From NCBI RefSeq assembly GCF_025148125.1, contig NZ_CP102267.1, positions 4,350,501-4,414,500 on the forward strand: a stretch of DNA of 64,000 nt, written 5' to 3'. The stretch's first letter is position 1, and the number at the start of each line of letters is the position of its first letter. Positions 1 through 64,000 of the stretch are shown one piece after another. Origin of the DNA: Blautia wexlerae DSM 19850. GTDB taxonomy: Bacteria > Bacillota > Clostridia > Lachnospirales > Lachnospiraceae. The notes under the pieces are model-generated. The model searched no databases and was not told where the DNA came from. It saw only the letters and a program-made list of their open reading frames with translations. The position numbers and the translations under genes are program-made.

Positions 1-2
1 AC

Positions 3-338
3 ATCCAGAACGGAGATTATCTGATTCCCGACCTGAAGCTGAGCGAACAGCCGGAGAAGCCCCTGGGCAAGTACGGCAGGATGCGGAAAGCATACCTCAA
101 GGAACACCGTCCCATCCTCTACAACCAGCTGCTGATGAGCGAGAAGCTGTATCCGCACCTGCTGGAAATCGACGAAACGGCGAACAGCCGTCTGGAACAG
201 CTGATGCCCCAGCTGACGGCAGCGGCGGGCGTGACGGAGCAGCTGAAAGCCAGCGACCCGATGCGCTGGGTGGGCCTGATGAACACCTGCAAGGCCCAGG
301 CCGAGGAGATTCTGATGGCGGAGCTTATTCACAGCTGA
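3..338 (+). CDS. TnpV-family transposon protein, 5' end outside window
   Basis: The reading frame is open from the window edge and ends at TGA 336-338. Its residues (pattern GDYLIPDL, GKYGRMRK, then a helical C-terminus ending EEILMAELIHS) match the TnpV family, and a full paralogue lies at 58,979-59,356 on the minus strand. TnpV is a small protein of unknown biochemical role found beside serine recombinases in Firmicutes elements. About 112 residues are visible out of the roughly 120 usual for the family. The next gene's coding similarity begins directly at its stop codon, which suggests that the TnpV-bearing segment was inserted into the giant gene downstream. Confidence 0.75.
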   Translation: MQNGDYLIPDLKLSEQPEKPLGKYGRMRKAYLKEHRPILYNQLLMSEKLYPHLLEIDETANSRLEQLMPQLTAAAGVTEQLKASDPMRWVGLMNTCKAQAEEILMAELIHS

Positions 339-391
339 GTTTCTTCCTCTCCGAAAACGAACAAATCCGAATCATAGATGAAGCAGAGAAT

Positions 392-3300
392 GTGAAAACA
401 TCCTCTGCTTTTTCTTTTGCACAGGCTGACATCGACCATGTGCTGCGGCTGGGCGGCAACACGGACCGCCAAAGGGAGCGTGTGGTTGCAGCCTTTGAGA
501 AGCAGAAATCCACCGCCGAAATTGCCGAGATACTGAAAACGCTCTATCACGGCGGCAACGGGATCGGCAGCGTCACCGCATGGTATGCCGAGGACGGCAT
601 CCATCTTTCCCACGGCAAAACAGCCCGTTACGACAAGTCCGCCCAGGTCATTTCCTGGGATAGCGCCGCCGAGCGTATCGGCCAGCTTTTGCAGGACGGA
701 GATTTTGCCACCAATGTGGAGCTGGCTGAGGCGGCAGGCTATGAACGCTCCCTCCTTGCGGAAAAACTTTGGCATCTGTACCACGATTTCAGCGATAAAG
801 CCAGAGAAGCCGGGTATCTGTCCTGTCTGTCCGGTATTCAGAGGACCGGGTTCCCGGAAGAAACCGCATGGCTTGCCGAGCAGCTGAACCACCCGGAGTT
901 CCGCCAGACCCTTGCGGAAGAATACGCCGCGTTCTGGACGGCATACCAGCAGGATCGGGAGTTGCTGCGCTTCCACTACCACAAACCGAGAGAGATTTGG
1001 GAAAACCTGAAAGACCTGTCCCTGCCCCGCACCACCTTTACCTCTCAGCTGACGGAAGTACCTGCGGCAAAGCAGTTTATCTCCGAGGATGAGATCGACG
1101 CCGCCATGACCAGAGGCAGCGGATTTGAGGGCGGCAAGGGACGGATTTTTACCTTTTTCCAAAATCCCCATACGGATAAGGAAAAGGTGGATTTTCTCAA
1201 AAATGAGTACGGCACTGGCGGCCACTCTCACGCCCTGTCCGGCGCTGGGGGCAGCTGGGAAGATCACGATGGAAAAGGTCTGCACTACAAAAAGGATGGC
1301 TGCCCGGATGTGCATTTCACATGGGAGAAAGCTGCCAAGCGGATTACCGATCTGATTCAAAAGGGTCGCTATCTCACCGAACAGGAACAGGCACAGTATG
1401 ACAAAATCCAGGCAGAAAAAGCGCTGGCCGAGGAAGATGCCCTGCAAGCCCAGCAGCCGACCCCGGAGATATGGGAATACAACGGGGTCAAGGAGCGTCA
1501 CCCGGATGATATGGTCCTGTATCAGATGGGCGATTTCTTTGAGCTGTACGGCGAGGATGCCAAAACCGCCGCTGCGGAGCTGAACTTCCATCTCACAACC
1601 CGCACTATTCCCGGCGGTGGCCGTGTGGAAATGTGCGGCTTTCCGGCAAACCGGCTGGAACAGGTTGTGGAACAGCTGCGGGATCAGCATGATGTGACCA
1701 TTTCCGCTGTCCCGGAGGGCGGCAAGGAGCGCCAGGAATATTCTATGCCCTCCATCGACCATGAGGCGGAACAGCACATCAATGCTCAGGAAGCAGAGTT
1801 TGGCGCAGATGTAATCAGAGTGTTCCGGGATACGGAGCCGGAACAGGCAGCCCCTACGATTCGGGAACTGCATGAGAAATACAAGCCCATCGTGATGGAA
1901 GCTGTTACCCAGGATACCAGATACCGCAACGCCTGCGGTCATAGTGATTATGAAAACGCCATGATCGAGTGTAATGCTGCTGTGCGCCGCGCTATTCTTG
2001 ATTCCCAAGATATGGAGCTGATCCGTCTGTTTTCTGATGTGCCGGAGTTTCGCCAGCGGCTGCACCGGGAAGTGGCGGACGAAACCTATCCCAAGCTCCA
2101 TGAGCTGCTGCGTCCTCTCTCTCAGGATGACATTGATGATGCCATCTGTGCATGGAACGGTGACATTCAGAGCAAACACGCTGTTGTCCGCTACATGGAG
2201 CAGCATGGGCGGGAAAAAGATACCGCCGCATGGCTGGCTCAGGAATACAGCGGCAGTGACAGCAAGAGCCTGTTTGTGATCCGCGCCGGAAGTCCAGAGG
2301 AAATTGAGCTGCCCTGGCCCAAGGTACAGCGCCGGATTGCCCAGCTCATCAAGGAGGGTCGGTTCTACACCGAAGCGGAACAGGACCGCTTTGACAACAT
2401 CGACCCCATCGCCATCCGGGAGGCGCTGGCCGAGCGCGGCATTGTGAATGGCGAGCTGGTGGACGAAGAAAAGCTGGACAATGACCCGTTCATCCAGCGT
2501 GTGATGGCGGATGTGGAGCAGATTGCCGCTGCGGAAACCGAAGCAAAACAATTTGAAGCCACTCCATACAAACATATTCATGCAGATTTGCGCGAGGTGT
2601 TGACCGGAAACGGCGGGCTGCTGGACGATCAGGAAAAAGGAACTCTCTCTCAACGCTTCCGGGACGGTGAGGACAACGCCCAAATTGCCAGCTATCTGGC
2701 TGGGACATTTACCGGAACAGCAGAAAGTATGGAACTTCAGACCGGAGAAACAGCGGACTATTTCGGTTCTACCGGTGGGTTGGAAGTCAATATCCATGAC
2801 AGGTTCCAGACAACTTTGGGAATGAGCTGGGAAGAAGCCACTGCCGTACTGCGTACCCTATATGCACTGGAACAGGATGGCTTTACCCATACTGTGCCGG
2901 AGTTGTCACTTTCTGATGCCGAATATGCCCGTCGCAACCTCATTCCCGGCGAGACCACCTTTGCATTGGATGGGCGCACTTTCCGGGTCAGCAAGCTGGA
3001 GCCGGATATTGGCCGGGTGGAACTTCAAGATGTGACCTTTGCCAATGCGGTGGGATTCCCCATCTTCCGGGTGGAGCCGATTTCAGTGATCCGTCAGCAT
3101 TTGGAGCAGGAATCAGAGCCGCCCACGTCTGCCACAGAGCCAGAAAAAACTCTGGATGAAGTGCTGGACGAACATCCCATTTCTATCCAAGTCAACGGTG
3201 AGTGGCAGACTTTTCCCAATGCCAGAGCCGCCGAGGAAGCCTCTTATGAGGAATACAAGGCCAATCTGCGCCGCACCGCCGAGAATTTCCGTATTACCGA

Positions 3301-6300
3301 CGATCACCTGGGCGAAGGCGGCCCCAAGGCCAAGTTCCAGGCCAATATCGCAGCAATCAAGCTGCTGAAATATCTGGAAGAAACCACCGGGCAGGCAACG
3401 CCGGAGCAGCAGGAAATCCTATCCCGGTATGTGGGCTGGGGCGGTCTTGCCGATGCCTTTGACCCCGACAAACCCGCATGGGCTGTGGAATATGCTCAGC
3501 TGAAGGGGCTGCTGACCCCGGAGGAATACGCTGCCGCCAGAGGTTCCACCCTCAACGCGCACTACACCAGCCCTACGGTCATCAAGGCGATTTACGAGGC
3601 TGTGGGCCGCATGGGATTTGAGACCGGCAACGTCCTGGAGCCGTCCTGCGGTGTGGGCAACTTCTTCGGTATGCTGCCGGAGGAAATGCGAAACAGCCGT
3701 CTGTATGGCGTGGAGCTGGATTCCATCAGCGGACGGATTGCAAAACAGCTCTATCCCAAGGCCGACATCACCGTGGCTGGGTTTGAAACCACCGACAGGC
3801 GGGATTTCTATGACCTTGCCATTGGTAATGTGCCTTTCGGCCAGTATCAGGTTCGGGATAAAGTCTATGACAAGCTGAATTTCAGCATTCACAACTACTT
3901 TTTTGCCAAAGCACTCGACCAGGTGCGCCCCGGCGGCGTGGTGGCCTTTGTCACCAGCCGCTATACGATGGATGCCAAGGATTCCACCGTGCGCCGGTAT
4001 CTTGCCCAGCGCGCCGAGCTGCTGGGAGCCATCCGTCTGCCCAATGACGCTTTCAAGAAAAACGCTGGTGCCGAGGTGGTTTCAGACATCATTTTCCTGC
4101 AAAAGCGGGACCGCCCACTGGACATCGTACCGGAATGGACGCAGACCGGACAGACTGAGGATGGATTTGCCATTAACCGCTATTTCCTGGACCACCCGGA
4201 AATGGTGTTGGGCCGACAGGAGCCGGAAAGCACCGCTCACGGCATGGACTACACTGTAAACCCCATTGAGGGCCTGGAACTTTCCGACCAGCTGCACGAT
4301 GCGGTGAAGTATATTCGCGGCACTTATCAGGAAGCCGATCTGCCGGAGCTGGGCGAGGGCGAAGCCATCGACACCTCCATCCCCGCCGATCCCAATGTGA
4401 AAAACTACTCCTATACCGTCGTGGACGGCGCTGTATATTTCCGTGAAAATAGCCGCATGGTACGCCCAGACCTGAACGCCACCGCCGAGACCCGTGTGAA
4501 AGGGCTGGTGGGCCTGCGGGAATGTGTCCAGCAGCTCATTGACCTGCAAATGGACGCTGCCACACCGGACAGCGCCATCCGGGACAAACAGGCTGAACTG
4601 AACCGGCTCTATGACAGCTTTTCCGCAAAATACGGTCTTATCAATGACCGGGCGAACCGGCTGGCCTTTGCTGATGATTCCAGCTACTATCTGCTCTGCG
4701 CACTGGAAGTCATTGACGAGGACGGCAAGCTGGAGCGCAAGGCGGATATGTTCACCAAGCGTACCATCAAGCCCCACAAGGCGGTGGAAACCGTTGATAC
4801 CGCCAGTGAAGCCCTTGCTGTCTCCATCGCGGAGCGAGCCTGTGTGGATATGGCGTATATGTCGGAGCTGACTGGCAAGGCCAGCGACGAACTGGCCGCC
4901 GAGCTGCAAGGCGTGATCTTCCGTGTACCGGGACAGGTGGAGAAAGACGGCACACCCCATTATGTGACCGCCGACGAATACCTGTCCGGCAATGTGCGGC
5001 GCAAACTACGTCAGGCACAGCGGGCCGCACAGCAGGACCTTTCCTTTGCAGTCAATGTGGAGGCCCTTACCGCTGCCCAGCCCAAAGATCTGGATGCGTC
5101 GGAGATTGAGGTGCGTCTGGGCGCAACCTGGATTGACAAAGAGTACATCCAGCAGTTTATGTATGAGACCTTCGACACGCCGTTTTATCTCCAGCGCAAT
5201 ATCGAAGTCAACTATTCTTCTTTCACCGCTGAGTGGCAAATCACCGGCAAAAGCTCTGTAAGCCAGAACAATGTGGCAGCCTATACTACCTACGGAACCA
5301 GCCGTGCCAATGCCTACAAAATTTTGGAGGATTCCTTAAACCTGCGGGATGTTCGTATCTACGACACCGTGGAGGACGCAGACGGCAAAGAGCGCCGGGT
5401 GCTGAACGCCAAAGAAACCACGCTGGCAGCACAAAAGCAGCAGGCCATCCGGGACGCTTTCAAAGACTGGATTTGGAAAGACCCGTACCGCCGCCAAGCT
5501 CTGGTCCGCCAGTACAACGAGGAAATGAACTCCACCCGTCCCCGTGAATACGATGGCGGACACATTACTTTCGGCGGCATGAACCCGGCCATCACCTTGC
5601 GGGAACACCAGAAAAACGCTATCGCTCATGTGCTGTACGGCGGCAATACGCTGCTGGCGCACGAGGTAGGCGCTGGCAAAACCTTTGAAATGGTGGCTGC
5701 CGCCATGGAGAGTAAGCGCCTGGGCTTGTGTCAGAAGTCCCTCTTTGTGGTGCCGAACCATCTGACCGAACAATGGGCGTCGGAGTTTCTGCGGCTCTAT
5801 CCCTCCGCCAAAATCCTGGTCACGACCAAAAAGGACTTTGAGACCCACAACCGCAAGAAGTTCTGCGCCCGGATTGCCACCGGTGACTATGACGCTATCA
5901 TCATGGGCCATTCCCAGTTCGAGAAAATCCCCATCAGCCGAGAGCGTCAGGAACGGCTCCTTCAGGAGCAGATCGACGAGATCACCGAGGGCATTGCCGA
6001 GGTGAAGTACAGCGGCGGTGAGCGTTTCACGGTCAAGCAGTTGGAACGCACCAAGAAGTCCCTGGAAGCCCGGCTGGAGAAATTGCAGGCCGAGAGCCGC
6101 AAGGACGATGTGGTGACATTCGAGCAGCTGGGCGTGGATCGGCTGTTCGTGGACGAGGCACACAACTACAAAAACTTGTTTTTATACACCAAAATGCGGA
6201 ATGTGGCAGGTCTCTCCACCAGCGATGCCCAAAAGTCCAGCGATATGTTTGCGAAGTGTCGCTATATGGACGAGATCACCGGCAACCGAGGGGTTATCTT

Positions 6301-8194
6301 TGCCACCGGCACTCCGGTCAGCAACTCCATGACTGAGCTTTACACCATGCAGCGGTATCTCCAGTATGACCGCCTGCAAGAACTGAACATGACCCATTTC
6401 GATTGCTGGGCCAGCCGTTTCGGAGAAACCGTCACGGCGCTAGAACTGGCTCCGGAGGGAACCGGCTATCGGGCGCGCACCCGATTCTCCAAGTTTTTCA
6501 ATCTGCCGGAGCTGATGAACCTGTTCAAAGAGGTGGCGGACATCAAAACCGCCGACCAGCTGAACCTGCCCACCCCGGAGGTAGAATATCACAACATTGT
6601 GGCCCAGCCTACCGAACACCAGAAAGAGATGGTGAAAGCACTCTCCGAGCGCGCTTCCGAAGTACACAGAGGCAGTGTGGACCCGTCGGTAGATAATATG
6701 CTCAAAATCACCTCGGATGGTCGCAAGCTGGGACTGGACCAGCGTATCATCAACCAACTGCTCCCCGATGAACCGGGAACCAAGGTCAATCAGTGCGTGG
6801 ACAACATCATGCAGATCTGGCAGGATGGGGACGCGGATAAATTGACCCAGCTGGTGTTCTGCGACATTTCCACGCCCCAGGCAGCCCCATCCAAAAAGGC
6901 AGCCAAACAGCTGGACAATCCGCTGCTTCACGGGTTGGAAGAAGCAATCCCACTGGATGAGCCGGAGCCTGCTTTTACCATCTATGAGGACATCCGCCAG
7001 AAGCTCATCGCCCAGGGGATGCCTGCCGAGCAGATCGCCTTTATCCACGAAGCCAATACAGAGGTACGGAAAAAGGAACTGTTCTCCAAGGTCCGCACCG
7101 GGCAGGTGCGTGTCCTATTAGGAAGCACTGCCAAAATGGGCGCTGGAACCAATGTGCAGGACCGCCTTGTGGCGCTCCATGATTTGGACTGCCCGTGGCG
7201 GCCCGGAGACCTTGCCCAGCGAAAAGGACGCATTGAGCGACAGGGCAACAAAAACCCCTTGGTCCATGTGTACCGCTATGTCACGGAGGGAACTTTTGAC
7301 GCTTATCTCTGGCAGACGGTGGAGAACAAACAGAAATTCATCAGCCAGATTATGACCAGCAAAAGCCCGGTTCGTTCCTGCGATGATGTGGACGAAACGG
7401 CGCTTTCCTTTGCCGAGATTAAGGCCCTGTGTGCCGGAGACCCCCGTATCAAGGAGCGCATGGATTTGGATGTGGAGGTTGCCAAGCTGAAGCTGATGAA
7501 AGCCGACCACCAGAGCAAGCAGTACCGTCTGGAGGACCAGCTGCTCAAATACTTCCCGCAGGAAATTGAAACCAACAAGGGGTATATCCAGGGCTTTGAA
7601 GCCGATTTGGAAACACTGGCTGCCCACCCACACCCAGAGGACAGCTTTGCCGGTATGGAAATCCGGGGCGATGTGCTGACCGACAAAGAAAATGCCGGTG
7701 CAGCCCTGCTGGATGCCTATAAGGAGGTCAAAACCTCCGATCCGGTGCAGATCGGCAGTTACCGGGGATTCACTATGTCGGTGGAATTTCAAGCGTGGAA
7801 ACAGGAATATACGCTCCTGCTGAAAGGGCAAATGACCCATCGGGCAACCCTGGGTACAGACCCACGCGGCAACCTAACCCGTATCGACAATGCACTGGCG
7901 CAAATGCCCCAGCGTCTGGAAGCGGTCAAAAACCAGCTGGAGAACCTTTACCAGCAGCAGGCCGCAGCCAAGGAGGAAGTAGGAAAGCCTTTCCCCTTTG
8001 AGGACAATCTGCGGGTCAAGTCCGCCCGTCTGGTGGAACTGGACACGCTGCTGAACATTGACGGCAAAGGACAATCTACGCCGGAAACCGTAGTTGCCAA
8101 AAGCACGCGGCCTTCGGTGCTGGACAGCTTGAAGCGCCCGGTGCCGCCCCGCAGCCCTGAAAAGAAACCGAAACAACACGAGGAGGTACGATAA
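392..8194 (+). CDS. Giant DNA methyltransferase/SNF2-type helicase protein, probably 5'-truncated
   Basis: This 2600-residue protein is of the large polyvalent type carried by Firmicutes ICEs and is thought to act on transferred DNA. The N-terminal third holds repeated modules of the form IDxALxxGxGFxxGKxRI. At about 360-450 there is a segment like MutS domain I (MVLYQMGDFFELYGEDA). An N6-adenine methyltransferase follows, with motif I EPSCGVGNFFG at about 1083 and GNVPFG near 1143 in the motif IV position. The C-terminal half is a superfamily 2 helicase: Walker A HEVGAGKT near 1758, DEAH at 1921, FATGTP, and QRKGRIERQGN near 2276. The listed start is a GTG with no clear ribosome site. The same frame stays open upstream to base 2 and already looks family-like from about 332 (QLSFF...EAEN), so the true start has probably been lost. 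AGGAGG for the next gene lies inside its last codons. Confidence 0.8.
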   Translation: MKTSSAFSFAQADIDHVLRLGGNTDRQRERVVAAFEKQKSTAEIAEILKTLYHGGNGIGSVTAWYAEDGIHLSHGKTARYDKSAQVISWDSAAERIGQLLQDGDFATNVELAEAAGYERSLLAEKLWHLYHDFSDKAREAGYLSCLSGIQRTGFPEETAWLAEQLNHPEFRQTLAEEYAAFWTAYQQDRELLRFHYHKPREIWENLKDLSLPRTTFTSQLTEVPAAKQFISEDEIDAAMTRGSGFEGGKGRIFTFFQNPHTDKEKVDFLKNEYGTGGHSHALSGAGGSWEDHDGKGLHYKKDGCPDVHFTWEKAAKRITDLIQKGRYLTEQEQAQYDKIQAEKALAEEDALQAQQPTPEIWEYNGVKERHPDDMVLYQMGDFFELYGEDAKTAAAELNFHLTTRTIPGGGRVEMCGFPANRLEQVVEQLRDQHDVTISAVPEGGKERQEYSMPSIDHEAEQHINAQEAEFGADVIRVFRDTEPEQAAPTIRELHEKYKPIVMEAVTQDTRYRNACGHSDYENAMIECNAAVRRAILDSQDMELIRLFSDVPEFRQRLHREVADETYPKLHELLRPLSQDDIDDAICAWNGDIQSKHAVVRYMEQHGREKDTAAWLAQEYSGSDSKSLFVIRAGSPEEIELPWPKVQRRIAQLIKEGRFYTEAEQDRFDNIDPIAIREALAERGIVNGELVDEEKLDNDPFIQRVMADVEQIAAAETEAKQFEATPYKHIHADLREVLTGNGGLLDDQEKGTLSQRFRDGEDNAQIASYLAGTFTGTAESMELQTGETADYFGSTGGLEVNIHDRFQTTLGMSWEEATAVLRTLYALEQDGFTHTVPELSLSDAEYARRNLIPGETTFALDGRTFRVSKLEPDIGRVELQDVTFANAVGFPIFRVEPISVIRQHLEQESEPPTSATEPEKTLDEVLDEHPISIQVNGEWQTFPNARAAEEASYEEYKANLRRTAENFRITDDHLGEGGPKAKFQANIAAIKLLKYLEETTGQATPEQQEILSRYVGWGGLADAFDPDKPAWAVEYAQLKGLLTPEEYAAARGSTLNAHYTSPTVIKAIYEAVGRMGFETGNVLEPSCGVGNFFGMLPEEMRNSRLYGVELDSISGRIAKQLYPKADITVAGFETTDRRDFYDLAIGNVPFGQYQVRDKVYDKLNFSIHNYFFAKALDQVRPGGVVAFVTSRYTMDAKDSTVRRYLAQRAELLGAIRLPNDAFKKNAGAEVVSDIIFLQKRDRPLDIVPEWTQTGQTEDGFAINRYFLDHPEMVLGRQEPESTAHGMDYTVNPIEGLELSDQLHDAVKYIRGTYQEADLPELGEGEAIDTSIPADPNVKNYSYTVVDGAVYFRENSRMVRPDLNATAETRVKGLVGLRECVQQLIDLQMDAATPDSAIRDKQAELNRLYDSFSAKYGLINDRANRLAFADDSSYYLLCALEVIDEDGKLERKADMFTKRTIKPHKAVETVDTASEALAVSIAERACVDMAYMSELTGKASDELAAELQGVIFRVPGQVEKDGTPHYVTADEYLSGNVRRKLRQAQRAAQQDLSFAVNVEALTAAQPKDLDASEIEVRLGATWIDKEYIQQFMYETFDTPFYLQRNIEVNYSSFTAEWQITGKSSVSQNNVAAYTTYGTSRANAYKILEDSLNLRDVRIYDTVEDADGKERRVLNAKETTLAAQKQQAIRDAFKDWIWKDPYRRQALVRQYNEEMNSTRPREYDGGHITFGGMNPAITLREHQKNAIAHVLYGGNTLLAHEVGAGKTFEMVAAAMESKRLGLCQKSLFVVPNHLTEQWASEFLRLYPSAKILVTTKKDFETHNRKKFCARIATGDYDAIIMGHSQFEKIPISRERQERLLQEQIDEITEGIAEVKYSGGERFTVKQLERTKKSLEARLEKLQAESRKDDVVTFEQLGVDRLFVDEAHNYKNLFLYTKMRNVAGLSTSDAQKSSDMFAKCRYMDEITGNRGVIFATGTPVSNSMTELYTMQRYLQYDRLQELNMTHFDCWASRFGETVTALELAPEGTGYRARTRFSKFFNLPELMNLFKEVADIKTADQLNLPTPEVEYHNIVAQPTEHQKEMVKALSERASEVHRGSVDPSVDNMLKITSDGRKLGLDQRIINQLLPDEPGTKVNQCVDNIMQIWQDGDADKLTQLVFCDISTPQAAPSKKAAKQLDNPLLHGLEEAIPLDEPEPAFTIYEDIRQKLIAQGMPAEQIAFIHEANTEVRKKELFSKVRTGQVRVLLGSTAKMGAGTNVQDRLVALHDLDCPWRPGDLAQRKGRIERQGNKNPLVHVYRYVTEGTFDAYLWQTVENKQKFISQIMTSKSPVRSCDDVDETALSFAEIKALCAGDPRIKERMDLDVEVAKLKLMKADHQSKQYRLEDQLLKYFPQEIETNKGYIQGFEADLETLAAHPHPEDSFAGMEIRGDVLTDKENAGAALLDAYKEVKTSDPVQIGSYRGFTMSVEFQAWKQEYTLLLKGQMTHRATLGTDPRGNLTRIDNALAQMPQRLEAVKNQLENLYQQQAAAKEEVGKPFPFEDNLRVKSARLVELDTLLNIDGKGQSTPETVVAKSTRPSVLDSLKRPVPPRSPEKKPKQHEEVR

Positions 8195-8195
8195 C

Positions 8196-9002
8196 ATGAA
8201 TACCAACGATCTGAATACGGCTCTCTATGAAAAGATGGCCGCTGAACAGGACAACTACCGGGACTGGCTGAAAAGCCAGCCCCCGGAGGAAATCCTGCAC
8301 CACACCTATGAGTACACGGTCCGGGAGGACATTGTGATGGCGATGGAGCAGCTGGAGCTGACCGACGCACAGGCCCAGGCGCTTTTGGATTCTCCCTCGC
8401 CGCTGGCGGATGTGTACCGTTACTTTGAAAAGCTGGAGACCGGCTACATGGATGTGATCCGGGACAGCATTGAAAACCGGGCGGATGATGTGTGCAGGGC
8501 GCAGGAAGAATTACGGACTGCCCCTCTCTACCCCCATTCTGCCGCCTATGCGTCCGAGCATGGAGAGATGGCACAATATAACCGTTCTTATCAGGCAAAC
8601 AGCGCCTGCAAAGAAGCCATTGAACAGGCCATCAGCGCTCACTATGCAGAGAACCGGCTGGATACGGAGGCGGCGGTCAAAGATGTGCTGGAAAAGTTCG
8701 GGACGGAACGGGTACAGTTTATTCTTGCCAACACCATCCAGCACAAGAACCATGACGGGCGTATCTCTCAGGACAATAAAGCCTGGGCAAAAACCATTCC
8801 CATGCCGGAGGACAGCGGCGCTTCCCGCCACTGTGTCTATCTGGTTGTGGATGGGGTCAATCCCGGTCTGACCGATCTGTTTATCAGGCAGGCCAGAAAA
8901 ACTATGCAGGAACAGCAGAAAAGCTCTGTCCTGCAAAAACTCAGACAGGAACCGCCTGTCCGCAAGCCTGCCGCCCCGAAGAAACGGGAGCCGGAGCGAT
9001 GA
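8196..9002 (+). CDS. DUF3848/DUF3849 domain protein
   Basis: The protein has 268 residues. The N-terminal half (LYEKMAAEQDNYRDWL, PPEEILHHTYEYTVREDI) is DUF3848-like. The middle (PLYPHSAAYASEHGE, then CKEAIEQAI) is DUF3849-like. The C-terminus is basic and proline-rich. The function is unknown, but these domains recur next to the giant helicase and MobC in ICEs. The ATG follows AGGAGG (8181-8186) by nine bases, and the gene starts two bases after the giant's stop. It overlaps mobC by four bases, so giant, DUF3848/3849 and mobC are translationally coupled. Confidence 0.75.
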   Translation: MNTNDLNTALYEKMAAEQDNYRDWLKSQPPEEILHHTYEYTVREDIVMAMEQLELTDAQAQALLDSPSPLADVYRYFEKLETGYMDVIRDSIENRADDVCRAQEELRTAPLYPHSAAYASEHGEMAQYNRSYQANSACKEAIEQAISAHYAENRLDTEAAVKDVLEKFGTERVQFILANTIQHKNHDGRISQDNKAWAKTIPMPEDSGASRHCVYLVVDGVNPGLTDLFIRQARKTMQEQQKSSVLQKLRQEPPVRKPAAPKKREPER

Positions 9003-9343
9003 GCAGCCAAAAGCGCAAGCGGGATGTGCCGGTTCTGTTTTGGGTATCCGCTGATGAAATGGAGTTGATTCAACAGAAAATGGCGCAGTTTGGGACAAAA
9101 AACCTGAGCGCCTATCTGCGGAAAATGGCTGTGGACGGCTATGTGGTGCAGCTGGATTTGCCGGAACTGAAGGAACTGGTATCCCTGCTGCGCCGGAGCA
9201 GCAACAACTTGAACCAGCTGACCCGCAAGGTGCATGAGACCGGGCGTATCTACGATGCCGATCTGGAGGATATATCCCAGCGGCAAGAACAGTTATGGGA
9301 CGGCGTTAAGGAGATACTGACCCGGCTCTCCAAACTTTCGTAA
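8999..9343 (+). CDS. mobC: MobC-family relaxosome accessory protein
   Basis: The protein has 114 residues. The N-terminus is basic (KRKRDVPVLFWVSADEM), followed by a ribbon-helix-helix-like region (LIQQKMAQFGTKNLSAYLRKMA) and the typical MobC stretch LLRRSSNNLNQLTRKVHETG. MobC proteins bind oriT and help the relaxase open it. The ATGA overlap with the gene before indicates coupling. The MOBP relaxase that would partner it lies 2.4 kb downstream at 11,731, separated by accessory genes. A strong terminator follows at 9364. Confidence 0.82.
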   Translation: MSSQKRKRDVPVLFWVSADEMELIQQKMAQFGTKNLSAYLRKMAVDGYVVQLDLPELKELVSLLRRSSNNLNQLTRKVHETGRIYDADLEDISQRQEQLWDGVKEILTRLSKLS

Positions 9344-9363
9344 CAGGAACAGTTACCCCATCT

Positions 9364-9417
9364 GCGGAGGGAGGAACGGCGTTCTTTTCGCCGCGCCTTC
9401 CTCCGCTTTTTCTTTTT
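9364..9417 (+). terminator. Intrinsic terminator after mobC
   Basis: A GC-rich hairpin (left arm GCGGAGGGAGGAACGGCG, right arm beginning CGCCG and ending CTCCGC) is followed by TTTTTCTTTTT. It closes the giant-mobC transcript. Confidence 0.85.
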
Positions 9418-9496
9418 GCCCGTATCCTTGCCTTTTGGCTGTACCGGCAGGATAATATGAGTAGAAAACAGATTGCTGCAAAGGAGTTGAAGATAG

Positions 9497-9802
9497 ATGA
9501 AAACCTTTGAAAAAGTGCTGGAGATATTTCAAGATTATCTGTCCTGTGATCTGGAGGAAGAAGTTCTTCCTTGCAGGAATGGGTATCTCCGCGTAACGTG
9601 GAATGGGGATTCCCGCTATTGTGTGGACGGACTTCTCAGCCGGACACCGGATGAGCTGTTTGAAGTGCTGCTTTCCGATTACAGCAGCTACGAGGTGATG
9701 AAGCGGACCAAAGGCCGCCGGGAAGCAACGGAAGAAGATGAAAGACAGGCGGAAATTCTCTGCCAGAGCTTTCGGAAACAATGGGAGGAGGAAGAAACAT
9801 GA
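9497..9802 (+). CDS. Small acidic ICE protein, unknown function
   Basis: The protein has 101 residues and no family that I recognise with confidence. It has a predicted mixed fold (ERVLEIFQDYLSCDLEEEVL, then a beta-like stretch) and a charged C-terminal helix ending KQWEEEET. AAGGAG lies nine bases before the ATG. It overlaps the next gene by four bases (ATGA), so the two are coupled. The context is ICE accessory genes between mobC and the nuclease cassette. Confidence 0.55.
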   Translation: MKTFEKVLEIFQDYLSCDLEEEVLPCRNGYLRVTWNGDSRYCVDGLLSRTPDELFEVLLSDYSSYEVMKRTKGRREATEEDERQAEILCQSFRKQWEEEET

Positions 9803-10110
9803 GGGCAATCGGTTTTATTCTGAAACTGCTGTTGAAGATCGTGGTAGCTCCGGTAATTCTGGTGCTGACCCTGTTTGTATGGATTTGTGTGGGGATCGTC
9901 TATATCTCCGGTCTGGTGCTGGGGCTTATCAGCATGGTGATCGCCCTGCTGGGCGTGGCGGTTCTGCTGACCTGTTCCCTGCAAAACGGCATCATCCTGC
10001 TGGTGATGGCATTTCTTATTAGTCCGTTTGGTCTGCCGCTGGCAGCTATCTGGCTGCTGGGCAAGGTGCAGGACTTGAAATTTCTCATTCAGGATTTGGT
10101 TTATGGATAA
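9799..10110 (+). CDS. Small membrane protein, CD1845-like
   Basis: The protein has 103 residues and is almost wholly hydrophobic. Three or four membrane segments are visible (about 5-27, 29-52, 55-70 and 72-92), with short charged ends. The ATG at 9799 is chosen over the in-frame ATG 18 bases upstream because GGAGGAGG precedes it at normal spacing. Proteins of this kind (CD1845 family) recur in clostridial conjugative elements; the role is unknown. It is coupled to the gene before. Confidence 0.55.
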   Translation: MRAIGFILKLLLKIVVAPVILVLTLFVWICVGIVYISGLVLGLISMVIALLGVAVLLTCSLQNGIILLVMAFLISPFGLPLAAIWLLGKVQDLKFLIQDLVYG

Positions 10111-10129
10111 AATATGCCACTGATGTTAT

Positions 10130-10158
10130 TTTACTTTCCCTAAAAAATAGGATATACT
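10130..10158 (+). promoter_or_regulatory. Promoter of the YhcG nuclease cassette
   Basis: TTTACT (10130-10135) and TATACT (10153-10158) are separated by 17 bases, 58 bases before the ATG. With the terminator at 11,681 this makes the two-gene cassette an independent transcription unit. Confidence 0.6.
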
Positions 10159-10215
10159 ATATAGGAATATATTCTGCCGCCGAGTGCAGATAGTTTTAGA
10201 TAAAGGAGGGCGTGT

Positions 10216-11256
10216 ATGGAAAATCAATTAACGCCAAACAACTCCATGATTTTGGAAATCCGAGAGCTGCTGGAGAATGCCAGAAAAAATGTTGCACAAC
10301 AGGTTAATACGCAGCTTTTGACAACCTACTGGAACATTGGCCGGATTATCGTGGAGTATGAACAGCAAAATCAGATTCGCGCAGATTATGGAAAACAAAC
10401 CTTAAGGGAACTTTCCAAAGAGCTGACACGGGAATTTGGAAAAGGTTTTTCTCGTTCTAATTTGCAAAATATGCGGGCATTTTATCTTGCTTATGAAAAA
10501 TGCCAGACAGTGTCTGGCAAATTGTCCTGGTCTCATTACTGTGAACTTTTGAGTATTACGGATGAGAACAAACGCAGCTTTTACGAGAAAGAATCTATCA
10601 ATTCGGGCTGGTCAGTTCGGGAGCTGAAACGGCAGATTGACAGCTCGCTGTATGAACGGCTGCTACTTTCCAGCGGAGATGTGAATAAAGAAAAGGTCCT
10701 CTCTCTGGCGCAGAAAGGAATTGAAATCAATCAGCCAGCTGACATCATCCGTGATCCCTATGTGTTCGAGTTTTTGGGTGTGCCGGAGAACAAACCCATA
10801 TTGGAAAGCGATTTGGAAAAAGCTCTTGTCGTACAGATTGAAAAGTTTCTTTTGGAACTTGGGCGAGGCTTCATGTTTGTTGGAACCCAGCAGCGCGTGA
10901 CCCTGAACAATACCCACTACTATGTGGACATGGTATTTTACAACAAAATTCTCCGTGCTTATGTACTGATTGAACTGAAAACGAAAAAACTGACACCAGA
11001 GGCTGCCGGTCAGCTCAATATGTACTTAAACTACTATGCGGCAGAAGTCAACGACCCTGACGATAACCCGCCTATCGGTATTATCCTCTGTACGGAAAAA
11101 GACAGCATCGCGGCGGAATATGCCTTGGGCGGTCTGTCCAACAATATCTTCGCATCCCGGTATGTTCTCTATATGCCGGACAAAGAACAGCTGATTGCTC
11201 AGGTAGAGGCTGTCTTGAAAAACTGGCACGAAAAGAAAGATAACTGCCATGACTGA
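10216..11256 (+). CDS. YhcG-type PDDEXK nuclease (DUF1016 family)
   Basis: The protein has 346 residues. The DUF1016 N-terminal helical domain (TTYWNIGRIIVEYEQQNQ, LRELSKELTREFGKGFSRSNLQNMRAFY) is followed by a PDDEXK nuclease fold. The candidate catalytic residues are the Asp in YYVDMVFYN and Glu-x-Lys in LIELKTKKL, near residues 239-257. The family is widely found near restriction and defence genes; its substrate is not established. AAAGGAGGG precedes the ATG. The gene overlaps its partner by eight bases, and the cassette has its own promoter and terminator, so it looks like cargo. A defence or element-exclusion role is inference. Confidence 0.8.
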   Translation: MENQLTPNNSMILEIRELLENARKNVAQQVNTQLLTTYWNIGRIIVEYEQQNQIRADYGKQTLRELSKELTREFGKGFSRSNLQNMRAFYLAYEKCQTVSGKLSWSHYCELLSITDENKRSFYEKESINSGWSVRELKRQIDSSLYERLLLSSGDVNKEKVLSLAQKGIEINQPADIIRDPYVFEFLGVPENKPILESDLEKALVVQIEKFLLELGRGFMFVGTQQRVTLNNTHYYVDMVFYNKILRAYVLIELKTKKLTPEAAGQLNMYLNYYAAEVNDPDDNPPIGIILCTEKDSIAAEYALGGLSNNIFASRYVLYMPDKEQLIAQVEAVLKNWHEKKDNCHD

Positions 11257-11677
11257 AAAAGAACTGATTGGAAAAGTACATTCAGCGGTCTATCATCAAT
11301 GCCAGCGCCGTGGTTATGCGACTCCGGTAGATGTACTGATGGAGGTCGGTGTCCTGCCAAAACAGAAATATGAGGACTGGCGGTTTGGGCGGATTGATTA
11401 TCTGGAACGGGTATGTACTGTCAATCTGCGCAAACTCTCATTCATCATGCACCAGATGCGGGTGTACGCACAGAAAACTGGCTTAAAACCCTCCTTCTGT
11501 TACTACAAGCAGTGGGGTGTAAAAAAGAAAAATGGGCAGGGACACAAGCCGGTGATTCCGCTACGGTTCAGCAAAAGCGGAAATCTGGAAATTGAGAAAT
11601 GGTATGCAACTCATTTTGTGGATACCAAACGGATTGCACTCTTAAAAGCACAGCAGCCTGTTGAAAATTTAGATTAA
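11249..11677 (+). CDS. Unknown protein coupled to the YhcG nuclease
   Basis: The protein has 142 basic residues and no recognised family. The N-terminal third resembles a small helical domain (KELIGKVHSAVYHQCQRRGYATPVDVLMEVG). The centre has a conserved-looking motif, YYKQWGVKKKNGQGHKPVIPLRFSKSG, that suggests nucleic-acid contact. It overlaps the nuclease gene by eight bases, so the two are probably made in fixed ratio, and a terminator follows at once. It could be a specificity, immunity or ICE maintenance protein; the sequence alone does not decide. Confidence 0.55.
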   Translation: MTEKELIGKVHSAVYHQCQRRGYATPVDVLMEVGVLPKQKYEDWRFGRIDYLERVCTVNLRKLSFIMHQMRVYAQKTGLKPSFCYYKQWGVKKKNGQGHKPVIPLRFSKSGNLEIEKWYATHFVDTKRIALLKAQQPVENLD

Positions 11678-11680
11678 CCA

Positions 11681-11712
11681 AAGGACAGCTCACACAGCTG
11701 TCCTTTTCTTTT
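11681..11712 (+). terminator. Intrinsic terminator of the YhcG cassette
   Basis: The arms AAGGACAGCT and AGCTGTCCTT form a perfect hairpin followed by TTCTTTT. It separates the cassette from the relaxase gene. Confidence 0.85.
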
Positions 11713-11730
11713 GGAAAGGAGGCTTCCCCT

Positions 11731-13146
11731 ATGGCAACCACACGCATCATGCCTCTGCATATCGGCAAGGGGCGCACGGAGAGCCGAGCAATCAGCGACA
11801 TTATTGATTATGTGGCAAATCCGCAAAAGACTGACAACGGAAAACTAATTACCGGCTATGGCTGTGACAGCCGGACTGCTGATGCAGAGTTTCTGTTGGC
11901 GAAGCGGCAGTACATCGCCGCCACCGGGCGGGTGCGCGGGGCGGACGATGTGATCGCTTACCATGTGCGCCAATCGTTCAAACCCGGTGAGATTACACCA
12001 GAGGAAGCCAACCGCCTGGGCGTGGAGTTTGCCAAGCGGTTTACCAAGGGCAATCACGCCTTTGTGGTCTGTACTCACATAGACAAATCGCACATTCATA
12101 ATCACATCATCTGGTCGGCGGTCAATGCGGATTGTGACCGGAAGTTCCGTAACTTTTGGGGCAGCACCAGAGCTGTTCGACGTTTAAGTGACACTATTTG
12201 TATCGAGAACGGATTGTCCATTGTGGAGAATCCCAAGCCCCACGGAAAAAGCTACAACAAATGGCTGGGCGATCAGGCCAAGCCCTCCCATCGGGAACAG
12301 CTGCGTGTGATGATTGACCGGGCGCTGGAGCAGAAACCGGCAGACTTTGATGCGCTGCTGAAGCTGCTTTCGGAAATGGGCTGTGAAGTCTCCCGGCGCG
12401 GGAAAGCGATCCGGCTCAAAGCACCCGGCTGGAAGAATGTAGCCCGCATGGATGACAAGCTGGGGACCGGGTACAGTGAAGCGGAAATCCGTGCGGTGCT
12501 GGCCGGAGAAAAACAGCACACGCCCCGTAAAAAATCCGTCGTGCAGCCGGAGCCGCCCAAGGTCAATCTGCTGGTGGACATTCAGGCAAAATTACAGGCT
12601 GGGAAAGGTGCTGGGTATGCGCGCTGGGCCAAGGTTTTTAACCTGAAACAGATGGCACAGACTGTAAATTTTCTCACCGAACATCAGCTGCTGGACTATG
12701 CGGAGCTGGCAGAAAAAGCGGCGGCAGCCACCGCCCACCACAACGAACTGTCGGCGCAGATCAAGGCGGCGGAGAAGCGCATGGCGGAGATTGCCGTACT
12801 GCGTACCCATATCATCAACTATGCCAAGACCCGCGAGACCTATGTGGTCTACCGGAAGGCCGGTTACTCCAGAAAATTCCGCGAGGGACATGAGCAGGAA
12901 ATCCTGCTCCATCAGGCGGCAAAAAATGCCTTTGACGAGATGGGCGTGAAGAAGCTGCCCAAGGTCAAAGACCTGCAAGCCGAGTATGCCAAGCTGCTGG
13001 AAGAAAAGAAGAAAACCTATGCCGAGTACCGACGTTCCCGTGAGGAAATGCGGGAACTTCTGACCGCCAAGGCCAATGTGGACCGGCTGCTGAAAATGGA
13101 CGAGGAACAGAAAAAAGAACAGGAAAAAGACCACGGCCAGCGGTGA
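11731..13146 (+). CDS. MOBP-type relaxase of ICE-A
   Basis: The protein has 471 residues. The relaxase domain fills the first 200: the candidate catalytic Tyr lies in ISDIIDYVANP near residue 31, and the metal-binding three-histidine motif is HIDKSHIHNHIIW near 112-124. The C-terminal half is helical and charged, probably coiled coil (AEKAAAATAHHNELSAQIKAAEKRM). Relaxases nick oriT and stay linked to the 5' end during transfer. AAAGGAGG precedes the ATG at normal spacing. Partner MobC lies upstream at 8999. Confidence 0.85.
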   Translation: MATTRIMPLHIGKGRTESRAISDIIDYVANPQKTDNGKLITGYGCDSRTADAEFLLAKRQYIAATGRVRGADDVIAYHVRQSFKPGEITPEEANRLGVEFAKRFTKGNHAFVVCTHIDKSHIHNHIIWSAVNADCDRKFRNFWGSTRAVRRLSDTICIENGLSIVENPKPHGKSYNKWLGDQAKPSHREQLRVMIDRALEQKPADFDALLKLLSEMGCEVSRRGKAIRLKAPGWKNVARMDDKLGTGYSEAEIRAVLAGEKQHTPRKKSVVQPEPPKVNLLVDIQAKLQAGKGAGYARWAKVFNLKQMAQTVNFLTEHQLLDYAELAEKAAAATAHHNELSAQIKAAEKRMAEIAVLRTHIINYAKTRETYVVYRKAGYSRKFREGHEQEILLHQAAKNAFDEMGVKKLPKVKDLQAEYAKLLEEKKKTYAEYRRSREEMRELLTAKANVDRLLKMDEEQKKEQEKDHGQR

Positions 13147-13332
13147 GCCGGTCATGGTCCAAAGCGTTCGCAGAACGCGCAGCCGCAGAATGAAATTCTG
13201 CGTTCAAAGGGGTTTGGGGGCGCTGCCCTCAACAAGCAAAGCGGAGGGGAAAATCACGGCAGGATTTTTCCCTCTGCGGGCCGAGTGTATTAACACCGGC
13301 ATTGCTTGCTACTTTCTTGCTGATACAAAAAC
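13147..13332. other. Non-coding region with palindromes after the relaxase
   Basis: There is no supported gene here. Two short inverted repeats are visible: GCGTTC/GAACGC (13164-13178) and GCAGAA/TTCTGC (13185-13201), followed by a G-rich tract. An oriT or terminator role is possible but I see no nic-site match. Confidence 0.35.
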
Positions 13333-13367
13333 AGCCAGCGAGGAAACTACGAATTTCACTCGCTGGC
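13333..13367 (-). terminator. Terminator hairpin after the XRE gene
   Basis: GCCAGCGAG and CTCGCTGGC form a perfect stem abutting the XRE stop codon. On the minus strand it is followed by TGTTTTTG. Confidence 0.7.
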
Positions 13368-13724
13368 CTATTCTTTTTCAAGTTTCTTGGAAATTTCCTT
13401 TAGTTCCTCCGCAAATCCACGAGTATGGCTCAATAAGGTTTCCCGCATCTCTGGCGGACAGTTTAGATATAGTAGCTTCATCTCATTTTGCCCAGCTTCA
13501 TCTGGTGTCAGCTCCGGCCTGATAAGCGAGTCGAGAGAAAAGTGCAAAACCTTCGCTAATGTTTTCATAATCAGGTAGGAGGGATTTCTTCTGCCTTTCT
13601 CAATATCGGCAATCTCTTTGATGGAAATATGCGATTCATCTGCCAGTTGCTGCTGCGTGAAATTTTTTTCTTTTCGTGCAGCTCGAAGCACATTCCCCAA
13701 TATGGTTAAATCATCAATCGGCAT
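13368..13724 (-). CDS. XRE-family transcriptional regulator
   Basis: The protein has 118 residues. A helix-turn-helix spans about 8-62 (LRAARKEKNFTQQQLADESHISIKEIADIEKGRRNPS). The C-terminal half is helical and may carry the dimer or ligand interface. GAGGTGAAC precedes the ATG. It is divergent from the HTH/response-regulator operon, and the shared 169-base region makes it a candidate repressor of that operon or of transfer genes. Confidence 0.8.
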   Translation of the reverse strand: MPIDDLTILGNVLRAARKEKNFTQQQLADESHISIKEIADIEKGRRNPSYLIMKTLAKVLHFSLDSLIRPELTPDEAGQNEMKLLYLNCPPEMRETLLSHTRGFAEELKEISKKLEKE

Positions 13725-13839
13725 TATCGTTCACCTCAATAATATTGTATCGTTCTGGCTTCATTAAAGGAATAACCTTATATTGCTGGTAAATAGGTAG
13801 TATTATACTGATTTTCTTTTTAACAACATAGTTACAGGC

Positions 13840-13868
13840 TTGTATTCTTCGAGCAATGGAAATATAAT
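13840..13868 (+). promoter_or_regulatory. Promoter of the HTH-response regulator-kinase operon
   Basis: TTGTAT (13840-13845) and TATAAT (13863-13868) have a 17-base spacer, 25 bases upstream of the small HTH gene. Confidence 0.7.
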
Positions 13869-13893
13869 AGAATAGATTGCAGGAGGTGCGGAG

Positions 13894-14082
13894 ATGGACT
13901 ATATGACCCTAAAAGAAGCAAGTGAAAAATGGGGAGTTTCAATTCGACAGATAAACTATTATTGCGCCGGTGGCCGTATTCCCGGCGCTGTGAAGATGGC
14001 TACAATCTGGCTGATCCCGAAAGACGCAAAAAAGCCTATGGATATGAGAACAAAGCAAGGAAAGGAATTAAAACATGAATAG
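13894..14082 (+). CDS. Small helix-turn-helix protein
   Basis: The protein has 62 residues, nearly all one MerR/excisionase-like winged helix (MTLKEASEKWGVSIRQINYYCAGGRIPGA, ending in a basic tail). GCAGGAGG precedes the ATG. It overlaps the response-regulator gene by eight bases and is the first gene of the operon. The size and fold fit an excisionase-like or transcription accessory factor; no direct evidence favours one. Confidence 0.65.
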   Translation: MDYMTLKEASEKWGVSIRQINYYCAGGRIPGAVKMATIWLIPKDAKKPMDMRTKQGKELKHE

Positions 14083-14773
14083 AATATTGCTATTAGAGGA
14101 TGATGTAAGTCTGGTAGATGGTTTAGTCTACTCTTTGAAAAAGAATGAATTTGATGTTGAAGTTGCCCGTACAGTATGTGAAGCAAAACAATACTTATCC
14201 GAACTCGACCGATACGATTTATTGATTTTGGATGTTACTCTGCCAGATGGAACAGGATTTGACGTATGCGAAAGAGTAAGAAAAGAAAATCAGCAGATAC
14301 CGATAATATTTCTGACTGCATCGGATGAAGAAGTCAGCATAATTCGTGGATTAGATAGCGGTGGGGACGATTATATCACCAAGCCTTTCAAGCTGGGGGA
14401 ATTGTGTTCCCGTATCCGGGCGCTGCTGCGTCGGGCCGGAGTTTCCAAAAGTGAAAAAAACACTTCTATGGAATGTGGCGACATTACCATTGATCTGTTG
14501 GGTAGTCGTGCAACCTTAAAGGGAAAAGCATTGGATTTGACAAGCGCCGAATATCGTTTGCTTTGTCTGCTGGTAAGAAACGCAAATCGTGTTGTGACAA
14601 GGGACATCATTCTAAATGAGCTGTGGGATGATACAGGAAATTTTGTTGATGATAACACCCTGTCTGTCTATGTACGGCGGCTTCGTGAAAAAGTGGAAAC
14701 CGATCCGTCCCATCCAGAACACCTTATAACCATCCGGGGGTTTGGCTACCAATGGAAAGAGGTGTCTATATGA
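14075..14773 (+). CDS. OmpR-family response regulator
   Basis: The protein has 232 residues. The receiver domain is residues 1-118, with the acidic pair EDD at 8-10, phosphate-accepting Asp in LLILDVTLPDGTGF at about 52, and the conserved Lys in YITKPFK. The C-terminal winged helix runs from about 135 (LTSAEYRLLCLLVRNANRVVTRDIIL) to RGFGYQWK. It overlaps the kinase gene by ATGA. Its likely DNA sites are the 40-bp motifs at 15,985 and 19,166. The base composition looks more AT-rich than the transfer genes around it, as for an acquired regulatory cassette. Confidence 0.85.
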   Translation: MNRILLLEDDVSLVDGLVYSLKKNEFDVEVARTVCEAKQYLSELDRYDLLILDVTLPDGTGFDVCERVRKENQQIPIIFLTASDEEVSIIRGLDSGGDDYITKPFKLGELCSRIRALLRRAGVSKSEKNTSMECGDITIDLLGSRATLKGKALDLTSAEYRLLCLLVRNANRVVTRDIILNELWDDTGNFVDDNTLSVYVRRLREKVETDPSHPEHLITIRGFGYQWKEVSI

Positions 14774-15999
14774 GCTTGTACCAAGATAGACAGATTAAAG
14801 GGTTCCTGCTGTTTTTGACTTTGTTTGCTCTGCTGTTTGTAGGTACAGCAACCGTTTTGACTATTTATCAGGTGAACGATGCGGAAGTCCTGTGGCTCAA
14901 ACACGATGAAGCAGTTTCATCCTCACTTTTGAAACAGGGTGTTCCGAAAGAAGTGATTGCAGTTGCCTTTACGAACACAGACATCAGTGAAGATGGTAGG
15001 TCATTATTAGCGGCTGCGGGTTTGGGAAAACAGACAGAAATCGGTATGCGGCCTTTTCTCAATCAATTTCAACTCTCTACTTTTTGCTCCATGCTATGTG
15101 CGGCGGCATTTTTACTCCTTGTGCTTGCCATAGGCGTATTCATTTTTTTCTGGAAACGGAAGCGATTGTACCAGCAGGCGGACAAAGTATTGATGCATTA
15201 CATCAATGGGGACTACTCCTGTCATTTACCGCAGAATTATGAGGGAGGCATCTTCCAAATATTTTCCTCGGTGGAGCAGCTTGCAACCATGCTCCAATCC
15301 AAAAATGAAACAGAGCATCAAGCAAAAGAGTTTTTGAAAGATACCATATCGGATATATCCCACCAGCTCAAAACGCCGCTGGCTGCCCTCGCCATGTATC
15401 AGGAGATTATCGAGAGTGAGCCGGAAAATGCGGAAACGGTAAAGCAGTTTGCGGCGAAGATGGGAGTTTCCCTGAAACGCATGGAGCAGCTAATCTTATC
15501 CATGCTGAAAATAACCCGGCTGGATACGGGAAATATCGTTTTTGAGAAAAAAAGCTGTCGTGTGTCCGAGCTGATTGCTCATTCGATCAATGAATTAACC
15601 ACAAGGGCTAAAAGCGAAAACAAACAGATTCAGATAGATGGCGACGGTGAACAGCAGCTTATTTGTGATATGGATTGGACAGGTGAAGCGATTGGAAACA
15701 TCGTAAAAAATGCGCTGGATCACACACAAGCTGGCGGAATTGTCCGTATTACATGGGATCGCACGCCTGCCATGTTTCGGATTTTTATTTCTGATAATGG
15801 TAACGGCATAGCCCCGGAAGATATTCACCATATCTTCAAACGCTTTTATCGCAGCAAACATTCCCTTGATACACAAGGGATCGGGCTGGGGCTTCCCCTT
15901 GCCAAGTCCATTATTGAGGGTCAAAGCGGTGTTATCTCCGTACAAAGCGAAGTCGGAAAAGGTACGCTGTTTACACTATCTTTCCTTACGGAACTGTAA
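14770..15999 (+). CDS. Sensor histidine kinase
   Basis: The protein has 409 residues. Membrane segments lie near 10-30 and 98-122 and frame a short extracytoplasmic sensor region of about 65 residues. The catalytic core has the H-box DISHQLKTPLAAL, N-box GEAIGNIVKNALDH, G1 DNGNGIAPED and G2 GIGLGLPLAKSI. The start at 14,770 overlaps the regulator stop; an in-frame start 18 bases earlier is less likely. The first promoter motif for the ABC exporter overlaps its last codons. The signal is unknown; the exporter next door suggests an antimicrobial peptide or envelope stress. Confidence 0.85.
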   Translation: MSLYQDRQIKGFLLFLTLFALLFVGTATVLTIYQVNDAEVLWLKHDEAVSSSLLKQGVPKEVIAVAFTNTDISEDGRSLLAAAGLGKQTEIGMRPFLNQFQLSTFCSMLCAAAFLLLVLAIGVFIFFWKRKRLYQQADKVLMHYINGDYSCHLPQNYEGGIFQIFSSVEQLATMLQSKNETEHQAKEFLKDTISDISHQLKTPLAALAMYQEIIESEPENAETVKQFAAKMGVSLKRMEQLILSMLKITRLDTGNIVFEKKSCRVSELIAHSINELTTRAKSENKQIQIDGDGEQQLICDMDWTGEAIGNIVKNALDHTQAGGIVRITWDRTPAMFRIFISDNGNGIAPEDIHHIFKRFYRSKHSLDTQGIGLGLPLAKSIIEGQSGVISVQSEVGKGTLFTLSFLTEL

Positions 16000-16038
16000 G
16001 GTCAAATTCACCTGCTTGTAAGCTGTTTTTGCTATCCT
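15985..16038 (+). promoter_or_regulatory. Response-regulator promoter P1 for the ABC exporter
   Basis: CTTAC (15985), GTAAG (15996) and GTAAGCT (16018) are spaced 11 and 22 bases apart, with AATTCACCT between (16005-16013). Eight bases after the last half-site is TATCCT (16033-16038), preceded by TG (extended -10). The layout recurs exactly at 19,166. It begins inside the kinase gene. Helical-turn spacing is typical of OmpR-family sites; binding is inferred. Confidence 0.7.
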
Positions 16039-16063
16039 TTTGGGAAAGGAGGTACTGATAACT

Positions 16064-16759
16064 ATGGAAATATTGAAAGTACAGGGTTTATGCAAAACCT
16101 ATGGCAAGGGTGAAGCGAAAGTTGAAGCATTGAAAAAGGTTTCCTTTTCGCTGAATAAGGGTGAGTTTGCTGCCGTTGTGGGAGAATCCGGCTCTGGTAA
16201 AAGCACACTGCTAAACTGTATCGGTGCTTTGGATACCCCTACTTCCGGCCAAATTTTGGTAGATGGACAAGACCTGTTTTCCATGAAAGAGGAACAGCGC
16301 ACGATTTTCCGCCGTCGTAATATCGGCTTTATCTTCCAATCCTTTCAGTTGGTTTCCGAGCTGAATGTGGAGCAGAATATCATGTTTCCGCTTCTCTTGG
16401 ACTATCGCAAGCCAGACCCGGCAGCGGTAGAAGAAATTTTGGAACTCTTGGGCCTTGCCGAACGTCGGCACCACCTGCCGAGCCAACTATCCGGCGGCCA
16501 GCAGCAGCGTGTCGCCATTGGCCGGGCGTTAATCACAAAGCCCAAACTGATTCTGGCGGATGAACCTACTGGAAATCTGGACAGCCAGAACAGTCAGGAT
16601 GTTATTGCCCTGCTCACACAGGCATCCCGCCGCTATCAGCAAACAATCCTGATGATTACCCACAACAAAAATTTGACAGCATCCGTTGATCGGGTATTCC
16701 GGGTATCGGATGGTGTCCTCACGGATTTGGGAGGGAAAACAGATGAAGCGTTATCTTGA
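16064..16759 (+). CDS. ABC transporter ATP-binding protein, MacB/LolD type
   Basis: The protein has 231 residues. The nucleotide-binding domain is complete: Walker [11 protein letters not shown]-loop IFQSFQLV, signature [14 protein letters not shown], Walker [14 protein letters not shown] and switch His in MITHN. The ATG at 16,064 is preferred over the in-frame ATG 24 bases earlier because AAAGGAGG precedes it. It overlaps the permease gene by 17 bases. With an FtsX-type permease it forms an efflux or peptide-detoxification module of the kind controlled by adjacent two-component systems. Confidence 0.88.
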
Positions 16760-19103
16760 CCTTGTTCCCATATCCGCAAAAATTCACAGGAAACAAAGCC
16801 GGATGTCCATTTTCTGTATCGTGCTGGCGGTATTTCTGGTTACAACGATTTTCGGCATGGCAGATATGTTTATCCGCAGCCAGATTTTGCAGGCTCAGAT
16901 GGATGGCGGGAACTTTCATGTCGGTCTGCGGTATGTTACCGATGAGGACTGCTCTCTGATTGCCAAACGTCCCGCTGTCAAAGCCGCCGCCCGTTATGGC
17001 GTTCTCAACTATCGTGGAGAGGACGGCTATACTCTATCCGGGAAAACAGCTATTATTATGGGCTGCGATGCGCCGTGGTTTTCGGATATGATGGTTGATG
17101 GTATTGCGGAAGGAAATTTCCCTCAGACAGAATCTGAAGCCATGCTGACGCAAAGTGCAAAAGACCGTCTGGGATTTCAAATCGGTGATACCGTTGTCAT
17201 AGATGGACCTGACGGTGAGAAACTGACCTATATTATTTCTGGATTCTGTAAAGACGCCATGAAAACTACCAGTGAGGATTCCATAGGAGTTTCCATCACC
17301 ACGGACGCATTCCGTTCGATTTATCCCGCTGTCAAGCATGAAACTCTGGAGGATTACGACAGCGTTTGCTATGTTCAGTTTGAAAACCCCTGGAATGCCC
17401 GCCGGGAGATTCAACAGCTGAAAGCGGACCTCGGGCTGTCCGATGAACAGGTCTATGAAAATGTCAAGCTCATGGGCATGTATGGTCAGAGCGACAGCTC
17501 CAAGATGATGCAGATCTACGTAGTGGCCGCCATCCTGTTTGTACTGGTGCTGGCTGCGGGCGTCATGATGATTGCCAGCAGCTTGAACAGCAATGTGGCC
17601 CAGCGCACAGAGTTTTTTGGCTTGATGCGGTGTATCGGAGCCACTCCCAAACAGGTGATTCGATTGGTTCGCAAGGAAGCCCTCCTCTGGTGCCGGTTTG
17701 CAATCCCGGCAGGGATTGGAGCAGGCGTCGTGGTGATCTGGATTCTCTGCGCTGTGTTACGGATTCTCAGTCCAGAATATTTTGCACAGATGCCGGCTTT
17801 GGGGCTGAGTATCCCCAGTATCCTGGCGGGAATCCTGGTGGGGCTTCTGACCGTTTTGCTGGCGGCCCGTTCTCCCGCCAAAAAAGCGGCCAGAGTATCG
17901 CCCCTGGCGGCAGTTTCTGGCAATGCGAATGGGCAGCAACCTGCAAAAAGAGCGGCCAACACCCGCCTTTTCAAGGTGGAAACGGCATTGGGCGTCCATC
18001 ATGCCACGGCAAGCAGGAAAAATCTGATTTTGATGGCGGGTTCTTTTGCGCTCAGCATCATCCTGTTTCTCTCTTTTTCTGTGACTGTGGATTTTATGAA
18101 GCATTCTCTGACGCCTCTGCGTCCCTGGACAGCGGATCTGTCCATTATCAGTCCGGATCATTCCCTGTCTGTGGACAGCGGGATTCTGGGAAAATTAAAG
18201 GAGAATCCCGCCGTAAAAGCTGCCTATGGGCGGATGTTTGCCTATGACCTGCCCATGGAGGGCGCGATCGAACCCCAAAAAGCCGACCTGCTTACCTACG
18301 AGGAGAACCAGTTTGGGTGGGCGAAGGAATACCTGTTGGAAGGATCTTTAGACACTGTCGCAAGCCAACCTGGAACGGCCCTGATTGTCTATGAACCGGA
18401 AACTACGATCCAAGTTGGTGATACCGTCACCTTGGACATTGGCGGGAAGAATCAGCAGCTCCAGATAGCCGGAATGCTTTCCACCGCCCCCTTTGGCAAC
18501 GCCAACGATACGGCTCTGCTCATCTGTTCCGAGGACACTTTCCGGCAGCTCAGCGGGACATCGAACTACACGATCGTTGACATCCAGCTGACAAACAAAG
18601 CTACAGACGAGGATGTCAACGCCATCCAGCAGATAGCAGGGACTTCGTACACTTTCTCCGATGAACGGATGAGCAACAGCAGTGTCAGGGGCACTTATTA
18701 TTGTTTTTGCCTGTTCATTTATGGATTCCTAGTATTGATTGCCCTGATTACTGTGTTCAATATTATTAACAGCATCACCATGAGCGTTGCGGCAAGAACC
18801 AGGCAGTACGGCGTATTCCGGGCGATTGGACTCAGTACCCGCCAACTCAAAAAAATGATTATCGCTGAGGCCTGTGTTTACACGATTACTGGCAGTATCA
18901 TCGGCACTGTACTGGGCCTGATCTGTAATCAAAAACTCTTTGAAATGTTGATTACATCCTTTTGGGGAGATGCCTGGGGAATTCCATGGATGGAATTGAC
19001 GATTATCCTTTTCATCATGATTTTAGCGGTGATATTTGCGGTGCGTGGGCCAGTGCGGAAAATCCACAAGATGTCCATTGTTGACACGATCAGCGCACAA
19101 TAA
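16743..19103 (+). CDS. FtsX-family ABC permease
   Basis: The protein has 786 residues and a duplicated FtsX architecture: an N-terminal membrane helix (about 22-42), an extracytoplasmic domain, three helices (about 240-265, 295-330 and 345-370), a second leader helix near 425-445, a second extracytoplasmic domain, and three C-terminal helices. The ATG at 16,743 follows GGGAGGG. The substrate is unknown. This is larger than the roughly 650-residue BceB type, so I do not name it as a bacitracin exporter. Terminator at 19,125. Confidence 0.85.
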   Translation: MKRYLDLVPISAKIHRKQSRMSIFCIVLAVFLVTTIFGMADMFIRSQILQAQMDGGNFHVGLRYVTDEDCSLIAKRPAVKAAARYGVLNYRGEDGYTLSGKTAIIMGCDAPWFSDMMVDGIAEGNFPQTESEAMLTQSAKDRLGFQIGDTVVIDGPDGEKLTYIISGFCKDAMKTTSEDSIGVSITTDAFRSIYPAVKHETLEDYDSVCYVQFENPWNARREIQQLKADLGLSDEQVYENVKLMGMYGQSDSSKMMQIYVVAAILFVLVLAAGVMMIASSLNSNVAQRTEFFGLMRCIGATPKQVIRLVRKEALLWCRFAIPAGIGAGVVVIWILCAVLRILSPEYFAQMPALGLSIPSILAGILVGLLTVLLAARSPAKKAARVSPLAAVSGNANGQQPAKRAANTRLFKVETALGVHHATASRKNLILMAGSFALSIILFLSFSVTVDFMKHSLTPLRPWTADLSIISPDHSLSVDSGILGKLKENPAVKAAYGRMFAYDLPMEGAIEPQKADLLTYEENQFGWAKEYLLEGSLDTVASQPGTALIVYEPETTIQVGDTVTLDIGGKNQQLQIAGMLSTAPFGNANDTALLICSEDTFRQLSGTSNYTIVDIQLTNKATDEDVNAIQQIAGTSYTFSDERMSNSSVRGTYYCFCLFIYGFLVLIALITVFNIINSITMSVAARTRQYGVFRAIGLSTRQLKKMIIAEACVYTITGSIIGTVLGLICNQKLFEMLITSFWGDAWGIPWMELTIILFIMILAVIFAVRGPVRKIHKMSIVDTISAQ

Positions 19104-19124
19104 ATTCAGTTCATATGTTTATAA

Positions 19125-19160
19125 AGCAGACGGTTTCGATACGAAATCGTCTGCTTCTTT
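19125..19160 (+). terminator. Terminator of the ABC exporter operon
   Basis: The hairpin has arms GCAGACG (19126-19132) and CGTCTGC (19148-19154), with an inner TTTC/GAAA pairing, followed by TTCTTTCT. Confidence 0.85.
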
Positions 19161-19165
19161 CTGAA

Positions 19166-19219
19166 CTTACAGTTTTGTAAGCCAAAATTCACCTATTTGT
19201 AAGCTAAAATTGTTACCAT
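19166..19219 (+). promoter_or_regulatory. Response-regulator promoter P2
   Basis: CTTAC (19166), GTAAG (19177) and GTAAGCT (19199) have AATTCACCT at 19186-19194 and TACCAT at 19214-19219 preceded by TG. Every spacing equals that in P1. It starts six bases after the exporter terminator, so it should drive a new transcript rightwards. Confidence 0.7.
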
Positions 19220-19409
19220 TAAAACAGAAATTGATAATAAGCAGACAGTGCTTTACTTGAAAAAATCATAAATTTGTAGTTTCGTGCAAAACAAATATAG
19301 TATCTGCCGGACGACGGCAAAAGAAAAAAAGCCGTCGTACAGCAGCCCTATTCACGCGTCCGTTCTATCGTGCGGCGGCTTTGAAACAGGAGCCGCCGCT
19401 TCTTTTTGC
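19220..19409 (+). ncRNA. Possible short RNA from P2
   Basis: No gene is supported between P2 and a strong terminator. The segment has a hairpin ACGACGGC/GCCGTCGT (19311-19338) and ends with GCGGCGGCT/AGCCGCCGC (19372-19399) plus TTCTTTTT. A small RNA of roughly 180 bases controlled by the two-component system would fit. It could equally be the 5' leader of the sigma-factor mRNA with partial readthrough. Confidence 0.35.
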
Positions 19410-19445
19410 CTAAAATCTAACGACGACCCTACACCTTGCAATTTG

Positions 19446-19476
19446 GCATGGCGGCAATAGGAGGATGCCGCCATGC
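19446..19476 (+). promoter_or_regulatory. Start-codon hairpin over the leader ORF
   Basis: The perfect 11-base arms GCATGGCGGCA (19446-19456) and TGCCGCCATGC (19466-19476) enclose a nine-base loop holding the ribosome site AGGAGG. The ATG at 19,473 lies in the right arm. The structure should limit initiation. Confidence 0.7.
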
Positions 19477-19532
19477 ACTATAAAGTATTTCAACATAAAA
19501 CGACAAGACCCGTCTTGTCAAAAAAAGCCTGA
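19473..19532 (+). CDS. 19-residue leader peptide candidate
   Basis: ATG 19473 with AGGAGG eight bases upstream encodes MHYKVFQHKTTRPVLSKKA. The 3' half of the ORF encodes a perfect inverted repeat (GACAAGAC/GTCTTGTC, 19502-19519). It precedes an intrinsic terminator and then the sigma-factor gene, the classic arrangement for transcription attenuation. No protein family is recognised. Confidence 0.5.
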   Translation: MHYKVFQHKTTRPVLSKKA

Positions 19533-19611
19533 GATTTGTCCAGATACATTATGCTCCTCCACCGGCATTATCATGGCAGTATTTCCGGTATTATCATAGT
19601 GTATTTTGCTG

Positions 19612-19659
19612 CGCCAATTTCCTTTTATGGGAAACTGGCGTTTTTGTTTTCTCTTTTTT
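19612..19659 (+). terminator. Intrinsic terminator (attenuator) upstream of the sigma gene
   Basis: CGCCA-A-TTTCC (19612-19622) pairs with GGAAA-C-TGGCG (to 19640), followed by TTTTTGTTTTCTCTTTTTT. It lies between the leader ORF and the sigma gene, 90 bases before the latter. Direct repeats CCGGYATTATCAT (19562 and 19585) sit just before and could form alternative pairings. Confidence 0.75.
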
Positions 19660-19749
19660 AGAAAGGCATCCCGGATCTTACCGCTGCCGTTCGCCGCCTT
19701 CCGAGAGTTTGAAAACCATCCACTTTTCAAACTATTGGAGGTAACGGCT

Positions 19750-20205
19750 ATGAGTAAAAATCGTGAAGAAAGGACAAATTATTATCTTTACATAGATGGA
19801 CAGGCTGTGCTGGTAAGCGAACAGGTTTACCATGTGTATCAGCACTACGAGCGGAAAGAAGAATACTTTTCCTACGATTTGAAAACGGAAAAGTTCCAGA
19901 AAGAAACCGCAACTTTCCTGCCCAGCAGAGAGGATTCCTTTGAGCGCCTGCTGGAACAGGACAAGCAGTTTTCCGCTTCCGGTCAGCCCGTGGAGGAACA
20001 AGCTGTCTCGTCCGTTTGGCTGGAGGAATTATTACAACATCTGTCAGCGGATGAGAGGATTATTCTCCACAAACTGTATTTCGAGGATAAGTCAGAACGG
20101 ATTGTCAGCACAGAGCTTGGAATTTCCAAAACAGCTCTGCATCACCGCAAAGTCAAGCTGCTTCAAAAATTAAAAAAAATTTTAGAAAACATGGGGAAAG
20201 CATAG
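19750..20205 (+). CDS. Sigma-70-like factor of the conjugative element
   Basis: The protein has 151 residues. The N-terminal 80 are charged and of unknown fold (YYLYIDGQAVLVSEQVYHVYQ). The C-terminal 60 resemble sigma region 4, with SADERIILHKLYFEDKSERIVSTELGISKTALHHRKVKLLQKLKK as the helix-turn-helix. Small sigma-like factors of this type regulate excision or transfer in Tn916-like elements. The ATG follows TTGGAGG. A perfect inverted repeat AGTTTGAAAA/TTTTCAAACT (19706-19733) lies immediately before the ribosome site, and the attenuator is upstream. An IS110 copy lies about 100 bases downstream. Confidence 0.75.
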   Translation: MSKNREERTNYYLYIDGQAVLVSEQVYHVYQHYERKEEYFSYDLKTEKFQKETATFLPSREDSFERLLEQDKQFSASGQPVEEQAVSSVWLEELLQHLSADERIILHKLYFEDKSERIVSTELGISKTALHHRKVKLLQKLKKILENMGKA

Positions 20206-20398
20206 ACCAAAACCACTCTCCCAACGGGGAAATAAGTGAGAGGGTCTATCTCCCTCATGCAGCTTGCTACGAAAATAAAACTCGTAGCCAAAAACTGAAC
20301 CTTGACAACAAATGTTTTCAACAATTATGAAAGCATCACTATAAAGCAGTCACAGTATTGGCTGCCTGTAGTGAGAGATTGATCGTATTTAAGAAAGG

Positions 20399-21637
20399 CT
20401 AGCTTTGAGCTTCCACATGATAACCATGTTTTTCCAATTCCCGTATATAACGAGAAAGCTGTTTTTGTTCACAGTGCTTACGTCTTGTTTCAAAACAGGA
20501 TTCGTCAAATAGAGTTCCTTGTTTTAACATTGTGTAGATGATGACAAGAAGTTTTCGGGCAAGTGCGACAATCGCTTTTTTGGCTCCTTTTTTCTGTTTG
20601 ATTCTCCAGTACCATGCCGAAAGATAAGTGTTGCGTTTCCCTGCAATCACCCAGGCAATTTCGCAGAGCATACTTTTTATGTAAGGATTGCCTTTTGTGA
20701 CAGAGGTGCTTTTTCGTTTTCCAGCACTTTCGTTATTACCTGGGCACAAACCGGCCCATGAGCAGATGTGTTCCGCAGTTTTAAACGGCTTCATATCAAT
20801 ACCGATTTCAGCAATAATTGCACAGGAAGCAGTTGTGCTTATTCCATAGATGCTATTCAACTGCTCAACCTGCAGGGCAAATGGAGCCATATCTTCCTCG
20901 AGACTCGTTTCAATTTCAGCAAGATGTTTCTTTAAAGAATCATAATGAGTCATGAGAATCCTTAAAAATGCCTTTTGGTGTTCTGACAGTGTTCCGTTCA
21001 CGGACATGAGAATTTCATCAATACGGTTTCTGGTCTTGGTTTTGAGACAAGAATCTAAAGCAGTTTTATCAATCTGCCCATGTTCAACTAAATGCAGAAT
21101 GATGTTTCTACCCGAAGCGCCAAAAATATCAGAAATAAAGGATGATAGACGGAAGCCGGAACTTTGTAAAAATTTCTCAATCCTGTTCTTCTGTGACGTA
21201 ATATCGCGGATGACACTCTTACGGTAACGATTTAGATCGCGGAATTCCCGAATCCTTTTTTCGGGAATAAAACTTCCGTTCAAAAGTCCGGCGCGAAGCA
21301 AGGTGGAAATCCATTCGGAATCCCGCATATCGGTCTTTTTGCCAGGAACATTTTTCATATGGCGTGCATTTACAACAAGCAGGGTAATGTCACCAGAGAA
21401 AGCATCCTCCAGTATTTCATAAATCGGCATCCAATAGATACCGGTGCTTTCCATAGCTACATGATGGCAGTTTTTAGAAACGATCCAATTCCGTAATGCT
21501 ATCATATCCGGAATCAATGTAGAAAACTCACGGATTTCAGAACGGGTTGGCTTGCCCAGAGGACCAGTCAGGATACATGCAACAATTTTTTCTTTGTGGA
21601 CATCCAGTCCACAGGAAATTTCCAGAAGGTCTTTCAT
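20399..21637 (-). CDS. IS110-family DEDD transposase
   Basis: The protein has 412 residues. The N-terminal RuvC-like DEDD domain shows GLDVHKEKIVA (Asp), AMESTGIYW (Glu) and KTDMRDSEW (two Asp). The C-terminal Tnp_20 domain has LNSIYGISTTASCAIIAEIG, then CSWAGLCPGNNESAGKRKS with the serine characteristic of the family. The start at 21,637 follows AAAGGAG and gives the normal length. An upstream in-frame ATG would add 26 residues from the non-coding region and is rejected. IS110 enzymes use a bridge RNA to choose donor and target. Confidence 0.9.
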   Translation of the reverse strand: MKDLLEISCGLDVHKEKIVACILTGPLGKPTRSEIREFSTLIPDMIALRNWIVSKNCHHVAMESTGIYWMPIYEILEDAFSGDITLLVVNARHMKNVPGKKTDMRDSEWISTLLRAGLLNGSFIPEKRIREFRDLNRYRKSVIRDITSQKNRIEKFLQSSGFRLSSFISDIFGASGRNIILHLVEHGQIDKTALDSCLKTKTRNRIDEILMSVNGTLSEHQKAFLRILMTHYDSLKKHLAEIETSLEEDMAPFALQVEQLNSIYGISTTASCAIIAEIGIDMKPFKTAEHICSWAGLCPGNNESAGKRKSTSVTKGNPYIKSMLCEIAWVIAGKRNTYLSAWYWRIKQKKGAKKAIVALARKLLVIIYTMLKQGTLFDESCFETRRKHCEQKQLSRYIRELEKHGYHVEAQS

Positions 21638-21902
21638 ACAGAACAACTCCTTTACTATAGAATTGGCAGGAGATTTGCCCGAGATAATACGGACTTTGCT
21701 ACTCGTGCTATTCATAAAAGGTGCGACAATATGCTGTGCTCAAGGGCAAATCATTTACGTTGACAAACGGGGTGCAAATCCTCCAAGGTGCAATCAAACT
21801 TAATCCTGCCTAAGACTATTGTAAGGCAAAAAGAGAAGTGAAAAAAGTAGTGGAGTCAGTATCCTATTTTCATTATAGGCTGAGATAAGCTTTCATGATT
21901 CG
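21638..21902 (-). ncRNA. Candidate bridge RNA region of the IS110 copy
   Basis: The 265-base stretch 5' of the transposase is non-coding. It holds a nine-base perfect stem GATTTGCCC/GGGCAAATC (21672-21680 with 21744-21752). Just outside it is CGTTGACAAA (21759-21768), nearly identical to the element-flank CGTTGACAAC. IS110-group bridge RNAs come from this position and carry loops matching donor and target, so the match may be functional. The RNA ends are not determined. Confidence 0.5.
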
Positions 21903-21910
21903 TTGACAAC

Positions 21911-22372
21911 TGAATAGACGGCATTTCCGGTACATAACCCATGTACGAGCGAATCAGGCGCGCCGCGAAGATGGACAGCCCAGAGGAGGTGATGAACAAG
22001 ACTGTTCCGAGCGATCTACGCCAGCCTGAACCCTGAAAGCGGCATTTCGGGGCGCGATGACTGCATGGGGGAATAATGATACTTCCTCACGGCCTCCTAA
22101 AGACTTGGGAGGAACCCTGCGGCGCACGAGTAAAACGACGCTGCGGAGTTATGACAGCCGCGCCAGCGGAGACCGGAATGTCCCCATCGTCAGGGGTGCG
22201 TGGCAAATGTGGCGAGCATAAACCAAACTACAATACAGCAGCTACACCGATTGTCAGGTTCGCATAAACCCTCAACTTTATCGGTGCGGCTGCTTATCTT
22301 TATATGAATTGAGACAACCTGTTTCCTCATATCTTATGAAGAAGCAGGTTTTTCGACTGGAGGTGCGTCAAT
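21911..22372. other. Structured non-coding region before tnpW
   Basis: There is no gene I can support in these 460 bases. They contain GTACAT/ATGTAC (21930-21946), related segments GACGGCATTTCCGG and GCGGCATTTCGGGG, and a long hairpin whose arms begin GCAGC at about 22,240 and end GGCTGC at about 22,290 before TTATCTTTA. It may be an RNA leader or recombination region of ICE-A. A 63-codon ORF at 22,076 lacks a ribosome site. Confidence 0.4.
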
Positions 22373-22558
22373 ATGGATCAGAGGAATACCCCTACAACCT
22401 CCTACAAAGAGGTGAAAATCGGGAAAACCATTTACCGTGTGACCAGCTTTTTTTCGGGTGAAAAGGAGCTGGGAAAGACTTTGGAGCAGCTGGCCGTCCG
22501 GCGCGCCATGTCGGAGGTTTCCACACCTGCCAGCTGTTCCGCACACACGGCTACATAG
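22373..22558 (+). CDS. TnpW-family transposon protein
   Basis: The protein has 61 residues. The KIGKTIYRVTSFFSGEKELGKTLEQL core is typical of TnpW, a small protein encoded next to serine recombinases in Firmicutes transposons, function unknown. GGAGG lies nine bases before the ATG. A second TnpW-like gene is at 61,621. The recombinase pair follows after about 200 bases. Confidence 0.7.
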   Translation: MDQRNTPTTSYKEVKIGKTIYRVTSFFSGEKELGKTLEQLAVRRAMSEVSTPASCSAHTAT

Positions 22559-22766
22559 TCACACCATCCTCCCGGCTTTGCCGCTTCTCGCCTGCCGGCT
22601 CGGTCGGTGCTTCTAACCGCCTTCGGCGTTTAGAGGTCGCCACCGGCGACCCGCACCCTTGCGCGGCGATGGATTCTCCGTTACGATGTTCATGCAGGGA
22701 GATTCCCTGTGGAGCCATCACGCCGCACGAGGTATGGAATCTGAATTGTCGGGAGGGAAAATAAAG
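22559..22766. other. Intergenic region with GC-rich hairpins
   Basis: It is non-coding, with stem-loops including CCGCCTTCGGCG and GTCGCCACCGGCGAC. It is the presumed leader of the recombinase operon. Confidence 0.35.
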
Positions 22767-24434
22767 ATGACTACAAAAACATACAACGTCGGCATCTACT
22801 GCCGTTTGAGTAACGACGATGAACGCGACGGCGAATCCGTCAGTATCGAGAACCAGAAACTGCTGCTTCAGAACTATGTACAGCAGCGGGGCTGGAATGA
22901 GGTTGATACCTATATCGACGATGGATATTCAGGTACGAATTTTGACCGTCCTGGGGTCAAACGACTAATAGAGGATGCCAAGGCCAAGCGGATCAATGTG
23001 ATTCTGGTCAAGGACCTGTCCCGTTTTGGCCGTAACTACATCGAATTTGGACAGTACACAGACTACCTGTTCCCATCCCTGGGCTGTCGGTTTATCGCTC
23101 TGAACAACGGCATTGACACGGAAAGCACCAATGGCAGCACCGATGTCATGTGCTTTTTGAACTTATTTAACGAATTTTATAGCCGCGATACCAGCAAGAA
23201 AGTCAAGGCAGTTAAAAAAGCCTGCGCTGAAAACGGCAAATTCATGGGAACCTACCCCGCCTATGGCTACAAGCGGGACCCGGCGGATAAGCACCATCTG
23301 GTGATCGACGAGGACACCGCCCCGATTGTGCGCCGTATCTTTGAGATGCGGGCAGCCGGAACAGGGTTTCACGCCATCGCCGTCACGCTGAACGAAGAAG
23401 GCATCCCGTCCCCCGGTGTGCTGTACTACCAGCGCAAGGGACAGAGCGATCCGCGCCGGGTCAACCACAAATGGGCAGACCAGACGGTGAAAAACATCGT
23501 CCGCAGCGAGGTTTATATCGGCAACATGATCCAGGGAAAAACCGGAACGCTGTCGTATAAGTCTCGCAAACTCGTGGGCAAACCGGAGGAAGAATGGATT
23601 CGTGTGGAAGGGACCCATGAACCGATTATCTCACAGGAGCTGTGGGATACCGTGGTCAGCATTGACAAAAAGAAGGTACGGAAATCTTTTTCCGCTGATG
23701 GCTATAAGAGTATCTTCACCGGCCTTGTGTACTGTGCGGACTGCGGCTTCAAAATGAGAAATCAGGTGGAGCGATTCACCTATAAAGACGGAACACCGGG
23801 GCGGTACAGTTCCTTTATTTGCGGCAACTACTCCCGCAGCGGCAAGGGAGCCTGCACCATTCACACTATCTATGAAAATGTGCTGACCCAGCTGGTGTTG
23901 GAGGACATTCGGGAAAAGGCCCGTTTTGCAGAATATGACCCGGAGCAGCTGGTCCAGCAGATCATCCGCCTAAAGGATAAGGAAGCAAAAAGCCGCCTTT
24001 CCTCCTGTGAACAGGAGCTGAAAACATACACAGCGCGGCTTTCCGAGCTGGAACGGCTGATGCAGAATCTCTACGAGGATAAATGTGCCGGAACCATTCC
24101 GCAGACCGTTTTTCAAACCTTGATGCACAAATATGAAGCGGAACGGGCAAAAAAGTCCGAAGCCATCCCGGAACTGGAACACAAGGTCAAAAGCTATCTG
24201 GAAAACCGCACGGATGCGGACCGCTGGCTGACCATTATCCGCCAATACACAGAGATTACCGAGCTGGATGAATCCATTCTCTTTGAACTGGTGGACCGCA
24301 TTGAGGTGGGAGAAACCAAAAAAGTGGGTGGACAGCGGATTTGTGACCTCCGTGTTTACTACCGCTATGTCGGAAATGTGGACGCGGCGCTGTCGCAGGA
24401 AGAAAGGAGGCAGCCACTTGAAGAAGCAATATAA
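22767..24434 (+). CDS. Large serine recombinase, ICE-A first copy
   Basis: The protein has 555 residues. The resolvase domain has the catalytic Ser in GIYCRLSNDDE near residue 14, with DDGYSGTNFDRPG and KDLSRFGRNYIEFG. The recombinase domain and a zinc ribbon (CADCG...C-x-C) follow. A coiled coil lies near 400-480. The ATG at 22,767 follows GGAGGGAAAATAAAG; the frame is open upstream but has no ribosome site. Such enzymes integrate and excise ICEs at short cores. It overlaps the second recombinase by 17 bases. Confidence 0.88.
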   Translation: MTTKTYNVGIYCRLSNDDERDGESVSIENQKLLLQNYVQQRGWNEVDTYIDDGYSGTNFDRPGVKRLIEDAKAKRINVILVKDLSRFGRNYIEFGQYTDYLFPSLGCRFIALNNGIDTESTNGSTDVMCFLNLFNEFYSRDTSKKVKAVKKACAENGKFMGTYPAYGYKRDPADKHHLVIDEDTAPIVRRIFEMRAAGTGFHAIAVTLNEEGIPSPGVLYYQRKGQSDPRRVNHKWADQTVKNIVRSEVYIGNMIQGKTGTLSYKSRKLVGKPEEEWIRVEGTHEPIISQELWDTVVSIDKKKVRKSFSADGYKSIFTGLVYCADCGFKMRNQVERFTYKDGTPGRYSSFICGNYSRSGKGACTIHTIYENVLTQLVLEDIREKARFAEYDPEQLVQQIIRLKDKEAKSRLSSCEQELKTYTARLSELERLMQNLYEDKCAGTIPQTVFQTLMHKYEAERAKKSEAIPELEHKVKSYLENRTDADRWLTIIRQYTEITELDESILFELVDRIEVGETKKVGGQRICDLRVYYRYVGNVDAALSQEERRQPLEEAI

Positions 24435-26058
24435 GGTCGGCATTTACTGCCGCCTGAGCGTGGATGATGCCTCCAATTCCGCAAAGGCAAAAAACTATAT
24501 ACCCGGCGATGAATCTGCCAGCATAGAGAACCAGTACGAAATCCTCTCCAAATTTGTCATGCTCAACGGCTGGATGGAGGTCAAGACCTATCGGGACGAT
24601 GGGTACAGCGGTGGGAATTTTCAGCGGCCCGGATTTTTGGAAATGCTGGAGGATGCCCGCCACGGCCTGATTAACCTGATTCTGGTCAAAGACCTGTCCC
24701 GCCTGGGGCGTGACTTTGTGGAGGTAGGCCGCTATACGGATGTGATTTTCCCATCCCTGGGCTGCCGGTTTGTATCTGTGCTGGATTGTCTGGACAGCGA
24801 GGGTGACAACACCGATATGCTGCACTTCCGCAGTCTGATGAACGACTATCATCTAAAGGACCTGTCGGGGAAAATCAAATCGGTGCTGTACGCCAAAAAG
24901 AAAAGCGGCCAATATCTGACCGCCTATGCTCCTTACGGATACCGCAAGAGCGACGAGGATAAACACCGGCTGGTGGTGGATGAAGAAGCCGCCGCTGTGG
25001 TGCGGGAAATCTATCAGATGCGCTGTTCCGGCATGGCCTACGGTAAGATTGCGGCGGCGCTGAACAAGAAAGGCATCCTTTCTCCCCGCTGGTATTGGGA
25101 ACTGCACTACGGGAAAAAAGGCGGCTGCAAATACTCCAAACTGTGGACCTATGCCACGGTGAAAAATATTCTGAACGATACTGTTTATCTCGGCATAGTC
25201 ACACAAAACCGTACCGGCTCCCGTTCCTACAAGGATAAGACCATGATACAGAAGCCGGAAACAGAATGGATTTGCCATGAGGATGTCCACGAAGCAATCA
25301 TTGACCGGGAACTGTGGGAAACGGTTCAGGAAAAGAACCGGGCAGTGAAACAGCAGGTGGCAAATCATGCCGCCCCTATGCCCGCCCTGTTCACCGGCAA
25401 ACTGGTCTGTGCCGATTGTGGGCATCCTCTGGCAGCCACCCGCGAGACCCAGCGCAGAAAAAACGGGACATCCAAGCGATATGTTTCCTATATCTGCTCC
25501 CACTTTGCCACCACCGGACGCAGTGCCTGTTCCTGGCATCGGATTTATGAAATCTCGCTGAAAACGCTGGTGCTGAATGAAATCAGGGCGCACAGTCAAG
25601 CAATAGCGCAGGATGAAAATGCTGTGCTGGACAAGCTGAGACAGCAGATACTTTCCGAAAGCACAGCCAGGCAAGAGGATTCCAAACTGGAAATCAGCCG
25701 GTTGCGGCGGCGTATCGGAGAGCTGGAACACATGACCGCCAAACTTTACGAGGATAAGGTCAGCGGCATAATCAATAACGATACCTTTGCGGTCCTGATT
25801 CAGAAAAGTGAACAGGAACGCATCCAAAAGGCAGAGCGTCTGGAGGTTCTTCTGGCAGAGGAACGAAAAGCCCAGCAAGAGGTTGAAAATATCCGACAAT
25901 GGGCAAGCATCGTCTGCCGCTATCTGGATGTGCAGGAGCTTGACCGGGAAATCGTTGAGGAACTGATTGACCATATCGAGATCGGAGAACGCTCCGTCAT
26001 AGACGGCCAGCGCCATCAGGACATTAAAATCTTTTACCGCTTTGTTGGTGTGGTATAA
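24418..26058 (+). CDS. Large serine recombinase, ICE-A second copy
   Basis: The protein has 546 residues and starts at TTG 24418, chosen because AAAGGAGG lies seven bases upstream and the family sequence begins there (KKQYKVGIYCRLSVDDA). Catalytic Ser lies in YCRLS, then DDGYSGGNFQRPGF, KDLSRLGRDFVEVG and a zinc ribbon CADCGHPL...C-x-H. It lies inside the 3' end of the first recombinase gene, so translation is coupled. It differs clearly from its neighbour, so a two-protein recombinase rather than a recent duplicate is likely. Confidence 0.87.
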   Translation: MKKQYKVGIYCRLSVDDASNSAKAKNYIPGDESASIENQYEILSKFVMLNGWMEVKTYRDDGYSGGNFQRPGFLEMLEDARHGLINLILVKDLSRLGRDFVEVGRYTDVIFPSLGCRFVSVLDCLDSEGDNTDMLHFRSLMNDYHLKDLSGKIKSVLYAKKKSGQYLTAYAPYGYRKSDEDKHRLVVDEEAAAVVREIYQMRCSGMAYGKIAAALNKKGILSPRWYWELHYGKKGGCKYSKLWTYATVKNILNDTVYLGIVTQNRTGSRSYKDKTMIQKPETEWICHEDVHEAIIDRELWETVQEKNRAVKQQVANHAAPMPALFTGKLVCADCGHPLAATRETQRRKNGTSKRYVSYICSHFATTGRSACSWHRIYEISLKTLVLNEIRAHSQAIAQDENAVLDKLRQQILSESTARQEDSKLEISRLRRRIGELEHMTAKLYEDKVSGIINNDTFAVLIQKSEQERIQKAERLEVLLAEERKAQQEVENIRQWASIVCRYLDVQELDREIVEELIDHIEIGERSVIDGQRHQDIKIFYRFVGVV

Positions 26059-26059
26059 T

Positions 26060-26098
26060 GAGAAAAAGAAAAGACCCGGCTGCATCCGCAGTCCGGGC
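26060..26098 (-). terminator. Intrinsic terminator at the ICE-A right end
   Basis: GACCCGGCTGC and GCAGTCCGGGC pair around ATCC. On the minus strand the stem is followed by TCTTTTCTTTTTCTC. It lies just after the second recombinase. Confidence 0.7.
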
Positions 26099-26167
26099 AT
26101 ACACCTGACAACATTCTATAAAAACGGTTTGCGATTGAACCGCATCGCTTTGTCGAAAAAGAGTGAT

Positions 26168-26614
26168 TCAGCAGAACACCCTTCCCAAACAGCTTATGTT
26201 CTTCATGATATTCAGAAAAGGGGCAAACTCACTGGTTTCTTGACGGTCACTGTCAATACCATTATTGATTGCTATAAATCGAACTTCCTTTTCTCTAAAC
26301 AGAATGTCAGTGAAAAAACCTACTTGCAGATGATCTCTGCCGATTCTGGACATATCTTTGCAGATACAGGCAGTGATTTCTCCGTTTTTAACACCTTCAA
26401 CAAGTCTGTTCCATGAAGGTCTGTCAAAAGTCGCTCCACTCCAACCATCATCGGTAAAATGAACAAGATTCGTAAAACCATGTTTCATAGCATAATCTTC
26501 AAGCATTTGCTTTTGATGAACTATACTGTTACTCTCTCCAGCATTATCATCATCACGAGACAGTCTTTCATACAAAGCAGTAATGCCATTGCTTCTATCT
26601 TTTTTTCTTCTCAT
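26168..26614 (-). pseudogene. Serine recombinase of element B, truncated by ICE-A
   Basis: The first 139 residues are a normal resolvase domain: catalytic Ser in ALYERLSRDDD, DDGWSGATFDRPSW, KDMSRIGRDHLQVG, ending FAPFLNIM. After KN at about 26,200 the sequence leaves the family, where NEWY is expected, and stops after nine unrelated residues. GAAAGGAG precedes the ATG. The missing 400 residues should lie at the left end of ICE-A outside the window. The break is near GA, the kind of core used by TndX-like enzymes. Confidence 0.8.
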
Positions 26615-26664
26615 GCTGAACTCCTTTCTTCAATTCCTATCCACTCCTTACGCTCACAAAATAT
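26204..26664 (-). mobile_element. Element B, visible 460-bp end
   Basis: This is the segment between the topB break and the recombinase break. It holds only the start of the recombinase gene, 50 bases from the element end, which is the usual place. The remainder should lie left of the window. Confidence 0.65.
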
Positions 26665-28089
26665 CACATCCGTATAGTGTTTCGGCGGTGAAGTTTTCCC
26701 TTCACGGAGACTTGCTGATACAGCTTCAAAAGTCTGTCCTTCCTGCAGCACAGGGAGAGCGACAGCTTCATTTTCTTTGTGTTCCGTTTCACTCTGCCTG
26801 ATACTCATACGGTGAATCCGTTCCACCTCTTTCCAGCCGGACTGTAAAATAGTCTTTCCTTTTGCCGTAAAAGTATATCCCTGGCAGTCCAATATAGCGG
26901 TGACCGCTTCAAATCGGTGTACCTGCGTTGTGGCACAAAGCAGTCTGACGACAAGCAGGGTAAGCACATCCCGCTCCCCGGAAGGAAGCTCTGACAGGTC
27001 TGTCCGTGCGATTTCCACAGTTGGGATAATGGCATGGTGGTCAGTCACTTTGCTGTCATCTGTTACCCGGTCAATGTCCGGCTCTCCGGCGTAGCCTTTT
27101 CCAAAGGTCATATTGTCACGCAGCCACAGGATCAGGGAAGCGGCGGTTGCCTGCATGTCCTTCGTCAAATACTGGCTGTCCGTTCTCGGATAGGTTGCCA
27201 GCTTCTTTTCATAGAGAGATTGCACATAATCAAGGGTCTGTTGAGCCGTATAGCCATAAATACGGTTACATTCCCTTTGCAGAGTTGTAAGGTCATAAAG
27301 GCGGGGAGGCTGTATAGTTTTTACCTGCTTTTCCACAGAACGCACAAAAGCGGAGTTGTGGTCACAGTCCATACGGATTTTTTCAGCCTCGGATCGTTCC
27401 GTCATTTTTTCGCCGGAAGCAGTAAAACCTCCGCAGGTGATTTCCGGCACATAAAAAGGCTTACTGATGAAGGATTCAATATCCGACTCACGCTGTACCA
27501 AAAGTGCCAGTGTCGGTGACATAACACGGCCGACATTTAGGGTGACACCATACAGGACAGAAAAAAGCCGGGTGGCATTGATCCCGATCAGCCAGTCGGC
27601 TCCTGCCCGGCAGACCGCCGCATCATAGAGCTTATCGTAATCACTGCCGGGGTGGAGATGGTCAAAGCCCTCACGGATCGCCGCATCCTCCATACTGGAA
27701 ATCCAAAGGCGCTCCATAGGCTTTTTACATCCGGCATATTCATAGACCAGACGGAAGATCAGTTCTCCTTCTCGTCCGGCATCCGTAGCGCATACCACGG
27801 AATCCACCCGTTTGTCCTTCATCAATCGGCACAAAAGGGCAAGCTGCGTTTTCTTATCCTTTGGCACTTCATATTTCCAGTTTTCCGGTAGGATCGGAAG
27901 ATCCTCATACCGCCATTTGGCGTACTGTTCTTTGTAAGCCTCCGGCTGTGCCAGTTCCAAAAGATGTCCCACGCACCAGCTCACCAGATAGCCGGAACCC
28001 TCGAGATAACCGTCTTTTCTTTCCGTTGCGCCTAATACTGCTGCCAGTGACATAGCAACAGAGGGCTTTTCTGCAATCACAAGTTTCAT
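26611..28089 (-). pseudogene. topB: DNA topoisomerase III of ICE-C, 3'-truncated
   Basis: There are 492 residues, of which about 475 are TopB. The Toprim domain has EKPSVAMSLAAVLGA and the acidic motif ATDAGREGELIFR near 105. The active-site Tyr is in ATYPRTDSQYL near 300. The sequence keeps the family pattern to SPPKHYTD and then runs into unrelated DNA at about 26,665 before stopping. ICE TopB proteins are usually near 700 residues, so the C-terminal part is missing. The catalytic Tyr remains, so activity is possible but doubtful. GGAGG precedes the ATG. Confidence 0.82.
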
Positions 28090-28109
28090 ATTTTTGTAAC
28101 CTCCATTTC

Positions 28110-29129
28110 TTACAGACTTACTTCACTGCGGTGGGGCTGCTTTGGTGCTGTGTGATCTGCCTGCTGAATCTGTGCTTTTTTATCCGAGAGCCGTCCTAAA
28201 ACGCTTTTTTCCTGTCCACGCTGCAGCAGCTTTGCCTCACGGTCATAATACTGGACCTTATCCGAAAGGCGGTCCTCCGGGGCTACCTGGGTAGCATTGA
28301 CCTCTCGTACCATAGCTTCCAATTCGGAAAGCTGCATGGAACCATTATCCGGCAAAATCAGCAGCTCGTGGATTGATGACGGAAGGACATAAAAATTGGT
28401 ACCGAGTAATTCAGCGACTTTTTCCAGAACGCCGTCCTGCACCGATACAGATGCACCGTTTAATTTTTCCTGATTTGTCAAGATATAAATGGGTATCATT
28501 CCTATATCCAATGGTTCTTCACGGTTAAAGAGGTTTTCAGGTTTTACAGAGAAGATACTTTCTGCCATGACTTCTTCCATGTCATAAAGGCAGACAGGAC
28601 TCCTTGCGTTTGCTGCCTGCACCGCATCTTTATGAAGCTGTTCTTTTGTGATACCCCACATCTGAATCATGCTTTCAGTAATGGCAACAGAAGCAGTCCC
28701 TTCCTCATTTGCTGCAACCTGAATCCTGTAATAAGCTGCCAGATCCCCGCAGGAAGTATAAGGTTTTCCTTTCAGATATTCCTGATTTGTTTCAGGATCG
28801 CACATCTGTACCGCCAGCATAGGACGGATGGCCTCATAGTTTTCCAGAACAGAGATGTCCAGCGGAACCCGGTTGTGATTTTCCACCTGAATCTGTGCGA
28901 TCTGTTTCATCGCCGCATCTAAGGACAGCCCTTGTTCCACCTGCTCGGCGAGCGCTTCCAGATAGATTGTTGGTGCAGATCGTTCTCCGGGAGAAAGAAT
29001 CGTCAATCCGGTCAGCAGCCGGTCGTTGCTTTTTGTTACTTCATTGATGGAAACTACTGCGTTCTGGTATTCCATAGGCAGGTATTCCTTGATATGGCTT
29101 TTTACATATTCTACAAAATTCTGATTCAA
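28110..29129 (-). CDS. DUF5688 family protein
   Basis: The protein has 339 residues, starting at TTG 29129 with AAAGGAGG upstream; this start overlaps the stop of the preceding DUF3789 gene. The family region covers LNQNFVEYVKSHIKEYLP to about 290 (AITESMIQMWGITKEQLHKDA, then IPIYILTNQEKLNGA). The C-terminal 60 are basic and disordered. The function is unknown. The family is common beside topB in gut Firmicutes ICEs. A longer ORF upstream to 29,279 has no ribosome site and overlaps DUF3789 in full. Confidence 0.72.
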   Translation of the reverse strand: MNQNFVEYVKSHIKEYLPMEYQNAVVSINEVTKSNDRLLTGLTILSPGERSAPTIYLEALAEQVEQGLSLDAAMKQIAQIQVENHNRVPLDISVLENYEAIRPMLAVQMCDPETNQEYLKGKPYTSCGDLAAYYRIQVAANEEGTASVAITESMIQMWGITKEQLHKDAVQAANARSPVCLYDMEEVMAESIFSVKPENLFNREEPLDIGMIPIYILTNQEKLNGASVSVQDGVLEKVAELLGTNFYVLPSSIHELLILPDNGSMQLSELEAMVREVNATQVAPEDRLSDKVQYYDREAKLLQRGQEKSVLGRLSDKKAQIQQADHTAPKQPHRSEVSL

Positions 29130-29281
29130 TCGTTGTCCTCCTTTTTGTCCGTCAGATTTGCGTTGTGTTTGGGTTCGGAATGTTCCGTGTTCTCTTTTCC
29201 AACCTGCATAAGACACATCAGCATAACGCCGGAAACTATCCCTCCGGCAAAGGTAAGGAAATGTAAGATCAGGTTCCACAT
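29126..29281 (-). CDS. DUF3789 small membrane protein
   Basis: The protein has 51 residues. One membrane helix (ILHFLTFAGGIVSGVMLMCLMQVG) is followed by a polar tail. The ATG at 29,281 is chosen because AGGAGG is seven bases upstream; the ATG two codons earlier would leave one base. It is coupled to the DUF5688 gene by overlap. Confidence 0.7.
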   Translation of the reverse strand: MWNLILHFLTFAGGIVSGVMLMCLMQVGKENTEHSEPKHNANLTDKKEDND

Positions 29282-29307
29282 AAGCATTCCTCCTAAAAAT
29301 GGGTAAA

Positions 29308-29333
29308 GAAAAACGCCCACTTCAAAGTGAGCG
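29308..29333 (-). terminator. Terminator after the SLOG gene
   Basis: GCGCTCACTT and AAGTGGGCG pair, followed on the minus strand by TTTTTC, directly downstream of the SLOG stop. Confidence 0.75.
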
Positions 29334-29346
29334 CATCAACAGGTAT

Positions 29347-29856
29347 CTATTTTGTTTTTGGTTTCAAGTGATCCGGCAGGACGATTTCTCCAACTGGGAT
29401 TTCCCGCAGTTCCTTCTTCATCCGATGGGTAAAGCGGATCGTCTTTGCTGTACCTCCGGTTTCCCGTCCGTCATATACAGCGATCACTCGGTCGGAGTGT
29501 TCCACCATATAACGATTTCTGTGGGAGTAGACGCTTGGGAGATATTTTTCCTGTATCACAACAACATCCGCACAAGCCTCCAGCAGTTCACGGGTTCTTG
29601 TTTTCTTATTTAGGCTGTCCAGACGCTTGCGGTAAGGGATCACTGCGATCAGCTCCAGTGCCGGGGTGGTCTGCTTTCTTTCCAGCACCAGCTCCACAAA
29701 ATACTGGTCTACGCCATCTGCAAAACCGCTCATAAAACAGGTGAACCCATCTGTAACAGCAGCATCGATCTCATGTGCCAAGGCTGTTTTTATTTTGTTG
29801 ATCTCATTCTGCGGTAAATCCCTGTGTCCGGTAACACAGCAAGTTTTTCCTTTCAT
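29347..29856 (-). CDS. SLOG-family (YpsA/DUF1273-like) protein
   Basis: The protein has 169 residues and a Rossmann-like fold: CCVTGHRDLP at the N-terminus, GFTCFMSGFADGVDQYFVELVLERK, then VIAVYDGRETGGTAKTIRF. SLOG proteins bind nucleotides or their derivatives and occur with DprA-like and defence genes. Its role in the ICE is unknown. It is divergent from an XRE gene at 30,006 and followed by its own terminator. Confidence 0.72.
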   Translation of the reverse strand: MKGKTCCVTGHRDLPQNEINKIKTALAHEIDAAVTDGFTCFMSGFADGVDQYFVELVLERKQTTPALELIAVIPYRKRLDSLNKKTRTRELLEACADVVVIQEKYLPSVYSHRNRYMVEHSDRVIAVYDGRETGGTAKTIRFTHRMKKELREIPVGEIVLPDHLKPKTK

Positions 29857-30005
29857 CGGTCATCCCTCCATCTGATAGGTAAAATTCTTCACTTTTCATA
29901 TAGTAATAGATTTAATTTAGCAAGTCAACGATAATACCCTTTTTCCTTTTGCGGATAATAAAGGGGCGTGAGGTACAATCTATTACAGAATGGGAGGTGA
30001 AGGCG

Positions 30006-30320
30006 ATGTATGAAGATTTTGTCCCGGAACGATTAGCGAAGCTGCGGACACAAAAAGGAGTTTCCGCACGTGATATGTCTTTATCGTTAGGTCAGGCAAA
30101 CAACTACATCAATAATATTGAGAATAAAAAGTCACTTCCCGCTATGCAGTCTTTTTTCTACATCTGCGAATATCTGGGTGTGACACCGCAGGAATTCTTT
30201 GATGAAGGAAATACCTACCCGGAAACCTTAAAGGAATTCATTGCAGAGGCAAGACAGCTTGATCCTCAATCCATGCAATATATCCTCGGTATTATGAAAG
30301 AACTCAATAGCAGAAAGTAA
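30006..30320 (+). CDS. XRE-family regulator of ICE-C
   Basis: The protein has 104 residues. The helix-turn-helix is RLAKLRTQKGVSARDMSLSLGQANNYINNIENKKSLPA, followed by a short C-terminal domain (QEFFDEGNTYPETLKEFIAEARQLD). GGGAGGTG precedes the ATG at 30,006; the ORF is open 19 codons upstream without a ribosome site. It is the only plus-strand gene in ICE-C and is divergent from the SLOG gene. A terminator follows. Confidence 0.78.
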   Translation: MYEDFVPERLAKLRTQKGVSARDMSLSLGQANNYINNIENKKSLPAMQSFFYICEYLGVTPQEFFDEGNTYPETLKEFIAEARQLDPQSMQYILGIMKELNSRK

Positions 30321-30346
30321 GCGGTCACGGTAATGGCCGCTTTTTT
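30321..30346 (+). terminator. Terminator of the XRE gene
   Basis: GCGGTCA and TGGCCGC arms are followed by TTTTTT. Confidence 0.7.
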
Positions 30347-30439
30347 CGTGACTTTCTTTATTATATTTTATAATGTTCTCGAAATGTCCGCTCCCTATAC
30401 CGATAAGTATTCAAAAACTGTTCTCCAAACAGCCTTTTT

Positions 30440-30853
30440 CTATTCGCCGGTACTGCCAAAGCTGCCGGTTCCTCGTTCTGTTCCCAGATCGGTTACAAAA
30501 TCCGCAATGACGATCGGCGTGATCACAAGCTGCCCGATACGGGCTCCCTTAAAAAGAGACTGCGCCTGATTGCTTACATTGCTGATGATCGCATGGATCT
30601 CTCCACGGTAGCCGGAATCCACAGGCGGCAGTTCACAGACCAGACCTTTTACCGCCATGCTGGTACGGGGAAAGATATATCCCGCATATCCATCCGGTAT
30701 TTCCAGTCCAAAACCCAAAGGAATTTTGGCGATTTCTCCGGGCTGTAAGGTACAGTCATAGGGCAGATAAACATCCGCTCCGGCATCATTGCCATGCGGA
30801 CGGTAAGGACGCTGGTGCTCCGGTACGCCAAAGTCGATCAGTTTTATTTTCAT
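30440..30853 (-). CDS. dut: dUTP diphosphatase
   Basis: The protein has 137 residues with the trimeric dUTPase motifs in order: DAGADVYLPYD (motif 1), PRTSMAVKG (2), GNDAG-type turn and VDSGYRGEIHAIISN (3), RIGQLVI (4) and RGTGSFGSTG (5). It hydrolyses dUTP to dUMP and so feeds thymidylate synthesis. The start at 30,853 follows AAGGAG; a longer frame upstream lies inside thyX. It overlaps thyX by four bases, so the two are coupled and functionally linked. Confidence 0.9.
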   Translation of the reverse strand: MKIKLIDFGVPEHQRPYRPHGNDAGADVYLPYDCTLQPGEIAKIPLGFGLEIPDGYAGYIFPRTSMAVKGLVCELPPVDSGYRGEIHAIISNVSNQAQSLFKGARIGQLVITPIVIADFVTDLGTERGTGSFGSTGE

Positions 30854-31617
30854 CGGCAGTCTCCTTCCCAAAGAGCAGGATAATCTTTTTCCAAAATATC
30901 CTCTGGCGTCATATTTGCCTGCAGTTTTCGTCCGCAGGTCATTTTCCCTTCCAGACATCGATCCATCTGACAAAAAGGCCCGGTCAGTGATGGGGCAAAC
31001 AAAGTAGGGCTTAGTTCATAAAGTTCTTTCCAGACCTTTAGCAGCACGATCCTTGTTTCATCTGTATTTCTCCGGCATACCCGCTGGCTGATGATATGTT
31101 TCCACTGATAAGGGGTGGCGCTGATGAGCAGTACATTCCGCAATCCCTGGGGCGTGGCATAGCCGGCCGCATCGTGCCCGCTTCCGGCAGTGCACAGGGC
31201 TTCATAACATTTCATGCTTTCATTACAGCTTTTTAAGTACAGTTCCCGTACCACTGCCGGAGCCGTCATAATAGAATACGGGACAGCGAAATCCGCCTGT
31301 CCCGTATAGTTGCTGTACTGCAGCGATGCGCTCATAAATTTTACTTCGTTCTGGTGGCGGGTGATCTGCGCCAGAAAACGCCTGCTGGCGCCGACAATGG
31401 CTACCGTGATCACCGCAAATTTCTGGATGGTAGGATGGGGAAGCGCCCCCATAGCTGCTACTGTCTGAACGCTGAATGATTTTTCGTAGAGCTCCATCAG
31501 GTCGTCCATTGAGGCAATCTTATGTCCCTGCTGGGTAAGCCTTGCCGCAAAGACCATGTTTTTTTCTGCTTCCGCTACCGCCTGGCAGTTCAAAATTTTT
31601 ACTTCAATCTGTTTAAT
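30850..31617 (-). CDS. thyX: FAD-dependent thymidylate synthase
   Basis: The protein has about 255 residues. The ThyX core is present: ASRRFLAQITRHQNEVKFMSASLQYSNY corresponds to the RHR-x7-S signature region, and RRNTDETRIVLLKVW is the C-terminal Arg-rich part. The enzyme makes dTMP from dUMP with methylenetetrahydrofolate and FAD. The start is unclear: the best ribosome site (GGAGGG) points to ATT at 31,617, which overlaps the preceding stop as ATTAA; TTG at 31,593 is the alternative. With dut downstream it forms a pyrimidine cassette. Confidence 0.8.
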   Translation of the reverse strand: MKQIEVKILNCQAVAEAEKNMVFAARLTQQGHKIASMDDLMELYEKSFSVQTVAAMGALPHPTIQKFAVITVAIVGASRRFLAQITRHQNEVKFMSASLQYSNYTGQADFAVPYSIMTAPAVVRELYLKSCNESMKCYEALCTAGSGHDAAGYATPQGLRNVLLISATPYQWKHIISQRVCRRNTDETRIVLLKVWKELYELSPTLFAPSLTGPFCQMDRCLEGKMTCGRKLQANMTPEDILEKDYPALWEGDCR

Positions 31618-31930
31618 TGGTATGTCCCTCCTTTACAATCGCTTTCAGTAAGAACAGATAGTTAAGACTGTCTGTGATCTTTTCGTCCCATGTGTCCATC
31701 GGATAAACCACTTCTTCGGCAAAGCACATATCGTATAGAGAAACAATATGCTTTGCCAGCATACCGGCAAGGGCACGCTGGGGCGTTGTGTGCTGTAAAG
31801 CTGCCGCTGCCTTAAATGCACCCAGCCGGTCCGGGTCATCCCCGGTGTATTCTTTGGTTTTCCGTTTCAAGGTATCAGCACAGAGCCGCACCTGTTCGTC
31901 AAAAACGGCATTGACTTCATTTTGCGTAAT
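31613..31930 (-). CDS. Helical protein before thyX, unknown function
   Basis: The protein has about 105 residues from an apparent ATT start at 31,930, eight bases after AGGAGGG. An ATG at 31,993 in frame lies inside a strong hairpin and is rejected. The pattern (KTKEYTGDDPDRLGAFKAAA, then WDEKITDSLNYLFLLKAI) recalls MazG/DUF1599-like helical proteins of nucleotide metabolism, which would suit its place before thyX and dut. This is inference by eye. Confidence 0.5.
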   Translation of the reverse strand: MTQNEVNAVFDEQVRLCADTLKRKTKEYTGDDPDRLGAFKAAAALQHTTPQRALAGMLAKHIVSLYDMCFAEEVVYPMDTWDEKITDSLNYLFLLKAIVKEGHTN

Positions 31931-31958
31931 ATAGCATCCCTCCTTTGAAAACAAGAAA

Positions 31959-31990
31959 CCGGCTATTCTAAAGCATCTTAGAATAGCCGG
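31959..31990 (-). terminator. Strong hairpin after the AbiEii gene
   Basis: CCGGCTATTCTAA and TTAGAATAGCCGG are perfect 13-base arms. The T-run after it on the minus strand is weak (TTTCTTGTTTTC), so termination may be partial. It divides the abiE pair from the thyX operon. Confidence 0.65.
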
Positions 31991-32013
31991 CAAATAAATG
32001 GATATGTAATTGT

Positions 32014-33012
32014 TTATAGTGTATTGATCTCTTTTTCCAGTTCCTGGACCGCTGCTATGACTGTCTCAAATGTCGGAACATCCCCATACAACATATCCTG
32101 CATAGAGTTATAGTCCGCTTCCAATGCTGCAAACCGATATTCCGGCGGGAGTAATTTTAATGTGCCCGGCACAGCCTCCGGGTACTTCGCCCATGATCTG
32201 GGATAGAATTTCATTTTGAAATCTACAACTTTCTTCAGGAGGTCAAGCCTGGAAAAAGCAGCTTCTTTAACCGGTGTTGCAGCCATGCGGTAGAGATCAT
32301 AATAATGTCTGGAATACCGCTGCGGCATTTCCAAATGTTCCGGTCTGTTCGCTTCATGGTGCAGGATTGTGGCTTTTTCCCAGAAGGTCCGTTCCGGGGC
32401 AACGGTAAGGATTGCAGTTTCTTTTTGCTCAAAAATCTTCGGATAATATTTTGCCGCGTAAGGTTCGATCTGCGCTGTTTTTGCAGGAGTCCACGCTGCC
32501 AGCGCACCAATCTCTAAACGGATCACCTGTAAGGTCGCCGTATTTGTAAAAAGGTGCGGATAGGCGAAAATGACCGTCTGTTTATCCTTTTCATCTATGT
32601 AGACATTTGCTTCACAACCGATTTCCTGGGATAAGCCGGCTTTGACTGCCGGGCAGAATGTTTCGGACAGAAATACCTCCGCACGCGCATTGGCTTCTTT
32701 GTTAAAAGCATCCTGTTTTGTATTGGAACGTTTCTCCCATGGTTCATCTTTGCCATATCCCAATACACGCCAGTCCAGAATCAAATCAATATCTTCTGAA
32801 AACCGGCTGATCAGGTGAAAGGCTTTTGAAAGGCTGGTACCTCCCTTAAAGGTGATGGACTCTTTCCATGGTGAGCGGTGAAATAAATAATCCAGCGTAA
32901 AACATACCCAAAAGTCTTTTTCTACGATGGCATCATTCAGTCCCATTTTATCTGCTGTATTTCTGAACAGCTCCCTGCGGTCGTTATCTGAAAGTCTTGC
33001 TATATTTCTCAT
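32014..33012 (-). CDS. AbiEii/AbiGii-type nucleotidyltransferase toxin
   Basis: The protein has 332 residues. The nucleotidyltransferase motif FKGGTSLSKAFHLISRFSEDIDLILDW lies near 56-82 (GG-T-S and paired Asp). The C-terminal region carries the helical part of AbiEii (TFWEKATILHHEANRP, RHYYDLYRM). In type IV systems the toxin modifies nucleic acid and aborts phage infection; here it may also stabilise the ICE. It overlaps the antitoxin gene by four bases. Confidence 0.85.
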   Translation of the reverse strand: MRNIARLSDNDRRELFRNTADKMGLNDAIVEKDFWVCFTLDYLFHRSPWKESITFKGGTSLSKAFHLISRFSEDIDLILDWRVLGYGKDEPWEKRSNTKQDAFNKEANARAEVFLSETFCPAVKAGLSQEIGCEANVYIDEKDKQTVIFAYPHLFTNTATLQVIRLEIGALAAWTPAKTAQIEPYAAKYYPKIFEQKETAILTVAPERTFWEKATILHHEANRPEHLEMPQRYSRHYYDLYRMAATPVKEAAFSRLDLLKKVVDFKMKFYPRSWAKYPEAVPGTLKLLPPEYRFAALEADYNSMQDMLYGDVPTFETVIAAVQELEKEINTL

Positions 33013-33626
33013 TGTACCTTTTCACCTCCACAAATCTGTCGTATCGTATCGTAAACCCAATCCGTAGACTCTGTTGCTTCCTTCAAACAAGCCTGTTTAT
33101 CCTTGTCTGTCAGTTTTTCGGAAAGCATCTGTATGACTTCTGGCGTAACATTCGATTTGCCAAGCGTTTTTAATGCCTGTATAACCAAACTTGTCATATA
33201 GGACAATCCGGTAATCTCCTTATTGGTTCGGTGCTTAAATTCCAGCTTTGTAGAGTTCCACTCGTAGGTCTTATATGGACCATCGCTGATATAGGACCAT
33301 ACTGCTGTTACCTGTGTTGAAAGACCTAACAGGTTCAATGCTGTATTCCCACATGGGGCAATCGTCCAGTGATAACTTCGTGCCAATGCGTTCGCCACCG
33401 CTTCCGGGTCTGCCGCCACATATTCATCCAGAAGTTTGCTATATTTTGGTTTTTCATAAACACCTTTCAAAATGCGGCGAAGCATACCTGCCTGTGTAAG
33501 CCGGTTTAAGTTCCGTCTTATGGTTTCCGTATCGGCAATATCCGCAAAATCAGAACTGATGAAAATAGTTCCTTCCGCCGCTGCTTTTATCTGCTCCTGA
33601 ATCTGTTTGGAATAGCCATTTGCCAT
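33009..33626 (-). CDS. DUF6088/AbiEi-type antitoxin
   Basis: The protein has 205 residues. An N-terminal winged helix (IFISSDFADIADTETIRRNLNRLTQAGMLRRILKGVYEKP) is followed by a conserved C-terminal domain (DPEAVANALARSYHWTIAPCGNTALNLLGLS). AbiEi proteins repress their own operon by binding inverted repeats and neutralise AbiEii. AAAGGAGGGG precedes the ATG. A 34-base palindrome lies 15 bases upstream of the start, with a second copy 140 bases further up. Confidence 0.82.
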   Translation of the reverse strand: MANGYSKQIQEQIKAAAEGTIFISSDFADIADTETIRRNLNRLTQAGMLRRILKGVYEKPKYSKLLDEYVAADPEAVANALARSYHWTIAPCGNTALNLLGLSTQVTAVWSYISDGPYKTYEWNSTKLEFKHRTNKEITGLSYMTSLVIQALKTLGKSNVTPEVIQMLSEKLTDKDKQACLKEATESTDWVYDTIRQICGGEKVQ

Positions 33627-33640
33627 ATTGCTCCCCTCCT

Positions 33641-33674
33641 TTTGTCCCGAATATTATATATTATTCGGGACAAA
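33641..33674. repeat. Palindromic operator 1 of the abiE operon
   Basis: TTTGTCCCGAATA (33641-33653) and its complement (33662-33674) flank eight A/T bases. It sits immediately before the antitoxin ribosome site, the position for an autoregulatory operator. Confidence 0.7.
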
Positions 33675-33780
33675 TTTTCAATAGGCTTCAAGAGTTTTAG
33701 CAATAGTATTCCACATAGAACAGAATTTATACATCAGTTTCAAATTTTATATCAGGAGATAGGAACTATCGTATTCTTAT

Positions 33781-33812
33781 TTTGTCCCGAATATTGTGTA
33801 TTATTCGGGACA
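33781..33812. repeat. Palindromic operator 2, second copy
   Basis: The same arm TTTGTCCCGAATA (33781-33793) is opposite TATTCGGGACA (33802-33812). It is exactly 140 bases from copy 1 and ends three bases before the next gene's stop codon. The 106 bases between are AT-rich and probably hold the promoter. Confidence 0.65.
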
Positions 33813-33814
33813 TT

Positions 33815-34297
33815 TTAAGCACTCGGCAGGTAGATCCAGTCGTGCATCAGGCACACGCTGGGTTCGTCCTCCCTTGGAACCAGACGGTAGGTACATTCCC
33901 CATAGACCGTGCGTTTGTCCTCGATCTCCATGCCATAGGCTTTATAAAAGCGGTATTCCAGATTGGAGATGATACAGCGCAGGGTTTGCAGAGCCTCCCT
34001 CTGAGCTGATACGATCAGGTCACGGTCAATGCTGCGCTTCAAAAACAGCAACGACTTGTAAAGCTGTACCTCTGTGCGGTAAGGGCGGCAGTCTTTCGTT
34101 TCCAGCCATCCGCAAAAAGCGACCGGTCCGCTCTGGATCACACTGCGGTCCGGGTGATAATACTCGTAGCAGTCCAGGTTTGCCGTATTCAGAAGATAGA
34201 GCATTTCCCGGACTTCATTTTCCGGCATGTCGTAAAACCGCAAAAGTGAGCGGTAAAGATGGACATAGCCGGGAATGGAAATAATGGTATTTACCAT
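33815..34297 (-). CDS. Unknown ICE protein
   Basis: The protein has 160 residues and no family that I recognise. It looks soluble, with helices near 12-40 (HLYRSLLRFYDMPENEVREMLYLLNTAN) and 75-120, and a C-terminus CLMHDWIYLPSA. AAGGAGG precedes the ATG. It lies between the adhesin-sortase gene and the abiE pair. Confidence 0.55.
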   Translation of the reverse strand: MVNTIISIPGYVHLYRSLLRFYDMPENEVREMLYLLNTANLDCYEYYHPDRSVIQSGPVAFCGWLETKDCRPYRTEVQLYKSLLFLKRSIDRDLIVSAQREALQTLRCIISNLEYRFYKAYGMEIEDKRTVYGECTYRLVPREDEPSVCLMHDWIYLPSA

Positions 34298-34325
34298 AAA
34301 ATAAAATCCTCCTTGTAAACAGCAA

Positions 34326-34349
34326 GTGCGGGAGCTTTTGCCCCCGCAC
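34326..34349 (-). terminator. Hairpin after the adhesin-sortase gene
   Basis: GTGCGGG and CCCGCAC arms lie just after the stop codon. The following bases on the minus strand are only moderately T-rich, so termination strength is uncertain. Confidence 0.55.
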
Positions 34350-34359
34350 CGTCTAAAAT

Positions 34360-37300
34360 CTATATTTCGTTATCTACTTTCACGAGTTTTCCCATGACAA
34401 GGAAGCGTCCTGTGCCGCCCGGCGTACAGGTAGAAAGGGTCAGTACCTTATCGCTGCAGGTCACAGTCACATCACTTTCCACCGCAGAACGTTCCTTCAT
34501 AGCTGTAAGCCAGGTAGTATAAGCACCGTCATCCTTCCAGGAAAGCTGCCAGGGAGAAGTTTCACTGCCGGATTCTTCCGGCTTTGCTGCAAAAGCCGCA
34601 AAGATCTCCATGACATAACCACCCTTCGGAGTAACGAGATACATCTGCCTGTGAGCATCAAAGTAACTTTGTTCATCGTACCGGTTCAGCAGCGCAAACA
34701 TGGAACCATCCCGCATATTATGACCATAAATGATCGTATTGCGGTCTGAAAAATCTGCCCGGTTTTCATAATCGGCAAACAGGCAGCCAACCTTGTTATA
34801 GGTTCCGTCATAAAGATGGTTCAGGTAATATTCGTTGTTGTCGGTCTGCGTTACCGGATAATTGAGCACCGTATCAGGAAGGGAAAGCCATCCGATGATG
34901 TCCGGTCCATTTTCACGGAGCGTTTCAAAGTCTACCGAAGGCAGGACAATATCGGTATCGTCCCGTTTTGGTTCTGTCGGATCGGGTGCCGACTCCGGGG
35001 AAGCTGTCTGCTCCGGTACTTCCACATATCCGGCAAGATCTCGATAGGCATCTTTACTCTCAGCATACTGGTTCAAGTCACGGAACACCAAAAAACCGCT
35101 GCCAAGAGCCACCAGAACGCAGAGTGAAAGGACAGAAACCCCGACAGCCGTTCTTTTCAGGGAAGTCCTGCTGTATTTTCCCTTTTTGAAATAATACACA
35201 GCAAATACGCTGCCGCCGATCAGTGCGGCTGCCAGCAGTCCGCCATACAGGAAAATATACGGATCATCCCCGGTCTGCGGTACCGGCTTTTGAGGGGTGG
35301 AAGGATTGGAGGGAACAGAAGGCTTTTCCGGGTTCTTTGGGTTCTTTGGGTTATCCGGCTTTTCCGGTTTTTCATTAAAGAACTGGACTGTAGATGTCTG
35401 ATCTGCCTTGATCTCCACCGTAGCGGCATCAGGAATGATGTAATCCTTGCTTGCCCGGTTTGCAACTTCTGTTACGGTATAAATACCGACACGAAGGCCC
35501 TTAACTTCAATCACGCCGGATTTTGGAGTGGTGAATGTCTCGCAGTAGGAGCCGTCCGCACTCTTAACCTCGATGGCAAAACCATCTTTGCGCCCGTCGC
35601 TGGAATTCTTTGTGATCTTTAAGTTGCCGCGGTAAGCCTCATTGGTAAATCCGTGCCCGGCTTCTCCATTTTCCACAACTGCGACCTGTCCATCTTCTGT
35701 GATGGAAAAATAGTAAGCGTTTGAGTCAGGCTGATAGCCCTCCGGCGCTTTGCTTTCTTTGATAAAGTAGCCGCCAGCCAGAAGGTTTTCCGCCGTATGA
35801 TAGCCTGCATCGGTTTCTTTCAGCGTACCGATCTTTTGATCGTCAGGATCATATTCCTGGTTGGCGTTGGAATCCGCATACAGGTCAAACACTGCACCGG
35901 ACAGGAAGCGCAGGAAAGAATTCTTGTCTTTCTTATCCTCCTTTTCCACAGGGGAAGGTTCCTCCACAGCTTCGGTTTTGGTTACCTGAACACTGCCGCG
36001 GATCAGGGTGTTTTCCACACGGATCTCGATATGCTGTCCGTCTGCACCGATATATACATGGTGCTGCTGCGGGCTTACCGTATAAAGGTCAGGGGCAGAG
36101 ATCTCCTTGACGATCCAGTGTCCGTAAGGAATGTTCTCAAAGGAAAAACTGCCGTCTTTTCCGGTAATAGCAGTAAGCAGCGCATTTTCTTCAGTAAATT
36201 CTTCGGTATCAGGTCTAAACAGACCCATGAGCGCACCGGCAAGCGTGACATCCTCGCCGCCTTCCGGGTTTTCCCCGACTTTTACACCGTCTACACGCCC
36301 ACGGAGAAGTTCATTGGAAACAGCCTCGCCTTCATTGACAAGGATCTGTACCAGGGCGGTTTCCTGACCAGCATACTCAAAGACAACCGGATATTCCTGA
36401 TCCGAAAGGATATAGGCGCCGTTGGTTGTGCGTTCCTTGACATAATAGCTGCCAAAAGGCAGGTCGGAAGCGAAGGAAGCGCTGTAACCGCCGGATTCCA
36501 CAGACGAAACAGAGACCACTTCCAGAAGTCCACCTGCCGGGATCACGCTGCCATCTGTCGCCGTCAGGTCTGCGGAAGCATAAAGTCCAAAGGAAATATC
36601 CTTATATTCCTCGTTCATGCCAAGACCGAACAGGTCATCGGTCTCCATTGCCTTGAAAAGTGTGACATCCACTTTCTGGCGTTCGTCATAAAGACCGGCC
36701 GCTGTCTGTGTAACCTCTACGGTCTCACCCGCATAGGTCAGTTCCACATATTCCGGTTGAGGATTCAGCACACAGCCGGAAGGAGCCTGACGTTCCTCCA
36801 GCCGGTAACGGCCGAGATAAAGGGGCCCGCTTTTTGCTGAACCGTCCTCGCCGGTCGTAAGTGTTTCCACAACCGTATCTTTTGCTGCCCGCAAGGTACC
36901 GTCACCGGTATAAATATCTTCATCTGCGATCACATCATAGACCGCTCCGGGAAGTCCGGCAACCTCATATACCGGTTGGTACAGTCCGTCGTTTTCCTGG
37001 ACAGAAGCAAATACTTCTCCGGTCTTTGTGATGGTAAGCTGGCCTTTCTGCGGCATATTGTACTGCGTGACCGTCACAACCGCCTCGCTGCCGTCAATGG
37101 TAAACGGTACCGGCTGGTCGGAAAGCACATAGCCGTAAGGAGCAGCTACCTCATAAAGTTCATAATCCCCGGCGGCCAAAGGCTCCGGCAGCATCAGCCA
37201 GCCCTCGTCAGAAACATAGAAGGTATCCAGTGTTTCCGGGTTCGGATAGTAGACGGTCTGGGTGATAAATTCCCCGGTGGAAAGATCCTTGATCTGAAAA

Positions 37301-39279
37301 CCGGTTCCGGTCACAGGGATAATCTTTCCGGTCTCTGCGTCACATTTTTCAACTTTCAGACGGGCTGTGATGGTGCGGTTGTTCAGGATATAGCTGTAAG
37401 TCTTTCCGTCAGAGGAAATGAATACCGTAAAGTCCGGGACAAAGGCTTTGCCTTCCTCGCCTGCGATTTGATGGACCGTATAATGCCCATACGGAAGCGG
37501 TTTACTGGAAGCAAAACCATCCGCATCCGTGGTAAGAAGGTCGCGTTCACTTTCCTTTGCCGCGTCATAGCTTCCGGCTGCCTTTAAGTAAATTTCAAAG
37601 ACTGCGCCTGCTTCCGGGCGTTCGATGATACCGGCATTGGGATCGTCGGTATTTTCGCCCTCAGGCACATCCGGGTCCAGGTCATCGGTGTGCTTGACAA
37701 GCTGGATATTTCCGTAAATAACCGTTTCCGTCACCTGATTTTCTGTGGTATTGAGTTCCACTTCATACAGGGAAGGGGATGCACCCACTTCATAAACGGT
37801 TTCATTCAGAAGATACCCGGTGCTCGGTTCGATCTCCCGGATCGTCCAGCTATCCCCGCACACATAATAGCGAGTCATAAAGCTGCCATCCGGCCCGGTA
37901 GTATAAGTGTCGATCAGTTCGCCATCACGGAAGATCCCATAGGTCGCCCCTGCAAGCGTGGCGTCCCCCTGGGCATTTCCGGTATCAGCGTCGCTCTTTA
38001 CCACATGGACGCGGAACTTCTTCAGGATATTGCTGAAATGTACCGAAGAAGTCTGCCCGCTTTCAATGGTCACGTACTGTGCGGAAGGGGTCACATAGCG
38101 ATCCACCGGAAGTTCTTTTACCAGATAGGTTCCCGGCAGGAGCTTCTTTTCAATCTGGCCGTTTTCTCCGGTCGTAACTTCCTCATTGACTTCATTTCCC
38201 AAAATGTCCGTACCGGAGATATGGAAGGTGATACCGGAAACAATGCCGTCCTCACTGGTCTTGACAAGTTTTGCGGTACCGTAAGTTTCCGTTTTGATCT
38301 TTACAAAGAAGGAAACCGGATCGCTGGCGCCGGTCATCATGGTCTGGTAGCCTGGTCTGCCCCAGATCAGCATGTCGTTTGCCACCGGGATATTCTTTCG
38401 GAATTCAAACAGCACCGGGTCCATCATCATCTGCCTGCTGGTAAAGGTGTATTCATTTCCGTTTCTTGTCACAGAAACGCCGCTGCCTTTCAAAGCCTCC
38501 AGATCGATCTTCAAGTTGTTGGTATCTGTGACCGTCAGGGTATAGACCTTTTTTTCTACATCCCATTTCAGTTCCAGTTCCGGTGCTTCGCTTTTCTTAG
38601 AAGAAGTAAAGGAAGGTACTGTGGAATGGGAAGCGACCTGTGCAAGAATCCAGTCATAGGCTTTTTCTGCCGGTCGTCCGGCGATCACGCTGAAATACTG
38701 GTCGGCGTCTGCGTGGCCGTTTCCGTGGCGGCTGTACGGATCGCTTCTAAGTTGCTGCTGGTATTCCCAAAGGATGATCTGGGTTGCCATCTTATAGTCA
38801 TCCTCGTTGATTCCGGAAACAGGGAGCGCCGCACCGGGTTTCCAGCCATAGATCGCAGTCAGGGTGATCCCCCTCCTTGCCTCGGCAGGAAGCAGGTTCA
38901 GGTATTGGCTGTTGGTCCCGCTTTCCGAAACATAGGTATTTTCCGAAGTATGGTAAGGAATCCCGCTCTCCACACAGTAAACCTGGTGGCTGATCCCGTC
39001 AGAATCCGTCAGCATATAGTGCCGGTAAGCATTGCCCCCGGAACTGGTGTGTACATCGATGGTTCCGTCTGCATGGTAGGCAAGATAGGTGTAAGGCGCC
39101 GGGGCACGGTAGTGGTTCCCATCAGAGCCCACATACTGGTCGCCCAGCCAGGAGCTTGCCGTCTGTCCGACAGACATGGCAAAAGCCTGAGCCGGAAGAA
39201 GCCCCAAAATGCTTGCCATACAAAGCAAAAACGCCAACAGCCTGCGAAAGCCGCGGCGTCTGGTTATGATATGTTCCAT
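34360..39279 (-). CDS. Thioester/CnaB surface adhesin fused to a class B sortase
   Basis: The protein has 1639 residues. A signal peptide ends near 34 (LPAQAFA). A thioester-type domain has Cys102 in VYCVESG and Gln167 in ATQIILWEYQ. Nine CnaB/SpaA-like isopeptide modules run from about 335 to 1310 (for example KLVKTSEDG, VHVVKSDADTG, LKVEKCDAETG; most end in a ProGlu-type VKE/REIE motif). A proline-lysine linker, sorting-like motif VPQTG (1333-1337) and membrane helix (about 1341-1362) follow. Instead of ending, the frame continues through a second helix (about 1376-1398) into a complete sortase: His1520 in YGHNM, Cys1618 in LSTCTPGG, Arg1625. It would let donor cells hold recipients during transfer. 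No stop, start or ribosome site separates the two halves, so this is either a true fusion or a lost stop codon. Confidence 0.85.
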   Translation of the reverse strand: MEHIITRRRGFRRLLAFLLCMASILGLLPAQAFAMSVGQTASSWLGDQYVGSDGNHYRAPAPYTYLAYHADGTIDVHTSSGGNAYRHYMLTDSDGISHQVYCVESGIPYHTSENTYVSESGTNSQYLNLLPAEARRGITLTAIYGWKPGAALPVSGINEDDYKMATQIILWEYQQQLRSDPYSRHGNGHADADQYFSVIAGRPAEKAYDWILAQVASHSTVPSFTSSKKSEAPELELKWDVEKKVYTLTVTDTNNLKIDLEALKGSGVSVTRNGNEYTFTSRQMMMDPVLFEFRKNIPVANDMLIWGRPGYQTMMTGASDPVSFFVKIKTETYGTAKLVKTSEDGIVSGITFHISGTDILGNEVNEEVTTGENGQIEKKLLPGTYLVKELPVDRYVTPSAQYVTIESGQTSSVHFSNILKKFRVHVVKSDADTGNAQGDATLAGATYGIFRDGELIDTYTTGPDGSFMTRYYVCGDSWTIREIEPSTGYLLNETVYEVGASPSLYEVELNTTENQVTETVIYGNIQLVKHTDDLDPDVPEGENTDDPNAGIIERPEAGAVFEIYLKAAGSYDAAKESERDLLTTDADGFASSKPLPYGHYTVHQIAGEEGKAFVPDFTVFISSDGKTYSYILNNRTITARLKVEKCDAETGKIIPVTGTGFQIKDLSTGEFITQTVYYPNPETLDTFYVSDEGWLMLPEPLAAGDYELYEVAAPYGYVLSDQPVPFTIDGSEAVVTVTQYNMPQKGQLTITKTGEVFASVQENDGLYQPVYEVAGLPGAVYDVIADEDIYTGDGTLRAAKDTVVETLTTGEDGSAKSGPLYLGRYRLEERQAPSGCVLNPQPEYVELTYAGETVEVTQTAAGLYDERQKVDVTLFKAMETDDLFGLGMNEEYKDISFGLYASADLTATDGSVIPAGGLLEVVSVSSVESGGYSASFASDLPFGSYYVKERTTNGAYILSDQEYPVVFEYAGQETALVQILVNEGEAVSNELLRGRVDGVKVGENPEGGEDVTLAGALMGLFRPDTEEFTEENALLTAITGKDGSFSFENIPYGHWIVKEISAPDLYTVSPQQHHVYIGADGQHIEIRVENTLIRGSVQVTKTEAVEEPSPVEKEDKKDKNSFLRFLSGAVFDLYADSNANQEYDPDDQKIGTLKETDAGYHTAENLLAGGYFIKESKAPEGYQPDSNAYYFSITEDGQVAVVENGEAGHGFTNEAYRGNLKITKNSSDGRKDGFAIEVKSADGSYCETFTTPKSGVIEVKGLRVGIYTVTEVANRASKDYIIPDAATVEIKADQTSTVQFFNEKPEKPDNPKNPKNPEKPSVPSNPSTPQKPVPQTGDDPYIFLYGGLLAAALIGGSVFAVYYFKKGKYSRTSLKRTAVGVSVLSLCVLVALGSGFLVFRDLNQYAESKDAYRDLAGYVEVPEQTASPESAPDPTEPKRDDTDIVLPSVDFETLRENGPDIIGWLSLPDTVLNYPVTQTDNNEYYLNHLYDGTYNKVGCLFADYENRADFSDRNTIIYGHNMRDGSMFALLNRYDEQSYFDAHRQMYLVTPKGGYVMEIFAAFAAKPEESGSETSPWQLSWKDDGAYTTWLTAMKERSAVESDVTVTCSDKVLTLSTCTPGGTGRFLVMGKLVKVDNEI

Positions 39280-39318
39280 GAAAAAATCCTCACTTTCATA
39301 AAATCTAAAAGGACAGCC

Positions 39319-40431
39319 TTATTTGCTGTCCTTGTCGTCAAAATCATCCTCGGAAAGATATTCCGGTTCCCCGTATGCCTCATCCGGGTCAAAGCCTTCG
39401 CCATAACCGTCATCCTCAAATTCCGCATCGTCCTCGGCCTGCTGTTTCGGACGCACGATTTTTACATAGTAACCGATCCCGCCGACCGCAAGTAAGGCAG
39501 CAAGGATAAACAGGATCGTGCCGACGCTGCCGGTTTCTTTCTTCGGCTTTTCCGGTTCTGCCGGTTTTTCAGTTTCCGCCGGCTTTTCTTTTCCTTTGCA
39601 GCCATTTAAGTCATTTTTGCAGACCGGACAGCCGGTATTAACCTTTCCTGCCTCACATTTTTCTGTGCAGTTGCAGCTTTCTTCCTGGGGAATCATGCTC
39701 ATGCTGCCATTGTTCTTTTCTGCAAGCGCCATCAGGTCGGACTCTGTGACGCCGTTTAAGAAGTAGACATTGTTATCTTCCCGTTTCCCGTCGATCACCA
39801 GATAAAAGACATTGCCCGCGTCCGTAGTGATGGTGTAAAACTGCTTTTCCCCATCCGTACCGCTGATGTTGTCCTGTACCGTTCCGGTGCCTTCCGGGGT
39901 AAATGCACCTTCCGGGATCGCAGAAGTATTTTCCTGCTGTCCGGTACTGTTATCTGAACCGGAAGAATTTCCGCCGCCGGAAGGGGTTGCAGCGTTTGAG
40001 CCGGAAGGTTTTTCTTCCTTAGGCGGTTTTGTCTGTGTACCGGACGGACTCTGGGGTGCTGCCGTAGCAGGTTTCTTTTCAGGAGCCGGTTCTTTGTAAT
40101 ACGGATTATCCAGCTTTACCACATCAGAACGGTTGCCGGCATAATCTTTTGCGTATATGCTTACCTGTTTTTCTGTTCCTGCATAATCTTTTAGTGCAAC
40201 CGACGCTTTCCCATCGGTGAGGGAGTTGATACGGTTTTCATCAACAAAGACCGCCTCCACGCCGGATAGATCGTCACTGCTTTCTATTTTCAGGGCATCG
40301 CCCTCTAGGGAAGCAGTCAGCGTTGGCGGTGTGGTGTCTTTGGAACCGCCGGCATGAGCCGTTACAGGTAATGCGCTGACACTTACAAGAAGCGTAAGCG
40401 CCAACAGCAGGGAAAGTTTTTTAAGCCTCAT
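39319..40431 (-). CDS. DUF4366 mobile-element surface protein
   Basis: The protein has 370 residues: a signal peptide (about 1-28), an Ig-like N-terminal domain (TPPTLTASLEGDALKIESSDDLSG), a long Pro/Ser/Gly-rich linker, the DUF4366 core (QFYTITTDAGNVFYLVIDGKREDNNVYFLNGVTESDL), a cysteine cluster (ESCNCTEKC...GCPVCKNDLNGC) that may bind metal, a membrane helix near 302-325 and an acidic cytoplasmic tail. The ATG at 40,431 sits six bases after AGGAGG; an ATG two codons earlier touches the ribosome site. The family belongs to the clostridial ICE transfer machinery. Confidence 0.85.
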   Translation of the reverse strand: MRLKKLSLLLALTLLVSVSALPVTAHAGGSKDTTPPTLTASLEGDALKIESSDDLSGVEAVFVDENRINSLTDGKASVALKDYAGTEKQVSIYAKDYAGNRSDVVKLDNPYYKEPAPEKKPATAAPQSPSGTQTKPPKEEKPSGSNAATPSGGGNSSGSDNSTGQQENTSAIPEGAFTPEGTGTVQDNISGTDGEKQFYTITTDAGNVFYLVIDGKREDNNVYFLNGVTESDLMALAEKNNGSMSMIPQEESCNCTEKCEAGKVNTGCPVCKNDLNGCKGKEKPAETEKPAEPEKPKKETGSVGTILFILAALLAVGGIGYYVKIVRPKQQAEDDAEFEDDGYGEGFDPDEAYGEPEYLSEDDFDDKDSK

Positions 40432-40666
40432 GCACATCCTCCTTCTCCTGCGGCAAAACAGTTTCCGAAGGGGCTGCCTGCTGTGATTTCAAAAAATCCG
40501 CAAGCTGCTGGGGCGTTAGTTTGAAACTGCGCGCCACCGCCACATAATCGGTATTTTCCAGCTCCGTTTTCTGTTCCTCCAGCTTATGGAGCTTTGCCTG
40601 CATTTCCGCAATCTTTGTTTTGGTCTTTTCAATTTCCTTTTCCAGTTTTTCAATTTTAGGATTCAA
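40421..40666 (-). CDS. DUF4315 coiled-coil protein
   Basis: The protein has 81 residues: an N-terminal coiled coil (KIEKLEKEIEKTKTKIAEMQAKLHKLEEQK) followed by a short helix-turn-helix-like part (FKLTPQQLADFLKSQ). It is invariably found beside DUF4366 and CD1108 genes; the role is unknown. It overlaps the DUF4366 start by 11 bases. Confidence 0.8.
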   Translation of the reverse strand: MNPKIEKLEKEIEKTKTKIAEMQAKLHKLEEQKTELENTDYVAVARSFKLTPQQLADFLKSQQAAPSETVLPQEKEDVHEA

Positions 40667-40684
40667 TTTATTACCTCCAATCTG

Positions 40685-43372
40685 TTAAGGCAGACGCCCA
40701 AATGTATAAAAATGCTGCTGCCAGTAGCTTGTATTGATGTTAGCATAAGAGATCGGGTCTCCGCAGTGGATCATCATTCCATTTCCTACATAGATCCCTA
40801 CATGGCTTGCGCCGCTGGTATTGTAGGTCCCCTGGAAGAAGATCAGGTCGCCCGGTTTTGCATCTGCGCTTGATACCGGCGTACATACACCTAAAAGACC
40901 GTCCGCAGTCAGCCTTCCAAAATTCCAGCCGACGCCGCAGTTGTTGATCACCCAGGACACATAGCCGGAACAGTCAAAGGAAGTGGAAGGGCTTGCGCCT
41001 CCCCATACATACGGATAGCCAAGATATTTTTCCGCCTCGGCCATCATTGCGGCAAACTGTTCATCCGCAAGGGCTTCCGGTGGAATGTCATAATCGAAGT
41101 AGTTTCCTGTGCCGCCTGAACCAACTTCCGGCAGGTGCCGTTCGCTGGTATCGCCGGTATCGGCAAAATACAGGGGATTCAAATACTGGCCGTCAACCAG
41201 GACCTCTAAGTGCAGGTGGGGACCGGTGGAATTTCCGGTATTCCCGACCTTTGCGATCACATCCCCGGCTTTGACCTCCTGCCCGGCAGAAACAAGGATC
41301 TGGGAACAGTGCCCGTATTTGGTTGTCAGGGTATGTCCTTCGTATGCCTCGCCTTCAATGGCAACACATAAGCCATAACCGCCGGCATTTCCCGCAAGGG
41401 TAACTGTTCCGTCATGCCCGGCAAGGATCTCTGTGCCATCCGGCATCCCGATGTCCACACCGGTGTGATAGTTCTTTTCCCCACTGATGGGATGTACCCG
41501 GTAGCCGTAGTAGCTGGTCACATAAGGGAGCCAGTTGGTGCCAAAGACATTTTTGACATACTGGCGGTTTCCTTTTGTCTGCAGCAGGATCTCGCAGATC
41601 TCTTTCTGGTCTGCGTTCATCCGGGAAACGACCAGGTTTTCCAGAGGTGTGACCGTGAGCTTGACATTTAAGATGCGCCATTCATAAGGCACTTCCTCCT
41701 GGGTTTCTTCCCCGGTTTCCGGGTCAACGGAAGTTTCGGTGCGGTAACGGATCTCGGTTTCTTCTGAAAAGGACAGGGTATATTGTTCCTGGAAAAGCTG
41801 CCGCAGCACGCTTTCCACTTCATCGTAAGTAAATCCCTGATAAGCAGAAGTCAGATACCCCATCAGCACATACGGGTCATGCTCAATCGCACCCAGGTTA
41901 TACCGGTATTCGTCATAACCGGGGCGGTCTGATTCCACCCTGTCTATTTCCATTTGCAGATCTGTTTCCCACTCGGTATAGGTAAGCTCCGCCTGATTGA
42001 TGTCCTGATCGTCTGCGAGATAGGTAGAAGCAGCCAGACTTCCCAGACCGCCGGTCCCAATATTGGAGAACGTGGAAAACAGGGACATGATCAAGAAAAT
42101 TACCAAAAGGAGAAGCAGGAGGACAAGGCAGATCATAGGGTGCCGTTTGACCGCATGGACAATACCGACGCTGACCCTCTCTGTTGCGACTGCGGCATTT
42201 TTTGCCTGTTTCCCGGCTTCACGGGCAGCCTTGGCATACTGCCTTTTCAGTTTTTGTTTCTGCCATATCCGGGCAATCGCATATTTCTTCAGCTCCGGGT
42301 GGTCGCTAAGAGCCTGCCGGTAAGCAAGTCTTGCGTTTGCTTTTGCTAATTTTTGCTGTAATTTCGCTGCCTTTCGGTAGGGGGCAGTTTTATGCCGGTG
42401 ATATGCCGTGCGAAGCCCTGCCTCGCCCACAAGTTCAGAGCGGTGGGCTGCCTTGATGCCCACATTTTCATCCTCTGCCTCATAAATCTTTTTATGAGCG
42501 TAACCAATGGCAGTATTGGCGCCCGCCTTGACCGGACGCAGGGGTACAGGTCCTTTTACATGGACCTTTTGGGATTTGACCTCCTTTTCAAATTTTAAGT
42601 GTTTTTTGGCTTTTCCGGTCTCCGGGTCGGAAACCGTCTCCATGCGCAGTTTCTTCCGGGCAGGTAGACGATTTTGCGCCTGCTCTGCTTTTTGTGCAGT
42701 CCGTTCCGCCTTCCGTCTTGCATGGGTGAGCTTTTTATCCTTTGTCTCCGGCGGTAGTTCATCCGCAGTAAATTCCAGCTTGGATGTTTTCGGCGGTTCG
42801 CTATCCATACCCTTTTCCTTCTGCGCTGCCTGTTCCTCCGCCTGTGCCGCTTCCTGAAAACGCTGCTGATATTTGTTCCCATGCTGGTGTGTTCGGTAAC
42901 GGTGTTCCTGACCGGATCTGTCTGTGCCGTTCGGTGGGGCTGAGCCTTCGGAAGAAGGAGCATATTTTCCGGTATCATGGTCTGTCACATCCTCTGTTAC
43001 AAAAGAACGCCTGGAAGCCTCCTGCCGGAAATTGCTTCGCACGTTGTCCTGTATCAGGGGCGCTGTCCTGGTAGCATCCGGTGTCTCAAAGTGTTCCGAA
43101 AAACCATCCAAAGCGGCTGCATAAGCCTCGCCCTGTTTCAACAAGGACGCCGGTGTTTCCGGTGATAGCTGGGAAAATTCCGTCTGTACAGGGATGTCCT
43201 GCCTGTGGGTTTTGCCGGGGACAGAAGAAGGGGTGTCCCGTGCCCTGCGCAGATCAAAATCCTGTGCGGTCTGCCTAGCTGCCGGTTGATCTTCCCCGTG
43301 GGAATCACGCACCGGCATCCGGGTATCTTTGCGCTTCCTTTGAAATTCCCTGTCGTGTGCCATTGTTCTCAC
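40685..43372 (-). CDS. CD1108-type wall hydrolase, M23 plus NlpC/P60
   Basis: The protein has 895 residues. The first 400 are charged and probably cytoplasmic. A membrane helix lies near 412-435 (CLVLLLLLLVIFLIMSLF). An M23 endopeptidase domain follows, with YHTGVDIGMPDG near 634 and HLHLE near 719. An NlpC/P60 domain has catalytic Cys in FDCSGY near 799 and His in ASHVGIYVG. It is the VirB1/Orf14-like enzyme that opens peptidoglycan for the transfer channel. It is preceded by VirB4 and followed by DUF4315. Confidence 0.87.
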   Translation of the reverse strand: MRTMAHDREFQRKRKDTRMPVRDSHGEDQPAARQTAQDFDLRRARDTPSSVPGKTHRQDIPVQTEFSQLSPETPASLLKQGEAYAAALDGFSEHFETPDATRTAPLIQDNVRSNFRQEASRRSFVTEDVTDHDTGKYAPSSEGSAPPNGTDRSGQEHRYRTHQHGNKYQQRFQEAAQAEEQAAQKEKGMDSEPPKTSKLEFTADELPPETKDKKLTHARRKAERTAQKAEQAQNRLPARKKLRMETVSDPETGKAKKHLKFEKEVKSQKVHVKGPVPLRPVKAGANTAIGYAHKKIYEAEDENVGIKAAHRSELVGEAGLRTAYHRHKTAPYRKAAKLQQKLAKANARLAYRQALSDHPELKKYAIARIWQKQKLKRQYAKAAREAGKQAKNAAVATERVSVGIVHAVKRHPMICLVLLLLLLVIFLIMSLFSTFSNIGTGGLGSLAASTYLADDQDINQAELTYTEWETDLQMEIDRVESDRPGYDEYRYNLGAIEHDPYVLMGYLTSAYQGFTYDEVESVLRQLFQEQYTLSFSEETEIRYRTETSVDPETGEETQEEVPYEWRILNVKLTVTPLENLVVSRMNADQKEICEILLQTKGNRQYVKNVFGTNWLPYVTSYYGYRVHPISGEKNYHTGVDIGMPDGTEILAGHDGTVTLAGNAGGYGLCVAIEGEAYEGHTLTTKYGHCSQILVSAGQEVKAGDVIAKVGNTGNSTGPHLHLEVLVDGQYLNPLYFADTGDTSERHLPEVGSGGTGNYFDYDIPPEALADEQFAAMMAEAEKYLGYPYVWGGASPSTSFDCSGYVSWVINNCGVGWNFGRLTADGLLGVCTPVSSADAKPGDLIFFQGTYNTSGASHVGIYVGNGMMIHCGDPISYANINTSYWQQHFYTFGRLP

Positions 43373-43396
43373 CTCCGATCCATTTTAATTTTTGTC

Positions 43397-45871
43397 TCAC
43401 GCTTTGGTCCCCGCTACTTCATCCGGTCTTGTGGTAAGCACGCTGTACAACAGTGTGTCCTTCGGGAAGTGGTCCACAAAGGGGATGATCACATTTCCAA
43501 AGAACAAAAGCCCCTCGCCGGGACCGGAATGGGTCACATAGGAAAGCTGGTGCGGGGAGATCCCCAACTGCTTTGCCAAAATCTGACGGTCTCCCTGGGC
43601 CTGGTTGAGCATATAGATAAAGTCTGAGTTCTCAAAAATGTTCTCAATCTCACGGGAAGCCAGAAGGTCCTTGACATTCTGCGTTAAACCTGATGGGATT
43701 CCGCCCCATTTACGGAAGCGTTTCCAGATCTCCACGCTGAAACTTCCTGTCTGTCCTTTCAAAAGAAGGTGGAATTCGTCGATATAGAACCAGGTTGTTT
43801 TATGTTTGGAACGGTTGGCCGTGACACGGTTCCACACCGCATCCTGCATGATCAAAAGCCCGATTTCCTTTAAGGCTTTTCCCAGTGATTTAAGCTGGAA
43901 ACACAGTACCCGGTGTTGATCCATCTGGATATTGGAACGATGGTTGAACACGTTAAGGGAACCATTGACATAGATTTCCAGCGCCGTTGCGATATTCTGT
44001 GCCTCCGGTTCAGACTGTTTCAAAAGCAGCTCGTAAAGATCGCCTAAGATCGGCATATTTTCCGGGCATGGGTCCTGCAGGTATTCCCGGTACACCAGTC
44101 TGGTACAACGGTCGATGATCGTCCTTTCGATAGGGGAAAGCCCTTCTTTGCCCCCGATGATAAGGTCACACAGCGACAGGATAAAATCACTTTTCAAAGT
44201 GATCGGGTTTTCATCATCGGAATAGTCCAGATTGATGTCCATAGGGTTGATGTAGTTCGTGGAAGTAGGGGAAATATCAATGACCTGCCCCTGGGAACCG
44301 AACTGCTGTACCAGCGGCCCATACTCATTTTCCGGGTCGGCGATAATGATGTCGTCCTCCGTCAGAAGGAACACATTGACGATCTCACGCTTGGCAGAGA
44401 AAGATTTACCGCTTCCTGGGGTACCGAGAAACAGCCCATTGGGGTTTTTCAGCGTTTTTCTGTTCGCCATGATCAAGTTATTGGAAAGGGCGTTCAGGCC
44501 GTAATACAACGCCTCGCCCTCCTGGAACAATTCACAGGTGGTAAACGGTACAAAGATCGCTGTGCTGCTGGTCGTAAGCCCGCGCTCAATTTCAATCTGG
44601 TTCGTACCAAGAGCAAGCGAGGACATAAGCCCCTGTTCCTGCTGGTAATCCAGCCGTTTTAAGGCACAGTTGTATTTCTGTGCCACACCCGAAGCGGCAA
44701 AAATATCATTGAACAGCTTTTGGCGTTTGGCAGCGATATTTTCCACCAGTACCGTCACAAGGAACATGCGCTCATTGCGGCTCTGTAAATCCTGCAAAAG
44801 ATTTTTTGCTTCCTCTCCATAGGTGGCAAGGTCGGTGGGAATGATGTCCATATCATACCCGGATCGGACCGCTTTCTTTTGTTCCTCAATGGTCATTTTC
44901 TGCAGGTCCGACATTTTACGCTTGATGTTTCGGATTGCCTGTGCCTGGTCGATAGACTGAATATGCAAGTTGACAGTCACGGCGTCGTTTAAGTCAAGAA
45001 GATCCGCTAAAAGCCGGTCAGTAAGCTCCGGCGCCAAAATCTGCAAAAAGGAGACGGCACCGGAATGGTCGCCTACCCGGAATGTCTTTCCATCCTTTGA
45101 AAAAGACAGCCCGGATGGGGAAATGAAGTCTTTGGTAGAAAGACCGGTCTTAGGCAGATCCGACCACTGGAAATGAAACTTTTCCTGACCGTCCGGGTGA
45201 AGCTGGCCGTGAAGAAGTTCCAGACGTTCCAGTCCGTTTAAGGATCTTGACTGGACTCCAAGGGTTTTGAAATTTGCCAGCACATCCGTTTCAATGCGTT
45301 CCAGACGCATTTTCGCAGTACGCAGGTCATCTGCCTCGATCCCAAAGGTAATGTATTTGCGTTTGGTGAGACCGTTATTTCCTTTCTGCAACTGGTTCTT
45401 TAACATATCCCCGTATTCCTTGCGGATTCCGTCATACTCGTCGCCGCGGGGAGGGATTTCAATGCTTCTGGTAAAATCCTGCATATTGGCCCGCTGGTTG
45501 ATAAAGGTAAGCTGCACATGGATCGAAGCATCGAAGTAATTTAAGAAATCGCAGTAACCCTCGAAGATCTGTGCTTTATCATCTGCCTGTGCAAGCTGAT
45601 AGTTAATATCAAAAAACTGTACCGTTTTGGTGTAAAGGGTATCGGTCAACCGGCAGATCCCATCCCGGTACATTTCACGGTAGGGAATGCTCTGCTGGAC
45701 CGTCTGCGGGGCATCTGCTTTCAGCCCGGCAAAAAAGCCGCCTTTTTTAGACGGCTTGGAACGGGCAGACTTAGTTTTGCCCTGCTTTGCATCGGATCTG
45801 GTCTTTTTGGCCTGCCTGATATTTTTTTGCAGACGCTTTTCCTGAGCTTCCTGCTGCTTGTTTTTTGGCAA
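43397..45871 (-). CDS. VirB4-type conjugation ATPase
   Basis: The protein has 824 residues. A basic N-terminal tail is followed by the VirB4 N-terminal domain, then Walker A FLGTPGSGKS near 482, Walker B TWFYIDEFHLLL near 694, and GLTQNVKDLL. It powers assembly of the type IV secretion channel. TTG at 45,871 is taken as the start because AAGGAGG lies eight bases upstream. The gene overlaps prgI by 101 bases, an unusually long overlap whose basic coding content is shared in two frames. Confidence 0.88.
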   Translation of the reverse strand: MPKNKQQEAQEKRLQKNIRQAKKTRSDAKQGKTKSARSKPSKKGGFFAGLKADAPQTVQQSIPYREMYRDGICRLTDTLYTKTVQFFDINYQLAQADDKAQIFEGYCDFLNYFDASIHVQLTFINQRANMQDFTRSIEIPPRGDEYDGIRKEYGDMLKNQLQKGNNGLTKRKYITFGIEADDLRTAKMRLERIETDVLANFKTLGVQSRSLNGLERLELLHGQLHPDGQEKFHFQWSDLPKTGLSTKDFISPSGLSFSKDGKTFRVGDHSGAVSFLQILAPELTDRLLADLLDLNDAVTVNLHIQSIDQAQAIRNIKRKMSDLQKMTIEEQKKAVRSGYDMDIIPTDLATYGEEAKNLLQDLQSRNERMFLVTVLVENIAAKRQKLFNDIFAASGVAQKYNCALKRLDYQQEQGLMSSLALGTNQIEIERGLTTSSTAIFVPFTTCELFQEGEALYYGLNALSNNLIMANRKTLKNPNGLFLGTPGSGKSFSAKREIVNVFLLTEDDIIIADPENEYGPLVQQFGSQGQVIDISPTSTNYINPMDINLDYSDDENPITLKSDFILSLCDLIIGGKEGLSPIERTIIDRCTRLVYREYLQDPCPENMPILGDLYELLLKQSEPEAQNIATALEIYVNGSLNVFNHRSNIQMDQHRVLCFQLKSLGKALKEIGLLIMQDAVWNRVTANRSKHKTTWFYIDEFHLLLKGQTGSFSVEIWKRFRKWGGIPSGLTQNVKDLLASREIENIFENSDFIYMLNQAQGDRQILAKQLGISPHQLSYVTHSGPGEGLLFFGNVIIPFVDHFPKDTLLYSVLTTRPDEVAGTKA

Positions 45872-46205
45872 TCTTTGTAACCTCCTTCTTTGACATAGAT
45901 TTATACAGGTTATCCGTCCTGTATGGACGGTTCTTCGGCCAGAGCTTATAACGGAGCCGGTTCTTCAAGATCTTTTCTGCCGGCTGTCCGTCACGCTCAT
46001 ACATGGCGAAGAAGAAAAAGGGCATCATCAGCCCGATCATCAAAAGTACAGCCGCCGAATTGCCGATCGCCCCGCGGGTAAAGAAATACACCGGAAGGCC
46101 GACAAGCCCGGCAAGACTGAAACAAATAAGCTGGCGCTTCGTCAGATTGAAGGCCAGCTTGGTTTTAACTTTGGTTAAATCCTTTGGTACAGGTACATAA
46201 GGCAT
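45771..46205 (-). CDS. prgI: PrgI-family conjugation membrane protein
   Basis: The protein has 144 residues. The family start VPKDLTKVKTKLAFNLTKRQL is followed by two membrane helices (about 27-45 and 49-68) and a basic tail. PrgI proteins correspond to VirB3 and anchor VirB4 at the membrane. The usual length is near 115-130 residues; the extra basic C-terminus is the part overlapping virB4. Confidence 0.85.
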   Translation of the reverse strand: MPYVPVPKDLTKVKTKLAFNLTKRQLICFSLAGLVGLPVYFFTRGAIGNSAAVLLMIGLMMPFFFFAMYERDGQPAEKILKNRLRYKLWPKNRPYRTDNLYKSMSKKEVTKIAKKQAAGSSGKASAKKYQAGQKDQIRCKAGQN

Positions 46206-46241
46206 CTATACACCTCCCATCGTAATATAGTTTCCGGCCCA

Positions 46242-46988
46242 TTACCGTGCACCGAATTCGCGTACCGGTTTCTCCGAAGCCGGACATTCCCGCACTTCCT
46301 GAGCCGCATTTTGCAGCCGTGCCAGGACAGAAACAGCCGGTCCTCTCTGACACAGGTATTCCTGGCTATCTCGGATTCCGGCAATATTTTCCCGAATATC
46401 CATATCCACGTCGAACACATCCGAAACCGGTAAAAGCCAACGGTCTGCAAAGTATTTCAAAGGATTCTCAAGCGCCAGCACATCATCCAACATTTCATCC
46501 CCGAACTCAAACTTTGTTGTCAGATAGGAATACGCCTCCTGCATGGCTGTAATTTCAGCAGCTTTTTCAATTAAGGATTCCTTATCTCTTGACATAAGGC
46601 TTTCCCGGTAAGCAAAGTAATTCTGTCCCAGCCGTTTCATCAGGAGTGTATATTTGTCCTGTGCGGAAGCTTCGCTTGTGAAATGTTCAAATTTTTGCTC
46701 TGCATCAATTTCTTTGAGAAGATCGCAGATCGGGAAACTATGTTCATGGTTATTTTCTTCCCAGCACCATCGGGCTACGTCCAACGGGTCCTGAAAAGAA
46801 AGAAGCGCCTCTACTTCCGCCGGGGTAAATACATGTTCAACCTTCAGATAATAGTGGAGTTCCGAAAGTCCCTGTAACTCGTAAATACTACCGATATTCT
46901 GTGCATCCAGCATATCCGCATGAACCTTCAAACACTCGTCCAGCCGTTCCATAAGCAGCCGCTTTGCATCTTGTTCTATCAAAATCAC
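46242..46988 (-). CDS. Unknown helical ICE protein
   Basis: The protein has 248 residues and no recognised family. It is mostly helical, with a motif VEALLSFQDPLDVARWCWEEN that recalls DUF3848-type repeats and a second copy-like stretch EMLDDVLALENPLKYFADRWL. The duplication suggests two related modules. It overlaps the MT-A70 gene by four bases. Confidence 0.55.
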   Translation of the reverse strand: MILIEQDAKRLLMERLDECLKVHADMLDAQNIGSIYELQGLSELHYYLKVEHVFTPAEVEALLSFQDPLDVARWCWEENNHEHSFPICDLLKEIDAEQKFEHFTSEASAQDKYTLLMKRLGQNYFAYRESLMSRDKESLIEKAAEITAMQEAYSYLTTKFEFGDEMLDDVLALENPLKYFADRWLLPVSDVFDVDMDIRENIAGIRDSQEYLCQRGPAVSVLARLQNAAQEVRECPASEKPVREFGAR

Positions 46989-47542
46989 CCCTTTCGCTCC
47001 GGCATAGTCAGCGTACAGTTCACTTCATTGCCCCACACATCCCAGCCGGGTGTCTTTTGTCTTGCAAACAGTTCCACTCTGGGCTGATCGCCCATGAGTT
47101 TTACGATCTTATCCCGCACCTCGTCCGGTTTCTTGCTGTGCTGCTCAATATGGGAGATTACAAACTGATGGATTCCCGCACACTGGCGTTTCGGTCGGCC
47201 TCTGGTTGCCAGCAGGCAGACCTCCGCATTAGATCGGGTCCAAAAGCCCATGCCATAAAACCAGCTATCCGCTTTCCGGTTCTGTTTGAGCCATAGAAAA
47301 GCCAGCGTTTTATATTTGAATCCCCAGGCATCGATCACCCGGAAGGCTTCATTGAGCTGCGGGAAGGTCGCCCACAGAAAAAGGGTGCTGTCTTTTGCGG
47401 CAAGTTCCGATACCGGCAGGGCACAGATTTCTTCAATGCTCATTGTGGGGTAATGGTTCTCCGCAACGCCGCTTCCATGTTTCCTATCATAGCGCCAGGG
47501 CGGATCGGCATAGATAATGCCGTACTGTTTCGTTTCCGGCAT
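46985..47542 (-). CDS. MT-A70 family adenine methyltransferase
   Basis: The protein has 185 residues. DPPW at 13-16 (YADPPWRYDRKHG) is the catalytic motif. The MT-A70 fold continues with LFLWATFPQLNEAFRVIDAWGFKYKTLAFLWLKQ and ends with the substrate-binding region KPDEVRDKIVKLMG. In ICEs such enzymes probably modify element DNA to escape restriction. It lies between a SpoVG-like gene and an unknown gene, coupled on both sides. Confidence 0.85.
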   Translation of the reverse strand: MPETKQYGIIYADPPWRYDRKHGSGVAENHYPTMSIEEICALPVSELAAKDSTLFLWATFPQLNEAFRVIDAWGFKYKTLAFLWLKQNRKADSWFYGMGFWTRSNAEVCLLATRGRPKRQCAGIHQFVISHIEQHSKKPDEVRDKIVKLMGDQPRVELFARQKTPGWDVWGNEVNCTLTMPERKG

Positions 47543-47994
47543 TAGCGAGCCTGCTCATTCTTAGATGGGGCAGGTTTGGCCGGCTGTTCTTTGACCTTAC
47601 CGGCATTTTCCTTCAATGCACCGGTCAGGGAAGGTTTTTCCGCAGCTCCCTTTGTTGCTTCAAGAGTTGCTTGCAAATTTTCAATAGCCTGCCCATATCC
47701 ATCGATCAGAGCGTCATTAAGCTGTTTGCGGAACTCTGCCGTAACCGGCCAGCAGACATCTTTCCAGTTGCCTCCCTTATCCTGGGTTGCGGGCATATTG
47801 ACATACAGCCCCTTTTCACTGGAACAGATACGGAAGCCGTCAATCTTAAAGCATCCGCCAATCGTAACATTGGCAAACGCCAGCAGGTTTCCCATTGGGG
47901 CGATCGGACGCACGCGGACATCCAGCTTCATGCCGTTTGTCATTTCCGGCGTCTGTGTCTCCGGCGCCATTTTTTCTGTATTGGTTTTACTCAT
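47542..47994 (-). CDS. SpoVG-like DNA-binding protein
   Basis: The protein has 150 residues. The central part (KLDVRVRPIAPMGNLLAFANVTIGGCFKIDGFRICSSEKGLYVNMPA) follows the SpoVG pattern. N- and C-terminal tails are low-complexity, the latter Lys/Pro/Ala-rich. SpoVG proteins bind DNA or RNA and modulate transcription. AAAGGAGG precedes the ATG. Confidence 0.78.
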   Translation of the reverse strand: MSKTNTEKMAPETQTPEMTNGMKLDVRVRPIAPMGNLLAFANVTIGGCFKIDGFRICSSEKGLYVNMPATQDKGGNWKDVCWPVTAEFRKQLNDALIDGYGQAIENLQATLEATKGAAEKPSLTGALKENAGKVKEQPAKPAPSKNEQAR

Positions 47995-48032
47995 ATATAA
48001 AATCCTCCTTTTTAGAATTGGTTTTGTTCATG

Positions 48033-48896
48033 CTATCTTGCATTAAATATGGATTTGGATAACGAACCTGTCTTAAACAGGGCAAAGGCCAGCAGTACCG
48101 TATAACCCGCCGTTCCCCAGATCGCGCCGTGCACGTCGCCGGACGATGGGATAGACTGGACCAGCACTGCATAAATGGCAACACAGATCAGAATCAAAAA
48201 ACCCTGAAAACCCAGGGCAAAAAGGGAACGCAGATACCCGGTTCCCATTTGTCCCCATTCCCGGTTTGCCATTGTGGAAAACGGGATCGGTGCAAGGCTC
48301 ACGGTTAAATAAATCTCGATCATACGGCCATATACAATGACAAAGATCACGATGGACAGTACCCACATACACAGATTGATGATGTTGGTTTCCAGCCACA
48401 GTCCAATCAGTTCCCACATTCCCATTGCTTCAAGCTGGGTTTCCAGATCAGACAACGCCGCCTGCACATCCAGGTTCCCGTTTATGACACCGGCACTTTG
48501 CGACACCACATTTTGGGCCACATCAAAGACCGCCATCACAATCGTAAAACAGTTGGTGAGCAGGTAAGTGGCAACAAAAGTCTTGAAAATCCACTTGAAG
48601 ATGTTGAATGTATCGAATTCGTGCATGTTGTTCTTTTCGAGAATCATCTGGATCAGTTCATACACCAGAACAAAGGTCAGGATCATGCCCGCAATGGGAA
48701 TGACGACAGTTTCCGAAAGATTTTGGATCATGGAAAATACGCCGCCATTCCAGCCCTGCGGGGTCTGTCCTACTTGATTTGCCACATCCGCAACCTGATT
48801 GTTGACGGAGTTGAAAATGCTGGTGTACTGTCCGGTGATCGCATCGATCAAGCCCTCTTTAATCCAGTCTGTTATCCGTTCAAACAGACTGCCCAT
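48033..48896 (-). CDS. VirB6/TrbL-type channel protein
   Basis: The protein has 287 residues with at least five membrane segments (about 65-85, 105-130, 180-200, 225-250 and 255-275) and an N-terminal amphipathic helix SLFERITDWIKEGLIDAITGQ. It is the polytopic inner-membrane channel component. The Maff2 remnant ends ten bases before its ATG, the usual neighbour. Confidence 0.82.
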   Translation of the reverse strand: MGSLFERITDWIKEGLIDAITGQYTSIFNSVNNQVADVANQVGQTPQGWNGGVFSMIQNLSETVVIPIAGMILTFVLVYELIQMILEKNNMHEFDTFNIFKWIFKTFVATYLLTNCFTIVMAVFDVAQNVVSQSAGVINGNLDVQAALSDLETQLEAMGMWELIGLWLETNIINLCMWVLSIVIFVIVYGRMIEIYLTVSLAPIPFSTMANREWGQMGTGYLRSLFALGFQGFLILICVAIYAVLVQSIPSSGDVHGAIWGTAGYTVLLAFALFKTGSLSKSIFNAR

Positions 48897-48906
48897 AAAT
48901 CAGCCC

Positions 48907-48990
48907 TTAACCGAACAGGCCGGAAAGCAGCGGAATCAGCGTTGCACCAACCAGAGCGATACCTCCGCCTGCCATAAGCTGTTTTATCCC
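48907..48990 (-). pseudogene. Maff2 family protein, 3' remnant
   Basis: The 27 codons GIKQLMAGGGIALVGATLIP...SGLFG and stop match the C-terminus of Maff2, a small membrane protein before VirB6 in clostridial ICEs. Upstream the frame meets TAA within two codons, so the 5' part has been displaced by IME-D. The break lies within or next to the codons for GIKQLMA. Confidence 0.8.
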
Positions 48991-48991
48991 C
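48971..48991. repeat. Left att-like repeat of IME-D
   Basis: These 21 bases (GCCAT...ATCCCC) match 17 of 21 at 59,751-59,771 in the same orientation. Both encode GIKQ(L/F)MA of maff2 on the minus strand. Confidence 0.7.
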
Positions 48992-49081
48992 AATTAGGTG
49001 TAAAACTCTGCTCGATGGCGGGCGGCGGCGTACAAAAAATCTATATGGTATTTTTTAAGAGAACCGTCCCGGCGGGACAGG

Positions 49082-50752
49082 TCAGGCAGTGACCTGTTCC
49101 ACCTCCGGGATGGGTTTGAGATTAAAATGAATTTCGATAGAAATGTGTCTTGTTTTATCTTCGTCAATGCGCTCATGCACGACGATTTCTTTGATTAAGC
49201 GGTTGAGGGTGGCTGCGTCCAGCTCTGTGATGTTGGCGTATTCCTGAATGGCTTCCACCCATTGTTTTGCGTCATTGGCAAGCTGGACTTCATCGGACAG
49301 CCGCTTTCTGCCCTCGGACACTTTTGTTTTAAGCTCCGTCTGCTCGGTCTGTGTCTTTTCCAGCATGGTGTTGAAATTCTGCTCACTGATACGCCCTGCA
49401 ATCATATCCTCATAAAGCCGCATGACCATTTTGTCCAGAACCTCAATCCGTTCCTCGTCCCTTGTAAGGGAGCGTTCCATTGCTTCCCGCTGTTCCCGCT
49501 GCTCGGCTTCACAGGTATTGGTCAGGCGGTCAGCAACCGCTTCCCCGTCCATCAGGGCAGCTCTGGCACATTCCCGGATTTTCCGCAGCACATGGCTGTA
49601 AAGGGTGTCATAGTCAATCCGGTGCTGGGTGCAGTGGTTCTTTCCAAAGGCATTGTAGGTCTTGCAGGAGTAAATCCGCTGGGGATGTTTTGCGTTTGTG
49701 TAGCGTATCGTCAGCGACTTCCCACACTCGCCGCATTTTATCAGTCCGGCAAACAGGCTGATTTCATTGGTCTGCCCCGGACGCTGGCGGGATTTCAGCT
49801 TGTTCTGCACAATATCAAAGCTCATGCGGTCAATCAGCGGTTCGTGCTGTCCCTCAACCACAACCCAGTCCTCCGGTTTCTTTTCCCCAATCGTGCCGAT
49901 TTTGAAGCGGTAGTCTTTTTTCTGGGAAGCAATCGCCCCGGTGTAGACGGGATTCATCAAAAGGTCTTTGATAACGGAGAAGTCCCACATATACCGCCCG
50001 TTTTCCGGGTCTTTCTTTTCCCATTTGGTGCGGGTATTGCGAAGCCCCCGTTCCCGGTTCCACCATGTGGGGCAGGGGATTTTTTCTTCCTCCAGCCGTC
50101 TGCGGATATAGTTCGGACCATGACCGTTTAGGGCATATCCGAAAATCAGCCGCACAATCGGGGCGGTTTCCTCGTCAATGAGCAGATGGTTTTTGTCCTC
50201 CGGGTCTTTCCGATACCCAAACGGGGCAAGACACCCGGTAAACTGTCCTTTCTGCGCTTTCAGAAGATAAGAGGAATGGACTTTCTTGGAAATATCCTTG
50301 CTGTACATCTCGTTCAGGATATTCTTGAACGGGGCAATGTCGTTGTTATCCCGTAAGGTGTCGATACCGTCATTCATGGCGATATAGCGCACCCCGTTTC
50401 TTGGGAAAAAGTCCTCAATCAAATGCCCGGTTTGCAGATAGTTACGCCCCAGTCGGCTGAGGTCTTTCGTGATAACAAGGTTGATTTGCCTGCGCTCAAT
50501 GGATCTCAACATTCTCTGTAAATCAGGACGCTCCATATTAAGACCTGTGAAGCCATCGTCCTGATAGACTGCCACAACCTCCCATCCCTGCTTTTCGCAG
50601 TATTTTTCCAGCATATCACGCTGGTTTGCGATACTGGCACTTTCGCCTTGCAGGTCATCGTCCTTTGACAGTCTGCAATAGACCGCTGCACGATAGCCCC
50701 CGGCAAGTGCCGAACCGATTGTTCTGTATTCCATTTCGTTCATCATAGCCAT
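49082..50752 (-). CDS. Large serine recombinase of IME-D
   Basis: The protein has 556 residues. Catalytic Ser lies in AVYCRLSKDDD near 29, then DDGFTGLNMERPDL, KDLSRLGRNYLQTG, a zinc ribbon CGECGKSL...C and a coiled coil near 410-470. The ATG directly follows the stop of the preceding 65-residue gene (TAAATG). It lies about 90 bases from the left repeat, so it is the presumed integrase for the maff2 site. Confidence 0.88.
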   Translation of the reverse strand: MAMMNEMEYRTIGSALAGGYRAAVYCRLSKDDDLQGESASIANQRDMLEKYCEKQGWEVVAVYQDDGFTGLNMERPDLQRMLRSIERRQINLVITKDLSRLGRNYLQTGHLIEDFFPRNGVRYIAMNDGIDTLRDNNDIAPFKNILNEMYSKDISKKVHSSYLLKAQKGQFTGCLAPFGYRKDPEDKNHLLIDEETAPIVRLIFGYALNGHGPNYIRRRLEEEKIPCPTWWNRERGLRNTRTKWEKKDPENGRYMWDFSVIKDLLMNPVYTGAIASQKKDYRFKIGTIGEKKPEDWVVVEGQHEPLIDRMSFDIVQNKLKSRQRPGQTNEISLFAGLIKCGECGKSLTIRYTNAKHPQRIYSCKTYNAFGKNHCTQHRIDYDTLYSHVLRKIRECARAALMDGEAVADRLTNTCEAEQREQREAMERSLTRDEERIEVLDKMVMRLYEDMIAGRISEQNFNTMLEKTQTEQTELKTKVSEGRKRLSDEVQLANDAKQWVEAIQEYANITELDAATLNRLIKEIVVHERIDEDKTRHISIEIHFNLKPIPEVEQVTA

Positions 50753-50950
50753 TTACCCACACAATCCAGACGGTATCCGGCTCTTTTGAACCTCATCTTC
50801 ATTATACTTCAATTCTTTCTTTTTAGCAAGATATTCTTTTGTATTTGTCTTGCCGTATTTCTGGGAAATCAGGCTGACGAACACATCGGTGGCGTCCAGC
50901 TCCCCGTCAAATACAGTGGTCACATGAATCTCTGTTTTGTTTTTTGCCAT
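50753..50950 (-). CDS. Small protein before the IME-D recombinase
   Basis: The protein has 65 residues: TEIHVTTVFDGELDATDVFVSLISQKYG, then a lysine-rich tail. GGAGG precedes the ATG. It abuts the recombinase gene and may be a directionality or accessory factor; no family is recognised. Confidence 0.55.
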   Translation of the reverse strand: MAKNKTEIHVTTVFDGELDATDVFVSLISQKYGKTNTKEYLAKKKELKYNEDEVQKSRIPSGLCG

Positions 50951-51191
50951 AGGCAGTTATCCTCCATACATGAAAATAGCCAGACAGAGGGTGTCGGCAA
51001 CGAAGTCCGGCAACGGGCTTCAAAAGACCTTGCAAACAATCTCAATCTGGCGGTGGTTACTATTTATACTTTTCTTTTATTTTTCTGTTGTTTTGGTTGT
51101 CATAGGGGAGAAAAGCCCGCAGTTATGGGTTTTTCCCCGGCAACCGGCTCGGCAACGGGATAGCAACGAAGTCGGCAACGGGCTGTCATTT
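50951..51191. other. Iteron-like non-coding region
   Basis: CGGCAACG occurs at 50995, 51008, 51150 and 51173, with near copies at 51138 and 51161. Two larger blocks (50998-51018 and 51163-51183) share GCAACGAAGTC followed by GGCAACGGGCT. Beside VapE and primase genes this could be a replication origin or a regulatory array. No gene is supported. Confidence 0.5.
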
Positions 51192-52586
51192 TCAGAATGG
51201 AAGCTCCATCTGCTCCGTGACCTCCACAAAACCGTCCATAGATTTTTCGGGCGGGTTGTCGGTGTCCGTTGCCGGGATTTCACGCTCCCAGCCCTTTTGT
51301 CTGCCATATTCCGCAAACATTCTTGGATTGGAAAAGTAGTTCCACCCGGTAATGCACTGGTTCATTATCTCGTTGATTTCCCGGATTTCCCATTGCTTCG
51401 GCTCGTCAAAGGTGTGATTTAAGGCTTCCTTGTAGAGCTGCTTGGAACAGACCGTTTCCCCGGTGTACTTATCAAGGTAAGCCTGTATCATCCCGGCTTT
51501 GGTGTCCTCCGGCATAAAATCCCGCTGGTGTTCTTTGAGATACCGCTGCATGGCTGGGCTGAATGACAGCTTGTACCTGCCGCTTCGGTAAATCTCCATT
51601 GCTTCCGCCCACATCTGGCTGATATAGGCTCTGGAAGCGGCTTCGTCCTCCAAAATGTGAACCTCGGCTTGCTCCGGGTACACCATGACCGGGATAAATC
51701 GGCGGTTGCCGGAACGGTCAAGGGGGAGAAAGTCAAGGGCGTTGGAAGTACCGCCGAACACGCACTGACGGGGACGGTCTGCCGGGTGGGTTTCATAGGG
51801 TATCTTATAAACCTCTTTCTGTCGGCTTAGAAAAGACTTGATTTCCTCAATGCTCTTGGCATTGGCGGTTGCCATCATTTCCGACATTTCAATTATCCAG
51901 TGACCTTGCAGCTTGCGGTACACGTTATCATCGTCCAGCTTCCGCAAATCATCGGAAAACCACTCGTCCCGGACTGCCAGCAGACGGAAGAAGGTGGACT
52001 TGCCAGCCCCCTGACCGCCTACCAGACACAGCATGATTTCAAACTTGCTTCCGGGCTTAAATGCCCTTGTAATCGCCCCCAAAAGAAACAGCTTTAGGGC
52101 TTCATAGGTGTAATCGTCCACATCCGCCCCCAGAAAGTGCCGCAGACAGAAGCGGATGCGCTCCGTCCCGTCCCATGCAAGGCTGTTCAGAAAATCCCGG
52201 ATGGGGTGGTACTTATTCTCATTCGCCACAATCCCGATGGCGGTTTCAATCTTTTTCTCACTGGTCAGCCCGTAGGTTTCCTCCAGATAGAGAAGCAGAT
52301 ACTTCATGTCTGTATCGGTCAGGGCTGTGCTTTCTCTGTGAAAACCGATGGGCTTTATGATGTCCTTTCGGTCGGTCAGGATGTTATAGGCGATTGCCCC
52401 GGCAAGCACCGGGTCACGCTGGAATACGGTCAGGCAGTTCCGTATGCTCTGGCGGACACCGCCTTTCTCGGTGGTTTCCAGAGTTGCCTTTACTTCCTCA
52501 ACGCTCTGGGGCGGCTGCATGGCGTTCATGGTGTTTTTTAGTTCTTGCTGCGTCTGCGGCGGCAAGCTCTGCCATTCGCTGTTCAA
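51192..52586 (-). CDS. VapE-family P-loop replication protein
   Basis: The protein has 464 residues. Virulence-associated E domain: Walker A LVGGQGAGKST near 190, then HWIIEMSEMMATANAKSIEEIKSFLSR and CVFGGTSNALDFLPLDRSGNRRF, which serve as Walker B and arginine-finger regions. It is probably a helicase or initiator for the IME. TTG at 52,586 is the likely start. It overlaps the primase gene by 89 bases, so both act together. Confidence 0.82.
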   Translation of the reverse strand: MNSEWQSLPPQTQQELKNTMNAMQPPQSVEEVKATLETTEKGGVRQSIRNCLTVFQRDPVLAGAIAYNILTDRKDIIKPIGFHRESTALTDTDMKYLLLYLEETYGLTSEKKIETAIGIVANENKYHPIRDFLNSLAWDGTERIRFCLRHFLGADVDDYTYEALKLFLLGAITRAFKPGSKFEIMLCLVGGQGAGKSTFFRLLAVRDEWFSDDLRKLDDDNVYRKLQGHWIIEMSEMMATANAKSIEEIKSFLSRQKEVYKIPYETHPADRPRQCVFGGTSNALDFLPLDRSGNRRFIPVMVYPEQAEVHILEDEAASRAYISQMWAEAMEIYRSGRYKLSFSPAMQRYLKEHQRDFMPEDTKAGMIQAYLDKYTGETVCSKQLYKEALNHTFDEPKQWEIREINEIMNQCITGWNYFSNPRMFAEYGRQKGWEREIPATDTDNPPEKSMDGFVEVTEQMELPF

Positions 52587-53142
52587 GCTGTATCACATCC
52601 TTTCCATGTTCCGTAATCAGTGAAGCGATTTCCTCCGTATCCCCAAACAGCAGCACATCCAGCAGATATTCCACATGGGCTTGCTTCTGCAAGGCTTCCA
52701 CGAACCGGGGATGAAACGCTTCCTCCGGGGAGTGCGGGGCATAGTCGGTTTTCCATACCCGTAAGAGGTGTAGATAATCGGCAAGGACACGGAAGCAATG
52801 TGCCTTTGCTTCCCGGAACTGTTCTTCCGGGGATTTCTGCCGGGGCTTGGGCTTCCTTGCCCTGCCCGGTGGCTTCCAGTCCTCATAGGCAAGCCCGAAG
52901 TCACTCGCCAACTGTGCGGCGGCTTCCTTTTTCCCCAGCCCGTACAGGGCAGCTACAAAATCAATCACATCCCCATCTGCACCACATCCGAAGCAGTGGA
53001 AACGCTTGTCCAGCTTCATGCTGGGGGTCTTATCGTTGTGGAACGGGCAGCAAGCCATCCCGTTTCTGTTTACCCGGATTCCGTAATGCTCCGCAGCCTG
53101 TCTTGTCGTAACGGACTGCTTCACAGCTTCAAATACATTCAA
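52498..53142 (-). CDS. CHC2 zinc-finger primase-like protein
   Basis: The protein has 214 residues from TTG 53142, seven bases after AAGGAGG. The zinc finger is CCPFHNDKTPSMKLDKRFHCFGCG near 32-55, followed by ADGDVIDFVAALYGLGKKEAA. There is no full Toprim domain, so it is a truncated primase form that works with VapE in mobile elements. An in-frame ATG 45 bases upstream lacks a ribosome site. Confidence 0.82.
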   Translation of the reverse strand: MNVFEAVKQSVTTRQAAEHYGIRVNRNGMACCPFHNDKTPSMKLDKRFHCFGCGADGDVIDFVAALYGLGKKEAAAQLASDFGLAYEDWKPPGRARKPKPRQKSPEEQFREAKAHCFRVLADYLHLLRVWKTDYAPHSPEEAFHPRFVEALQKQAHVEYLLDVLLFGDTEEIASLITEHGKDVIQLEQRMAELAAADAARTKKHHERHAAAPER

Positions 53143-53160
53143 ATCAATTCCTCCTTGTAA

Positions 53161-53207
53161 AAAAGAAAAGGCACTTATCATTCTCAATCTGAAAATGGCA
53201 AGTGCCT
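53161..53207 (-). terminator. Terminator after the MOBQ relaxase gene
   Basis: AGGCACTT and AAGTGCCT pair over 23 bases; on the minus strand TTTTCTTTTT follows. It separates relaxase from primase transcription. Confidence 0.75.
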
Positions 53208-53208
53208 G

Positions 53209-54783
53209 TTAAAGTTCCATATCCTGTTGTTTGTGTTTCGTCTGCGCCGGGGCGTTTTTCTGTGCTCTCTTCTCGTCAGCCTTATCCTGCAAGACTTCTT
53301 TGAGGGGCTGCTTCTTGGGCGGCTCTTTGCTTTCCTCTGTGCCGGGTGTGGCTTTCCGTACCCAGTAGCGGATGTCCCACAGCTTCTTCAAATCTTCCTG
53401 CACCTCGGTCAACGGTACTTTCAAGTCTGCGATTTCGTCCACAAGCTTCGCCTGTTCCTGCAAAAGCTCCTTTTTCGTGCTGTCCTTATCGTCCGGGTGC
53501 TTGGCAAGGTAGGCACTGGCTTTCTCAAACCGGGCAACCTCCGGGTGTTCCAGCTTGAATTTTTCCTTAGTTTTCTTGAAAAATATCTTCTGGTATTTCT
53601 CATAAACGGGCTTACATTCCTTACAGTCCGTCCGGGCGGCAAGGATAGCGTCAATCACGTTGCTGCGGGTTTCCTTTGGCTTCATCTGCTTTCGGTAGTC
53701 GGCGGCAGATTTCCCGGACGTTTCTATAAAGTTTTCCAAATCCTCCACGGTGGAAAGTCCCTTTCTCTGGAGATAGGACAGGGCTTCGCTGACTGCCTTT
53801 AAGTCTTTGGAAGTCCCCCGGCTTTGTCCCGCCCGTGTCCAGCTGCTCCGTTCTGCCTTTCGTATCTCCATATACTTCATCAGCAGATTGGGAAGAAAGA
53901 CCGCTTCCTCCGCAGCTTTTTGGGCAAGCAGTTCATTCCGCTTTTCGCTAAGCTCCGCAATCCAGCCTTTGAGATTTTTAATAAGCTGCCGGATGGACTT
54001 CATCAAACTATTGGCGGCTTTGATTTCTCGGTTCAGGTTGCCGATGTTCGTCTGAATCCCACGCTTTTCCATCTGCCGGACAGCAGCCCCTTCATGGACG
54101 GTAGGGATAATATCAAGCCCCTGTCTTTCGTAAGAACGGAGATCTACTCGTTCCGGGCGGTTGTTGGCTTCCAGATAGCGGTTTTGGATGACCTCCCATT
54201 CATGCCGCCAGATTTCGCCATATTTGCGGTCGTTCCAGTCAACCGTATCTTCCTTGTGGCTTTTCCACCTGCCGGACGGGAGCTTGATTCGTTCCCCGTT
54301 CTTATCAAGTTCATAGACCTTGCGGCTCTTGGGAAGCCATTTCCCACGCTCATCCATTGCCCGCATGGTCAGCATGACATGGGCGTGTGGGTTTCCGTCC
54401 CCTTTGTCATGGATGGCAAAATCCACGCACATTCCTTTGGAAACAAACTGCTGGCGGCAGAAATCCCGTACAAGGGCGGCGTACTGGTCGGGCGGTATCT
54501 CTCTGGGAATGGAAAGCACCCACCGCCTTGCAAGCTGGGAGTTCCATTGCTTCTCAACAGCTTCGGCAGCGTTCCAGAGGGTGTTGCGGTCTGTGTACTC
54601 CAGGGGAGCGTTTGCCGGGAGCAGGATTTCATTGTGGACGATACCACGCTTTTCCGGGTAGTGTTTTACTTCCTGGTCATATTCACAGAACAGCTTTTCG
54701 CCGCTCTGGTAAGCAGCGGCGGCAACCGCAGACTGGCGGTGGCTGCGCTGCACAATAGAGATTTCGTTGTGTGGACAGGGCAT
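53209..54783 (-). CDS. MobA/MobL-type MOBQ relaxase of IME-D
   Basis: The protein has 524 residues. The relaxase domain starts HNEISIVQRSHRQSAVAAAAYQSG and holds the histidine motif HDKGDGNPHAHVMLTMR near 126-142. The rest is helical and charged, with coiled coil near 220-260. The ATG at 54,783 follows AAGGAGG; the longer frame upstream covers a terminator. Its candidate nic site is at 55,809. Confidence 0.87.
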   Translation of the reverse strand: MPCPHNEISIVQRSHRQSAVAAAAYQSGEKLFCEYDQEVKHYPEKRGIVHNEILLPANAPLEYTDRNTLWNAAEAVEKQWNSQLARRWVLSIPREIPPDQYAALVRDFCRQQFVSKGMCVDFAIHDKGDGNPHAHVMLTMRAMDERGKWLPKSRKVYELDKNGERIKLPSGRWKSHKEDTVDWNDRKYGEIWRHEWEVIQNRYLEANNRPERVDLRSYERQGLDIIPTVHEGAAVRQMEKRGIQTNIGNLNREIKAANSLMKSIRQLIKNLKGWIAELSEKRNELLAQKAAEEAVFLPNLLMKYMEIRKAERSSWTRAGQSRGTSKDLKAVSEALSYLQRKGLSTVEDLENFIETSGKSAADYRKQMKPKETRSNVIDAILAARTDCKECKPVYEKYQKIFFKKTKEKFKLEHPEVARFEKASAYLAKHPDDKDSTKKELLQEQAKLVDEIADLKVPLTEVQEDLKKLWDIRYWVRKATPGTEESKEPPKKQPLKEVLQDKADEKRAQKNAPAQTKHKQQDMEL

Positions 54784-54814
54784 TTTGTGTTCCTCCTTTC
54801 CGTTTTTGGACATA

Positions 54815-54847
54815 GAAAAAGCAGGATACCTTTTCAGATTTCCTGCT
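54815..54847 (-). terminator. Terminator after the membrane protein gene
   Basis: AGCAGGA and TCCTGCT arms are followed on the minus strand by TTTTTC. Confidence 0.7.
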
Positions 54848-54886
54848 TGTTGTGCCGCTGGGGGCGGCGGGTATTTAGTAATACAT

Positions 54887-55309
54887 TTACATAGTTTTGT
54901 GCAAGTACCAAAGTCGCACAATAAATACAATTTGTCCAATAGCATAAGCCCCAATAATAGTGAAACATGGGACTACTGTCATATATCCGGTGAAAATCAA
55001 AGCAAAAATAGAAACAGCAATCGTAACATTCATTACCTTGAAGCCACTTGCCATAGCAGCATTACTAAGCGAAATATTTCTCTCGTCATTTTCCTCTATT
55101 TCCATTTCTTTGGTTTTCTTAACGAACAAGTCGCACACACCAGATACAATCAGCAAAATTCCAATGAGAGATGTACCTACTACTATTAAGTCGGGACGTG
55201 GCACAGGTATTATTTCATGTACTCCCAAACCGTATGTTAGCAATCCTCCCAGTAGAATAATCATTCCTGTAACTGTCATTAAAATCAACAACCTTTTTTT
55301 CATAATCAA
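54887..55309 (-). CDS. Four-helix membrane protein
   Basis: The protein has 140 residues. Membrane segments lie near 7-27, 42-62, 90-107 and 112-132, with a charged loop KKTKEMEIEENDERNISL between the second and third. The pattern (short cytoplasmic loop with NDER) is common in small proteins paired with an XRE regulator. It overlaps that regulator gene by four bases. The function is unknown. Confidence 0.65.
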   Translation of the reverse strand: MIMKKRLLILMTVTGMIILLGGLLTYGLGVHEIIPVPRPDLIVVGTSLIGILLIVSGVCDLFVKKTKEMEIEENDERNISLSNAAMASGFKVMNVTIAVSIFALIFTGYMTVVPCFTIIGAYAIGQIVFIVRLWYLHKTM

Positions 55310-55503
55310 TCCTCCTCGTAAATAAAAATTTCTTCAATACTCATGTTGAAATATCTGGCAATCTTAAATGCCAACTGAATAGATGGGTTATAGCGTCCGT
55401 TTTCCAAAGAGCCGATGGTCTGTCGTGATACTTCCAATGCATTTGCTAAATCTTCTTGCTTTATGCCTCGTTGCTTTCGTAATTCTTCCAGGCGATTTTT
55501 CAT
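55306..55503 (-). CDS. Small XRE regulator
   Basis: The protein has 65 residues, nearly all one helix-turn-helix (RLEELRKQRGIKQEDLANALEVSRQTIGSLENGRYNPS). GAGGAGG precedes the ATG. The promoter has a near-consensus -35/-10 with a perfect palindrome, so it is probably autoregulated. Confidence 0.8.
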   Translation of the reverse strand: MKNRLEELRKQRGIKQEDLANALEVSRQTIGSLENGRYNPSIQLAFKIARYFNMSIEEIFIYEED

Positions 55504-55521
55504 GTCATCCTCCTCTCTTAT

Positions 55522-55585
55522 GGAAAGTTAACTTTCCATGCTTCCATTATATCACATAGTTCTTTTATGTCAAGTTAGCTTTCCA
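55522..55585 (-). promoter_or_regulatory. Promoter and operator of the XRE-membrane pair
   Basis: On the minus strand are TTGACA (55573-55568) and TATAAT (55551-55546), 16 bases apart. The palindrome GGAAAGTTAACTTTCC (55522-55537) lies at the start site. A partial copy GGAAAGCTAAC overlaps the -35 upstream edge (55575-55585). Confidence 0.75.
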
Positions 55586-55739
55586 TTTGCATTATATTTT
55601 ATGAAACTTATCGGCTGGGAACAGCTTGCAACGCAAGGTGTCCCCAGATGGCAAGTCCACAAAAGGGTAGCTGGCGGCAGCCAGCGCAGGGGAAGCGTAG
55701 CGTCCCCTGTATGATTTGGAGCAGACCTTGACTGCGGAA

Positions 55740-55820
55740 AATCACAGCCCTCCGGCAAGGAGCCTTCGGAGAACGCAATGCACCAACCTCTGGGTGGTGT
55801 ATAATTGCGCCCTTAGTAAA
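55740..55820 (+). promoter_or_regulatory. Candidate MOBQ oriT of IME-D
   Basis: The inverted repeat CACCAACC/GGGTGGTG (55781-55799) is followed after a few bases by TAATTGCGCCCTTA (55802-55815), close to the RSF1010-type nic sequence TAAGTGCG/CCCT. The predicted nick lies between 55,809 and 55,810. A second hairpin is at 55,751-55,770 (CCGGCAAGGAGCCTTCGG). The relaxase gene is 1 kb to the left, pointing away, so it would enter the recipient late. Confidence 0.65.
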
Positions 55821-56117
55821 CTAAGGGGTTTCCGGCTTCTCCCGTTCCAGCAGTTTTTTCAATAGTTCCTGCGTGTCCTGCCTGTGAAAAATGAGTTTCA
55901 ACAACAGCATGACATCATCATCTGTCAGGCGTTCCGGCTCTTGCAGAAAACTTTCCAGCATACCGCCACGGGTACAGAGCCGGTGCGTTCGTTCCTTTCG
56001 GGTAAGCTGCTTTAACTGGTACTGCAATGCCTTTTCATCATTGATGGCTTTCCGCAGTTTCTTTTCGCTTTTCTCCAGCTCCCAGTTGAGTTTTTCCAGC
56101 TTTGAGGTCTCAGGCAA
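55821..56117 (-). CDS. DUF3847-like mobilization accessory protein
   Basis: The protein has 98 residues. The N-terminal coiled coil (LEKLNWELEKSEKKLRKAINDEKALQYQLKQL) is followed by TRKERTHRLCTRGGMLESFL and a helical C-terminus. DUF3847 genes stand beside MobL relaxases in Firmicutes IMEs, and this one abuts the candidate oriT. It overlaps the RepA-like gene by eight bases. Confidence 0.75.
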   Translation of the reverse strand: MPETSKLEKLNWELEKSEKKLRKAINDEKALQYQLKQLTRKERTHRLCTRGGMLESFLQEPERLTDDDVMLLLKLIFHRQDTQELLKKLLEREKPETP

Positions 56118-56451
56118 GGGCAGCGTCCTCCTTTCCCGGTATCAGCACATAAATCCGGTTTGGTTCTCCCACGCCCTGACGCACCCGCATGATAAGCCCA
56201 GCGGTTTCCAGTTCATTCAGAGAACGCTTGACCGTCATGGAGTTGCGGGACAGGACTGTAGCAATGGCTGTGACAGGGAAGCAGACAAACAGGATTCCGT
56301 TTTCGTCCTCCTGCCCTTTGGATAGCATAGCGTCCAGCATCCGGCAGTACATGACCTTTGCGGTGCTGCTGACTGGAAATCCTGTCAACGCTATGGGAAA
56401 TGGCATACACGGCGGCAATGGTGTGTCTATCGTCATAAATTCAAAATTCAT
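56110..56451 (-). CDS. RepA N-terminal-like winged-helix protein
   Basis: The protein has 113 residues. A winged helix resembles the replication initiator A N-terminus: LPFPIAL-type start, STAKVMYCRMLDAMLSKGQEDENG, then TVKRSLNELETAGLIMRVRQG. The C-terminal domain is absent, so it may be a regulator rather than an initiator. It overlaps the next gene by four bases. Confidence 0.65.
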   Translation of the reverse strand: MNFEFMTIDTPLPPCMPFPIALTGFPVSSTAKVMYCRMLDAMLSKGQEDENGILFVCFPVTAIATVLSRNSMTVKRSLNELETAGLIMRVRQGVGEPNRIYVLIPGKEDAALA

Positions 56452-56636
56452 TCGGTGTGTTCCTCCTTTTTCTTTGCTCGTTTGGATAAATAACGGGGGC
56501 AGTCAACCACAACCGCCCGGAAGCTCTGCCTGCACCCATGCTGGCATTTCCGGCATAATTCGTTGTAAGTGACACGCCCCCGGTCATTGAGGTAAAAGGA
56601 AAGCTCATGCTTCCTCTTTTTGCTCATTCTCGGCAT
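56448..56636 (-). CDS. Small cysteine-containing IME protein
   Basis: The protein has 62 basic residues: KRKHELSFYLNDRGRVTYNELCRKCQHGCRQSFRAVVVDCPRYL. The C-x2-C-x3-C-x10-C spacing suggests a small metal-binding fold. It is the first gene of the three-gene operon before oriT. The function is unknown. Confidence 0.6.
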   Translation of the reverse strand: MPRMSKKRKHELSFYLNDRGRVTYNELCRKCQHGCRQSFRAVVVDCPRYLSKRAKKKEEHTE

Positions 56637-57118
56637 ATTGCGCTTCCTCCCGTTTTTGTGTATGGTTTCGGGGCGATTTTCGGCAAAATTACGGTCATAG
56701 AGCCGCTTAAAATCTCCCGAAGTATCAGCGATAGGGTAGACTATCCCCCTATCAGATTGTCGTGTTTCGGTATCATTTCGGTGTCAGTTCGCCAGTTCTC
56801 CCCGGTGTCGTTCCTCCCCTGAATCTCACAGCGGCGTATCGCTCCCTTTGGTACGCTCGTTTCGGTCAGGGTTCCTCCATATCCCTGCCAAAAGTCATGG
56901 CGCTACATCGCCGGGGAAGCATATCCCACACAGGCTGGTCATTCGATTGGAATAATCCATCGATGAACTACCTGTATCATAGAACATTTTTGTGCCCTGT
57001 GCCGTATATCCACAAAGTAGGAATCAGGGGGAAAATCAGAAATTTCCACGATTGCGGAAAGTGTGATATAATCCAGTTAAACGGCAGAAATAAAACCACC
57101 GGAAAGGAGCGTGCGCCC
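56637..57118. other. Divergent control region of IME-D
   Basis: These 480 bases separate the RepA-like operon from the XRE gene. They carry repeated TTTCGG words (56668-56790), and the XRE promoter TTCCAC (57044) and TATAAT (57067-57072) with a 17-base spacer. TTTCC/GGAAA (57043-57060) overlaps that promoter. No gene is supported. Confidence 0.5.
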
Positions 57119-57925
57119 ATGAAAGTTGCAACAAGCATACAGGAACGCCTTTGGGAACTCCGCAAAGACAAAGGCTTAAATCTGGAAGAACTATCAAAGC
57201 TGACGGGCATTTCTAAATCAGCCCTTGGCAGTTATGAAAAAGAGGATTATAAGGAAATCAATCATGGCAACCTTATCACGCTGGCAGACTTCTATGGGGT
57301 TTCCGTCGATTATCTGCTGTGCCGGACAGAGAACAGGGAGCAGATCAACACGCCACTGACGGAGCTGCATTTGAACGATGAGATGGTGGCACTGCTGAAA
57401 AGCGGTCGGATTAACAACCGTCTGCTCTGCGAACTTGCCACCCATAAGGACTTTATCAAGTTTCTTGCGGACATTGAGATTTATGTGGACGGGATTGCCA
57501 CCATGCAAATCCAAAATCTCAACTCCCTTGTTGATACCGTCCGGCATGAAATTATTGAACGGTATCGCCCTGGCGAAGATGACCCGCATTTGAAGGTGCT
57601 GCAAGCCGCACATATCAGTGATGATGAGTATTTCAGTCACATGGTTCTGGATGACCTCAACCTGATTATCCGGGATATTCGGGAATTCCACAAAAAGGAC
57701 AGCGAGAGTGCGCCCCAAACTACCGTTGCCGATGAACTGAAAGAAAATCTGGAAGCGGTCGAAAATTTCAAGGGCAGTCGAGATGAAAAACTGGTTATCC
57801 TTTACTGCAAGCAGCTTGGTATCAACTATAAAAACCTGTCAGAAGAAGAATTTCGCTGGTTCATTCGTATTCTCAAAAAATCAAAGAAAATGGGAACGCC
57901 TATCAGCCAGAGGAAAAAACGGTAA
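57119..57925 (+). CDS. XRE-family regulator of IME-D
   Basis: The protein has 268 residues. The helix-turn-helix is RLWELRKDKGLNLEELSKLTGISKSALGSYEKEDYKEINHGNL at 10-55. A long C-terminal domain follows (LCELATHKDFIKFLADIEIYVDGIATMQIQNLNSLVD), probably for ligand sensing or oligomerisation. AAAGGAG precedes the ATG at 57,119. It is divergent from the RepA-like operon and likely controls it. Confidence 0.78.
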   Translation: MKVATSIQERLWELRKDKGLNLEELSKLTGISKSALGSYEKEDYKEINHGNLITLADFYGVSVDYLLCRTENREQINTPLTELHLNDEMVALLKSGRINNRLLCELATHKDFIKFLADIEIYVDGIATMQIQNLNSLVDTVRHEIIERYRPGEDDPHLKVLQAAHISDDEYFSHMVLDDLNLIIRDIREFHKKDSESAPQTTVADELKENLEAVENFKGSRDEKLVILYCKQLGINYKNLSEEEFRWFIRILKKSKKMGTPISQRKKR

Positions 57926-57930
57926 AGGAA

Positions 57931-57973
57931 AACCGCTGTTGCATGGTTTGTTGGATTCCATGTAGCAGCGGTT
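57931..57973. terminator. Hairpin between convergent genes
   Basis: AACCGCTG-TT-GCATGG pairs with CCATG-TA-GCAGCGGTT. It lies between the XRE gene and the DUF3658 gene and could stop transcripts from both sides; on the minus strand TTTTCCTTT follows. Confidence 0.65.
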
Positions 57974-57986
57974 TGTGCTGTGGTTA

Positions 57987-58949
57987 TTATTTCATTCGTT
58001 TTCTTAATATTCGGCGATAATTTGTTTCTCCCTTTGGTGCGTCCTGTATAATTTCCAACACACCATCTTCAAGCATTTTATCAATGCGATTGGAAATCCA
58101 TACATCACTAATTCCAAGTTGATATTTTCCTAAAACATTACCTATGACAATAGCCATTTTGAATTGCTCTGGCTGTTCCGCAATTTCACGAAGAATGAAA
58201 CTATCATATATATCTTCTGAAACGCTTTGCAATTTACCATTTAACATTGCACGCAAAGGTGCATTTTCATTTTGAAGTTGATTCCATTTCATAGTACAAG
58301 CTGAAAGAAATACAGGATTAGCTTTCTCTTGTAGAGTTATATAGTTTCCCCATTCGCCAGGAGACACCTCGCCCCATGCTATTTTGGATGTCATAGTATT
58401 TTCTTTTCCATATTCCCATGTAGGTAACTTAACCAAATAAATTGTTGTCTGGCAGTTTAATGGTTGAAGTTGTTTCATAAGCCAATACATACCACAAAGC
58501 TCATCTGGATTATAGCTATACCAAATGCGAATTTCTTCCCCAGCTACATATCGTTCAATCACTGAGGTCAATGTAGTTTTAATTTTCTGTATTTTTTCTT
58601 CAACCTGATAATCTAAATCCTCTACAAAGCAGACAGACAGCATTTTCTTGAAAATATTTTTCCGCTGTTCGCCAATTCCATTATCAGAAATATCTCCCAC
58701 ACTAAGAACCATATCAAAACAATAAACATCACTGCTCTTGCCTCCCAATGGAATAGCATTCTCCCAAGCAATGCGTTCTTGTTCCTGTGCTTGAAGCTGT
58801 GCCTTTTTCATTTCATCTGAAGATGGAACACTCCCGTCTTCGTGCCTCATAAATATTGAAACAGCACTTCCTCTATACTTTCCCTTGCCGTAAGTTTGGG
58901 CAATTTTCAAACTTCCACAGGCACTTTCACCAAATACAATTTCAATCAT
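57987..58949 (-). CDS. DUF1835/DUF3658 protein
   Basis: The protein has 320 residues. The N-terminal DUF1835-like part (IEIVFGESACGSLKIAQTYG, then DMVLSVGDISD) is followed by the DUF3658-like C-terminus (ALRAMLNGKLQSVSEDIYDSFIL, LGISDVWISNRIDKMLEDGVLE). The function is unknown. It is more AT-rich than its neighbours, so it looks like separate cargo in IME-D. Confidence 0.75.
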   Translation of the reverse strand: MIEIVFGESACGSLKIAQTYGKGKYRGSAVSIFMRHEDGSVPSSDEMKKAQLQAQEQERIAWENAIPLGGKSSDVYCFDMVLSVGDISDNGIGEQRKNIFKKMLSVCFVEDLDYQVEEKIQKIKTTLTSVIERYVAGEEIRIWYSYNPDELCGMYWLMKQLQPLNCQTTIYLVKLPTWEYGKENTMTSKIAWGEVSPGEWGNYITLQEKANPVFLSACTMKWNQLQNENAPLRAMLNGKLQSVSEDIYDSFILREIAEQPEQFKMAIVIGNVLGKYQLGISDVWISNRIDKMLEDGVLEIIQDAPKGETNYRRILRKRMK

Positions 58950-58978
58950 CTTATATACCTCCGATTTAATTGCTCCCG

Positions 58979-59356
58979 TTATGAATAAATCATCTCATAC
59001 AAAACAATTTCTTCTGCCCTGTTGTGAATGTTATTGCAACGCTGCACCCATTCCATTTGTCGGGTACACTTCAATTCCTCTGTCACGCCCTCGGTAGCTT
59101 TCATCTGCTCCATGATAGTGTCTAACCGTTTTTGTGCCTGTTCATTCAGGTCTGCAAGATATGTCAACAATTCTCCGGTCAGTATCAATGTATTCAATCT
59201 GGCTGGGTGGACTTCTCTTAAATATTCCCGGTGCATTCGTCCGTACTTTCCGATAGGGCGGTGTTCCTCCGGCAGTTTCAAGCCTGGAATGTAGTAATCT
59301 CCGACAAGGATATAATCAATTCCGTTTTCCGTTATTCTTGGTTTCAATTCGCTCAT
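58979..59356 (-). CDS. TnpV-family transposon protein
   Basis: The protein has 125 residues and is complete: GIDYILVGDYYIPGLKLPEEHRPIGKYGRMHREYL, then helices to YEMIYS. It is a paralogue of the partial gene at the left edge. It overlaps an upstream XRE gene by 41 bases. It lies near the right end of IME-D. Confidence 0.8.
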   Translation of the reverse strand: MSELKPRITENGIDYILVGDYYIPGLKLPEEHRPIGKYGRMHREYLREVHPARLNTLILTGELLTYLADLNEQAQKRLDTIMEQMKATEGVTEELKCTRQMEWVQRCNNIHNRAEEIVLYEMIYS

Positions 59357-59588
59357 GTTCCTTACCTCCTGTGGAAGCAGGCTCGTCTGGTACTAACTCA
59401 ATCACATCAGTAATCTCACAATTCAGAGTTTCACAGATACGGGCTAATGTATCCATGCTGATGTGCTTTCCCTCTTTGCTCATGTTGGCAATCATATTTG
59501 TTGTCATACCAGCAGCAAGCCTTAAATCCTCTTTTCTCATATCACGCTCTAACAGTGTGTGCCAGAGTGGTTTATAGCTGATGTGCAT
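59316..59588 (-). CDS. Small XRE regulator beside tnpV
   Basis: The protein has 90 residues: KPLWHTLLERDMRKEDLRLAAGMTTNMIANMSKEGKHISMDTLARICETLNCEITDVIEL is a compact Cro-like domain. The ATG at 59,588 is chosen for its family start (MHISYKPLW). It probably controls tnpV and the element end. Confidence 0.75.
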   Translation of the reverse strand: MHISYKPLWHTLLERDMRKEDLRLAAGMTTNMIANMSKEGKHISMDTLARICETLNCEITDVIELVPDEPASTGGKEHERIETKNNGKRN

Positions 59589-59750
59589 ATTGTTTTCCTG
59601 CCTTTCTATCCATACCACCGGGGCGGTTGCCCCGGCAGGAACTTTTCTCTTATTATAACACCAATCTTGTGAAATCACAATTTATTCTTGTAGCCTGCCG
59701 CTGATACCGTCTGGATTGTGCATTCCCTTTCTTTTTGTTCCCTTTAATTA

Positions 59751-59782
59751 GCCATGAACTGCTTGATCCCCTGGGATTTTGC
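59751..59782. repeat. Right att-like repeat of IME-D and left end of IME-E
   Basis: Bases 59,751-59,771 match the left repeat in 17 of 21 positions. On the minus strand 59,782 to 59,749 reads AKSQGIKQFMAN, the Maff2 motif GAKSQGIKQLMA, before a stop. The frame is closed by TAA just outside it, so only the site remains. Confidence 0.7.
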
Positions 59783-59867
59783 TTATGTGTGATAAAGAAG
59801 TAATAGAAGTGTAAAAAATTTTGCCGTTCCTATCCGGCACATGAGGTATGTCGGATAGGTCGGGCGG

Positions 59868-61493
59868 TTAGGTGTCGGGCAGTTCTACCTTGCCGACAAA
59901 AGAATAATAGATTTCGATTTCCTGTCTGCGTAACTTGCCCCGGCGTTTCCCGTCAAGGGCAACGCTTTCATGGACAACGATTTTCTCCACAAACTCCCGC
60001 AGCAGAGTAGGGGTAAGTTCTTCAATGGTAGTGTGCCTGCGTACCACATTCATAAACTTTTCAGCGTTTGCGGTGGCTTCCTGCGCTTTGGAAAGTTCTT
60101 CCCGCAGTCTGGCGGCACGTTCTTTCAGTTCTTTCTGCTCGGCTTCATAGTCTGCCGACAGCTCTGTGAAACGCTCGTCCGATATGCGCCCGGTTACGCT
60201 GTCCTCATACAGCCGCTTGAAGATAGCAGATAACTCGGCTATGCGTTTCTCGGCGGCTTCCAGCTCCTTTTTCTTGGCGGCGTTCCTGCGTCTGTCCCCG
60301 TCCTCATTCTGCTCGATTAAAAGCTTCATAAACCGGGCTTCATGCTTTGCCGCATAGCTGGTAACTTTCCGCAGATTGGAGAGTACGCCAGCGGTCAAGA
60401 GGTCAGTGCGGATAAAGTGCGCTGTGCAGTCGGCGGTGCGTTTCTTGTAGCTTCCGCAGATATAACAGTCCTGCTTGCGCTTGTCCGTCTGGTATCGCTG
60501 CTGGTACATGACGCTGCCGCAGTCGGCACAAAAGAGTATGCCGGAGAACAAGCCCACTTCGTCATAACGGTTGGGGCGTTTGCGCTGCTTGCGTAACTCC
60601 TGCACCCGTTCCCACGTTTCCCGGTCAATGATAGGCTCATGGTGGTTCTCAAAAACCGCCTGCTTTTCCGGGGGATTTTCTATGCTGTGTTTCAGCTTGT
60701 AGGACGGCTTCTCGGTCTTAAAGTTTACCAGACAGCCCGTATATTCCCGGTTTTCCAGCAGATGAACCACGGTATTGGTCGCCCACTTGCACTCATAGCC
60801 GGGGTGGTAGCGGCGGGTGCTGCCCGTCCTGCGGTATTCCAGCGTCCCCGGCGTGGGGATTTGCTGCTCGGTCAGCATACGGGCTATCTTGGTCGGACCG
60901 TTCCCGGCAAGGCAAAGGCTGTAAATCTGCCGTACCACCGGGGCGGCTTCCTCGTCAATGATAAAGTTTTCGTCCTCGTCCATGAGGTAGCCATAGACGG
61001 GCTTGCTTGTGATGGGCTTTCCGCTCATGCCCTTAGAGCGTTTTACTGCCTTGATTTTCTTGCTCGTATCTCTCACCAGCCATTCGTTAAAAATGTTCCG
61101 CAGCGGGGCAAAATCATTTTCCCCCTGTGCGCTGTCCACTCCGTCATTGATAGCGATGAAGCGGACACCTTTCTGTGGGAAAATCATTTCTGTGTACATT
61201 CCCACCTGTAAGTAGTTTCGCCCTAACCTCGACATATCCTTGACGATAACTGTCCCGACTTTCCCTGCTTCAATGTCTGCAAGCATGGCTTGAAATCCGG
61301 GTCTTTGAAAGTTCGCACCGGAATAACCGTCGTCGGTGTACCAGCGCAGATTAGAAAATCCATTCTGTTTGGCATAGGTTTCCAAAATCCTCTTTTGGTT
61401 GGAAATGGAATTGCTCTCGCCTTGCAGCTCGTCCTCATGGGACAGTCTTGGGTAAAGGGCGGTAATGAGTTGCTGGGTGGTCTGTCTTAACAT
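59868..61493 (-). CDS. Large serine recombinase of IME-E
   Basis: The protein has 541 residues. Catalytic Ser lies in ALYPRLSHEDE near 18, then DDGYSGANFQRPGF, KDMSRLGRNYLQVG, a zinc ribbon CADCGSVM...C-x2-C and a coiled coil near 400-470. GGAGG precedes the ATG. It is distinct from the IME-D enzyme although both lie beside maff2-type sites. Confidence 0.88.
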   Translation of the reverse strand: MLRQTTQQLITALYPRLSHEDELQGESNSISNQKRILETYAKQNGFSNLRWYTDDGYSGANFQRPGFQAMLADIEAGKVGTVIVKDMSRLGRNYLQVGMYTEMIFPQKGVRFIAINDGVDSAQGENDFAPLRNIFNEWLVRDTSKKIKAVKRSKGMSGKPITSKPVYGYLMDEDENFIIDEEAAPVVRQIYSLCLAGNGPTKIARMLTEQQIPTPGTLEYRRTGSTRRYHPGYECKWATNTVVHLLENREYTGCLVNFKTEKPSYKLKHSIENPPEKQAVFENHHEPIIDRETWERVQELRKQRKRPNRYDEVGLFSGILFCADCGSVMYQQRYQTDKRKQDCYICGSYKKRTADCTAHFIRTDLLTAGVLSNLRKVTSYAAKHEARFMKLLIEQNEDGDRRRNAAKKKELEAAEKRIAELSAIFKRLYEDSVTGRISDERFTELSADYEAEQKELKERAARLREELSKAQEATANAEKFMNVVRRHTTIEELTPTLLREFVEKIVVHESVALDGKRRGKLRRQEIEIYYSFVGKVELPDT

Positions 61494-61620
61494 AAATTCC
61501 TCCGTTTCCGACAGCCAGCCCCACTATTCCGTACCTTGATTGTACCACATGGGGCGGCTGTCTGTATAGCGGCAAAAGCGTCAAATCTGCTTCTTTACGG
61601 TCGGTAAAAATGACGGTTTT

Positions 61621-61815
61621 TCAATCAGGCTTATCACAGGTCAAATATCCGGCGGCGGCTTCTGCTTCCAGCACTTTCATCATCTTGTCAGCGGCGGTGT
61701 CGGTCGCCCCCTCCTTGAAAAAGCCAGACACCACAAGGATTGTGTTGCCTATCCTCGTTTCGGTCACGCAGTCCGGGCGGCGGGCAGGGCGTTTGTTTCT
61801 CTGGGTGTCGGTCAT
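61621..61815 (-). CDS. TnpW-like protein
   Basis: The protein has 64 residues: TRIGNTILVVSGFFKEGATDTAADKMMKVLEAE matches the TnpW core, with an Arg-rich N-terminus. The ATG at 61,815 follows AAAGGAG. It overlaps the DnaC-like gene by four bases. Confidence 0.7.
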   Translation of the reverse strand: MTDTQRNKRPARRPDCVTETRIGNTILVVSGFFKEGATDTAADKMMKVLEAEAAAGYLTCDKPD

Positions 61816-62666
61816 AGGCAAATCTCCTTTCCGGCAAGCAGCCGTTTCAGCTGTTCCATTTTTCCCTGTGCGGCGGCTTTCCTCAAATTCTCCCCGGTAA
61901 AGCAGAGAGGGGAACACATTTCAAGCAGGCGGTCATAAATCCGGGCGTGGGCGGTGTCCTCCGGGTGCTGCAATTCCTCCAGCGTGAGGTTGGTCGTCAC
62001 AATCAGCGGCTTCCTGCTCCGGTAGCGGCTGTCAATCACATTGTAGACCTGTTCCAGACCGTATTCTGTGCCACGCTCCATTCCAAAATCGTCAATGATG
62101 AGCAGGGGGAAGCTGCAAAGGCGGGAAATATATTCGTTCCTGCCCGCAAAGCTGGCGGCAAGGTCGTTTAATATTGCTGCAAAGTTTGTCATGCACACCG
62201 GGACTTCCTGCTCCATGAGGGCGTTTGCAATACACCCGGCAAAATAGCTTTTCCCAGTGCCTACCCTGCCCCACAAGAGCAGCCCGTAGTTCCCGTCCTT
62301 TATCTGTTCCCAGCGTGCCACATATCCGGCGGCGTTCTTCATCTGCGGGCAGCTGCCGTTATCGTTGGCAAATGTCCAGTCCTGCATGGTCTTGTCTGTA
62401 AAGCCCTGCCGTTTCAGCCGTTCCACCGTTTCAAGGTGGCTGCGCCGCTTCTCGGCGGCTTCCCGTTCCTTACGGGCTGCCCGCTGGCAGTCGCACTCTG
62501 ACGGGTGGCGGTCACGCCCGAAAAAGGTCTTGCCCTCCGGGAAATAGGCTTCTTTGGGTTTCCGGCATTTGCCGCAGTATAAAAGCCCGTCCTCCCCGGT
62601 GTAATCCTCCGGCTCGGCTGTGGTGTCGGTCATAGGCAGTATGGTGTTGTGGATTGTATCGGTCAT
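61812..62666 (-). CDS. DnaC/IstB-like ATP-binding protein
   Basis: The protein has 284 residues. An N-terminal cysteine cluster (CGKCRKPKEAYF...CDCQ) is followed by an AAA+ domain with Walker A LLWGRVGTGKSY near 132, Walker B LLIIDDFGMERG near 187, sensor TTNLTLEEL and arginine ARIYDRLLEMC. It is probably a helicase loader for element replication. The start at 62,666 overlaps the RepA-like stop (ATGA). Confidence 0.82.
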   Translation of the reverse strand: MTDTIHNTILPMTDTTAEPEDYTGEDGLLYCGKCRKPKEAYFPEGKTFFGRDRHPSECDCQRAARKEREAAEKRRSHLETVERLKRQGFTDKTMQDWTFANDNGSCPQMKNAAGYVARWEQIKDGNYGLLLWGRVGTGKSYFAGCIANALMEQEVPVCMTNFAAILNDLAASFAGRNEYISRLCSFPLLIIDDFGMERGTEYGLEQVYNVIDSRYRSRKPLIVTTNLTLEELQHPEDTAHARIYDRLLEMCSPLCFTGENLRKAAAQGKMEQLKRLLAGKEICL

Positions 62667-63424
62667 AGGCTTTCTCCCTCCTTGAATGAATAGTCCGGTA
62701 TGCCTTTCTTTGGCTTCTCTTTGGCAGCGTCCTCCTGCGCCCACTTGTAAATGGTGGCTGCATGGCTCTGGTACTGCTTCCCGGTGGAAGCGATGTGGCA
62801 GGAAAGGCGGTCAAGGTAATACTCCCACTTGCCGGGGAAGTCCTGTTCCAGCTCCAAAAGTTCTGTGTCAGAAAGAAATACATTTTTATATCTGCCATAA
62901 GCGGCGGGGGGCTGCCCCTCACTCGCTCCTTTTGTTTGGCTCTCTATTAGGTTGTTTATATTAGTTTGGTTAGGGGACGGTTTTCCGACCGTCATAAGGT
63001 CAGTTTTCCGGCTGTCAGTTGGTCGGTTTCCCGCCCTTATGAGGGGCGGTTTTCCGTCCGTCAGTTGGTCGGAAAACTGTACCACTGGGATAGGCGGCAC
63101 TTTCACATACAGACGGTTGGCGGCAGAAAAGCCCGTCCGTCTGCGTTCCAGCAGCCCGGCAGCGTCCAGTTCGTTCAGTGCGCCCTTTATGGTGGTGCAG
63201 CCTTTATCCAGCATTTCCGCTATCTCTGCTATGGGGTAGACAATGTATGTCCGTCCCTCGCTGTCCTGCCAGCCGTTCTTCTGCGAAAGGGTGGAACGGT
63301 CTAACAGCAGCGCATATAACTCTCTTGCGGTGTGGGATAGGTCTGTTTCCAGCAGGAAACGGGGGTAAGGCAGGTAAGCGGGCAGCTCCGTTCCTGCGGT
63401 CATATAATCAGCGATAGGGTTCAC
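62663..63424 (-). CDS. Replication initiator A-like protein
   Basis: The protein has 253 residues. The RepA N-terminal winged helix (ELPAYLPYPRFLLETDLSHTARELYALLLDR, then GCTTIKGALNELDAAGLLERRR) is followed by a variable linker and a C-terminal domain (LDRLSCHIASTGKQYQSHAATIYKWAQED). The start is unsure: GTG 63424 touches AAGGAGG, so a codon a little downstream may be used. It is the presumed initiator of IME-E. Confidence 0.78.
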   Translation of the reverse strand: MNPIADYMTAGTELPAYLPYPRFLLETDLSHTARELYALLLDRSTLSQKNGWQDSEGRTYIVYPIAEIAEMLDKGCTTIKGALNELDAAGLLERRRTGFSAANRLYVKVPPIPVVQFSDQLTDGKPPLIRAGNRPTDSRKTDLMTVGKPSPNQTNINNLIESQTKGASEGQPPAAYGRYKNVFLSDTELLELEQDFPGKWEYYLDRLSCHIASTGKQYQSHAATIYKWAQEDAAKEKPKKGIPDYSFKEGESL

Positions 63425-63533
63425 CTCCTTGTGGTGTCTGTCTGTGGGTTCTGTTACGCTTTTAGGGGGCGTTTTTAAGGGAAAAGGATAAATGTATCAC
63501 GCACCCTTTGACACCCTCCAAAAAAGCCTTGAT

Positions 63534-63920
63534 TTATGCGGGTTTGAAATGCCCTAAAGCGTGACATTTCTCCCTTTGTTTCCGCTTCCGTTTGGCGGCG
63601 TTTATCCGCTTCATGCGTCCGGCGCAGTCCGGGCAGTATTTCCCCCGGTTGGATTTTGGGAAGAAGAACGCCCCGCAGACAGCGCAGCGTTTCCGGCTTC
63701 CCCGGCGCAAGAGGGCGGCTTCCAGTGCTTCATCAAGGGGCAGGACAGCGGCGGTAAACCAGCGGCAGAGCAGCGAATAGCTGATACTCTGTACACACAC
63801 GCAAGGCTCGCCGTCCTCCAACAGCAGGCAGTTCCCGCTGTCATAGTTGCAGCACTCATGCACAAGGCGGCGGGCTGCCCGGTACTGGCGGTAGTCCATG
63901 CGGGGGATATTACCGTTCAT
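63534..63920 (-). CDS. Cysteine-rich VLP-domain protein
   Basis: The protein has 128 residues. The N-terminal half (YRAARRLVHECCNYDSGNCLLLEDGEPCVC, then PLDEALEAAL) carries many cysteines. A zinc ribbon CAVCGAFFFPKSNRGKYCPDCAGRMKR and a basic tail follow. It is common in Firmicutes IMEs between RepA-like and relaxase genes. AAAGGAG precedes the ATG at 63,920. Confidence 0.8.
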   Translation of the reverse strand: MNGNIPRMDYRQYRAARRLVHECCNYDSGNCLLLEDGEPCVCVQSISYSLLCRWFTAAVLPLDEALEAALLRRGSRKRCAVCGAFFFPKSNRGKYCPDCAGRMKRINAAKRKRKQREKCHALGHFKPA

Positions 63921-64000
63921 GGCTCTGCTCCTTTCTGCGCTGCGGCTCGCTCCGGCGTAAAATCTGGTCGATATTGCCCTTGACAGTCTGCAAGCGGCGG
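63910..64000 (-). CDS. Partial 3' end of an upstream gene
   Basis: A basic reading frame enters from the edge and ends at 63,910 as LQTVKGNIDQILRRSEPQ...QSHER, overlapping the start of the VLP gene by 11 bases. Position suggests a relaxase or accessory gene. Another frame ending at 63,917 cannot be excluded. Confidence 0.35.
   Translation of the reverse strand, partial: RRLQTVKGNIDQILRRSEPQRRKEQSHER

Follow-up and report, generated by a model that had tools for sequence, protein, structure and literature searches.

A predicted thioester adhesin and a class B sortase share one conserved reading frame in an apparent mobile element of Blautia wexlerae

The window analyzed here is a stretch of 64,000 nucleotides from Blautia wexlerae DSM 19850 (contig NZ_CP102267.1, positions 4,350,501 to 4,414,500), and coordinates below are those of the window unless another genome position or locus is named. 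A single ATG-started open frame of 1639 aa (34360..39279, reverse strand) encodes an adhesin-sortase fusion. The initial annotation, made from the letters alone, had placed a sortase substrate and its enzyme in this one uninterrupted frame and had listed a signal peptide, a thioester domain, nine CnaB modules, a VPQTG motif, and two helices ahead of the enzyme; Pfam, hydropathy, and AlphaFold2 bear out both the frame and this order. The predicted signal peptide spans residues 1–34 (39178..39279, reverse strand; hydropathy peak at residues 10–37, cleavage site placed by eye). It precedes a thioester domain at residues 100–216 (38632..38982, reverse strand; PF08341 above cut-off), in which Cys102 and Gln167 are the presumed thioester pair. 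The stalk consists of nine SpaA/CnaB modules at about residues 334–1306 (35362..38280, reverse strand; PF17802, E = 4e-84; outer limits approximate). The frame carries both features expected of a TIE adhesin: a thioester domain with its Cys and Gln, and a CnaB/SpaA stalk of nine PF17802 stretches.

Beyond the stalk, the sorting motif VPQTG occupies residues 1333–1337 (35269..35283, reverse strand), as read from the sequence and its conservation in relatives. Hydropathy, AlphaFold2, and alignments predict a first membrane helix, the sorting-signal helix, at about residues 1341–1364 (35188..35259, reverse strand), and basic residues mark a predicted cytosolic loop, KKGKYSRTSLKR, at residues 1365–1376 (35152..35187, reverse strand). 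A second predicted helix, the sortase anchor, follows at residues 1377–1399 (35083..35151, reverse strand; hydropathy and AlphaFold2); by hydropathy the second hydrophobic stretch runs from about 1374 to 1402 and gives way to a linker leading to the sortase. All elements of a sorting signal are present, namely the pentapeptide VPQTG, the hydrophobic helix at 1341–1364, and the basic tail KKGKYSRTSLKR. This signal does not stand at the end of the protein, and helix 2 and the sortase follow it in the same chain in all 54 related loci with the junction. The directions in which the two helices would cross the membrane are suggested by the basic loop.

The C-terminal domain covers residues 1449–1639 (34363..34935, reverse strand) and matches TIGR03064, the NCBIfam class B sortase family, as well as sortase B structures in the PDB. 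The TIGR03064 score of 171.6 bits exceeds the curated cut-off of 153.75, a Pfam sortase match spans residues 1466–1633, and His1520, Cys1618, and Arg1625 are present exactly where the initial annotation had put them. An AlphaFold2 model of residues 1313–1639 built from 37 sequences (pLDDT 77, pTM 0.75) comprises helices at 1341–1367 and 1374–1416, a low-confidence linker, and a sortase fold. The top Foldseek match of this model is S. aureus sortase B (1QWZ, E = 1.7e-19), and B. anthracis sortase B is also among the nearest structures. By family score, catalytic residues, and predicted fold, the domain is a class B sortase.

Upstream of the fusion, on the same reverse strand, lie genes for a CD1107-like protein (39319..40437; Pfam PF14283), a DUF4315 protein (40421..40666), and a peptidoglycan hydrolase with M23 and NlpC/P60 domains (40685..43372). 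These are followed by genes for a VirB4/TraG-type transfer ATPase (43397..45871; PF19044), a TrbL/VirB6-like transfer protein (48033..48896; PF19478), and a MobA/MobL relaxase (53209..54954; PF03389). In 48 of 58 related loci, the fusion has a relative of the CD1107-like gene upstream. Downstream, a 160-aa gene without a Pfam match (33815..34297, reverse strand) serves as a marker of the element backbone through its recurrence beside the fusion. It was found at 11 places in 10 of 358 family genomes: nine beside the fusion, one beside the two-gene pair L230 described below, and one in genome G474, beside an adhesin without an adjacent sortase. T4SS, hydrolase, and relaxase genes thus neighbor the fusion, whose sequence context looks like that of a mobile element of gut bacteria.

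Several other features of the window deserve mention. Three large serine recombinases with DUF4368 (24268–26058, 49082–50752, and 59868–61493), a second relaxase (11731–13146), and an IS110 transposase (20399–21715) suggest nested or neighboring elements. A short way downstream of the fusion (32014–33626), an AbiEii toxin-like gene and its DUF6088 partner are likely a toxin-antitoxin pair. A scan of the window's frames for C-terminal sorting signals returned only a 120-codon frame ending at 3875 on the forward strand, which lies inside the span of a 2600-aa ORF and looks spurious.

A homologue search with residues 1240–1639, admitting proteins of 0.55–1.75 times the query length, found 565 proteins, of which 120 matches were listed; because of the length window, stand-alone sortases could not appear. 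Among the matches listed, 99–100% of the query stretch was covered, all 120 contained SpaA and sortase domains, most were about 1635 residues long, and VPQTGD was present in 121 of 121 proteins when the query is included. When an alignment of C-termini was used to scan genome contigs, 80 of 421 loci were kept, and viral contigs gave 12. We defined as relatives the 58 loci whose C-terminal part is at least 45% identical (L087–L140 and L167–L170). The initial annotation had asked whether homologues spanning the junction have one or two ORFs, and had named close homologues split at this point as the refuting case. The junction is read through in one frame in 54 of the 58, and a stop followed by a new start was found there in none (0/58). 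The other four (L129, L133, L136, and L139) are truncated remnants without the junction, in which the sortase is kept and the adhesin is gone. Neither chance nor an assembly slip accounts for the fusion, given that 54 of 58 loci share the uninterrupted frame at this point.

The thioester domain, CnaB stalk, and sortase share a single frame in 46 of the 58 loci. Five more have the stalk and sortase in frame: L104 and L124 lie at contig ends, L116 has a frameshift inside the stalk, and in L094 and L122 the thioester part is not in frame; L131 starts at a contig end. The fused layout is conserved across many genera, and its bearers include Blautia, Emergencia, Flintibacter, Longibaculum, Anaerotruncus, Acetatifactor, and Eubacterium plexicaudatum. 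Some loci share one genome, so locus counts are not independent; the 47 full-length rows used below (the window plus 46 loci) represent 43 distinct proteins, and alignment A2 holds the window plus 36 of 46 distinct C-termini. Genome searches for adhesins, sortases, and the marker gene covered samples of a phylum, a family, or a class. In plasmid and phage collections no record had one place covering 80% of the query, and the phage-labelled record MT836027.1 holds 69% of it at 82% identity, up to the record's end.

Two further candidate fusions were rejected. At genome position 2094905 of B. wexlerae, adhesin and sortase proved to be adjacent frames of 1729 and 249 codons, and in G386, where the frame was listed at 2409 aa, the sortase lies in a frame of 266 codons. 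Other sortase joins were also seen. In a metagenome-assembled genome, a frame that by eye resembles phosphoglycerate mutase runs into a sortase (L144:7914–10298, 794 aa) and may be an artefact; L219 (G629:C5, 482 aa) has a signal-peptidase-I-like domain, recognized by eye, in frame with a class B sortase, and in L213 (G410:C10) a signal-peptidase-I-like gene and a sortase seemingly stand as adjacent genes.

The sequence VP[QR]T[GS] is present in all 54 junction-holding loci, with Gly in the last place in 49 and Ser in 5; among the 47 full-length rows, Gly1337 is replaced by Ser in three. Cys102, Gln167, Val1333, Pro1334, Thr1336, Asp1338, His1520, Cys1618, and Arg1625 are invariant in all 47. 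The catalytic Cys is found in 53 of the 54 loci, the exception being L140, which keeps the motif, the hairpin, and the His; its sortase is presumably dead because the frame ends ahead of the Cys. Two residues before the motif, Lys1331 (35287–35289) is Lys in 46 of 47 full-length rows and Arg in one. Over 11 hand-picked pairs, dN/dS was 0.06–0.17 for the sortase and 0.06–0.16 for the thioester and CnaB parts, and both halves therefore look to be under selection. The ratio was 0.09–0.75 for the motif plus hairpin (defined in 10 of 11 pairs) and 0.11–1.0 for the linker where defined. The hairpin evolves faster than the domains, suggesting that its sequence is weakly constrained beyond hydrophobicity. 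Together, the invariant residues and these ratios suggest that the motif and active site stay fixed and that the intervening parts drift.

Comparison with more distant relatives reveals three layouts: a far sortase, an adjacent two-gene arrangement, and the fusion. The adjacent arrangement occurs in two loci. L191 encodes an adhesin 45% identical and a separate sortase 36% identical to the corresponding parts of the fusion, the adhesin ending in TAG, one base before the sortase ATG. Its gene order is as in the window (NlpC/P60, CD1107-like, a relative of a 126-aa gene, ThyX), with no match to the window's 160-aa or DUF4315 gene. A scan of viral contigs with the L191 adhesin gave no relative. 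In L230, whose sortase is 34% identical and whose adhesin has no detectable similarity to that of the window, the adhesin end overlaps the sortase ATG by eight bases (ATGCGTAA), and the backbone is close to the window's (VirB4 90%, 160-aa gene 86%, ThyX 82% identity). A separate observation concerns L231 (G498:C21), where the gene for a small protein ending in VPQTGDSSN plus a helix is followed, some 50 bases on, by the open frame of a separate class B sortase.

Adhesins of the same family without a fused sortase were collected at 40 hand-picked places (44–55% identical over the matched part), with ten partial, contig-end, or more distant places left out; in one of these ten, G600, a sortase match below the cut-off lies some 2 kb downstream. 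One unfused copy lies in the B. wexlerae genome itself (2506746–2510756; 51% identical over the stalk), and in this one copy examined the sortase comes after VirB4. Where read, unfused adhesins carry signals such as TPKTGDD followed by a helix and a Lys tail. A same-strand class B sortase lies within 55 kb downstream in 23 of the 40 places, at 0.9 kb in L191 and at 15.3–51.5 kb in the 22 others (median of the 23, 22.4 kb). The remaining 17, many of them near contig ends or on contigs without a typed length, have no same-strand sortase within this distance, and in G716, G474, and G689 none was found even though at least 50 kb of downstream sequence is present. Where at least 30 kb of contig is known, a downstream sortase accompanies 19 of 22 unfused adhesins versus 0 of 6 fused ones, the latter scored by eye (Fisher p = 0.0002, relatedness ignored). 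The stand-alone sortases L141–L166 have no CD1107-like neighbor within the flanks compared, some of which are short.

The fused sortases form one clade in two trees. In the first (116 rows thinned to 70), the clade has SH-aLRT support of 100 with the four remnants counted among the fused rows. In the second (67 rows, with remnants omitted, fused rows cut to 15, and eight long-branch names set aside), bootstrap/SH-aLRT support is 100/100. The far-layout sortases sampled fall in a distant clade. Those of L191 and L230 pair with each other (98/93), and a sister relation of this pair to the fused clade is not supported by the trees. The adhesin half varies within the fused group: L138 (4857–10610) carries TED_2, five SpaA, and three T-Q ester domains on a full sortase, and L140 (7013–10828) carries five SpaA and two T-Q ester domains, with the sortase end lost; both share the fusion's kind of linker, VPQTS, and hairpin. 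The simplest history consistent with these sequences would be a single fusion of coupled neighbors with later exchange of the adhesin. Because distant elements with a comparable gene order carry split forms, the fused layout may have originated in a stop codon lost long ago, and, given L191 and L230, we infer that the loop KKGKYSRTSLKR joins a former sorting-signal tail to a former sortase N-terminus.

We consider it probable that adhesin, sorting signal, and sortase act as one chain joined by a membrane hairpin, in which the sortase likely cuts VPQTG between Thr and Gly and would then anchor the adhesin in the cell wall, where it likely serves mating contact. A sorting signal's tail ends in the cytosol, and a sortase begins there. 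In the predicted hairpin, helix 1 would bring the chain into the cytosol and helix 2 would lead it back out, as if two oppositely directed membrane anchors had been linked through their cytosolic ends; because the join is on the predicted cytosolic side, the topology of both parts would be kept. The enzyme would act on the motif in its own chain or in that of a sister copy, either in cis or in trans, and become linked to Thr1336 of the adhesin through a thioacyl bond. Resolution of this intermediate by an amine of the cell wall, for example lipid II, would place the adhesin on the wall and leave the hairpin-anchored sortase behind, and the thioester would bind amines on the partner cell's surface. 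One dedicated enzyme would thereby arrive with each adhesin, whatever sortases a new host has. Based on the transfer-gene setting and by analogy to the adhesin of pLS20 (see below), the fusion likely helps hold mating cells together.

A search of the 4.69-Mb genome with a codon pattern for VPQT-x-D (x = G, S, A, T, R, C, or W) gave a single site, that in the fusion, and the reversed control gave none. If the enzyme reads its motif strictly, the only target would therefore be the chain itself or a sister copy. Three other adhesins inspected in this genome end in APKTGD, GPKTGD, and TPKTGD signals. As a counterpoint, six further TIGR03064 matches exist in the genome, of which five exceed the cut-off and none lies in the window, and host sortases could also cut VPQTG. 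Also weighing against the proposed processing are the difference between VPQTG and the NPQTN of S. aureus sortase B, the Ser at position 1337 in some relatives, the truncated sortase of L140, the faster evolution of the hairpin, and the example of the pLS20 adhesin, which needs no sortase. A more specific version of the probable chain-and-hairpin reading, which we advance tentatively and with less than even confidence, is that the adhesin sorts itself: its dedicated sortase would cut in cis, for about one turnover, and hand the adhesin over from the thioacyl-enzyme, and display would not depend on host sortases, which would suit an element that moves between genera. As part of the same tentative proposal, motif, hairpin, and sortase may form a conserved cassette for exchangeable adhesins, as L138 and L140 would illustrate.

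Alternatively, the sortase could act mainly in trans on proteins of other hosts or elements, the fusion being a neutral stop loss between coupled genes. The split but coupled relatives L191 and L230 would fit such an origin, a faster-evolving hydrophobic join could be tolerated, and the four remnants retain a sortase without an adhesin. However, no two-gene form occurs among the 58 loci at or above 45% identity, and the genome offers a single VPQT-x-D site; we regard this alternative as unlikely. Similarly unlikely is a protein that is never cut, with the adhesin held by the two helices and the sortase either serving other proteins or simply displayed beside it. The predicted hairpin alone could hold the adhesin, and L140 keeps motif and hairpin without a catalytic Cys, but the motif persists in 54 of 54 loci while the neighboring linker varies, the catalytic triad is intact in 47 of 47 full-length rows, and the window's frames include no other credible sorting-signal protein, all of which makes permanent tethering improbable. 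It is very improbable that an internal start yields a separate sortase, making the gene two overlapping genes in effect: helix 2 contains in-frame GTG and TTG codons, and one or more ATGs occur 5–75 codons past the motif in 26 of 47 full-length rows, yet the other 21 have none, the window lacks an in-frame ATG in residues 1301–1470, and its GTG and TTG codons are preceded by matches to AGGAGG of at most 3 of 6 bases. Finally, a recent stop loss in B. wexlerae itself, offered by the initial annotation as the simple alternative, or a sequencing or assembly error, would agree with the established separation of substrate and sortase genes but can hardly be correct and is rejected because the fusion is so widely conserved, with one frame across the junction in 54 of 58 loci spread over many genera, and because the assembly consists of a single contig.

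The initial annotation had also called the arrangement a new layout. This stands in that a literature search, whose scope was titles and the beginnings of abstracts, with preprints and most subscription papers outside it, returned no description of a natural chain combining a sorting signal with a sortase; it does not stand for the sequences, many copies of which are already in databases. The novelty is the lack of a published description only. Protein names are borne by 3 of the 120 matches listed (of 565), and all three are named only as sortases. Engineered sortase fusions for protein purification are known. With both partners in one conserved chain, enzyme and substrate would be paired one to one, and a mobile element would bring its own wall-anchoring enzyme to any host. 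The conserved chain would also offer a simple in vivo system for comparing cis and trans sorting, and it points to a likely contribution of covalent adhesins to mating contact in mobile elements of gut Firmicutes.

As a rule, a sortase and its substrate are made from different genes and come together in the membrane. The class B sortases of S. aureus, B. anthracis, and C. difficile are separate enzymes acting on other proteins, and Spy0129 of S. pyogenes is likewise encoded by a separate gene. S. aureus SrtB, B. anthracis BA4783, and C. difficile SrtB share with the fusion the sortase fold, the His, Cys, and Arg residues, and a predicted N-terminal membrane anchor. Unlike these enzymes, however, the fusion's sortase comes after its own sorting signal, and VPQTG differs from the NPQTN motif named for S. 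aureus sortase B. The sister unfused adhesins have the same CnaB stalk, but their sortase is separate, 15–52 kb downstream on the same strand in 22 of 40 places. Spy0129 is also a class B sortase and is reported to serve an adhesive pilus (PDB 3PSQ; PMC3019223).

According to a review (PMC12857230), wall-anchored adhesins frequently take the place of pili in Gram-positive systems. A close parallel in domain order and conjugation setting is the TIE adhesin p34 of pLS20, which has a thioester domain followed by CnaB-type modules, is encoded with conjugation genes, and is needed for efficient B. subtilis conjugation in liquid (PMC8092201). This adhesin works without a sortase or sorting signal (PMC8092201), so anchoring is not always needed. 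Compared with p34, the fusion adds both a sorting signal and a sortase within the chain.
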